NCBI GenBank assembly: GCA_945877115.1
Contig: CAMCQR010000014.1
Coordinates: 1 to 39,382 of the forward strand
Direction: 5' to 3'
Length of the DNA: 39,382 nt
Source: Synechococcus sp. UW140
GTDB taxonomy: Bacteria > Cyanobacteriota > Cyanobacteriia > PCC-6307 > Cyanobiaceae
Part shown: piece by piece, positions 1 through 39,382 of the stretch
How positions within the stretch are numbered: the first letter of the stretch is position 1
How the letters are laid out: each line of letters begins with the position of its first letter
The notes under the pieces: model-generated
The model's input: the letters and a program-made list of their open reading frames with translations, nothing else
Told to the model about the DNA's origin: nothing
The model's database searches: none
Made by a program: the position numbers and the translations under genes

Positions 1-4
1 TGAG

Positions 5-33
5 TTAAACATTCAGCGATCAGGGTCTATAAT
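5..33 (+). promoter_or_regulatory. Possible sigma70-type promoter before the HD-domain gene
   Basis: A perfect TATAAT hexamer lies at 28-33. A weak -35-like TTAAAC lies at 5-10, exactly 17 bases upstream. The gene it would serve starts about 135 bases downstream at a TTG. The -35 match is only three of six, so this is tentative. Nothing else is recognisable in 34-169. Confidence 0.25.
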
Positions 34-169
34 CGCAAAATGGAGCTGCGCAATCAGCCTCCAAGCAGTCAACCACTGACTGCTCCTGTTCACCCTCCAG
101 AAAGGGTCACAGGACCACCTGAGTTACACCACTCGGAGGGGCGCTACCCGCCCCTTTGTCGAGGAACTG

Positions 170-682
170 TTGACGCGATACGAAAATCTGATCGGCAAAG
201 ATTTTCCCGGCTATCGAAACCACGTTTATCGCACAATCACATATGCAATGCATTTTCTAGGTAATGCAGAAGAACATGAAAGGCTGGTGCAGGCTGCGTT
301 CGTCTACCATGACATCGGTCTCTGGACAGATCGTGAATTGGCCTATTTGGAGCCATCCGAGGCCGTAGCGATAGCCGACAACATCAAGTTTGGACTGGGG
401 TTGGATCCTGAGTTGTTGCGTGGAGCCATCCATTGGCACCACAAGATTCTTCCTTACAGCGGTCCTTACAGAGAAGTTATTGAGGCCTGCCGCAAGGCCG
501 ACTGGATCGACGCTTCAAAGGGAATGCTTCGCAAGGGTATGAGCAGATCTGAAATTCAAAGAGTCGAAGCTGCGTTCCCAAACTTGGGCTTCCACGAAAC
601 ACTGCTGCGACTTGCTAAAGATTATGGTGGCTCAATATTTGTTGGAGGAATTAAGGTGACTTTGGGAATCGTAAAATGGTAA
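170..682 (+). CDS. HD-domain phosphohydrolase-like protein
   Basis: A soluble protein of about 170 residues with HD-superfamily features. There is a histidine near residue 18 (NHVYR), the metal-binding pair in YHDIGLW near residues 46-52, a further HWHHK histidine cluster near residues 88-92, and a late aspartate in ADWIDAS. HD proteins are metal-dependent phosphohydrolases acting on nucleotides or other phosphoesters; the substrate here is unknown. The start used is TTG at 170. The frame is open further upstream without an ATG, so the N-terminus is uncertain. The gene stands alone and is followed within 20 bases by an attC-like inverted repeat, the layout of an integron gene cassette. Fold assignment is fairly sure, biological role is not. 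Confidence 0.75.
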   Translation: MTRYENLIGKDFPGYRNHVYRTITYAMHFLGNAEEHERLVQAAFVYHDIGLWTDRELAYLEPSEAVAIADNIKFGLGLDPELLRGAIHWHHKILPYSGPYREVIEACRKADWIDASKGMLRKGMSRSEIQRVEAAFPNLGFHETLLRLAKDYGGSIFVGGIKVTLGIVKW

Positions 683-697
683 TCGACTCCGTGGTGA

Positions 698-788
698 GGG
701 CTAATATGTCCTTCGAGCGGGCAGGCCACCAAGAAGTCTATTTATTCGCATTGATATACTTGCCTGCCACGCTGGGGCAGCGTTAGCT
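698..788 (+). repeat. attC-like imperfect inverted repeat
   Basis: The left arm holds GGCTAAT (699-705) and AGCGGGCAGGC (716-726). The right arm holds GCCTGCCACGCT (762-773) and GTTAGCT (782-788). The inner arms pair perfectly except for one extra base (A769), and the outer arms pair through GCTAA/TTAGC. Two paired blocks, an unpaired spacer between them, one extrahelical base, about 90 bp in total and an outer GTT heptamer are all hallmarks of integron attC sites. The heptamers are not perfect matches to RYYYAAC/GTTRRRY. The extra base is on the right arm, whereas in classical attC sites it is on the left. No integrase gene is in the window. It could instead be a terminator-like structure for the HD gene, but no T-run follows. 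Confidence 0.45.
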
Positions 789-791
789 GGC

Positions 792-797
792 TATAAT
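792..797 (+). promoter_or_regulatory. Possible -10 element for the DUF1254 gene
   Basis: A perfect TATAAT lies 27 bases before the ATG at 825 and just after the attC-like repeat. I see no -35 element at 16-18 bases. A purine-rich stretch just before the ATG (about 810-824) could serve as ribosome binding site. Confidence 0.3.
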
Positions 798-824
798 CAA
801 TATTCCACAAGAGAAAAGAAAGAA

Positions 825-1784
825 ATGAAAGGGATCATCGAGACACGCGAGGTGACGCAGAAGACCTACTGCCGAGCTGAAACGGACCGAACCTTCTTCA
901 ACGCATCGCAGCTGGCTGGCGGCGTAAACAAGCTGTTCAGTTTTCGCAATGTCACGCCGCTGGACAGGCAAACGGTGGTCAGGATGAACAAGGATACGCT
1001 CTACATGGTGGCCTTAGTGGATACGTCCAAGGGTGCCACAATCACGGTGCCTGACATGCCTGCGGGCCGCTATTACTCGGTACTGTTGCTTGATAACGAT
1101 CACTATTGTCCGGGCGTTATCTACACGTCGGGAACGCACGAACTGCCCGGGGACACCAAGTATCTCGCTATCAATGTTCGCATCCAGCTGCTGCTCCCGG
1201 ATGACCCGGCGGACATCGCACTGGTCAACCAATTGCAGGATCAGTTTGTCATCCAGGCCAACAGCGCCGACCCGTTCCCGGAGCCGAATTGGGACAAGAA
1301 GTCGCTGGCCGCTTTAACCGCGGAATACAATGCAGAATTCGCCAAGTTCAATCTGTATCCTGACGGCTGGATGGGCAAGCGCGGAAAAGCCGATGATGCC
1401 ACACGTCACCTGGGCTGCGCCGGCGCGTGGGGACTGTTCCCGAACAAGGACGCGATTTACATCAATTACAACGGACATCTGCCCGCCGACAAGTGCCATA
1501 CCGCCACCTACCAGGTGCCCGAGAACAACGCGTTCTGGTCCATCACCGTTTACGGCGCGGATGGCTACATGAAGAGCGTGAATAACATTCTCAACGCCGC
1601 GAATACGAAGATGAATTCTGACGGCACGTTCACCGTATATTTCGGGTCGAAGGAAGCCTGCGGCGATATGCTCAACCGGCTGGACGTGAGCGAAGGTTGG
1701 AACTTCCTCATGCGCGTGTATCGCCCCGGCCCATCCGCCCTGAATGGCAGCTACAAACTGCCGGATGCCGTCGCCTGCCCATAA
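825..1784 (+). CDS. DUF1254/DUF1214 domain protein
   Basis: 319 residues with the layout of DUF1254-DUF1214 proteins. The N-terminal part carries VVRMNKDTLYM and PAGRYYSVLLLDNDHY, typical of DUF1254. The C-terminal part carries YPDGWMGKRG, AFWSITVYGADGYM and a final MRVYRPGPSALNGSYKLP, typical of DUF1214. No signal peptide is visible in this start, whereas many relatives are exported, so this version is probably cytoplasmic or N-terminally shortened. The family has no established biochemical function. The ATG at 825 follows a purine-rich stretch. The next segment (1812-1949) is a leftover C-terminus of a second member of the same family, so two DUF1214 genes once lay in tandem here. Confidence 0.85.
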   Translation: MKGIIETREVTQKTYCRAETDRTFFNASQLAGGVNKLFSFRNVTPLDRQTVVRMNKDTLYMVALVDTSKGATITVPDMPAGRYYSVLLLDNDHYCPGVIYTSGTHELPGDTKYLAINVRIQLLLPDDPADIALVNQLQDQFVIQANSADPFPEPNWDKKSLAALTAEYNAEFAKFNLYPDGWMGKRGKADDATRHLGCAGAWGLFPNKDAIYINYNGHLPADKCHTATYQVPENNAFWSITVYGADGYMKSVNNILNAANTKMNSDGTFTVYFGSKEACGDMLNRLDVSEGWNFLMRVYRPGPSALNGSYKLPDAVACP

Positions 1785-1811
1785 GCTGACCAGAAAAGAT
1801 CATGAACATGA

Positions 1812-1949
1812 CTGCCGCCGAAGCCCGCGCCAAACGGGTCTTTCTCCGTGGTCCTGCGGCTTTACTGGCCGAAAGCGGAGGCGCTGGAAGGCGAGTGGAT
1901 CGCGCCGCCGCTGATCTGGAGCGTTGGAACGATCATGGCGTTTGGATAA
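1812..1949 (+). pseudogene. C-terminal remnant of a second DUF1214 protein
   Basis: In the frame starting at 1812 the DNA encodes LPPKPAPNGSFSVVLRLYWP followed by KAEALEGEWIAPPL. This matches the canonical end of DUF1214 proteins (LPAP.GPF.LVLRLY.PK...L.G.W.PPP). The frame is preceded directly by TGA at 1809-1811, where a tryptophan codon would be expected, and runs to TAA at 1947. There is no start codon or upstream part, so it is a fragment. It sits 27 bases after the stop of the intact DUF1254 gene. The last ten codons after APPL do not look like the family and may lie past a junction. Confidence 0.7.
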
Positions 1950-1993
1950 CTGTTAGGTACCTACTGCACCACTCTGCTCAGTTATCACCAGAA

Positions 1994-3204
1994 CTACAAC
2001 CGATACAACAACAAACTCCGCCCAACCCCGTCCTGCAGCAACAGCGAACGTTTGTCAATATTCCACTGCCTCACCTGATCCAGCGCTTTCAGGTATTGCT
2101 GCTCGAAGGCCATGACGTCCGCAGCGCAGGCCATCTTGGTGCTCACCAGTTTCGAGAAGCGCAGCTGATCACCAGCCAGCTGGAAGCCACCCAGCAGCTG
2201 ATTGCAGCCGCTGTTGCCGCTGAATCGCTCGCTGTCGCTGGCCAACAGCAGTTCCGGTGGCCGGCCCGGCGGATTGATCAGGGTCGGACTATTTGGTGCC
2301 TGCAGCGCCTGCAGCTTCCAGGCGGTGCCCCGCAGGGTCGGTTGGGTCCGATGGGTCGGGCTGGTTTTTTGGTCCGATGCCATTGGGTTGGACGCATTTG
2401 GGGTGAATGCCATTTGGGGCTGCGGGCAGCCTGGGCCGGGATGGGCCCTCCCGAATGCCTCCACTACAAGAGCGCGGCGAGGGCCCTGGCCAGGTTGGGC
2501 AGCAGGGCGTTGGCTGATTAGCCCCTCCATGTTCACCAGCAGGGGCTGGCCTGACCCGCCAGCGGGTAGAACGCTCCGGTAGGCCTGCAGCAGGCGCTTG
2601 TAGTCGCCCTCCAGGCTGACCAGCAGCCGCTGGCCGGTGACACACTGCTGCATGGTCGGCCCTTGGGGCAGGAGGCGAAATAGGCCCGCCAGGAACAGCC
2701 GTGGCGATATCGGCTCCGGCACGGCTAGCCGCGTTAGCCGGTCGTTGGGTCCCGATCGGATCGGTTGGCCTTCTAGATCGAGCTTGCGCAGCACCGCGTC
2801 CACCTGCCAGCGGCTGCTACCGCCGGCGTTGGGCCGGCCGCCCGCTGCCCACCGGCACCAGTTGCAACGTCAACGGCTTGCTGGTGCCGCCCCTGGGCAT
2901 CGGGGTGAATGGGTCGGTGGTGATGAGCAGCCGCTCGCCCTGGCGGAGGGTGGCGCGCACCCCATAGCGCCCCCTTGGCGTCAGGTCGCGGTCGCGGTAA
3001 CGGAGGCTGAAACGGGAAGGGGGGCTGGCCTGCGGGCTTGATCCTGGTGCGCCCCAGCACCCGGGCCGGCGCATCGGCGAGGGCCGCGTCGATCAACACC
3101 ACTTCCAACACAACGTCCAACATCGCAGCCGGCGGCAGGGGCCAGCAGCTGGCTCGCCAGGAGGATTGCGGCCAGGGACGCAGCGGGCTGCAGGGTGATG
3201 GCAT
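1994..3204 (-). pseudogene. Broken secreted YbaY / NlpE-like / META domain protein
   Basis: On the minus strand the pieces of one exported protein can be read in order but in different frames. A signal-peptide-like stretch (ITLQPAASLAAILLASQLLA, ending near a cysteine) lies at about 3143-3200. A YbaY-type half domain (VVLEVVLIDAALADAPARVL) lies at about 3025-3135. The rest of YbaY (DLTPRGRYGVRATLRQGERL) lies at about 2829-3015. An intact stretch from about 2820 to 1994 holds a domain resembling the NlpE C-terminal OB region (CVTGQRLLVSLEGDY, PLLVNMEG) and then a META/HslJ domain (FSGNSGCNQLLGGFQL, TKMACA). At least three frame changes are needed, near 3140, 3005-3024 (a run of six G) and 2817-2845; a fourth is likely at the start. 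It is either a decayed gene or a region of poor sequence. Such proteins are periplasmic or outer-membrane lipoproteins linked to envelope stress. Confidence 0.7.
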
Positions 3205-3389
3205 TCCTATCACGGTGCGGTAAGGATTATGTCAACCCCAAGGTGCTTCCATCTAGGCGATCTAACCCCCAAAACGCGTCTGTGTAGACCAATCTTTGCG
3301 CATCCTTTCTTTGATGTCGCAAAGATACTCACCTCTGGCAATGCGAACAGCCATTACGGCCACCCCGTGCTGCCTATCTTAAGTGGCAG

Positions 3390-3920
3390 ATGTTGTTGCC
3401 CTCTGAGATGCCCTCTTCACGCTTAAGCACCCCCCATCATCTGCGCTTTTTGGCAGCCCACTCCCATTTGTCCCATGTTTTTGGTGGTGATTGGTTCGCC
3501 AAGGGGGCCGAGGGTTTTGCCCGCTTCTTTGGCACCCCATTCTTTCTGATGGCCCAGTCTGCCGTTGTGATTGTTTGGATTTATCTGAATGTTGTCAACT
3601 ACACGGCATTTGACCGTTATCCGTTTATTCTCTTAAATCTGGCTTTCAGCCTGCAGGCGGCCTATGCCGCACCGTTGATTTTGCTTGCCCAGACCAGGCA
3701 GGCTGATCGGGATAAGGCCCATTCAGAAGCGGATGCGAAACATCGCGAAGAGATTGCGTTTGAAATGCATCAGGAGCAGCAATTGTCCCTGGAGCAGACG
3801 GGCAAACTTCTCTTGCTCCTGGATCAAAACAATCAAATGACCATGGCTGTGCGGCAACTCAGTGAGCGGATTGAATCGTTGACTTCTGAAATTCACAACA
3901 AAGTCGTGCCCTCTCTTTGA
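3390..3920 (+). CDS. DUF1003 membrane protein
   Basis: 176 residues with the full DUF1003 pattern: WFAKGAEGFARFFGTPFFL, a first membrane helix (about 55-75, QSAVVIVWIYLNVV), the conserved FDRYPFILLNLAFSLQAAYA region forming a second helix, and LILLAQTRQADRDK. A charged, glutamine-rich tail likely to be coiled coil follows (about 110-170). The family is widespread and of unknown function; the topology predicts an inner-membrane protein with a long cytoplasmic tail. ATG at 3408 is an alternative start, and no clear ribosome binding site separates the two. It converges with the cryptochrome gene 34 bases away. I see no gene in 3208-3389 upstream. Confidence 0.85.
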   Translation: MLLPSEMPSSRLSTPHHLRFLAAHSHLSHVFGGDWFAKGAEGFARFFGTPFFLMAQSAVVIVWIYLNVVNYTAFDRYPFILLNLAFSLQAAYAAPLILLAQTRQADRDKAHSEADAKHREEIAFEMHQEQQLSLEQTGKLLLLLDQNNQMTMAVRQLSERIESLTSEIHNKVVPSL

Positions 3921-3954
3921 TCTAGAAGATCAGGCCCACCCTCAGCCCCCCGAT

Positions 3955-5181
3955 TCACGACCACCGGCGCCGATGCATCTCCTCGGGGTCATAGAGCCGC
4001 ACCTGCCGCTCCAGATCGAAGCGTCGCGGCGGGCCCTTGAAGCTGCGGGGATCGTTGCCGACGCCAGCCAGATAGGCCCAGTTGCCGGTGTTGAGGGCCG
4101 GCTGGGCGTCGATCAGCCACCATTCGAAAAAGCGGGCGCCCCAGGTCCAGGGCAGATGCAATTCATTGATGAAATGGGACGCGACCCACTGGCGGCCCCG
4201 GTTGGAGAGATAGCCAGTGCTCAGCAGTTCGTTGAGCTGGGCGTCGATCAGGAGGTGGCCGCTGCGGCCCCGGCACCAGCGCTCAAACAGGGGTCGATCT
4301 TCGCTCCATTCGATCTGGCGGTTCTGCAATCCACCCGGGGCCCCGAAGCTGGCCCCATGGCGTTGGGCGGTCCAGAGGAAGAATTCGCGCCAGAGCAGCT
4401 CCTGCTTCATCCATTCGGAGCCGTCATCGGCGCCGCGGCGGGCTTCGTAATCGAGCACGGTCTGCCAGATGCGCCGCACCGATAGCGATCCGAGGGCCAG
4501 ATAGGGGGAGAACTTGGAGGAGAACTCCGTTCCCACCAGGCCATTGCGGCGAGCCTTGTAGTGGCGCAATCCGTCCGAGTCCAGGCAGTAGTGCCCCAAC
4601 CTGGCCAGGCCGCTGGCTTCATCGCCCACGAAGGGAAAGGCGCTGCGGGGATCGGGGAGGATGTGTTTCGCTGCAGCATCCGCCTGCGGATCCGCCTCCA
4701 GCCAGCCCCGGGGCCCCTCCAGCCGTAACCCCCCCAGGTCCTCCAGATCCGGTACCGGCAGGGGCGGCACCGGCGCCCGCCCCAGGCCCCGGCGGAACTC
4801 CCCAAACACCCTTGGGAAGGTTTCCTGCGCCAGCGGCCAATCGTCAAACAGCCGGCTCTCCTGGCCGTGCAGAACCACCTGCGGGCGCACCCGGGGAGCC
4901 AGCAGTTCCAGCGCCGCCGCCGTGGTGTGCTGGGGAAAGTGGAGCAGGGGAATGGCTGCGGCCGCCAAGCGCGTGCGCAGACAGGCCAGGGCCTGGGCCT
5001 CCAATCGCCTTTGGTGGGGCCCCCGCAGGCGCTGGTCCGGTGGCCGGCAGGCCAGCACGATCAGTTTTCCCTGGCCGGGGCTCTGGTGGCGGGCTAGAGC
5101 CACGGCCCGGTGCAGGGCGGGCTGGTCATCCAGGCGCAGCTGGCCCTCCAGGGCCAGCGCCACCACAAAGGTTGCGCTCAT
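3955..5181 (-). CDS. Cryptochrome-DASH / photolyase family flavoprotein
   Basis: 408 residues. The N-terminal part is an alpha/beta photolyase-type domain, somewhat short for the family. The C-terminal FAD-binding domain is well conserved: KFSPYLALGSLSVR, ELLWREFFLW, NRQIEWSEDRPLFERWCRGR, LSTGYLSNRGRQWVASHF and GNWAYLAGVGNDP. The NRQIEW segment and the LIDAQPALNTGNWAY region are more like Cry-DASH than class I CPD photolyases. Cry-DASH proteins repair CPD lesions in single-stranded or looped DNA using blue light and may also act as photoreceptors. The ATG at 5181 fits the family N-terminus. It lies 28 bases downstream of the chlI fragment on the same strand. Confidence 0.88.
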   Translation of the reverse strand: MSATFVVALALEGQLRLDDQPALHRAVALARHQSPGQGKLIVLACRPPDQRLRGPHQRRLEAQALACLRTRLAAAAIPLLHFPQHTTAAALELLAPRVRPQVVLHGQESRLFDDWPLAQETFPRVFGEFRRGLGRAPVPPLPVPDLEDLGGLRLEGPRGWLEADPQADAAAKHILPDPRSAFPFVGDEASGLARLGHYCLDSDGLRHYKARRNGLVGTEFSSKFSPYLALGSLSVRRIWQTVLDYEARRGADDGSEWMKQELLWREFFLWTAQRHGASFGAPGGLQNRQIEWSEDRPLFERWCRGRSGHLLIDAQLNELLSTGYLSNRGRQWVASHFINELHLPWTWGARFFEWWLIDAQPALNTGNWAYLAGVGNDPRSFKGPPRRFDLERQVRLYDPEEMHRRRWS

Positions 5182-5209
5182 CGGGCCCCCAGGGGCCAGG
5201 GCTCCAGCC

Positions 5210-5413
5210 TCAATTGGCCAGCGCCAACTGGAAGCCGCGGCGGTCGCTGGGTTCGGGCCGCTCGAACACCTGGCAGAACACCTTCACAACCCGATCGCCG
5301 GAATCGATCGTTTCGAGGGGATCCTTGCGCAGGCGGTGGCAGGCAGCCCGCCTAGATGCGGATCTGCAGGCCGTCGTCAATGGAGATCTGGGGCAGTTGC
5401 AGTTGCTGGCCAT
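5210..5413 (-). pseudogene. chlI: Stray 3' fragment of chlI in a 67-codon frame
   Basis: From about 5346 down to the stop at 5210 this strand encodes HRLRKDPLETIDSGDRVVKV and then FCQVFERPEPSDRRGFQLAL. This is the last 42 or so codons of ChlI, whose intact gene lies at 21708-22796. The two align codon for codon back from the stop. By eye the inner 90 bases differ at about six positions and the last 39 bases at about fourteen, so the copy is not recent. Upstream of 5346 the frame continues into unrelated sequence to an ATG at 5413, with AGGAG about eight bases before it, so a short chimeric peptide could be made. In another frame 5413-5350 ends with LPQISIDDGLQIRI and a stop, perhaps the tail of another lost gene. 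Confidence 0.8.
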
Positions 5414-5431
5414 AGCGGTATCTCCTGCTGA

Positions 5432-5459
5432 GCTCGAGACAATTGTAACCAGCTCGAGC
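5432..5459 (-). terminator. Stem-loop just downstream of the giant gene
   Basis: GCTCGAG (5432-5438) pairs with CTCGAGC (5453-5459) around a 14-base loop that contains the palindrome ACAATTGT. It lies 18 bases after the giant gene's stop on the minus strand. No T-run follows, so it could be a weak terminator, an mRNA-stabilising hairpin or a regulatory site. Confidence 0.3.
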
Positions 5460-5476
5460 GTCGATGCCGATGTTGT

Positions 5477-8400
5477 TCAGAACAGCGCCACGGAGACATT
5501 GTTGAGGCGGACGATCAGATCATTGAAGTCGCCGTCGCTGCGGCCACCCGCTACCGAAATGTCCTCAATCCCAAGAGCCGGGTTGTTGGGGCTGTTGCTC
5601 AGGCTTACCATCTGGGTGGCACCGCCCGGGTTGGCGGCGGCGAAGGAGGAGAAGATCTTGGTTTCATCTCCGTTCTGCAGGAGCAACAGGCCGTAGCGCT
5701 CGCGGGTGTCGAGCGGGAGGGAGTTGAAGGTGGCGGAAGCCCCGAAGGCGGGCAAGGTGGCGGCATCGAGCAGCAGGCCCTCATCCTTGGAGCGGGCCAG
5801 GGCCGCCTGCAGATACCCGGTATCGCCAGGATTGAGACCTTCGATGTTGCCGGTGATCGAATCCACCGTGTAAAAACCGAGGCTGTTGGCATAGCCAGTC
5901 AGGCGCTGCACCTCCACGGCGGCCGGGGCGGGCAGGAGGGCGGGGGCGGTGCCGGTGGCCTGCCAGAAGACACCGGTGACGCCGCCGTTGAAGGTGGCGG
6001 TGACCTGGTTGCCATTGACCGCCAGGTTGAGCAGGGCTAGGGCGGCGCCGTTCTGGCTGGCGGTGGGGGTCCAGCTCTGGCCGCTGAGGTTCTGCGCCGC
6101 CGTGATCGCGCGGCTGCCAATGCCCCGGGCCTCGGTGGATTGCCAGCCGCCCGTGATGTTGTCGTCGTTGGCGTTGGCGGGATTGAGGCTGCCGCTGGTG
6201 CCGCCGCTGGCGCCGCTGATCAGGGTGAGGTTGCCGGTATTGGATTGAAGCCCGAAGGTCACCAGACCGGAGCCGCTGTCGGCGCGCCAGCTGGTGAGGG
6301 GGGCGTCTGTCGTGAAGCGCACCGTGTTGGCGTTGAGCAGCTGAACGGAGTTCTGCCAGGTCAGGTCTGGTCCAAGCAGGGAGACCTGGGGTTGCCCGGA
6401 TCCAGCATCAAGGTTGAGGTGCAGGCGGGCGCCGACCTGTTGATTGGTGCGGCCATCCAGATCCAGGGGCAGGGTGTCCAGATGATTGACAGGGATTGTG
6501 AAGTCGCCATCGTGTTGGAAGTCGGCCAGGGTCACTTCTCTGGCCGCTGAGACTTTGGTGGCGTCGGCGCTATCGCGGGTGCTGATGTGCAGTGTGAGAG
6601 TGTTGCCATGGTTGCCATTCGTATCAGCGCGGAGTTGGAGTTCGCCGCCCTCGAGGCTGAAGCCACTCAACACGACAGGCTCGGAGGGTCTGATCACGAG
6701 GTTCAGATCCTGCGTGTAGTGCAGATGATCGACAGGCTGAAAGCTCAGACTCGCCCGTTCTGAACGGCCTTCAGCGATTCCATCTTTGAGCGTTGGCACC
6801 GTGACAGTTTTGCTGATCTCTCCGGGCTTGAGCAATAGGAGACCAGCCACAGCGGCGCAGTCGATGCCCAGACTGACGGTGCCGTTATCGGAACTAGAAC
6901 TGTAAAGAATGGCCAGAGGAGTATTAATAGATCCGTTGCGTTTGATCTCGTAGCGCAGGCTCTCGCCCTCGGTCGCCGCCAGCGCCTTGACGGTGTAAGC
7001 GTCAGTTTGGATGGAATGGGAGCCGGCTTGCTGCTTGAGCCAGGTGAGATAGGTGTCCGCAGGATCAGGGCTGCCAATGGCCGCCATGGCGGCCGGTGCG
7101 CTCGGAGCTACGGATCGCGCTGTCAAGGCTACCGAGGAAGTGGCGGCCGTGCTGACGTGGGTGACCAGCCAGGAGTTTTCACCCTCGCTATTCACGGCCG
7201 TCTGGGAGGTAGGCACCAGCACGAACACCACCCCAGCGCTGTCGCTGGCCGTGAAGCCATTCCAGCGGGCACCGCCATAGACGATGTCGGCCTTGGCATT
7301 GCGGCTGAAATCGGAGCTCAGCTGGATCGAGTCCTGGGCATCCGTCACCAGGAATAGCACCTGATCGTCGTTGAGATTTTCGACGCCGAGGCGATCAAAG
7401 CTGAGGAGATTGGCGCCGTAATCCACACTGCTGATCAACTCCACCGATTTCAATCGATTGCCAGGGCGGATGTAATACGTGGCGCTATTGGATCCAGAGC
7501 TTTCGGCCGTAAAGCTCCAGTTCTGGTTGGCTGGGCCCTGGAGTACGAGAGAATCGATTCCGGCTCCAGCATCAATGCGCAGGAAGGCGTTGTCGATCAG
7601 GCTGATCTGGTCGTCGCCGTTGCCGGCAAGGATCACATCCTTGCCGCCGCGCCCTTCGATGCGGTCCGAGCCCGCAATGGCGGCGATGACATCGGCCAAG
7701 GGTGTGCCCAGCAGCGTGTCGGCACTGGGGGTGCCGATCTGATTGGCGATGTCGAGGAAGTCGCCACCGAAGAGGGCATATTGATTGGCCAGGCCTTCAG
7801 ATGGATTGCTGGGATCGCTGATCAGGATGTCCTTGTAGCCATCGGCATTGATGTCGAGGTTGCCATCAATCGAGTAGCCGGCCAGGGAAACCTGGTTGGC
7901 GGTTGGGGATGTGCTATTGACGGCTTCGATCACCAGATTCTTGGTGTTGTCGATGCCACCAACATCCTCGGTGAAGGGAGACGTGAAATAGAGCTGCGAT
8001 TGGCTGACAAACGGCGCGAGGGTAGTAAAGACAGGGATATAGATTGGACTGTTCCAGTCGTCGTAGGCACCTCCCACAGCAAGGGTGGAGCCGCCAGAGA
8101 AGCCGTTCACCAGGTAGAGCTGGCTGGAGTTGGCGGTCAGGCCTAGGGTGGGCGTGTATTCGTCCTTGGGGGCCTCGCCTAAGTTGGTCGCATAGGTCGA
8201 CCAGTTGGCGCCCGGATCCGAGGACACAGCCTGGGCTGTTGTCAGGGTGTAACTGCTGGAGTTGTAGTCCCCTGAATAGAAGGCAAGCACCGTCTTGCCC
8301 TGGAAGCGGCTGGCGGCGAAGGACGTGCCACTCAGCGCTGAAGTGCTGCCAGCCGAGTTGACCGACTGAAGGGCAGTGGCTGATCCGCTGAAACCGTTAC

Positions 8401-11400
8401 CGCTGAGGTTGGAACCCCAGGACGAGCTGCTGCTGGGATCTGTGGAGTAGGAGACGTAGATTCCTGTGCCGGTGACGCCATTGGTATTGAGGGAATAGAG
8501 AGCCAGCCGATTGCCCTCATTCACCAATTTACCGACGCCCTGCAGCTGGCCTGGATTGTAGTTTGTCCAGCTGCTTGCCTGCGTAAGGTTGGATCCAAGG
8601 TCTGCCCAGGCAATCCAGATCTGATTGTCACCCGACACACCCTCATCACCATCATTATAGCATATAAAAATCTTATTGTCGTAGATCGCTGCGCTTTCAA
8701 CTGGCGGGCTATAGTTCTTGACGGCTTCTTGGATTCCACCGACATTAACCGTAGTCCAACTACTGGAGGATGGGACTCCGTAGGAGAGCTGGATACCTCC
8801 ACCATTTGTGAAAGCGATATAGGTAATGCCGCTGGGGTCTACTGTAGCCGTTACGAAACTAATGCCACTGGTGCTGATGTCGTTGAGGTAAACGCTCGAA
8901 GTGGAAATTGATGTGAGACTGGCTGGCGGCTTGTAGCTCTGAATCGGCTCAAACCACACCTGCAGGGAGGGAATATAATTGTCGCTGTAGGGGTAGAGAT
9001 AGGGATTCAGGGGCGCACGCAGGTTGTCGAGGCTGAAGCTGCTGTCTGCCACCTTGAACAAGCTGCCATCCACCAGTACGGTCTGAATCCACTGGTCGGT
9101 CGTTTCAGCGGGGCTGAGGGCCAGCATCACATCATCAAAGCCGTTGCCATTGACATCGCCCGCCGCCCGGATGCTCCAGATGGCATAGGCAAGGGCTCCA
9201 TCACCCGTGTACACGTTGGCCAGGCCATCGGCAGCGAGGTAGTCGGTGTAGCCATCGCCATTGAGATCGCCGAAGCCGCCTAGCGTCTGCAGGCTGGGCG
9301 TGCCGGCAGCGTCAGCGGTGAGCGTGTTGGCAATGCTGGCACGGGCGCCAGTAAACAGCTGCTGCAGGCTGCTTGGAGTGCTGGCCGTGGCCGTGAGATC
9401 GGCCGTGCTCAGGGAGGTGCCGGACGCACTGCCAGCCGTGCTGCTGATCTGATAGGTGGAACCAGCCTGGATGCCATTGAGGCGGATGCTGTTGTCGCCA
9501 GCGAGCGCTGCGAATGGGGTGAAGCTGGGAGCTGTTGCCTGCTGCGGGTAGAGAGAGGCGATCTGCACGCTCTGCTGCGTGGCTGTAGAGAGATTATTGG
9601 CCTTGATGTCGCCGGGTGTTTTCGCCCCCAGCAGGAAGCGCACCCCGGTGACGAGCTCGGTGGTGCTGTCGCTGAAATCTGCCCTGGCTGCATAGGCCAC
9701 GTTGTTGGCCGTGATGACCAGATCGTCGTAACCATCGCCGTTGCTATCGCCCACAGCACTGAGACTCGATCCGGTCTGGGCGCTGCTGAGCACCTGGGCG
9801 TCCTGATCATTCAACTGTACATTGATCGCGTAATTACTGGCATTGCCGGCGATCAGCAGGGGATTCTGCGTATCGGCTGTGATCAGCGGCGTATAGCCCA
9901 TGCTGGAGGACAGGGCCGTTGCATCCACCAGGGCCAGCCAATCCGTCACGTCGGCATTGCTGATCTGGATAGCCACCTGATCGGGTTGGCTGGTGTCGGT
10001 GTAGGTGAGCACCAGGCCCGGGCTGCTGCTGGTGAGGCCCACACCTCGTTGCAGCACGGGGTCGATGTCAGAAGGGGTGTCGAGCAGAGTCCAGATCGGC
10101 GAGCCACCGTTGGCGACGCTATCCGTGGCTGTGGTGAGGTAGATGCTGTTGCTGGGCGTGCCGCTGGTGCCGCCCTGATAGGCGATATAGGTTTGGCCGT
10201 TGTAGCGGGTGAGGGCGAGATTGCTGCTAGCTGTTTGGCTGGTACCGCTGCCGTATTCAACGGACGTGGTTGTCCAGTTCTTTGGGGCACCGGAGGGTGA
10301 GCTTGAGTAACTCTTGAGCAGGCGATTTGAGGGGTCGTTGGAGGTGAAGTAAACGGCAAGATTGTCGCCCTCGACGATCATCGCGGCAGCGGTGGCCGAC
10401 TGGCCGGGAACCTGGTACGGACCGTACCAATAATTGTTTCCCTCATACATATAGACGATGTTGAGATCGTTGCTGCCAGCGGCGACGTAGCAGATGTATA
10501 GATAGGGATAGTCGCCTCCCATATAGGCGATTGATGGCGCTGTATAGGTGCCGATATTGGTGGGTAATCCCTGCCAGTTGTTCCAGGTTTGCCCGTTGTT
10601 GCTACTGCTGTTCCAGTAGATGTGATCATCCGTGCCGCGCACGGCCATGTACACCGTGTCGCCGTTGCGGGTCAGCGACGGCGGCGACAGGGCGGCACCA
10701 CCAGCCACGTCCTGCCAGGCACCGGCAGTGAGGCCGCCGATGCCGTAATCGGTTCCAGCCCGCTGGCTGAGGAGCGAGCCGCCGTTGCCATCGGGCAGTT
10801 GCACGGTGGTGTCCATCCAGGTGAGCCAGGGCACCGCATCGCTGCTGGTCACGGCCTGAATACCCACCGCCAAACTTTCGTTAACCGTGCCCAGCAGCAG
10901 CAGCTCGTTGACCACCACCGGCGCACTGCCGAGGCTGGAGCTAACTCCCGCCAGGGTGCTGCTCTGCCATTGGGGGTTGGCGTTGATCTTCCAGGTGGGC
11001 GCATCGCTGACGGTCTGCAGCAGTTGCAGCTGGTTCACCACGATCTGCTGGTTGCCATCGGTGTAGGTGAGCGCCAGGCCGGTGCCGGTGGCGGCCAGGC
11101 CCGGAGCGTTCATGGGCACGGTACCCGTCAGCGCCGGGGAGTTTTGCTGTTGCCAGAGCACACCGCCCGCGTCGGGGATGAGCAGGGCGATGGCCTCGAG
11201 CCCGGAGCCACTGCCATTGGCCTGGCCGTAGGCCAGCACGGGGGTGCCGTTGAGCAGGGTGCCGGCCAGGGCCGTGGCACTGAGGATCGGCGTGCCGGCG
11301 GCATCGCTGCTGAGGGTCGAGGCCGGCGACCAGCCCGTGGCCGCTGTTGGCGTGGTGCTGGTGGCCGAGGTGATTGTTTGGCTGGTCTGATCCACCCAGT

Positions 11401-14400
11401 AGAGAGCCAGTCCATCGCCCTCATTGAGCAGCAGCGGCGCCAGAGCGGTGGCCGGGGTGGTGGTGGTGGAGCTGGCGGTAGCGAGCTGGATCGCCATGGG
11501 TGCCGACCACTGGTCCAGGCTGCTGGTGCTGGGATCCCAGGAGCTGAGGCTGATGCCCTGGGAGCTGTTAGTGAAGGCGAGATAGAGCTTGCCCTCGTAA
11601 GAGGCGAGCGACACAGGCAGCGACGAGCTGATGTCCGGCTGACCGGTACTGATGTCCACCCAGTTCGCCCAGCTGTTGCCGGAATCGCCGCTGCGGCTGA
11701 ACCAGAGGGTGTCGACGTTGTACCCCTTGACCATCGCATAGATGGTGTCGCCAACGGCCAGGAAGCAGGGGGCTACATCGCTGAGGCCATACTCCACGTC
11801 CTGGCTGGGGGGCGTCAGGCCCGCCGGCGCCAGCAGCCCGAAGCCCGAAGCCAGGGGCAGGGTTTCGCTGGGGCGGCCGTAGAGAATGCCGGTGGTGCTG
11901 CCGGCACCCTGGGAAGCGGTGCTGAGGTTCTTGGGCAGGAACAACGCCAGATCATCACAGCCATCGGCGTTGAGATCGCCAGCCGCGACAATCTGGGTGC
12001 CGTTGTCGACGTAGAAGCTGAAATCGTTGTAGAGGTAATCCGCCAGAATCGCCTCGCTGGAGCCCCCCAATTCCACCCGCACCGCCGTGAGGTAGTCGCC
12101 GGGGGTGACGGAATAGAAGTCGCCATAGCCATCGCCGTTGAAGTCGCCGATGGAGCGCAGGGAGGCTTGGGTGGTGGTGGCCAGGCCCTCCAGGAGGAAG
12201 CCCTGATTGCTGGCTAGTTTGTTGAGCTGGAAGTTGCTGATGTCCTGGAGGTAAGCCTTGCCCCAGGTGAGATAGCCATTGCCGGCCCCGCGGCCGCCGA
12301 GCAGGAGGTCATTGATGCCATCGCCGTTGACATCATTGGCATTGAAGCTGCCCAGGCCCACATTCTCCTGGCTGGCGCTGCCGGATTCGGTGAGGATGTT
12401 GAGGTTTTTGCTGCCTTTGTTGTTGGAGATCGTGCCGATGCCGCCGGCCGAAACGCTGCCGGTGTAGGGGCCATTGGCGGGATCTGTTGCATCGCCGAGC
12501 ACGTCATCGGCCCCGAAGACCAGATAGGCGACCCCCATGCCCGCTTGGGCGTTATAGGCATTGATCAGCAGATCGTTGTAGCCGCTGTAGGAGGGATTGC
12601 CTGGATCGGCATTGACATCACCGGTGCTGACCAGGCCATTGCCGAAGTGGTCGTTGACGTTCTGGCCATACAAGGTGAGGCCGGCGGACAGGTGGGCGAG
12701 ATATTGGTTGGCCCCGGAACTGGTCTGGCCCAGGGCTGTTGCCGGCAGCGTGCCGGGATTGATGAAGTAGGCAGCCCCGGAACCGCCGCTGGTGTCGGCA
12801 CCGATCACCAGGGTGTTGGCGTTGGTGTTGTTGAGATCAGCAAGGGCAACACTGCTGCCAAAGCCGCTGGAGCCGGTGTTCCAGGGGGAGGCGCCATAGA
12901 ACACGGATTGCTGCTCGGCGCTGCTGGAGCCGCTGCTGAACCTGGTGTAATACACCGCCCCGATTTCATTGGCGGTGAGGCTCTGATCGTAAAAGGTGGT
13001 GGCCTGCACGATCGGATCGGTCATCAGCGCCTTGAGGCGCTGCATATAAGCCGTTGCTTCTTTGGCATTGCCTTCGGCCGTGTTGGCGATGGCGGTATAG
13101 CTTTTGCTGCCGGCGGGGAGATTGATGCTGTTGGCGGCTGTTGTGGGCAGCTGCACCTTGAGCAGGGCACCATCGCCATAGGGATTGCTGGCGGTGCTGG
13201 AGCTGAGATTGGTGGCTTGTTCCTGCTCGTTCTGGAGCTCCTTGTTGCCGCTGTATTGCAGGCCCGCCACCAGGCCCGGTGCGCCGATCGCCAGTTCCAC
13301 CGTGGCGGCGCCGCCGTTGCTGCCGGCGGTGGTGCTGGCGGCCAGGGAGCTGCCCAGCCGCTCGCCCCAGTAGCTGGTGATCTCCTGGCCGGCGGCATTG
13401 AGGCCCACCAGGCTGCCGCCTATGCCCGTTTGGTAGAGCGTCAGCGCGGCTGTGCCGCCCGCGGCGGGGGGCCCGTAGCGGTAGACCGCGCCGACGGGAA
13501 CGGCAGATTTGGTATTGCCACTCACCACCTCCTTGAGATAGGTGGGGGCGCCGACATAGAGGGCGGTGCCGTCAAAGGCGAGGGCCGAGCCAAACTGGCT
13601 GTTTTCAGCATCGCTGCCGGCCGCCACCGCACCCGCCAGGTCGGCGGTCAACACCGTGACCACGCCCGCACCGAGGCCATCGGGATTGTTGAGGTCGAGG
13701 GTCTCGGGATTGCTGTTGAGATTTTGCTGAATCCAACTGCCGGAAATGATGTAAACGCTGCCGCCGCTGTTGGTATCGGGGGCGGCGATGATCAGTTCAT
13801 CACAGCCATCGCCATTCAGGTCGGCCACCAGCATCACGCGGCCCAGTTGACCGCCCCAGCCCTCGGTGGGATCGGCCGCAATCAGCAGGCCGCCGCTGCT
13901 GCTCTGCGACTTGGCAGCCTGCAGCAGCGGCAGGTTGGGTGCATCGGCATTGAAGTTGCTGCGCGCCAGGGCATTGAGCCAGGTACTGGGGCTCTGGGCA
14001 ACGGGCGGATTGCCGCTGCTGGGGGTTTCGGGATAGAGGCCGGTGTATTGAATCCACACCCGACCGGCGGGGTTGGTGCCGGCGGTGGGCGTGAACGGCT
14101 GGGAGATGGCCAGCCAGCCGGCGGCCGTGCCCGTAGACCCGGAGAGGGTGGAGGTGTAATGCCCGGCCACCTCGGAGAGCCCGAAGCCCTTGCTGGTGTC
14201 GGCCGGGTTCTGCTGGGAGTGGATCACCTCGCCGCTGTCGATGTACTGCAGCTGATAGGGAGCCGCCTCGAGAATGTCGGCGCTGACGATCTGCTGGGGG
14301 TAGAGGGCTTTGCTGGTGAAGCTGCTTGAATCGGCATCGGCGCTGATCCGGGGCCCCGACAGTGGCACCACGGCATTGATACCGCCGGCACTGAGTTGGG

Positions 14401-17400
14401 CCGAAGAAAAGGTGGTGTTGTCGTTGGTGGCGGGATTGAAGAAGTTGAGCGCGTAGCTGTAGAGGGCTGCACTGTCGCTCAGCGGGCTCTTCGGCACCAC
14501 CAGGCTCACCGACGGAGTGTTGTTGAGGAAGGTGTAATGCAGGTCTGTCGTGGTAGCCCGGGGCTGGCGGCTCAGCACGGTCTGCTCGCCGATCAGCACC
14601 TGGCTGGCATCGAGGCTGTAGGTGCTGATGATGGTGCTGGGATTGCTGCTGCTCAGCAGCTTCACCGTCACCGTTTGCAGCTGCTGTTTGGCGGGGTTGA
14701 AGCCCGCTTTGCTCCAGTCGCTGGACGTGATCTGCAACAGATCGGCGTCCTGCAGGGAGGTGGTGCGGCTGCCGCTGGTCTGGGTGGCCACCGGCGCGCT
14801 GACGGGATTGAGCAGCTGGGCCTTGCTCCAGCTGGCGGTTGGCTCGTCGTAGGTGGTGTAGAAGGTGGCATTTTCAGCCCCATTCGGATCAACGGAGCGG
14901 GCTTTCCAGTGCAGGTTCACCGCACCGGTGTCCACCCCTGGTGCCGCCGACAGGCCGCCGATGTTCACCCCCAGGCTCGCGAGCAGACCAACGGCATCGG
15001 CGCCGCCCATCACCGGCCAATTGCCGCTGGGATTGGCTGGCGTGCTGGGATAAACGCCGGAGAGGGATTGTTGATAGAGCGCCAGTTCGTCGATGGCGCC
15101 TCCATTGTTGAGATAGATCAGCAGGGCATCCTGGGCTTCTGTTGCCGGGCTGAACACATCACTGAGGGCCGTCTGGCCCGCCAGCTGGTTGTCGATATAA
15201 AGGCTGGCCGTGCCAGTGCTGAGCGGTACATCGACAATCTGCTGATTCACCTCCTGGGTTTCGATGTCTGGCAGGTAGGTGGCCACGATGTAATGCCAGG
15301 CGCCGTCGTTGATGCTCAGCGCTGTTGTGCCATCGGTGGTGGTGATCGTGCTGAGCAGGCTGGTGTTGCTGCCCACATCGAAAACCACCTGGCCCTCGCC
15401 ATTCACCGACACGGCGGTGGAATAGGTGAGCTCAAAATCGAGGGCAAGGCCGCCATAGTTTTCCTGCTCGTACTTGGGCGGGATGCTGCCGCTGGCCGCC
15501 GAGCTGCTGGGGTTGAGGCCGAAGTTGACCTTGGCCTTGCCTGCTTTCTGCTGGTAGTCCCAGAGGTTCTGGAACAGGGTCTGCAGGTTGTTGCTGCCGC
15601 TCCAGGTGCTGCTGGCGGTGGTGACTAGGCCGCCATTCATCAAGGCTTGATCGGTGCTGACGGCGATGGTGTTGAGACTGGAATTCGGTGCCCCGTTCAG
15701 CAGGGCGGTATCGAATTGCAGGCTGGTGGCGGGCACCTCGGCGATCACACCAGCGGCGCTGCCGCTGGTGCCGATCAAGGTATCGGCGGCCAGGCCGTAG
15801 CTGGCCAGAAACTCATTCACCCCCGCCAGCTCGGTGCCGGCCTGGAGGTTGGTGATCTGCAGGGCGTTGCTGTAGAGGCCGCTGCCGCCGTTGCCCCCGA
15901 GGGCGGTGGTGTAGGCGCCGGCGGCCACCACGGCCCAGGCGTAGCCATAGATCGCACTGCTGCCGGTGCCGGTGGGGATGCTGGCGATCAGGCCGCGCCC
16001 GAGGGCGTCCTGATAGCTGATTTGATCGACGACGAATTCGGAGCTCAACAGCCAGCCCGTGGGCAGCTGGCCCGTGGTGATCGAGGGTTGGCCGAGGGCA
16101 AACAGGCCGGCGCCGTTGGCATTGCCGGTTTGCGGCACGCGGGCCCAGAACTCGATCGTGTAGGGGCTGCGCGCCACCCCGGTGCTGGTGGGGGTGGTGC
16201 CAGCGGGCACAGCCGCCTGCGGCACGAAGGTGCTGAGGCTGCCGACGCCGGTGCTGAGCACGCCGCTGCCATCGATGTTTTCAATCGCCGCATCGCTATT
16301 GACCCCCAGGGCCCCGGCAACGTTGAAATCGAGACCGGTGTCAGAAGCGCTGGTCACCGCCGCTGGCGAGTCGGCGATGCTGCCGATGTTGTAGTTGCCG
16401 ACGCCGCTCTGCCCCTGGTTCATCTGCAGATAGATGTAGGGGTCGGAGGTGAGCACGGCCTGCTCGTAGGGCACGGCCACGTTCTGGCTCCAGAAGATGG
16501 CGGGCTCCTGGCTGAGCGTGCCGTCCGCTTGGGCGATCGCCATGGTGCTGATGCTGAGGTCCTCGACGCCGATACCCACGGCATCGGGGGAGGCCCAGGT
16601 GATCGTCTGCGCTGTCTGGAAGCTCTTGGTGGTGGGATCAAACAGGGCCGCTTTGATCACCGTGGGGGCGTCGCCGGCAGCCGCTGCGCCCGAGAGGGAG
16701 GCCTGGCCCTTGACGGCTGCGATCGAGGTTTCGCTCCAGGTGAGCAGCACCTGGGGGGCATCGGTCGTACTGCCGGGCACCAGCGAGATGTCCAGGTCGT
16801 CGATGATGTTGTTGCCGGCGGCGATGTAGTTGAGGGGATTGGTCTGCCAGCCGGCGGTGGTGTGGATCGAAAAGGCGATCTGCTGCTTACTGAAATAATT
16901 GTCGTAGAAGTTCTGATAGTCTTCGGCGCCGCTGCTGCCGATGTTGGGTACGGGCCGATCGATCACCTCCAGCCAGGCCACCAGATCGCCGCCTTCGATG
17001 TTGCCGAAACTGCTGCCTGTCGGCAGTTTGGTGGCAACGGGCAGGCGCGCTAGGGAGAACTGTTGTTCCTCGGCTTTCCAGGAGAGCGAGGGGCTCGGAT
17101 CCACCGTGCGACTGACCCCGGCTTGCCAGGACTGGGAGCCTGAATTCCACTGAATGGCATTGAGGTAATAGGTATTGAGGTTGTTGTTGTTGTCGCTTTG
17201 CCCATCCACAAACACCACACGGCTGCCAAGGGCATTGCCTTTCTGGGAGGCGTACAGGGGCGCCTGATCAGTATTGCCTTCGGCGATGTAAACACCACTG
17301 GTGGTGGGCGCCGCCAACGCTCCGGGCACGGCGCGCTCCGTGAAGAAGCTGTGCTCATCAATGAAGTTGTTGTACACCAGGCTGGTGGGAGTCAGCGTCA

Positions 17401-20400
17401 GCACCGCTGGCTGGCTTGGCGTTACCCCAGTTGGCAGATCAAGCGCCAGGCTGTAGCTGGGGCTGCCGCTGGCGGGCGGGGTGCAATAGAAGGGGCTATC
17501 CAGGCTCACCTTGACGATGGCGCCATTGATCAGGGTCACCGTGGCGGTGGCCGGGCTGCCTGGCACCAGGCTGGTGACGGCTGTGTTGCCCTGGTACACG
17601 GTGTAGGCCACCCCCGTATAGCTGTAGGGGCTTTGGTTGCCCGCTGGCAGCGCTTTGGGCTGCTGGCTGAGGGCATCCATGGGCTGGTAGCCGCTGCCGC
17701 CATTGGCCACATTCACGCTCTGAATCACGGCGGCGGCCTGGCTGTTCCAGATGGTGGTGCTGTTGGTGGAGCTGAGAATGATCGTGGGAGGGGTGGCCTG
17801 GCCCTTGCCGATGGCCCCGCTGTTGACGATGGACGTGCCGGTGCTGGCGTTGACGCTGACCAGATCCGGCACCACCACCACCGTGGCGCTGCTGTTGGCG
17901 TATTCGGGCAGATAGCCATAGGTGCCGGCCCGGGTGATGACCAGGCTGGTGATCTTGCCGCCGGCCACCACCAGCGTGGCTTCAGCGAGGTCGTCCTCGC
18001 CGCCGGGGGTGACGCCGAGCAGGCGAACGTTGGTGTAGGTGCCATCGTTCAAGCCCGTGCCCCCATTGCCCTGTTGGAGGGTGGCGCTGGTTTGCATCAA
18101 GTTGGCGCTTGAGGCGAAGAGTTGCTGGAGGCGGAGCGTCTGGGTGTTCTGGCCGGTGAGCAGGTGCACGCCGGTGGGCGGCGCCCAGTAGAGGTTGCTG
18201 CCCTGGCTGGGTGCATAGACGATGCTGCCGCCACTGCCATTGGTTGGGGCTGGAGCTGCGGCGCCAACGGAATTGCCGCTGTTGCTGGCTGGGGCGAGGG
18301 GGGCTTGGCTGGTCCTGGCGGTGGAGTCTGGGCTGGTCGGGGTGCCGACGCTGCCGTAGGTGTTGCTGATGGCAAACACCGGCTGATAGGCCCCGAAGGC
18401 ACCAATAGCCACCTGAAACTCGAACGAATCGGAGCTGCGATTGCCGGCCTGATTGGTGAAGGTGTAGTTGTACTTATTGATGAAGCTGCCGCGCAGGTTG
18501 AAGACGCTGTCAACCTTGCCAACGAGCTCCAGGTTTGTGGTGTTGAAGATGCCGCGGTTCCACTGATAATCGAGTCCTGCGGAATCCTGGATCTGGCTCG
18601 CCCTGGTGGCGCTGAGAATCGGATTGATCGCAGCCGTGGTCGTGCCGACTACGGCATTGATTAAATTTTTTCCAAATGATACTTTATGCTGGGGAGTGTT
18701 AAACTGGAAGTCTGATTTAAGCGAGTCTAAGTATATATCGTCATCTTCTGTTTCTGTCAATCCGATAGCGATCGCAGGTGCGACAATCTGCAGGTAGGTT
18801 TCGGAATCGCCGATGCCGCCAAATACCTTGCCGCTGAGGCCCAAGGCGCCTGCTGGTAAGGCATCCACGCCGTTGCCAATGGAGGTGATCCACTGGTAAC
18901 CCAGGGCGTTGCTGGCGCTGAAATTGAGAGTGTAAACCGTAGGTATGTTAGACCTGTAATTGACCCAGCTATGGAGATGTTCGAATCCGACATCAAGGGA
19001 GACAGATTCTCTCGCTTCGAGAAGGCTCGGATCGTGATTTCCTTTTTGATTATAGACTATTTTGCTGCCAATGGAGCCAGCTGCCATTACGCGCCATTGG
19101 TTGTGGTTGATAATCGTTTTTGTCTCTAACGTACTTTTGTCAACTATCTTGCTAACCCTTATTGCCAAATTAGGCGAACCGAACGTGTCTCGTTCGTGGA
19201 GGGTCGACGTACCGGCTTCGGTGACACCAATGGCCAGCTTTGCCAAGCTGCGGAAGGCCAGGCTTCCTTCTGCATTGGAGAGGCCGAAAAAGCCGTTCCA
19301 GCGCATGGCCAGGCGATAATGGTCGCCGCCGAACAAGCTGGCGGAATAGGCTCGATCATTGATGCTGGTGGCTCCGGGCAGGCTGGTGGTTGTGGAGCCA
19401 AGTAGGCCAATGCTTTCCGGGTTCACGGCCTCAGTGGCGAGGAGCGATTCCCCTGAGGCGTCGGATGCGAAGGATGCGCTACGTACGATATTGGGCTCTA
19501 CATTGGTGTCCTCGAATGCTTTTTCGAGCTCAGACCCAGGGTCAAGATCACTGATAAGCGAGTCGCCGAGTACGGATCCGCGGAAGGAGCTTTCGTCGTT
19601 GGCCTCGATGTATGATTTTACACCCTTGGGTTCTGTCACCATCGGCAATTGCAGCTCCCAGCGGGCCACTTCCTCTATAAATCCCGCCTGCACGGTGGCG
19701 GGATTGCTGCTGTTGCCCACCGGCCAGGAGCCGGCCGTGGTGCTGGGCGCTGCCGCCGCCGGTGCCTCGCTGGCGCCCAGGGTTTGGGGTTCGCTGCTGG
19801 CCCTGGCGGTGCTGGAGCCGCCGGCCTCCACGGCGTTGGCGGCGAACAGGGAGGCTTTGGAGAGGCCAGGGCCGCCGCCCACGGCCCCATCGGCCAGGCC
19901 GGGCGCCGGTGCCGGCGGCTGGGCGGAGCTCACGAGCGTGGCGATGCTGGTCCACGTGGGGCTGCTGGTGGCGCTCGCCCTCACAGGGTCGCCCTGCAGC
20001 ACCGGCGCCAGGCCGGCGCCCGGGTTCAGGATCTGAAAGCTGGTGATGTACAGGTCGCTGTCGGGCCGCACCAGGCCGCTGATCGCTTGTTGGGCGGCCT
20101 GCTCCGGGCTGAGGCTGCCGCTTTCGAGGGCATCCAGGTTGGCTGCCAGGCTCTGGATCTCCTGTTGTTTCTGGGTCACCAGGGTGAACTGGCCGTTGGC
20201 GGCGGCCACCAGGCTGAACTCCTTGTCGTTCACCGTGTCGTCGGTGAGCTGCACCGCCTGGCTCCACTGCAGGTCGCCGTTGTCATCCCAGCCACCGAAC
20301 ACCCCATAGATCTCCGCCTGGCTGTCCTGGCCCTTGCGGTAGAGCAGCACAATGCCCGGATCCCAGCTCTGGCCCTGGGCATCCGAGCCGCCTGCTTCGT

Positions 20401-20593
20401 TGGCCCAGAGGTTGTCCAGGTAGGTGGCCTGCACGGCATTGCCGCCCACGGCACCCGGCACCGTCTGGGCCGCCACCCAGCGGCCCGCCTGGCTGTCCCA
20501 CTGGCACTGCAGCAGCTGGCCGTCGTTGGCCAGAAAGCCGTAGGCGGTGCCGTTGGCGTCGTTGACGACCTGGATGCTGCTGGCGGTGGCCAT
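5477..20593 (-). CDS. Giant multidomain predicted surface protein (about 5038 aa)
   Basis: One uninterrupted frame of 15.1 kb. The start chosen is ATG at 20593 (MATASSIQVVND); the frame stays open to 20776, but that stretch does not look like protein. Rough residues: 1-190 a domain of unknown type; 1475-1815 LamG/concanavalin-like (YTIEFWAR, later GAWHYIVATY, ASLYIDNQLAG); 2250-2880 several FG-GAP repeats with DxNxDGxxD calcium loops (DLNGDGCDELIIAA, DVNGDGINDLLLGG); 2945-3095, 3300-3500 and 3910-4160 sialidase-type BNR modules (SRSGDSGNSWANW, SSNNGQTWNNW); more FG-GAP at 3612, 3770, 3807 and 4240; RTX-like repeats 4292-4350 (GRGGKDVILAGNGDD); a Calx-beta-like region 4535-4640; and a DUF4114-type C-terminus 4895-5037 (YGLLLLQNGD, GIEDI, SDGDFNDLIV). 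There is no N-terminal signal peptide. RTX plus DUF4114 suggests type I secretion, but no transporter is in the window. Composition (Ser, Thr, Gly, Ala, Asn rich, few Cys) fits an extracellular calcium-binding protein. Function unknown: adhesion, motility or defence are possibilities. Confidence 0.93.
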   Translation of the reverse strand: MATASSIQVVNDANGTAYGFLANDGQLLQCQWDSQAGRWVAAQTVPGAVGGNAVQATYLDNLWANEAGGSDAQGQSWDPGIVLLYRKGQDSQAEIYGVFGGWDDNGDLQWSQAVQLTDDTVNDKEFSLVAAANGQFTLVTQKQQEIQSLAANLDALESGSLSPEQAAQQAISGLVRPDSDLYITSFQILNPGAGLAPVLQGDPVRASATSSPTWTSIATLVSSAQPPAPAPGLADGAVGGGPGLSKASLFAANAVEAGGSSTARASSEPQTLGASEAPAAAAPSTTAGSWPVGNSSNPATVQAGFIEEVARWELQLPMVTEPKGVKSYIEANDESSFRGSVLGDSLISDLDPGSELEKAFEDTNVEPNIVRSASFASDASGESLLATEAVNPESIGLLGSTTTSLPGATSINDRAYSASLFGGDHYRLAMRWNGFFGLSNAEGSLAFRSLAKLAIGVTEAGTSTLHERDTFGSPNLAIRVSKIVDKSTLETKTIINHNQWRVMAAGSIGSKIVYNQKGNHDPSLLEARESVSLDVGFEHLHSWVNYRSNIPTVYTLNFSASNALGYQWITSIGNGVDALPAGALGLSGKVFGGIGDSETYLQIVAPAIAIGLTETEDDDIYLDSLKSDFQFNTPQHKVSFGKNLINAVVGTTTAAINPILSATRASQIQDSAGLDYQWNRGIFNTTNLELVGKVDSVFNLRGSFINKYNYTFTNQAGNRSSDSFEFQVAIGAFGAYQPVFAISNTYGSVGTPTSPDSTARTSQAPLAPASNSGNSVGAAAPAPTNGSGGSIVYAPSQGSNLYWAPPTGVHLLTGQNTQTLRLQQLFASSANLMQTSATLQQGNGGTGLNDGTYTNVRLLGVTPGGEDDLAEATLVVAGGKITSLVITRAGTYGYLPEYANSSATVVVVPDLVSVNASTGTSIVNSGAIGKGQATPPTIILSSTNSTTIWNSQAAAVIQSVNVANGGSGYQPMDALSQQPKALPAGNQSPYSYTGVAYTVYQGNTAVTSLVPGSPATATVTLINGAIVKVSLDSPFYCTPPASGSPSYSLALDLPTGVTPSQPAVLTLTPTSLVYNNFIDEHSFFTERAVPGALAAPTTSGVYIAEGNTDQAPLYASQKGNALGSRVVFVDGQSDNNNNLNTYYLNAIQWNSGSQSWQAGVSRTVDPSPSLSWKAEEQQFSLARLPVATKLPTGSSFGNIEGGDLVAWLEVIDRPVPNIGSSGAEDYQNFYDNYFSKQQIAFSIHTTAGWQTNPLNYIAAGNNIIDDLDISLVPGSTTDAPQVLLTWSETSIAAVKGQASLSGAAAAGDAPTVIKAALFDPTTKSFQTAQTITWASPDAVGIGVEDLSISTMAIAQADGTLSQEPAIFWSQNVAVPYEQAVLTSDPYIYLQMNQGQSGVGNYNIGSIADSPAAVTSASDTGLDFNVAGALGVNSDAAIENIDGSGVLSTGVGSLSTFVPQAAVPAGTTPTSTGVARSPYTIEFWARVPQTGNANGAGLFALGQPSITTGQLPTGWLLSSEFVVDQISYQDALGRGLIASIPTGTGSSAIYGYAWAVVAAGAYTTALGGNGGSGLYSNALQITNLQAGTELAGVNEFLASYGLAADTLIGTSGSAAGVIAEVPATSLQFDTALLNGAPNSSLNTIAVSTDQALMNGGLVTTASSTWSGSNNLQTLFQNLWDYQQKAGKAKVNFGLNPSSSAASGSIPPKYEQENYGGLALDFELTYSTAVSVNGEGQVVFDVGSNTSLLSTITTTDGTTALSINDGAWHYIVATYLPDIETQEVNQQIVDVPLSTGTASLYIDNQLAGQTALSDVFSPATEAQDALLIYLNNGGAIDELALYQQSLSGVYPSTPANPSGNWPVMGGADAVGLLASLGVNIGGLSAAPGVDTGAVNLHWKARSVDPNGAENATFYTTYDEPTASWSKAQLLNPVSAPVATQTSGSRTTSLQDADLLQITSSDWSKAGFNPAKQQLQTVTVKLLSSSNPSTIISTYSLDASQVLIGEQTVLSRQPRATTTDLHYTFLNNTPSVSLVVPKSPLSDSAALYSYALNFFNPATNDNTTFSSAQLSAGGINAVVPLSGPRISADADSSSFTSKALYPQQIVSADILEAAPYQLQYIDSGEVIHSQQNPADTSKGFGLSEVAGHYTSTLSGSTGTAAGWLAISQPFTPTAGTNPAGRVWIQYTGLYPETPSSGNPPVAQSPSTWLNALARSNFNADAPNLPLLQAAKSQSSSGGLLIAADPTEGWGGQLGRVMLVADLNGDGCDELIIAAPDTNSGGSVYIISGSWIQQNLNSNPETLDLNNPDGLGAGVVTVLTADLAGAVAAGSDAENSQFGSALAFDGTALYVGAPTYLKEVVSGNTKSAVPVGAVYRYGPPAAGGTAALTLYQTGIGGSLVGLNAAGQEITSYWGERLGSSLAASTTAGSNGGAATVELAIGAPGLVAGLQYSGNKELQNEQEQATNLSSSTASNPYGDGALLKVQLPTTAANSINLPAGSKSYTAIANTAEGNAKEATAYMQRLKALMTDPIVQATTFYDQSLTANEIGAVYYTRFSSGSSSAEQQSVFYGASPWNTGSSGFGSSVALADLNNTNANTLVIGADTSGGSGAAYFINPGTLPATALGQTSSGANQYLAHLSAGLTLYGQNVNDHFGNGLVSTGDVNADPGNPSYSGYNDLLINAYNAQAGMGVAYLVFGADDVLGDATDPANGPYTGSVSAGGIGTISNNKGSKNLNILTESGSASQENVGLGSFNANDVNGDGINDLLLGGRGAGNGYLTWGKAYLQDISNFQLNKLASNQGFLLEGLATTTQASLRSIGDFNGDGYGDFYSVTPGDYLTAVRVELGGSSEAILADYLYNDFSFYVDNGTQIVAAGDLNADGCDDLALFLPKNLSTASQGAGSTTGILYGRPSETLPLASGFGLLAPAGLTPPSQDVEYGLSDVAPCFLAVGDTIYAMVKGYNVDTLWFSRSGDSGNSWANWVDISTGQPDISSSLPVSLASYEGKLYLAFTNSSQGISLSSWDPSTSSLDQWSAPMAIQLATASSTTTTPATALAPLLLNEGDGLALYWVDQTSQTITSATSTTPTAATGWSPASTLSSDAAGTPILSATALAGTLLNGTPVLAYGQANGSGSGLEAIALLIPDAGGVLWQQQNSPALTGTVPMNAPGLAATGTGLALTYTDGNQQIVVNQLQLLQTVSDAPTWKINANPQWQSSTLAGVSSSLGSAPVVVNELLLLGTVNESLAVGIQAVTSSDAVPWLTWMDTTVQLPDGNGGSLLSQRAGTDYGIGGLTAGAWQDVAGGAALSPPSLTRNGDTVYMAVRGTDDHIYWNSSSNNGQTWNNWQGLPTNIGTYTAPSIAYMGGDYPYLYICYVAAGSNDLNIVYMYEGNNYWYGPYQVPGQSATAAAMIVEGDNLAVYFTSNDPSNRLLKSYSSSPSGAPKNWTTTSVEYGSGTSQTASSNLALTRYNGQTYIAYQGGTSGTPSNSIYLTTATDSVANGGSPIWTLLDTPSDIDPVLQRGVGLTSSSPGLVLTYTDTSQPDQVAIQISNADVTDWLALVDATALSSSMGYTPLITADTQNPLLIAGNASNYAINVQLNDQDAQVLSSAQTGSSLSAVGDSNGDGYDDLVITANNVAYAARADFSDSTTELVTGVRFLLGAKTPGDIKANNLSTATQQSVQIASLYPQQATAPSFTPFAALAGDNSIRLNGIQAGSTYQISSTAGSASGTSLSTADLTATASTPSSLQQLFTGARASIANTLTADAAGTPSLQTLGGFGDLNGDGYTDYLAADGLANVYTGDGALAYAIWSIRAAGDVNGNGFDDVMLALSPAETTDQWIQTVLVDGSLFKVADSSFSLDNLRAPLNPYLYPYSDNYIPSLQVWFEPIQSYKPPASLTSISTSSVYLNDISTSGISFVTATVDPSGITYIAFTNGGGIQLSYGVPSSSSWTTVNVGGIQEAVKNYSPPVESAAIYDNKIFICYNDGDEGVSGDNQIWIAWADLGSNLTQASSWTNYNPGQLQGVGKLVNEGNRLALYSLNTNGVTGTGIYVSYSTDPSSSSSWGSNLSGNGFSGSATALQSVNSAGSTSALSGTSFAASRFQGKTVLAFYSGDYNSSSYTLTTAQAVSSDPGANWSTYATNLGEAPKDEYTPTLGLTANSSQLYLVNGFSGGSTLAVGGAYDDWNSPIYIPVFTTLAPFVSQSQLYFTSPFTEDVGGIDNTKNLVIEAVNSTSPTANQVSLAGYSIDGNLDINADGYKDILISDPSNPSEGLANQYALFGGDFLDIANQIGTPSADTLLGTPLADVIAAIAGSDRIEGRGGKDVILAGNGDDQISLIDNAFLRIDAGAGIDSLVLQGPANQNWSFTAESSGSNSATYYIRPGNRLKSVELISSVDYGANLLSFDRLGVENLNDDQVLFLVTDAQDSIQLSSDFSRNAKADIVYGGARWNGFTASDSAGVVFVLVPTSQTAVNSEGENSWLVTHVSTAATSSVALTARSVAPSAPAAMAAIGSPDPADTYLTWLKQQAGSHSIQTDAYTVKALAATEGESLRYEIKRNGSINTPLAILYSSSSDNGTVSLGIDCAAVAGLLLLKPGEISKTVTVPTLKDGIAEGRSERASLSFQPVDHLHYTQDLNLVIRPSEPVVLSGFSLEGGELQLRADTNGNHGNTLTLHISTRDSADATKVSAAREVTLADFQHDGDFTIPVNHLDTLPLDLDGRTNQQVGARLHLNLDAGSGQPQVSLLGPDLTWQNSVQLLNANTVRFTTDAPLTSWRADSGSGLVTFGLQSNTGNLTLISGASGGTSGSLNPANANDDNITGGWQSTEARGIGSRAITAAQNLSGQSWTPTASQNGAALALLNLAVNGNQVTATFNGGVTGVFWQATGTAPALLPAPAAVEVQRLTGYANSLGFYTVDSITGNIEGLNPGDTGYLQAALARSKDEGLLLDAATLPAFGASATFNSLPLDTRERYGLLLLQNGDETKIFSSFAAANPGGATQMVSLSNSPNNPALGIEDISVAGGRSDGDFNDLIVRLNNVSVALF
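16533..16540. repeat. HIP1 octamer
   Basis: GCGATCGC, the highly iterated palindrome of many cyanobacteria, inside the giant gene. Confidence 0.6.
18768..18775. repeat. HIP1 octamer
   Basis: GCGATCGC in an AT-richer patch of the giant gene. Confidence 0.6.
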
Positions 20594-20720
20594 GGGGGAA
20601 TCACGGGGGGAAGATTGGTTTAGCTGTGCCCTAGACCGACCACCGTCGCACCCAACTAGGATGGGGGAACAGGCCCATGCGCTGCACAGCACTGATTTTG
20701 TTGCAAGGACCCCATGTTCC

Positions 20721-20744
20721 ACAACCCTCCATTTGAAGGGTTGT
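20721..20744 (-). promoter_or_regulatory. Perfect 8-bp stem-loop between regulator and giant gene
   Basis: ACAACCCT (20721-20728) and AGGGTTGT (20737-20744) form a perfect 8-bp inverted repeat with an 8-base spacer. It lies in the 286-base gap between the LuxR-type gene and the giant gene, 128 bases before the giant gene's ATG. LuxR/NarL regulators bind inverted repeats, so it could be an operator. It could also be a terminator for the regulator, but no T-run follows on either strand. I see no convincing promoter or ribosome binding site in the rest of the gap. Confidence 0.4.
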
Positions 20745-20879
20745 GCTGCCGTGCTGAAGCCCTCCGGTTTTCCCAATCCGGCCTAGGCCGCGTCGGCAAG
20801 GGCGAGGGGGCTCAGAGCTCAGCGGCTGGCCTCTGCCCCCACCGCCCCTGCCAGCTGCCAGTTGAGCGCTAGCGAGCTG

Positions 20880-21584
20880 TCAGCCGTTGCTGCTCAGCAG
20901 CAGGCCCAGTTCCATGGCCCTGCTCACCACCATGGTGCGGTTTTGGGCCCCCAATTTTTGCAGCAGGGAGCGGGTGTACTCCCGCACCGTGCTCTCGGCG
21001 ATTCCCAGCCGTTTGGCGATCTGGCGGTTCGTGTGGCCCTGGGCCAGTTCCCGCAGGGTGTCCTGCTCCCGAGAGGTCAGGCTTGGCACGTGCTGGTTGC
21101 TTTGGGCCTGGAGGCTGCTGAGCAGGGCCGGATCCACGTAGCGATGGCCCCGGGCCACGGAGGCCAGCCCATCGAGCAGGGCGCCGCAGCCGAAGCTGTG
21201 GGTGTGTAGCACTGCCTCCACCCGATCGAGCGGATAGGCGTTGGTCCTGATCCATTCCCTGCGCTCCACCATCAACACCACCACCGGCGGCTGCGGTAGC
21301 TGTTGCAGCTCCTCGATTAGGGCCTCGCCATGGTCGGCGGCGATTGAATCCACCATCACCAGCAGGCAGCGCTGCTGCAGTGAGCTGATCAGGGCGAGCA
21401 CCTCGGCCGGGGTCACGCAGGTGCCCACCAGGCGGTCGTCCACGGAGGCCAGGGCGGCTCGGGCCATCAGGTGCGCTTCCAGGTAGGAACCCGAGGCCCC
21501 CACCAGGGTCCATTGGCGTAATAAGGCATCGATCGCTTCGGTGCGGGTGCGGAAGCCCTCATCCTGCGGATCGAAGCGCGTCAA
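20880..21584 (-). CDS. LuxR/NarL-type transcriptional regulator (orphan, receiver-like N-terminus)
   Basis: 234 residues. The C-terminal 65 residues form a GerE/LuxR helix-turn-helix: SLTSREQDTLRELAQGHTNR, QIAKRLGIAESTVREYTRSL and LQKLGAQNRT. The N-terminal 150 residues resemble a response-regulator receiver. They have a beta strand ending in LLVMVDSI, where the aspartate sits at the phospho-acceptor position, and a VVVLM strand. The paired acidic residues expected near the N-terminus are not evident, so phosphorylation is doubtful. No sensor kinase is nearby. The start is TTG at 21584 with TAAGG-like sequence before it. It lies immediately upstream of the giant gene on the same strand and downstream of chlI (124-base gap), and is a natural candidate to control the giant gene. 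Confidence 0.85.
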   Translation of the reverse strand: MTRFDPQDEGFRTRTEAIDALLRQWTLVGASGSYLEAHLMARAALASVDDRLVGTCVTPAEVLALISSLQQRCLLVMVDSIAADHGEALIEELQQLPQPPVVVLMVERREWIRTNAYPLDRVEAVLHTHSFGCGALLDGLASVARGHRYVDPALLSSLQAQSNQHVPSLTSREQDTLRELAQGHTNRQIAKRLGIAESTVREYTRSLLQKLGAQNRTMVVSRAMELGLLLSSNG

Positions 21585-21707
21585 GCCTTAGGGCCATCGG
21601 TTGATCGTTCTCCAATTCTAGGGATATTTGTGTTCAACTTGGCCATCGGGCTGGCTGAAAACGAACGCCGGCGATTTGTGCTGCCTATTTCGGCGGAATC
21701 TGGGCGC

Positions 21708-22796
21708 TTAAACGGCCAGGGCCAGCTCAAATTCGCTGCTATCCGTTGGTTCGGGTCGCTCGAACACCTGGCAGAACACCTTGACCACCCGGTCGCCGGA
21801 ATCGATCGTTTCCAGCGGATCCTTGCGCAGGCGGTGGCGCAGGCAGCAGGCCACCACCCGGGCCACGTCGTTTTCGCCAACTTCGTTGCGGCCCTCGAAG
21901 GCGGCCAGGGCCCTGGCGGCCCGGTTGGTGACGATGTCGCCCCGCAGGCCATCGACATCCAGGGTGCCGCAGACGGCCGAGATGCGCAGGCGCAGGTCGT
22001 CGTCCAGGTGCACCTGGGCCAGCCGTTGCTGGGCCTCCACCACCCGCTCCTGCAGGCCGTCCTGCACCGGCTGCACGCTGGCGTTGAAGCCATCGGGATC
22101 GGCATCGAAGGCGGTGCGTTGATCCACCACCTGCACCCGCAGCTCCGGTTCGCGCACGGTGCGCACCTCCACGCTCATGCCGAAGCGGTCCAGCAGCTGG
22201 GGGCGCAGCTCCCCTTCTTCGGGGTTGCCGGAGCCGATCAGCACGAAGCGGGCCGGGTGGCGCACGCTGATGCCCTCCCGCTCCACCGTGTTCCAGCCGG
22301 AGGCCGCCGAATCCAGCAGCACGTCAACCAGGTGGTCGTCGAGCAGGTTGACCTCATCGACGTAGAGCAGGCCGCGGTTCGCCTTGGCCAGCAGGCCGGG
22401 CTCGAAGGCTCGCACGCCTTCGCCAAGGGCCTTTTCGATGTCGATGGTGCCGCAGAGCCGGTCTTCGGTGGCGCCTAGGGGCAGGTCCACCATCGGCACC
22501 TGGCGCTGTTCACTCAACAGGGTTTCGCCCGCCTCGGCCCGCTGGCGCACCTCGGCGCTTTGCAGGTCTGGATCGCTGGTGGAACTGTTGTAGGGATCGC
22601 CCGCCACCACCTCAATTTCCGGCAGCAGGTCGGCGAGGGCCCGAATGGTGGTCGATTTGCCCGTGCCCCGATCCCCCATGATCATCACGCCGCCGATGCG
22701 GGGATCGATGACATTGAGCAGCAGGGCCAGCTTCATTTCCTCCTGGCCAACGATGGCCGTAAAGGGGAAGACCCTGCGCTTCCTGGACTGACTCAC
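21708..22796 (-). CDS. chlI: Magnesium chelatase ATPase subunit I
   Basis: 362 residues, normal for ChlI. This AAA+ ATPase works with ChlD and ChlH to insert Mg2+ into protoporphyrin IX, the first committed step of chlorophyll synthesis. Walker A is GDRGTGKST (41-49) and Walker B LLYVDEVN (about 143-150). The AAA+ core continues through SGNPEEGELRPQLLDRFG, and the C-terminal helical domain ends in DPLETIDSGDRVVKVFCQVF. The start is GTG at 22796, overlapping the DUF3370 stop by four bases (GTGA), so translation is probably coupled. Its last 42 or so codons recur as a diverged fragment at 5210-5346. Confidence 0.97.
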   Translation of the reverse strand: MSQSRKRRVFPFTAIVGQEEMKLALLLNVIDPRIGGVMIMGDRGTGKSTTIRALADLLPEIEVVAGDPYNSSTSDPDLQSAEVRQRAEAGETLLSEQRQVPMVDLPLGATEDRLCGTIDIEKALGEGVRAFEPGLLAKANRGLLYVDEVNLLDDHLVDVLLDSAASGWNTVEREGISVRHPARFVLIGSGNPEEGELRPQLLDRFGMSVEVRTVREPELRVQVVDQRTAFDADPDGFNASVQPVQDGLQERVVEAQQRLAQVHLDDDLRLRISAVCGTLDVDGLRGDIVTNRAARALAAFEGRNEVGENDVARVVACCLRHRLRKDPLETIDSGDRVVKVFCQVFERPEPTDSSEFELALAV

Positions 22797-24301
22797 GGGA
22801 TGGCCATTGGCGGTACCCCGGATTGTTTCACAGGGGCGACTTCAGGGCCGGGGCCAGGGGTAGGGCCCACGGGCAGCAGGCTCAGCACCTGGGGGGGGGT
22901 GGCGTCGGCGGGATAGATCAGCCGCACCCGCACCAGGCGGCTTTCGCCCGGGGCCAGCCTCACCAGGCCAAGGGCGGGCCCCATCTCGCCGGCCCGCTGC
23001 ACCAGATGGAAGGCCTGGGGGCCGAGCACCGCCGCCGGCACCCCTTCGGCCGGGGAGCGGGGGGTGTCCACCGCGTTCAGCCCGGCCACCTCCACCGTGC
23101 CGCGAAACACCACGGGACCTGAACCCGGGGTGCCAGCGGCAAAGCGCAGGCCCCCTTCCGCCAGGTCGCGCTTGAGGGGCGATTCCAGCGCCAGGGCCAG
23201 GGTCACCGGCGTGGCGGTGTCGTTGCGCAGGGGGATTTGCAGTTGGTATTCAACGCCGTAATTGCCGTGGGCGGCCCAGGCCGTGCCCCCATAGAACACC
23301 TTCATTTCGGCCGTTTGCACCTGGCCGCTGCCCAGCCGGCCCCGCTCCAGCGAGGCGATCGGCCAGGAGATGGGCGCCCGCCGCACCGACAGGCTGGTGC
23401 TGCCTGGATCGCTGAGCCGCCCCCGCCAGGTGGCCCCCACCTGGATGCCGCTGACCCGCGAATAGATGATCGGGCCGCTGGCGCCCCGGGGCGAGGGGGT
23501 GTGTTCCTTAGGACTCAGGCCGTCCCGCTTCAACATCGCTTGCCAGAACGCCGCTGGGGGCGGTCCACCGAGGGGGCCATAGGCCGCCAGCAGGGCCACA
23601 TCTACCGGCCCATCGCTGCGCAGGCGCAACTGCAGGTTGCGGCCATTGAGCAGGGGGTCGAAGCCTCGCACCGGGATCGGCAGGGTCAGCAGGGTGCTGA
23701 GTTGGCCAGCCGGTAGGGTCCAGCCCTGGGGCAGTCGGGGGTTGGGGCCCCGTCCGAGCAGTTCGGTGGCGACCCGGCTGCCCGGGCCCGACCAGACGGG
23801 GCTGAGGCCCTGGCGCAGCAGGGGCGGCAAGGGCAGAAACGGGGCCGCGCTCTCGCCAGGAACCAGGGACTGCGACAGGGAGGTGGCTCCCCCCAGCAGC
23901 TCCAGCCGCACCGGGCGCGGGCCCCGGGGGGCCGCCACCACGGCCAGCCAAAGGCTCGAATCCAAGCGGCTCGCTTGACCGGCGTAGACGTGGTGGCTAA
24001 ACAGGCCAAACACGCCGCTTAGGGGCCAATTGAGGTGGGCCTCCGGGTGGGGTCCGAGGGGCGCAAAGGTGGACAGCAGGATGCCCTGGCCCCGGATCAG
24101 CTCCGGATTGTTGTCGTTGATCAGCAACGTCCCATCCAGCCCCCCGGGCAGGGGCGCCACGGTCTGGGGGCGCAGCACACTGGCTTGGGGCGGCTGGGCC
24201 AGGGCGGCGGGCCACCAGCTGGCATGCCCCCAGATCAGGCCCACCACCAGCCACCGGACCGTCGCCAGGGGCGCTGCCAGCCGGGATAGCAGCGCCCTCA
24301 T
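22793..24301 (-). CDS. DUF3370 secreted protein
   Basis: 502 residues with an N-terminal hydrophobic signal segment (about 12-36, ending ALAQ). A cyanobacterial DUF3370-type body follows: LPGGLDGTLLINDNNPELIR, GQGILLSTFAPLG, AHLNWPLSGVFGLFSHHVY, and later HGNYGVEYQLQIPLRNDT. The family is found mainly in cyanobacteria, is exported and has no known function. Its start overlaps the stop of the beta-lactamase-like gene by four bases, and its stop overlaps chlI by four bases, so it is the middle of a translationally coupled run. The C-terminal 50 residues are rich in Pro and Gly. Confidence 0.85.
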   Translation of the reverse strand: MRALLSRLAAPLATVRWLVVGLIWGHASWWPAALAQPPQASVLRPQTVAPLPGGLDGTLLINDNNPELIRGQGILLSTFAPLGPHPEAHLNWPLSGVFGLFSHHVYAGQASRLDSSLWLAVVAAPRGPRPVRLELLGGATSLSQSLVPGESAAPFLPLPPLLRQGLSPVWSGPGSRVATELLGRGPNPRLPQGWTLPAGQLSTLLTLPIPVRGFDPLLNGRNLQLRLRSDGPVDVALLAAYGPLGGPPPAAFWQAMLKRDGLSPKEHTPSPRGASGPIIYSRVSGIQVGATWRGRLSDPGSTSLSVRRAPISWPIASLERGRLGSGQVQTAEMKVFYGGTAWAAHGNYGVEYQLQIPLRNDTATPVTLALALESPLKRDLAEGGLRFAAGTPGSGPVVFRGTVEVAGLNAVDTPRSPAEGVPAAVLGPQAFHLVQRAGEMGPALGLVRLAPGESRLVRVRLIYPADATPPQVLSLLPVGPTPGPGPEVAPVKQSGVPPMAIP

Positions 24302-25437
24302 GGCTGGGGGGCCAGGCTGGTGGTGTCCACCAGCCTGCGGGATGCCGCGGCGGCCATGGCCCGGATCAACTCGGCGGAGCGGGGGTCGTTGAACGGGCCC
24401 TTGACCATGAAGGCGGCCACCGCCCGCTGGCCATTGGGCAATTCGATCAGGGCGGAGTCGGCGTAGGCGATGCCGATGTCGCCGGTTTTGTTCAAGGCGC
24501 TGATTCCATAGCCCAGCAGCTCGCTGTCTGGATCCGAGGATTCCTTGCCCAGGCCCTTGAGCAGGCCGGCGGGGATCATGGTGTTGGTGCTGGAGCTGGC
24601 CATGATTTGGCGGTAGAGGTCCCGGGCCCGGGGACTGAGTTTCTCGCCGCTATCCACCAGGGCGATGGTGCGGGCCAGGTCGTGGCTACTGGTCGTGTTG
24701 GTGCCGTTGAGGTCAGGCAGCCAATTGTTGATCACCGTGGCGCTGAGGCCCAGGGCACGGAAGCGTTCGTTGACCGCCACACTTCCCCCCAGCCGCTTGA
24801 TCATCAGGTTGGTGGCGGTGTTGTCGCTGACACGGATCATCTCGGTGGCCGCCTCGTACACCGGGAAGCGGCTGCCAATCGGTTTGTTGCCCATCCAGCC
24901 GGCGCCCCCCGCCTGCACCTCCTTGGTCAGCGGCAGCAGGTCGTTCCAGCGCAACCGGCCGGCATCGAGGGTGTCGAGGCCCACCAGCAGGATTGGGCTC
25001 TTGATCGAACTGGCGGCGGGCAGGGCCAGGTCGCTCTGCAGTTGGGCATAACGGCCGTCGTCGAGTACCAGCATGTAGCCGGAGGCGATGAGGCCCTTCT
25101 GGGCGGCGGCCAGCTTCGCCCATTCCTGGCTGAGGTCGGTGAGCTCCCGGCGCGGTTCGAAGCGGCCCAAGGCCATGCCGCCGCCGGGCATGACCCGGGC
25201 GCTGGGGGCGGGATCGGCGCGGGGAACGCCGATGGTGCCCAGGGCCAGCCGTGGCGCCAGCAGCTTCAGGCCCGTGCCTACCAGCACCCCTAGCCCGGCC
25301 CCCAACACCACCAGCCGGCCCATCAGCAGCAGGGGGGCCAGCCAGGGGTTTCGAGGTTTCCTGGGGGGGCGGCCGGCGGTCACTGGCGGGCAGGGGCGAA
25401 GTGCCCCCGACGCTAAAGGGGAGCCCCGGGCGGGCAA
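24298..25437 (-). CDS. Class A beta-lactamase-like serine hydrolase, membrane-anchored
   Basis: Up to 379 residues. An N-terminal membrane helix (about 32-62) is followed by a penicillin-recognising fold with all three core motifs: SSIK (Ser143, Lys146), SDN (204-206) and KTG (317-319). The omega-loop segment reads NWLPDLNG, so the position of the class A general base Glu166 is occupied by Leu while Trp, Pro, Leu and Asn are kept. That makes efficient beta-lactam hydrolysis unlikely; a cell-wall-related or other acyl-transfer role in the periplasm is more plausible. The longest start is TTG at 25437, overlapping trmJ by 25 bases. GTG at 25383 gives a shorter N-terminus with the helix intact and is equally likely. 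Confidence 0.85.
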   Translation of the reverse strand: MPARGSPLASGALRPCPPVTAGRPPRKPRNPWLAPLLLMGRLVVLGAGLGVLVGTGLKLLAPRLALGTIGVPRADPAPSARVMPGGGMALGRFEPRRELTDLSQEWAKLAAAQKGLIASGYMLVLDDGRYAQLQSDLALPAASSIKSPILLVGLDTLDAGRLRWNDLLPLTKEVQAGGAGWMGNKPIGSRFPVYEAATEMIRVSDNTATNLMIKRLGGSVAVNERFRALGLSATVINNWLPDLNGTNTTSSHDLARTIALVDSGEKLSPRARDLYRQIMASSSTNTMIPAGLLKGLGKESSDPDSELLGYGISALNKTGDIGIAYADSALIELPNGQRAVAAFMVKGPFNDPRSAELIRAMAAAASRRLVDTTSLAPQP

Positions 25438-26276
25438 GGGCGCCGCGCCGCCCAGCGCAACTGGGCCACCATGCCCCGCAGCAGGGCCACTTCGCCGCTG
25501 TCGGGCTGGGCTCGCTGCAGCAGGGCCCGCAGCTTGGCCATGCGGGCCCGGGCGGTGTGGGGTAGCAGGAACCCCACCTCCAGCAGCAGGGCTTCCGCAT
25601 CCCCCAGGGCGGCTTCGACGGCATCCCGGGTGGCCAGGGTTCGAGAAGCATTGTTCAGCTGATCACCCGGGCGCTGATCAAGGTTCTGCCTGAGGGTCCA
25701 CAGCGTTTGAACAACAACAGCGACGGAATTGGCAAGATTGATGGATGGGTAGGAGGGGGCGGCTGGAATGTGGAGCAGACAGCCGGCCTGAAGCAGCTCA
25801 TGATTCGAGAGTCCCCGGTCCTCGCGACCGAACACCAAGGCCGCTCCCACCGGCTCACTAGATGGTGACTTGACCGGTTCAGCCAGTAACCAGGTCAGGG
25901 CTTCAGCAGGTGGGAGTAAAGGTAATGGCACTCCCTCTTTTCGGCCCGAGGCCGCCACCACCCTGCGGCAATCGGCTATAGCGGCAGGGAGATCGGGGTA
26001 GATTGGGGCCCGCTCTAAGTGATCGGCAGCGTGGACTGCCATCTGCCGAGCTTCTCCACAAAGTGGATCGCATCGTGGAGCGACAAGCCGCAATTCGTCG
26101 ATCTCAAAATTGGCGCAAAGGCGAGCGATATTACCAATGTTACGGGGGCCCAAGGGCTCAACCAAAATAAGGTTGATCTTCGGGGTCCCTTGCTGATTAA
26201 GTGGCTGCTGAAGATCGGAAGAAAAAGAATGGGTTTCGGTTTCAGAATAGTCTTTTTCTATTGATAGCTTGTCCAA
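25413..26276 (-). CDS. trmJ: tRNA/rRNA 2'-O-methyltransferase, TrmJ-like (SPOUT)
   Basis: 287 residues. The three SPOUT/TrmH motifs are clear: motif 1 EPLGPRNIGNIARLCANF, motif 2 ALVFGREDRGLSNHEL and motif 3 SYPSINLANSVAVVVQ. The C-terminal extension (ARMAKLRALLQRA, EVALLRGMVAQLRW) is the dimer-associated tail of TrmJ, which methylates the 2'-OH of residue 32 in tRNAs. The first codon is TTG at 26276; no ATG is available before motif 1. It heads a minus-strand run continuing into the beta-lactamase-like gene, DUF3370 and chlI. The first 35 codons are noticeably AT-richer than the rest. Confidence 0.88.
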   Translation of the reverse strand: MDKLSIEKDYSETETHSFSSDLQQPLNQQGTPKINLILVEPLGPRNIGNIARLCANFEIDELRLVAPRCDPLCGEARQMAVHAADHLERAPIYPDLPAAIADCRRVVAASGRKEGVPLPLLPPAEALTWLLAEPVKSPSSEPVGAALVFGREDRGLSNHELLQAGCLLHIPAAPSYPSINLANSVAVVVQTLWTLRQNLDQRPGDQLNNASRTLATRDAVEAALGDAEALLLEVGFLLPHTARARMAKLRALLQRAQPDSGEVALLRGMVAQLRWAARRPCPPGAPL

Positions 26277-26313
26277 CTTTCAGGGAGGCGGTTGCTGGAT
26301 TATATAGAGGATC

Positions 26314-26643
26314 TTAGATCGCTGATCGGGAGAACGTCATGCGTCCCATCTTGGCGGGCCAAGCTGAAAAACTCTGTGAAATAAGTAACTGTGTTACATC
26401 ATGATCATCTGGGAAAGAGCCATCGCGCATGTCAGTAAAGTTGAAAATTCGCTTAAAGCCTTCTTTTCGTATAGTTGCTCTTTCTGGCGAGAGTATTAAT
26501 ATTGGAGCTTTTCCAACGTATGCGGCCCAGCCTGCAAAGGTGCTTGCTGGGGCAATGATGTAATCGCTAAAGAATCGCTTTATCAGGTCGAGCAATTTTA
26601 AGGAAGCGTTGGCAACTGATTGCATTTCGTGATGCCTGTAGGT
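26314..26643 (-). pseudogene. Glycosyltransferase-like C-terminal fragment
   Basis: About 110 codons in a frame with no proper start: it runs upstream (YRHHEM) straight into the end of the cytM gene. The core, SDYIIAPASTFAGWAAYVGK followed by APILIL, resembles the SDYIIGPPSTFSxWAS..G motif near the C-terminus of certain glycosyltransferase-like polysaccharide proteins. Base composition is AT-richer than the neighbours, which suggests a transferred gene of which only the 3' end remains. ATG at 26625 could still give a 103-residue product. Family assignment is tentative. Confidence 0.45.
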
Positions 26644-26644
26644 C

Positions 26645-27136
26645 TCAGGGGAGGCGATGCAGGAAGGCCAGCAGGTCAGCCATGTCCTGGGGATCCGGCT
26701 GGAAGCGAGGCATGGGCGGGGTCCGGCCGCTGATGACCTGCTGGATTAATTGGCGATCGTTCTTGCGGTGATCGACGCCATGGAGGTTGGGACCCACCAG
26801 CCCCTGGGCGGCCAGGCCATGGCAGCCGGCACAATTGAGGCGGAAGAGCTTGCCACCGCTGACCTCATCCCCTTTCAGGGCCAAGGTGGCGCGGCTGTAG
26901 GGGTCCCGGGGGCCCGCTAGCAGGACCGCCGCCAGTATTAGTCCTGCCGCCAGGGCCAGGGCCAACATCAGGCCCAGTAGGCGCCGTCCCGGCCACCCGC
27001 CACTGACCTCTTGTGGGGTCCCGGGCGCCGTGGGCAGAAGGGCACCAGAGCCGGAGGTCCGGGAGAGGTCAGCGGGGGTGATTGGCGGCAGACGGGTCAC
27101 AAAGCTTGAAGCGACATGACGGGGGTCGCTGGTCAT
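26645..27136 (-). CDS. cytM: Membrane-anchored c-type cytochrome, CytM-like
   Basis: 163 residues from ATG 27136. A Pro/Ser/Thr-rich N-terminal stretch is followed by one membrane helix (about 53-75) and then a small c-type domain with haem site CAGCH (102-106) and a probable axial Met in RTPPMPRFQP. The sequence NCAGCHG...VGPNL, RKNDRQLIQQVISG, TPPMP and DMADLLAFLH is the cytochrome cM pattern of cyanobacteria. CytM is a low-abundance electron carrier linked to regulation of photosynthetic and respiratory electron flow. The cytoplasmic leader before the anchor is longer than usual. It is divergent from petG with only 35 bases between the start codons. Confidence 0.85.
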   Translation of the reverse strand: MTSDPRHVASSFVTRLPPITPADLSRTSGSGALLPTAPGTPQEVSGGWPGRRLLGLMLALALAAGLILAAVLLAGPRDPYSRATLALKGDEVSGGKLFRLNCAGCHGLAAQGLVGPNLHGVDHRKNDRQLIQQVISGRTPPMPRFQPDPQDMADLLAFLHRLP

Positions 27137-27171
27137 GGAACAATGACGCCACGACCGCTCCCTGATTCTCA

Positions 27172-27285
27172 ATGATCGAACCCCTGCTCTGTGGCATCGT
27201 CCTCGGTCTGATTCCTGTCACCCTCGCCGGCCTCTTCATGGCGGCCTGGATCCAATACCGCCGTGGCGGCAGCCTGGGGGCCTGA
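27172..27285 (+). CDS. petG: Cytochrome b6-f complex subunit 5
   Basis: A 37-residue single-helix peptide beginning [20 protein letters not shown] and continuing [13 protein letters not shown], the canonical PetG sequence and length. PetG is an essential small subunit on the periphery of the cytochrome b6f dimer in thylakoid membranes. The ATG at 27172 is fixed by conservation of MIEPLL. Its promoter must overlap that of cytM in the 35-base divergent gap or lie inside cytM. Confidence 0.95.
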
Positions 27286-27313
27286 AAAGGCCTGCCTGGT
27301 AGGCCGTAACGGG

Positions 27314-27356
27314 AGTATCCATTAGAGACGTTTTACTGGATACTTGCACTTTTTTA
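27314..27356 (+). terminator. Likely Rho-independent terminator of petG
   Basis: AGTATCCA (27314-27321) pairs perfectly with TGGATACT (27337-27344) around a 15-base loop, followed by TGCAC and a run of six T. It begins 28 bases after the petG stop. Confidence 0.55.
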
Positions 27357-27545
27357 GTGTGAAATTTTTTGTAATTTGAGAGTAATAAATTTTTAGTGCG
27401 AATTATTTATTGTGTTTATATTTCTTGAAATAGTAAAATATTAAACTCATTTATGTATGGCAATAATTTTAGCAATTGTTTGCATTTGCTGAACGTTATT
27501 TGGGATTTCTTTTGATGATCCCGATGATTATTTATTTTCGATTTT
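27320..27545. other. AT-rich island without a recognisable gene
   Basis: About 220 bases of strongly AT-rich sequence inside otherwise GC-rich DNA, with no reading frame of note on either strand. It opens a 740-base gap between petG and the AraC gene (27286-28025). The rest of the gap returns to high GC. There a minus-strand 119-codon frame (27528-27887) and short plus-strand pieces compete, none resembling a known family. The island may be a relic of an inserted element or a regulatory or structural region. Confidence 0.5.
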
Positions 27546-27590
27546 TTGCCGCAAGTCCAAGTTGAAGAATTCAGAGCCATGGGCTACTGA

Positions 27591-27731
27591 GAGGCTTTCC
27601 TTGGTTCCGGTTTCTGCCTGGCTTCCCTGTTCAAGGTGATCAACGGCGGTGGCGAATGGTTGGCGGATGCCAAGGCCCTCGGCAAGGGATCGGCCCATGG
27701 CGTCGCGGCAGTCTGCGGACTGCTCGAATAA
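27591..27731 (+). other. Short coding-like remnant, unidentified
   Basis: A 46-codon stretch bounded by TGA (27588) and TAA (27729) reads GSGFCLASLFKVINGGGEWL and then ADAKALGKGSAHGVAAVCGL. It has codon use and Gly/Ala-rich composition that look coding, even bacteriocin-core-like. It has no start codon, and a TGA separates it from the in-frame FLPQVQVEEFRAMGY upstream. It may be the end of a decayed small gene. The overlapping minus-strand frame is equally unproven. Confidence 0.2.
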
Positions 27732-28025
27732 ATTCGTAAAACAATCTCGGCTTGCGCCTTGGATTTGGGTGTGAATGATCCGAGGGTTGTCCTTGATTGA
27801 CTGAATCGCGCAATCCTCCCAGGGAAGCGCAAGGGGATAGGCCGGGTGCCCCTTCTTGCCCCTTGATTGCCCCCATGCAGTGCTCAAACGGGGGCAGGGC
27901 AGATTTAATTTCTGCGTCTGGGGTCGCCCTTTGTTGACCTACCCGTTGTTCTCCTGAACCACCCTCTGCGCGAGCGTCTTTCCCCCTGTGCCGACCCTGT
28001 CCAGAGCGGTCAGATTCTCTCTAGG

Positions 28026-28991
28026 GTGCTGCCGATCCGCCAGATCCAGGCCCTTGAAGGCTATGGGGATTGGTGGCATCAAAATGGCTATCTGAATTTC
28101 GGCGCCCTGCACCTGGCCGCCTGGCTTGGTTCGCCCCTGCTGCTGGAGACCCACGGGCACGAGGGCCATTGCGTGCTGCTGCAACATGGGGGCCAGGTCG
28201 AGTGGCGTCAGGGCAGCGTCTGCCTGGAACTCAACCCCGGTGATGGCCTGATCGGGCCTGGTTATCCCTGGAACTTGATCACCACCAGCCTCAGCAGCAG
28301 CAGCTCCTGCTTTCTTGCCGATCCCCATCGCCTGCTGCGCACGGCCCGGGCCATGGGGGGAGCCCATTGGCAGCCGGCCGGTCCCGCCGAAAGCGTTTTG
28401 CACCAGCCACTGCCCCTGCCCGCCGAGCGGGATCTGGCTGGCAGCGGCCTCCTGGAGGCCCTCAGTCGACTGCTGCCATTTATTAGTGCCATTGCCCATC
28501 AGGGGGAGGGGCTGGTCCAGAGCCTGCACCTCGACGACCAGATCTATCGGCTGTTGGCGGCCCTGGTATTTGCCGACCTGCGCAATGGGGAGCAGCCATT
28601 ACCAGATCTGGCGGATCGCAAACGCACGGATGCTTGTATCGATGATCTGGTGGATTTCATTCGCCTCAACCTGCATCGCCGACTTTGCCTCAGCGATCTC
28701 GAGCGCCAGAGCATGTATTCCCGCCGGGCCCTGCACTACGCATTCCGGGCCCGTTTTGATTGCAGTCCGATGCAGTGGGTGCGCCAGCAGCGCCTGGCCA
28801 TGGCCTTCGATCGCCTGCAAAATCCGATGCAAGGCGAGAGTGTCCTGGGCGTGGCCACGGCCTGCGGCTATCGCTCTTTGAGCCAATTCAGTGTGGATTT
28901 CCAAAAGGCCTATCAACGCAAACCCTCTGAGGTGCTGCGTCGGGGCCGTTTCCAGAACCAGCCTGCTGTAGATCCCCTTGGCGCTGCCTAG
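28026..28991 (+). CDS. AraC/XylS-family transcriptional regulator
   Basis: 321 residues from GTG 28026. The N-terminal 200 residues form a ligand or sensor domain with cupin-like strands (LNPGDGLIGPGYPWNLI). The C-terminal 100 residues are a typical AraC double helix-turn-helix: LCLSDLERQSMYSRRALHYA, FRARFDCSPMQWVRQQRLAM and the signature ATACGYRSLSQFSVDFQKAY followed by QRKPSE. The frame is open upstream to 27909, encoding LNHPLRERLSPCADPVQSGQ directly before this start. The true protein may therefore begin earlier at a non-ATG codon (for example CTG 27954). Its target is unknown, and neither neighbour is an obvious regulon member. Confidence 0.88.
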   Translation: MLPIRQIQALEGYGDWWHQNGYLNFGALHLAAWLGSPLLLETHGHEGHCVLLQHGGQVEWRQGSVCLELNPGDGLIGPGYPWNLITTSLSSSSSCFLADPHRLLRTARAMGGAHWQPAGPAESVLHQPLPLPAERDLAGSGLLEALSRLLPFISAIAHQGEGLVQSLHLDDQIYRLLAALVFADLRNGEQPLPDLADRKRTDACIDDLVDFIRLNLHRRLCLSDLERQSMYSRRALHYAFRARFDCSPMQWVRQQRLAMAFDRLQNPMQGESVLGVATACGYRSLSQFSVDFQKAYQRKPSEVLRRGRFQNQPAVDPLGAA

Positions 28992-29062
28992 GCACCATGA
29001 AAGGCCGCTTCCGGCAGGGCATTGAAACTACATTTTTTGATGCCGTCGGGACTGGGGGATTG

Positions 29063-29674
29063 TTAAGGATCGTGGTGAAGATTTGGGTGCTGTAAGTCGG
29101 ATTCCCCTGGCTTGTTCAACTCCAGCAGCACCACGCTGCTGCCGCCATAGGTGCGGCGGCGGCGTTCGTGCCAGCCCGCCGGCAGGGCGGGGGGGGCCTT
29201 GCTGTCGCATTCCCAGAGCAGGGTGCCGCCCGGCGCCAGCCAGCCGCCGGAGGCCACCGCCTCCGTCAGGGGGCCATGGAGGCCGGCCGGCCAGGGCGGA
29301 TCGAGGTAGATCAGGTCAAAGCGGTGGGCGTCGCTGGCGGGGCCCGGCGCCAGCCAAAGGCGGGCTTCTTGGCAGATGACCCGGGCCCGCTCCGGGGCCA
29401 CCGCCTCCAGGTTGGCGCGGGCCACCGCCGCGATGCGTCGATCCTGTTCGACGGCCACCGCCAGCGCTGCGCCCCGGATCAGGGCTTCGCAGGCCATCAC
29501 GCCGCTGCCGCAGCAGAGGTCGAGCCAGCGGCAGCCGGACACCTGGTCCGCCACCAGATTCATCACCGCCAACCGCACCCGGGAGGCCGTCGGTCGGGCC
29601 ACCAGACCGGGCGGGCTCATGAGCCGGCGGCCGCCACTGAGGCGCAGGCCGCTGCCACCCTGGTTCCGCTTCAA
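29063..29674 (-). CDS. rsmD: 16S rRNA (guanine966-N2)-methyltransferase
   Basis: 203 residues from TTG 29674, which overlaps the hisH stop by three bases (TTGA). This start gives MKRNQGGSGLRLSGGRRL, matching the usual RsmD opening LR(V/L)xGGRxL. The SAM-binding motif is LDLCCGSGVMACEALIRGA and the catalytic motif IV is DPPW in LIYLDPPW. RsmD methylates G966 in helix 31 of 16S rRNA during 30S assembly. Overlap with hisH implies translational coupling. Confidence 0.92.
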   Translation of the reverse strand: MKRNQGGSGLRLSGGRRLMSPPGLVARPTASRVRLAVMNLVADQVSGCRWLDLCCGSGVMACEALIRGAALAVAVEQDRRIAAVARANLEAVAPERARVICQEARLWLAPGPASDAHRFDLIYLDPPWPAGLHGPLTEAVASGGWLAPGGTLLWECDSKAPPALPAGWHERRRRTYGGSSVVLLELNKPGESDLQHPNLHHDP

Positions 29675-30300
29675 CCCTGGGCGGCCACCCAGGCCAGCCA
29701 GCGGTGCAGCATGGCCTCGCCGGTGCGACCCGATTTTTCGGGGTGGAACTGGCAGGCGGCGATGTTGTCCTGCCACAGGGCTGCCGTCACCGGGCTGTCG
29801 CCCCACTCCACCAGCGCCGTGGTCCCGTCCGGATCGGCCGGGACCGCCGCATAGGAGTGGACGAAATAGACCCAGTTGGGGGGGCTGCCCTCGGGCAGCC
29901 GGGGGCTGGGGCGGGCCGCCAGCAACGGGGCCCAGCCCATGTGGGGAATGGGCTGGCCGGGCCAGGCGGGTAGGGCCCGAACCCTGCCGCCCACCAGGCC
30001 CAGGCCGCTGGAGGTTCCCTCTTCACTGCCTTCAAAGAGCAATTGCAGGCCCAGGCAGATGCCCAGCAGCGGACGGCCCGCCGCGCAGGAGCGCCGCAGG
30101 GCTTCCACCAGATTAGTGGCCCGCAACCGCTCCATGGCCGGATCAAAGGCACCCACTCCCGGCAGCACCAGGGCCTGGCAAGCATCGATGGCCTCGGGGC
30201 TCCGCACGGGCCGCACGTCGGCTCCAAGCCGCTCGAAAGCTCGCTGCACTGAATGCAGGTTGCCCATGCCGTAGTCCACCAGGCCAATGGGTCCGGTCAT
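29671..30300 (-). CDS. hisH: Imidazole glycerol phosphate synthase, glutamine amidotransferase subunit
   Basis: 209 residues from ATG 30300, where MTGPIGLVDYGMGNLHSV matches the HisH N-terminus. Class I amidotransferase triad: Cys82 in GICLGLQLL, His186 and Glu188 in QFHPEKSG; the oxyanion strand LPGVGAF and VYFVHSY are also present. HisH releases ammonia from glutamine for HisF in histidine and purine (AICAR) synthesis. It lies 31 bases downstream of trxA and overlaps rsmD. Confidence 0.96.
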   Translation of the reverse strand: MTGPIGLVDYGMGNLHSVQRAFERLGADVRPVRSPEAIDACQALVLPGVGAFDPAMERLRATNLVEALRRSCAAGRPLLGICLGLQLLFEGSEEGTSSGLGLVGGRVRALPAWPGQPIPHMGWAPLLAARPSPRLPEGSPPNWVYFVHSYAAVPADPDGTTALVEWGDSPVTAALWQDNIAACQFHPEKSGRTGEAMLHRWLAWVAAQG

Positions 30301-30331
30301 GGCACGAAGGGGACTTCGAGGGTGTCGGCAT

Positions 30332-30655
30332 TCAGATGTGCTTGCCGATCGCCTGGGAGAGGGTGTTGGCCGGGACGGCTCCGACAACGGTGTCGACCTT
30401 TTCGCCCCCCTTGAAGATCATCAGGGTGGGAATGCTGCGAATGCCGTACTGGCTGGCGATGTTGGGGTTTTCGTCGGTATTCAGCTTGAACACCTTGATC
30501 TTGCCCTCGTAGGTCTTGGCCATTTCATCGACGATCGGGGCCACCATGCGGCAGGGGCCACACCAGGGAGCCCAGAAATCCACGAGGACGGGCTGTTCGC
30601 TGTTCAGCACGTCGGCGGTGAAAGTGGCGTCAGTGGTGGGGGTGGCGTTGGACAT
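30332..30655 (-). CDS. trxA: Thioredoxin
   Basis: 107 residues with active site WCGPC (Cys32, Cys35) in [18 protein letters not shown], a cis-proline in RSIPTLMIF and the conserved VGAVP end. An m-type thioredoxin that reduces target disulfides, including light-regulated enzymes. Its gene follows guaB3 and the Yfr1 RNA and precedes hisH. Confidence 0.97.
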
Positions 30656-30775
30656 CCGTGGAAATCTTTGAGTCAGTTGAACCTAGCAACGAAGTCCGGC
30701 CATTCTTGGTGTCGCCAACGCAGCGTTGCAGGCCGTTGCGTGGCGGTGTCAGGGGGTTGGCGAAGAAAGCGGTGA

Positions 30776-30805
30776 GAAAAGACAGAAAGCCCGGCAACGC
30801 CGGGC
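30776..30805 (-). terminator. Rho-independent terminator of Yfr1
   Basis: A 7-bp GC-only stem (30789-30795 with 30799-30805) around a three-base loop, followed on the minus strand by TTTCTGTCTTTTCT. It ends Yfr1 and probably also any read-through from guaB3. Confidence 0.85.
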
Positions 30806-30848
30806 CGGAGGGTGTGAGGAGTGTGCGAGCCGTAGCCCCCACGGCTTG
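30776..30848 (-). ncRNA. yfr1: Yfr1 small regulatory RNA
   Basis: On the minus strand there is a 5' stem-loop GCCGT..ACGGC (30829-30845). A single-stranded stretch follows with the ultraconserved Yfr1 motif ACTCCTCACAC (30812-30822). A 3' stem-loop GCCCGGC..GCCGGGC (30789-30805) and the T-rich tail TTTCTGTCTTTTCT complete it. This is exactly the known Yfr1 layout, and in marine picocyanobacteria Yfr1 lies in the same guaB-trxA spacer. Yfr1 is an abundant cyanobacterial sRNA whose exposed motif pairs with 5' regions of target mRNAs, including porin-like outer-membrane proteins. The 5' end is estimated from the stem; a TACGCT at 30849-30854 may be its -10 element. Confidence 0.9.
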
Positions 30849-30898
30849 AGCGTAGCGCCAATCTCGGCGCCCCTAGAGGGGTCTTGCGCTGGGACAGG

Positions 30899-32062
30899 CT
30901 ATTTACCCATGCCCAGTTGTTGCGCTTTCTGATAAACCTTCCCTTCCGTTAGCAACGACGGCGCCACCACGACTTCGACCTGTTGCATTTCGCGCAGGTT
31001 GCGGGCTCCCAGGGTGCCCATCGAGGTGCGGATCGCTCCCAGTAAGTTCTGGGTGCCGTCATCCAGGGCGGCCGGGCCCCGCAGGATGCGCTCCAGGCTG
31101 CCTGTGGTGCCGACCCGGATGCGGGTGCCGCGGGGCAACACCGGGCTTGGGGTGGCCATACCCCAGTGGAAGCCCCGGCCGGGGGCTTCGGAGGCCCGGG
31201 CGATGGGGGAGCCGATCATCACGGCATCAGCTCCGCAGGCCAGGCATTTGCAAATGTCACCGCCGGTGACGATGCCGCCGTCGGCAATTACGGGCACTAG
31301 GCGACCGCTCTCTTTTTCGAAGTCGTCGCGGGCGGCGGCACAATCAGCCACTGCGGTGGCCTGGGGGATGCCGATGCCGAGCACCCCGCGGGAGGTGCAG
31401 GCGGCGCCGGGGCCGATGCCCACCATCACGCCGGCGGCACCGGCGCGCATCAGGTCGAGGGTCACCTCATAGGTGACGCAGTTGCCGATCACGACGGGCA
31501 ACCCCAGGTCACGGCAGAGGGCCGCCAGGTCGAGGCTGGCCCGGCCCTCGGCGCTGATGTGCTCGGTGGAGACCACCGTGGCCTGCACGAACAGCAGCTG
31601 AGCTCCAGCCTCAACCAGCATCGATCCGAAGCGCATGGCAGCCACCGGGGTGGCACTGACGGCGGCGATGCCACCCCCCTCCCGGATTTCGCCAATCCGG
31701 CGGCGGATCAGGTCTTCCCGCACCGGCTGGCCATAGAGCTCCTGCATTAAGGGGACGAACTCCTCTTTGCCAACGGCGGTGATGCGATCGAGCACCGGGT
31801 TGGGATCGTCGTAGCGACATTGCACCCCCTCCAGGTTCAGCACGCCCATGGCGCCCAGGCGGGAGAGCTCGATGGCCATGGCCGGATCCACGACCCCGTC
31901 CATGGCGCTGGCGATGATGGGGATCTCACGCTCAATCCCCCCCAGGGTCCAGCGGCTGTCGACCACATCTGGGTCAACGGTGCGGCCCCCAGGAACAAGG
32001 GCGATCTCATCAATGCCGTAGGCGCGCCGAACGGTTCGGGAACGGCCGAGCTGGATGGTCAA
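30899..32062 (-). CDS. guaB3: GuaB3-type IMP dehydrogenase family protein
   Basis: 387 residues, a TIM barrel without the CBS pair of classical GuaB, opening GRSRTVRRAYGIDEIALVPG as in cyanobacterial and actinobacterial GuaB3. The catalytic loop GIGPGAACTSRG carries Cys222. The phosphate-binding VIADGGIVTGGDICK and ADAVMIGSP follow. Family members from cyanobacteria have been reported to have IMP dehydrogenase activity. The start is TTG at 32062, supported by the conserved N-terminus. A hairpin CCCCTCTAGGGG just downstream (about 30870-30881) and Yfr1 separate it from trxA. Confidence 0.93.
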   Translation of the reverse strand: MTIQLGRSRTVRRAYGIDEIALVPGGRTVDPDVVDSRWTLGGIEREIPIIASAMDGVVDPAMAIELSRLGAMGVLNLEGVQCRYDDPNPVLDRITAVGKEEFVPLMQELYGQPVREDLIRRRIGEIREGGGIAAVSATPVAAMRFGSMLVEAGAQLLFVQATVVSTEHISAEGRASLDLAALCRDLGLPVVIGNCVTYEVTLDLMRAGAAGVMVGIGPGAACTSRGVLGIGIPQATAVADCAAARDDFEKESGRLVPVIADGGIVTGGDICKCLACGADAVMIGSPIARASEAPGRGFHWGMATPSPVLPRGTRIRVGTTGSLERILRGPAALDDGTQNLLGAIRTSMGTLGARNLREMQQVEVVVAPSLLTEGKVYQKAQQLGMGK

Positions 32063-32122
32063 CGGGCGGTTACAAGGGTTGGGGCCAAACTATCAACAGG
32101 TCCGCTGGACTCCAGGCCTGGA

Positions 32123-32797
32123 TCAGGGGCGACCGGTGAAGTCGTGCCAGCGTTTTTTCCAGATTTGATAGAGGTTATCCCTGTCCTGGCTCTTGATCAG
32201 GTGGGTGAACCCGAAATTGACCAGGTACAGCAGGCCGGCCAGCTGCAGCAGCCGGGGCAGCAGCGGGATGTCGTCGAGGGTTTCGAGCACGGCTTCGTAG
32301 AGCTTGATCAGGATCAAGCCGGCCAAGAGCAGGCCCGATGCCCGCAATGGGCCGCCTAGGCGCTCCCATTGGCCGCCTAGGTCATTGCGGTCGAACCAGT
32401 CGCGCAGGTTGCCGCTGAGCAGATCCCATTCGCCGCCTTCGCTGTCCTGGCCCCCCAGGGGGGGAACCTCGACGCTGGAGCCGATGGTGGGGATGGCCGT
32501 GGCTGTGGTCGCTGAGCCGCCATAGGAGCCGCCATAAGACCCGCCATAGGAGCCGGCGACGGGGGCCGAGGCGGCAATGGTCGCGCTGTCGGTGGGATCG
32601 GGGGTGCTACTGACGGGCGCGTAACCCATCACAAGCGGGGCGGTTTCAGCCGGGCTCTGTTCTGGTGCTACGGCCACGGGCTCCGATGGGGCCGCAGCAT
32701 GGTCTTCACTGCTGGCCGGGGCGCCATAGGAGCCGATCGCCGTCGGGGGCGGGGCCTGGTCGTCCTGGTGCTCCGGAGCGTGGGGCGTTTCAGCCAT
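32123..32797 (-). CDS. CAAD-domain thylakoid membrane protein
   Basis: 224 residues. The first 120 are low-complexity, Ala/Pro/Ser-rich, with a tandem GSYGGSYGGSYGG near 82-95. The C-terminal 100 residues form the CAAD domain seen in cyanobacterial aminoacyl-tRNA synthetases and in CURT1-like thylakoid proteins. It contains an amphipathic helix (LRDWFDRND), two hydrophobic helices (LLLAGLILIKLYEAVLETL and LLQLAGLLYLVNFGFTHLI) and a charged end. Such proteins bind or bend thylakoid membranes. The ATG at 32797 is clear. It lies upstream of guaB3 with a 60-base gap. Confidence 0.85.
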   Translation of the reverse strand: MAETPHAPEHQDDQAPPPTAIGSYGAPASSEDHAAAPSEPVAVAPEQSPAETAPLVMGYAPVSSTPDPTDSATIAASAPVAGSYGGSYGGSYGGSATTATAIPTIGSSVEVPPLGGQDSEGGEWDLLSGNLRDWFDRNDLGGQWERLGGPLRASGLLLAGLILIKLYEAVLETLDDIPLLPRLLQLAGLLYLVNFGFTHLIKSQDRDNLYQIWKKRWHDFTGRP

Positions 32798-32922
32798 GGC
32801 GAGGGGAGTGCGCTTACCGGAGCTTAACGACCCTTTTCGGCTACTTCTTTGTGGCTTTCTGCCTGTTTTGGGGCGCTTGTGTTTTCGTGACCACCTCCCG
32901 CGGAGTTGGGGCCTGCGCCGGC

Positions 32923-34059
32923 TCAGGGGGGCAGCGGCACCAGGCTGGAGCGGGAGCCCAGGGCCAGCAGCGGCAGCCTCAGGGGGAAAGCACCGCTTTG
33001 GAGTTGGCTGATCAACTCCAAAGCCATGGCTTGGGCCAGCCGGGGGCTGTGGGCGGGAGCTGCCGGAATGGGGCGGCCATCCACCTGGATTTCCCCCCGG
33101 CGCAGGCTGCTATATGGCACCCCGCCTAAGTTTGGTTTGATGCGCCGTGGGATCGATACATCCAGCACCGGCGCCTCCAGGACCCCCTCGTCGGTGGCGA
33201 TCTGGCGGGCCACTGCGGGGCTGATTAGGGGAATCGGGGCGGCGATCGCCACCAGCAAGGCGCTGCCATGGCCTTCGAAATGGCAAGCCCGAACCCAGCG
33301 GGGGCTGAGCCCATGCAAATCAACGCTGAGGGCGGCTACGGCTCCGGGGCTGCGGGCATGGCCGCTGGGCAGGCGCCGGGGTGCCGGTTGGTGGCCGCTG
33401 CCGCTGCCTACGACCCAGCCGATGGCGCCCCCCACCAACACCGGTGAGCCGGGGCCCAGCAGGGAAAGGCCCGGCATGGCCAGGCCGATGCTGTCGGCCC
33501 CGGAGCAGCTGTAGAGGGCGTTGCCGTAGGGGCCCAGCAGGGGCCCCCAGGGGGTGCGGATCAGGCCCTGGGCGCTGCTAACCGCCACCAGGCCGTTTTC
33601 GACGATGCCGCGGTGCAGCAGCAGTTGGCCGCCGCCGATGGCTTCCAGATCGAGGCGGGTGTGCAGCTCCCGGCGGGGCTGCAGCAGGGTGGCTTCCCCA
33701 GCGGCACCAAAGTCCACCACCTGCCCCGCTAGTAGATCGGCCAACAGCTGCGCCGCGCCGGCGATCGGCAGCAGCAGGTCGCCGCCGGAGCCACTGGCCA
33801 GTCCCGCAACCCCCCCCAGCACCGGATCCCGCAGGCGGATCGGCGGGTCCGCCGGCCCCAGGCTCAGGTGCAGGCTGGCCTGGTCGGTGAATTCGGCGTT
33901 AGCCGCCACCACCACGTCGGTGGTCTGGTAGGCCTCCGCCAGGTCGGAATGGGCCACCAAGGCCCGGAATTCCGCCGCCGACCGCACCCGCAGCTCGCCC
34001 TCGCTCTGGCGGCGCTGCAGTTCGGATTCATTGCGGGGCGGCAGTTTCAGGGGGGCCAT
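32923..34059 (-). CDS. DUF39 / homocysteine-biosynthesis-like protein
   Basis: 378 residues resembling the DUF39 (HcyBio, COG1900) family: TTDVVVAANAEFTDQASLHL before GPADPPIRL, then PYGNALYSCSGADS, VLVGGAIGWVVGSGSGH, RSPGAVAALSVDLHGLSPRW and FEGHGSALLVAIAAPIPLI. In methanogens, family members take part in making homocysteine from aspartate semialdehyde and sulfide, with an essential cysteine. Only two cysteines are visible here (in YSCSG and RACHF), and the usual CSS segment after TTG..FG is replaced by TDQAS, so the chemistry may differ. It is divergent from gyrA with 63 bases between starts. Confidence 0.7.
   Translation of the reverse strand: MAPLKLPPRNESELQRRQSEGELRVRSAAEFRALVAHSDLAEAYQTTDVVVAANAEFTDQASLHLSLGPADPPIRLRDPVLGGVAGLASGSGGDLLLPIAGAAQLLADLLAGQVVDFGAAGEATLLQPRRELHTRLDLEAIGGGQLLLHRGIVENGLVAVSSAQGLIRTPWGPLLGPYGNALYSCSGADSIGLAMPGLSLLGPGSPVLVGGAIGWVVGSGSGHQPAPRRLPSGHARSPGAVAALSVDLHGLSPRWVRACHFEGHGSALLVAIAAPIPLISPAVARQIATDEGVLEAPVLDVSIPRRIKPNLGGVPYSSLRRGEIQVDGRPIPAAPAHSPRLAQAMALELISQLQSGAFPLRLPLLALGSRSSLVPLPP
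33242..33249. repeat. HIP1 octamer
   Basis: GCGATCGC within the DUF39 gene (flanked as GGCGATCGCC). Confidence 0.6.
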
Positions 34060-34122
34060 GGGGCCTCAGGGGCAGGGGGTACGGGCTGCCGATAAAGTGA
34101 TTTCCATTCAAGGCGGTTGTGC

Positions 34123-36891
34123 ATGGCGGATCCAACCGGACCGGGGGAAGGAAATTCTCCGGAGAAAAATCCCGGCGATTCCGACGGACGGATCATCCAG
34201 ATCGACCTCCGCAACGAGATGTCGCGCTCCTACATGGAGTATGCGATGAGCGTCATCGTGGGCCGGGCCCTGCCCGACGCCCGCGACGGCCTCAAGCCCG
34301 TGCACCGTCGCATTCTCTATGCGATGTATGAGCTGGGTCTTACCAGCGACCGCCCTTACCGCAAATGCGCCCGGGTCGTCGGCGAGGTCCTAGGTAAATA
34401 TCACCCCCATGGCGACACGGCCGTCTATGACGCCTTGGTGCGGATGGCCCAGGACTTTTCCATGCGCATGCCGCTGGTGGATGGCCATGGCAACTTCGGC
34501 TCGGTGGACAACGATCCGCCGGCTGCGATGCGCTACACCGAATCCCGGCTGCAGTCGCTGACAACGGACAGCCTGTTGGCGGACATCGAGAGCGAAACGG
34601 TCGATTACATCGACAATTTCGATGGATCCCAGCAGGAACCCACGGTGATGCCGGCGCGCATCCCCCAGTTGCTGCTCAATGGTTCCACTGGCATTGCCGT
34701 GGGGATGGCCACCAATATCCCTCCCCATAACCTCACCGAACTGATTGATGGTTTGCTGGCCCTGATCGCCGATCCCGATCTGGAGGAGCGCCAGCTCCTG
34801 GCCATCATCCCCGGTCCCGATTTTCCCACCGGGGGCCAGATTCTGGGCCGGCGAGGGATCCGCGATACCTACACCACAGGCCGGGGCTCGGTGACGATGC
34901 GGGGCGTGGCCAACATTGAAACGATCGAGGCCAAGGGGCGGCCCGATCGGGATGCCGTTATTATAACCGAATTGCCTTACCAGACCAACAAAGCGGCGTT
35001 GATCGAACGGATCGCCGAGTTGGTTAATGATAAGAAGTTAGAAGGAATTTCCGATATTCGTGATGAGAGTGACCGCGATGGCATGCGCATCGTCATCGAG
35101 TTGCGCCGCGACGCCTACCCGCAGGTTGTTCTCAATAATCTCTTTAAGCTAACGCCGCTCCAAAATAATTTTAACGCCTATATGTTGGCGTTGGTGAACA
35201 GCGAGCCGGTGCTCCTAACCCTGCGAAAAATGCTGCAGGTGTTCCTCGATTTTCGTATCGAGACCATTGAGCGCCGCACCCGCTATCTGCTGCGTAAGGC
35301 CGAAGAGCGTGACCACATCCTGTTGGGCTTGTTGATCGCCCTCGACAATCTTGATGCCATCATCGCCCTGATTCGTGCCGCGGCGGACACCGCCAGTGCC
35401 CGGCAAGGCTTGGTCAGTGAGTTCGGGCTAAGTGAGGCCCAGGCTGATGCCATTCTGCAGATGCAGCTCCGTCGGCTCACGGCCCTTGAGGCCGACAAGA
35501 TTCGGCTGGAGCACGACGATCTGATCGCCAAGATCACCGATTACCAAGACATCCTGGCCCGTAAAGAACGGGTGCTCGCTCTCATCGTCGAAGAGCTGGG
35601 TGTGCTGCGGGCCCGCTATATCTCCCCCAGGCGCACCGAAATCCTGGATCTCGAAGGGGGTCTCGAAGACATCGACCTGATCGCCAATGAGCGCTCGGTG
35701 GTGATGCTCACCGAAAACGGCTATCTCAAGCGCATGCCGGTAAGTGAATTTGAGGCCACCAGCCGCGGCACCCGTGGCAAGGCCGGCACCCGCACCCAGG
35801 GGGAGGAGGCGGTGCGCCTGTTCATCAGTTGCAACGACCACGATGTGTTGCTGCTGTTCAGTGACCGGGGGGTGGTGTACTCATTGCCGGCCTATCGCGT
35901 TCCCGTTTGCAGTCGCACCGCCAAGGGCACGCCGGTTGTGCAGCTGCTGCCGATTCCCCGCGAAGAGGCGATCACGTCCCTGCTGGCGGTCGACAACTTT
36001 GGCGACGATCGCCAGTTGGTGATGCTCACCAGTGGCGGCTTCGTCAAGCGCACCCTGTTATCGGCGTTCTCCAACATTCGCTCTAACGGACTCATCGCCA
36101 TTTCCCTTGAGGAGGGGGATGCCCTGCGCTGGGTGCGGCTGGCGATCCCGGGCGACAGCGTCCTGATCGGATCGTTGAAGGGCATGACGATCCATTTTCG
36201 CCTCAGCGATGAAGAACTGCGGCCCCTGGGTCGCACGGCCCGGGGCGTCCGCGCCATGAACCTGCGCGGTGGCGACAAGTTAGTGAGCATGGATGTGCTG
36301 CCTGCTGAGTTGGCCGACCGGGTCGCGGCCGGAGGCGATAGCGGCGAGGCGGGCGACGAGGCGGAGGAAGACGGTCTGGAGCTGGCGGGAACCGAAGGCC
36401 CCTGGGTGTTGGTGGCCAGCGCCAGTGGCCTGGGCAAGCGGGTGCCGGTGAATCAGTTCCGCCTGCAGAAACGGGCGGGCATGGGCCTGCGGGCGATCAA
36501 GTTTCGCCGAGATGGGGATGTGCTGGTGGGGCTGAAGGTGCTGGGGGCGGGCGAGGAGTTGCTACTGGTGAGCGAACGGGGCGTGATTGTGCGCATGCGG
36601 GCCGACGCCGTGCCCCAGCAGTCCCGAGCCGCCACCGGCGTCCGCCTGCAGCGACTCGACAGCGGCGACCGCCTCGCCGAAGTGGTGCTGGTGCCGCCCG
36701 CTCCCGAAGGGGAAGACGGGGAGCCGGTGGCTGACCCTGACGTGCTGGTGCCGCCAGCCGATCTATTAGCCGATTCCGTTGGCCCGTCCCCAGCCGCTTC
36801 CCTGGAGACTGGCTCTGATGCGTTCCCGGACGACGCAGGGGATGATTCCGCAGACGACGTTGGGGCTGGGGAGGTTGGGACCCCTGACTGA
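34123..36891 (+). CDS. gyrA: DNA gyrase subunit A
   Basis: 922 residues from ATG 34123, with AAGG nine bases upstream; the TTG at 34117 is less likely. The type IIA topoisomerase N-terminal domain has [20 protein letters not shown], the QRDR-type segment [10 protein letters not shown] (Thr99 where E. coli has Ser83) and the catalytic Tyr138 in [10 protein letters not shown]. The tower and coiled-coil follow to about residue 510. The C-terminal beta-pinwheel has blades with [10 protein letters not shown]; the first GyrA-box position reads SRGTRGKAG rather than a classic QRRGGKG. With GyrB it introduces negative supercoils. The last 60 residues are acidic and variable. Codons around 34955-35175 are unusually AT-rich. 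The end overlaps crtL. Confidence 0.96.
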
Positions 36892-38140
36892 TGTTCTGGT
36901 GATTGGCGCGGGTCCGGCGGCCCTGGCCATCGCCGCCGAGCTGGCCGAGAGGGGGTTGGCAATCACCGCCCTGGCGGCGGCCGATCCCCACACCCCCTGG
37001 GTCAACACCTACGGCATCTGGTGCCAGGAGGTGGATTCCCTCGGCCTCGGCTCCCTACTCTCCCATCGCTGGAGCGACACGGTTAGCTATTTCGGGCCCG
37101 GGGGCGGTTCCCCCGGGGGGGATGGGCTCCTGCAACACGGCCGCGCCTATGGCCTCTTCGACAAAGCGGCCCTGCAGGCCCATGGGCTGGGCCGCTGCGC
37201 CGCCGCCGATGTCCGTTGGCTGCAGGGCCAGGCCGCCTCCTGGCAGCAGGAGGATCAGACTTTCGTCGTCACCACCGCCGCAGGCCACCAGCATCGGGCC
37301 CGGTTGGTGCTGGATGCCAGCGGTCACCAGAGCGTCTTCGTAGGGCGACGGCAGGATGGGCCCGTGGCCGGCCAGGCCGCCTACGGCATCGTCGGCCGCT
37401 TCAGTGCCCCGCCGATCGAGCCGGGGCAATTCGTGTTCATGGACTACCGCAGCGACCACCTCAGCGAGGACGAACGCCGCCAGCCGCCCACGTTTCTCTA
37501 TGCCATGGACCTGGGCGATGGTCGCTTCTTTGTCGAGGAAACCTCCCTCGCCCTCGCCCCTGCGGTGCCCTTTCCCCAGCTGCGCCAACGCCTGCTGGCC
37601 CGCCTCGCCCATCGCGGTGTGCGGGTGGAGGCGATCGAGCACGAAGAGTTCTGCCTGTTTCCGATGAATCCCCCCCTGCCCGACCCCAATCAGCCGGTGG
37701 TGGGTTTTGGTGGCGCGGCGGGCATGGTGCACCCGGCCTCGGGCTTCATGGTGGGCAGCGTGCTGCGGCGCGCCCCGGGCCTGGCCGCCGCCATCGCCTC
37801 GGCCTTCGAGGACCCCACAACCTCGCCGCAAGCGGTGGCCGCCGCCGCCTGGGGGGCCCTGTGGCCGGCCCAACTGCGCTGGAATCACGCCTTCTATCGC
37901 TTCGGCCTCGAAAAATTGATGCGCTTCGATGAAGCCCGTCTGCGCCATCACTTCGCCAGTTTCTTTTCGCTGCCCCCCGAGCAGTGGTATGGCTTTTTGA
38001 CCAACACCCTCACCCCCCCCCAGGTGTTGCAGGCCATGGCCCAGCTGTTTGCGCTGGCGCCGGGCGATGTGCGCTGGGGCCTGATGGCCCTGCAGGGTCG
38101 GGAGCCGGCCCTGATGGCCCGCCTGTTCACGGGGGGCTGA
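36842..38140 (+). CDS. crtL: Lycopene beta-cyclase, plant/cyanobacterial type
   Basis: About 432 residues. The N-terminal dinucleotide-binding motif is [35 protein letters not shown] matches the conserved cyclase motif, [10 protein letters not shown] follows, and [19 protein letters not shown] is the typical late region. It cyclises the ends of lycopene to make beta-carotene in the membrane. The start is uncertain: ATG 36842 (used here), TTG 36860 or TTG 36875 all precede the fold, and all lie inside the gyrA end, so the genes overlap by 17-50 bases and are likely co-transcribed. The 3' end overlaps the convergent pterin dehydratase gene by 14 bases. Confidence 0.93.
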
Positions 38141-38417
38141 GGGAATCAAGGCGACGGGCGAGGGCCAGGTCCCGGTCCGACAGTCCGCCGCAGTCGTGGG
38201 TGGTTAATTCAATTGTCACCCGGTTCCAGACGTTGCTCCATTCGGGATGGTGGTCCAGGGCTTCGGCCGCCAGGGCCACCCGGCACATGAACCCGAAGGC
38301 CTCGGAGAAATCCCGAAAGCGCCACTCCCGCCGCAGCCGATCCGGCAGCACGGTCCAGGCCGGTAGGGCGGTGCTGAGGGCAGCGATTTCGTCGTTGTTG
38401 AGGCGTTGCACGGTCAT
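38127..38417 (-). CDS. Pterin-4-alpha-carbinolamine dehydratase
   Basis: 96 residues, the normal size. The PCD signature is [20 protein letters not shown] with [11 protein letters not shown]; the HHPEW histidines are catalytic in the family. It dehydrates 4a-hydroxytetrahydropterins; in bacteria without aromatic hydroxylases it may serve other pterin or folate salvage. The start overlaps the stop of the upstream membrane protein by four bases (ATGA), so the two are coupled. The end overlaps crtL. Confidence 0.93.
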
Positions 38418-39061
38418 GGCGGTGGTTGCTGCGAATTGGCTTTAGGCGCCGTTGCGGCACCCTTGAGCGCCTCCAGGCGAAAGGTGGCCCGGGGTGGCGA
38501 GGTGCGGGTCGCTTCCAGCTTGAGGCGGTAGGGGCCTTCGCCGAAGCGCAGGTCCCGATATTCGCCGGTTTTCCAAGGGCCGGCGGCGGTCCCCGCCAGG
38601 CCCACATCGGCCCCATCGGCGCGCACCGCCGTCACAGCCACCGCCACCTGGCTCGCCAGCAGGTCGTGGCTGCGGCCGCTGGCCAGGTGGAAACGCTCTT
38701 CCGGTGAGGTGGCCCGCTTGAGCTGGGCCAGTTCCGCCAAAGCGCGGCCCTGGTCCGCCTCCAGCCCCGCCAGCCGTTGCCGCAGCCGCTCGCCTTCCTG
38801 GCGGGAGGCGGCTGCGGCGGCAAACCGGTTGAGGTCCTTGAGCAGGACCGGCAGGTTGAGGCCCCGGCTGCTGCGGCATAGGTCGATCTCCCCCTGCATG
38901 GCCGCCATCTGTTGCCGCAGGGTCCCCTGGGCCACCAGCCAGGTGGCCGCCACCAGGGCGGAGCCGCCGGCGGCCGCCGCTAGCCAGGGGCCAGGCCCCC
39001 CTGGCCCCGGCCAGGAGCGTCGGGGGGGCGCGGGGCGATCACGGGGCAAGGAAGGGCTCAT
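38414..39061 (-). CDS. Single-span membrane protein with coiled coil, unknown function
   Basis: 215 residues from ATG 39061 ([13 protein letters not shown]); the frame also allows ATG 39121, adding 20 residues of little character. After a basic Pro-rich cytoplasmic leader there is one membrane helix (about 25-48, [20 protein letters not shown]). A Leu/Gln/Arg-rich coiled coil follows (about 80-125, [20 protein letters not shown]), then a beta-rich C-terminal domain ([29 protein letters not shown]). It is not recognised as a named family. Coupling to the pterin dehydratase suggests only shared expression. Confidence 0.7.
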
Positions 39062-39189
39062 GGGCCAGAGGGGGGACCTGAGTCTGCCTGGGCGGGGGAG
39101 CGCGGCTTTGGCATCGGTCAAGGTCTGGTCGGGTTCCGCCAGGTTCAGGTCCCGACCACGACCCTGCCTGGCTCCCTAAGGTCCCGTCC

Positions 39190-39382
39190 ATGGCCGATCT
39201 CACCCTGCTTTACGACGGCGCCTGCCCGCTTTGCTGCCGGGAGGTGGAGCTGCTGCGCCGCCGCGACCAGCGCCACAACGGCGACCAGCCCCGCCTCGCC
39301 TTTGTCGATATCGACGCCCCCGATTACGACCCCGCCGCCCATGGCGGCATCGGCTACGCCGAGGCCATGGGCCGCATCCATG
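39190..39382 (+). CDS. DCC-family (DUF393) thiol-disulfide protein, 5' part only
   Basis: Starts at ATG 39190 and runs off the window. MADLTLLYDGACPLCCREVE carries the DxxCPLC motif that names the DCC family, followed by LLRRRDQ and FVDIDAPDYDP as in DUF393 proteins. These are small thioredoxin-like proteins of uncertain role. It is divergent from the unknown membrane protein. Confidence 0.85.
   Translation, partial: MADLTLLYDGACPLCCREVELLRRRDQRHNGDQPRLAFVDIDAPDYDPAAHGGIGYAEAMGRIH

Follow-up and report, generated by a model that had tools for sequence, protein, structure and literature searches.

In the window analysed here (the whole stretch of DNA under study, 39,382 nt of Synechococcus sp. 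UW140), the 3' end of chlI occurs twice, once at the end of the intact gene and once as a fragment on the far side of a giant gene (Table 1). We consider it likely, with a probability of roughly three in four, that a block carrying a LuxR-family regulator gene (luxR) and the giant gene was added by recombination through chlI, that the far end of this block joined inside the resident chlI tail, and that the old tail was stranded there. The old and the new ends of chlI can both be read, so that the polarity of the insertion can be inferred from them.

Table 1. Positions of the chlI ends, the cargo and its neighbours in the window, and of broken ruvC copies in other genomes (loci as labelled).
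Feature	Position	Strand	Basis
Displaced remnant that looks like the native chlI 3' end; roughly the final 46 codons, in frame to a TGA stop	5210..5347	-	Direct repeat; 7/130 differences from the G047 end, all at third positions; 89% identity with G001 across some 155 nt
Decayed upstream chlI piece (chlI nt ~764-817, perhaps to 828 by eye), in another frame and ending in TAG	5353..5411	-	Local alignment; random control
67-codon ORF with ATG and AGGAG-like site, in frame with the chlI tail	5210..5413	-	Translation; visible in the sequence
Tentative relic of a ruvC start, just past the stop of the giant gene	5450..5476	-	Short match to ruvC start; weak
Intact chlI; body G001-like, last ~13 codons divergent	21708..22796	-	96% (aa) to G001; Pfam Mg_chelatase and AAA_lid_2
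Giant gene of ~5100 aa, probable inserted cargo	5477..20776	-	FG-GAP and DUF4114 above cut-off; RTX nonapeptide only below it
LuxR-family regulator (GerE), neighbour of the giant gene	20880..21584	-	Pfam; 64-73% (aa) to the gene in this position in G011, G015, G007 and G043
Photolyase (FAD_binding_7); directly follows chlI in G001 and G047	3955..5181	-	Pfam; 92% (aa) to G047, 80-83% to G001
Broken ruvC, G043	L150 7360-7640		Start joined to end; nearest G010 ruvC (84%), own whole copy 77%
Broken ruvC, G019	L039 14546-14764		First 72 codons, 93% to own
Broken ruvC, G049	L227 3250-3680		Two stops, 88% to own

A second chlI 3' end beside the photolyase gene

Searching the window for direct repeats (families of at least 40 nt, 11-nt seeds) yielded a 132-nt repeat on the same strand, at 5209-5340 and 21707-21838, whose copies are 84% identical and lie 16,498 nt apart; both of the remaining two families fall within the giant gene. 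When the strain's own assembly was searched, the second copy was hit with E = 5.7e-37, and these two places were the only matches at E up to 0.001. The repeat of the chlI 3' end 16 kb from chlI is therefore real. The fragment is flanked on one side by the photolyase gene (3955-5181) and on the other by the giant gene, whose stop is at 5477. The sequence-only reading of this DNA had put the match to the end of chlI at about 130 bases, some 85% identical by eye and some 93% in its inner part, estimates that come close to the measured values, since over the inner 90 nt the fragment and intact chlI differ at 6 sites (93%). In the last 40 nt they differ at 15 sites, and the longest exact run common to both copies is 26 nt.

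Judged by the photolyase, the nearest relatives of the strain are the two genomes that we label G047 and G001. In G001, chlI is whole and is followed directly by the photolyase gene, with no gene (and so no giant gene) between them, while the G047 contig starts inside chlI and continues with photolyase, DUF1003 and META genes, which is the order of the window. Beyond chlI, G001 has only the photolyase in common with the window, not DUF1003 or META. The chlI-photolyase order of a giant-free relative supports the claim that the fragment is the scar of an insertion or recombination next to chlI, with the giant gene as the inserted block. A mere chlI fragment beside the photolyase gene of a giant-free relative, which would speak against this claim, is not what G001 has, its chlI being whole; the G047 contig, which begins inside chlI, leaves this point to G001. 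The latter contig (L142 position 1, G047:C281) starts within about 15 nt of the place that matches the seam of the window's remnant, perhaps at a branch between two strain types.

An artefact of assembly, in which reads of two co-occurring strains (one with chlI next to the giant gene, the other with chlI next to the photolyase gene) were joined in one contig, seems to us quite unlikely. The joint is seen in one draft contig alone, the window being one of the 185 contigs of the assembly, and the start of the G047 contig within about 15 nt (by eye) of the place matching the seam would suit such a join. However, the two copies share no exact run longer than 26 nt, so that there is little on which a misjoining could act, and the joint holds a chlI piece whose decay sets it apart from the intact chlI genes observed.

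The fragment resembles the resident end of chlI

The fragment ends in PSDRRGFQLALAN, as do the chlI genes of G001 and G047. The chlI ends of these two genomes read QVFERPEPSDRRGFQLALAN, to which the end of the fragment is identical in protein, and that of intact chlI reads QVFERPEPTDSSEFELALAV. At the nucleotide level, the fragment differs from G047 at 7 of 130 sites, with 1 in the last 40, and intact chlI differs from it at 20 of 130, with 16 in the last 40. The change along intact chlI is abrupt: in the comparison with G001, 63 differences in 1050 nt are followed by 15 in the last 39 (Fisher p 1.1e-8), and the differences from G047 are distributed over the codon positions as 5/4/11 (i.e., they are not mostly synonymous). 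The odd end (TDSSEFELALAV) is continuous with the rest of the intact gene; its last 40 nt differ at 11 sites or more from each of the 33 other genomes compared, among which neither a match to this end nor a donor sequence was found. With 1 difference from G047 in the last 40 nt of the fragment against 16 in those of the intact gene, whose end is abruptly odd, it is the fragment that seems to belong to the lineage, and the last ~13 codons of intact chlI (a housekeeping gene) would be the newcomer. The opposite assignment, which made the fragment the end of a foreign chlI, had been put forward in the sequence-only reading and is not supported, given a tail that differs from G047 at 1/40 sites and ends as in both relatives.

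Over the inner 90 nt, where the fragment differs from G047 at 6 sites, as it does from intact chlI, and intact chlI differs from G047 at 4, the counts indicate that the two copies are not simple recent duplicates. A tree of 130 nt grouped the fragment with G001 and G047, at weak support (82/40).

By codon position, the differences between the fragment and G047 are distributed as 0/0/7. With the neutral rate taken from the fourfold identity of the photolyase gene with G047 (86%), about 6 first- or second-position changes would be expected since the split from G047, and none is seen (P about 0.003). That all 7 differences fall on third positions argues against an old event, which had earlier been allowed for; the same pattern would, however, be expected of a fragment under selection. 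Either the insertion would be recent or the fragment would still be selected, and of the two we favour a recent insertion.

This pattern also bears on a history in which the G000/G001/G047 group inherited the block from its ancestor, and recombination between the chlI ends later removed it from G001, perhaps also from G047, restoring the chlI-photolyase order. The two chlI ends are direct repeats, as such a loss would need, and luxR and the giant gene adjoin chlI in other lineages. The fragment would then have been non-coding since before the split, yet it shows none of the approximately 6 first- and second-position changes expected relative to G047, and the C-terminal 1007 aa of the giant protein have no match in G001 or G047 (genomes 83% and 78% complete). 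We regard an ancestral block as unlikely and prefer its recent addition through chlI.

A decayed chlI piece and a short reading frame at the far joint

Beyond the tail, the remnant includes an upstream piece (5353-5411) that reads GQQLQLPQISIDDGLQIRI-stop in a frame other than that of the chlI tail, a TCG codon of chlI now being TAG. About 120-125 nt of chlI are absent between this piece and the 3' end; in the chlI gene of G009, the pieces matching the two parts of the remnant lie 121 nt apart. MAFFT misplaced the upstream piece, which was hence judged by local alignment. It scored 14-29 against nine chlI genes, with a top score of 29 against 32 chlI genes, whereas random 73-mers drawn from the loci compared scored at most 23 (395 of 400 were kept, the 5 scoring above 45 being taken as chlI itself and removed) and none of the 395 reached 25. 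Its best foreign match among 42 genomes was the collinear place in G009 chlI (E 1.6e-5), followed by unrelated genes (E 1e-4) with a score of 25 in the same alignment scheme, so that its chlI origin rests also on its place and frame. The piece scores higher against an outgroup chlI (29) than against that of the window (22) or of G001 (20), and it is more decayed than the chlI tail, for which reasons two separate events may have contributed to the remnant; the piece may have arrived with the block or may mark an earlier event.

The span to which the sequence-only reading had drawn attention, 5210-5413, is exactly that of a 67-codon ORF whose ATG lies inside the upstream piece and which runs into the chlI tail. 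This ORF is probably fortuitous. Were it translated, the remnant would be alive as a free ChlI C-terminal segment affecting the magnesium chelatase ring, and the scar would be a small gene born by island insertion. The ATG, the AGGAG-like site and a chlI part without first- or second-position change relative to G047 would fit this idea, which we judge very improbable.

At the seam, a possible CTGC-like microhomology can be seen by eye, as can a foreign-looking chlI piece. We propose the following course, in which the direction of the transfer, a joint driven by homology at chlI and a joint through short homology at the opposite end of the block are inferred. Initially, the photolyase gene would have come next after chlI in the lineage, as it does in G001. 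A related cyanobacterium would then have supplied DNA in which a chlI end was followed by luxR and the gene of a giant surface protein. This DNA would have recombined with the resident chlI where the two shared sequence, so that the resident gene kept its body and acquired the new end. At its other end, the DNA would have joined inside the resident chlI tail rather than replacing it, and the old tail, stranded between the giant gene and the photolyase gene, would have begun to decay. The stretch resembling a ruvC start after the giant gene (5450-5476) would fit a donor in which ruvC followed the giant gene; this match is weak, with 0 (G015), 0 (G007), 1 (G019), 1 (G043) and 5 (G011) of 200 shuffles matching as well. 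A clean single crossover of a circular donor was also considered, since the foreign-looking upstream piece and the native tail would fit it; as only two sites of the tail (1005 and 1014) are outgroup-like and the upstream piece is more decayed, it is kept only as a possible form of the course proposed above.

A displaced gene end could also be left by an integrase-driven island that used the chlI 3' end as its attachment site and restored the end of the gene, an explanation that we hold to be highly unlikely. Such an element would account for a target at a gene end and for the old end on the far side. However, no integrase or transposase Pfam model was matched above cut-off in the frames scanned (the giant frame, luxR and 'orf214', for which see below), the tails differ at 15/40 sites, and the repeats are 84% identical with a longest exact run of 26 nt, in which a short att core could conceivably lie. 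The luxR gene gave one match below cut-off to a resolvase-type helix-turn-helix model, and no tRNA was found in the window.

The cargo appears to have a history of its own

The giant protein of the window is 71% identical over 4985 residues to that of G011, whose gene lies between chlI and ruvC. The giants of G011 and G015 are only 55% identical over 1975 aa (best segment), although these genomes are close relatives (97% aa identity for ChlI and 94% for DUF3370, against 88% and 64% between the window and G011). The history of the cargo is thus discordant with that of the host, the G011 giant being nearer to that of the window than to that of G015, as judged only from pairwise identities of five giants. 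Fourfold identity with G011 reaches 74% in the middle part of the giant gene, compared with 63-66% in the DUF3370 gene, the beta-lactamase-like gene and the photolyase gene; the middle part is hardly above chlI (70-73% with G011 and G015, the G011 value being mixed with a paralogue) and the C-terminal part of the giant gene stands at 65%, so that this measure favours transfer only partly. The block does not stand out in base composition (62.5% G+C, with flanks of 59.9 and 65.8%).

The chlI-luxR intergenic region of the window has no similarity to that of G011, G015 or G007 and was dropped as a marker of the donor. 'orf214' (20869-21513), a 214-aa ATG ORF that overlaps luxR in another frame, was rejected as a gene: its apparent fourfold sites are 90-92% conserved and its protein is ~54% identical, its matches in G011, G015, G007 and G043 contain a stop, and the other frame (20880-21584) is that of the LuxR regulator. 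This regulator is kept between chlI and the giant genes in four other genomes and is a candidate regulator of the giant gene.

Cargo at the chlI-ruvC border

The block of luxR and the giant gene belongs to a hotspot between chlI and ruvC, where giant genes and other cargo seem to have landed repeatedly in the genus. The distance between the two genes was taken in the 26 genomes, out of a genus set of 42, that have both on one contig (in the remaining 16 the genes are on different contigs, a hit is lacking, or they were not searched for both). Measured between match edges, with rows typed by hand, it is 10-100 nt in 15 genomes, 413 nt in 1 and 1.9-22 kb in 10. In 4 of the 10 expanded loci (G011, G015, G019 and G043) a giant gene ends next to ruvC, and likewise in G007 over two contigs; luxR and the giant gene both stand between chlI and ruvC in G011, G015 and G043, as they do in G007 judging from two contigs. 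Cargo of other kinds includes, in G049, a mechanosensitive channel and a solute-binding protein, in G019 a dehydrogenase and a hydrolase, and in G053 a glycosyltransferase. On its far side, the block of the window borders on the photolyase gene, ruvC being at the edge of another contig (C82).

In three genomes (G043, G019 and G049), the cargo is flanked by two ruvC copies, a broken one towards chlI and a whole one on the opposite side (Table 1). Broken copies of chlI or ruvC thus appear to mark exchanges at this border. For chlI, no clear second 3' end was found beyond the window in 40 of the 42 genus genomes (all but G042 and G043) at E up to 0.001, several of which are incomplete and three of which (G005, G017 and G055) gave no clear chlI; the exception is a 36-nt match in G020 (C59). 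The broken ruvC copies mirror the chlI scar of the window, and a further weak partial ruvC match lies on another contig in G040.

A photolyase-like gene adjoins ruvC head to head in G001 (L224 8746-11133) and G047 (L225 208-2358), and a relative of this gene is found a few kb from the photolyase gene in 6 of 20 named relatives' loci. These arrangements, cut short by contig ends, hint that a photolyase segment may have moved into the chlI-ruvC border in the G001/G047 group.

Comparison with known systems

The event is of a known kind and of ordinary mechanism, with an unusually readable polarity, at a locus (chlI-ruvC) for which no paper describing an island site was found in the open-access literature. 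Giant-gene regions have been described as replacement flexible genomic islands of aquatic bacteria that are swapped through their flanks (PMC4033161, PMC5644125), and it has been proposed that they are swapped since they change phage sensitivity (PMC4033161). In the parts of these papers on which we draw, a giant gene occupies a fixed place between core genes with a content that varies among relatives, homologous recombination takes place in the flanks, and substitution is raised in the bordering gene. Likewise, giant genes stand here between the same core neighbours, chlI and ruvC, in several genomes, recombination in the flank would have occurred through chlI, and substitution in this bordering gene rises from 63/1050 to 15/39 in its last nucleotides. 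Unlike in those islands as presented there, the bordering gene has left its old end behind as a scar, the comparison is between species, and the change in the chlI end is not mostly synonymous, whereas the published substitution peaks are.

Displaced 3' ends are also known from the T6SS immunity arrays of V. cholerae, for which homology-facilitated illegitimate recombination has been proposed (PMC5361080). The portion of that report considered here describes one homologous anchor, an incoming module that takes the 3' side and old 3' sequence behind the new module, as would be the case for chlI; the present locus differs in that the displaced sequence is a chlI tail with no evident function and the cargo is a giant gene with luxR. 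Finally, additive transfer by recombination in flanking regions has been surveyed in Aeromonas (PMC11375855), where, in the sections used for this comparison, a new gene enters between neighbours common to donor and recipient, as we propose for the block. In that survey the events are classified in bulk, whereas here the scar at one border is read.
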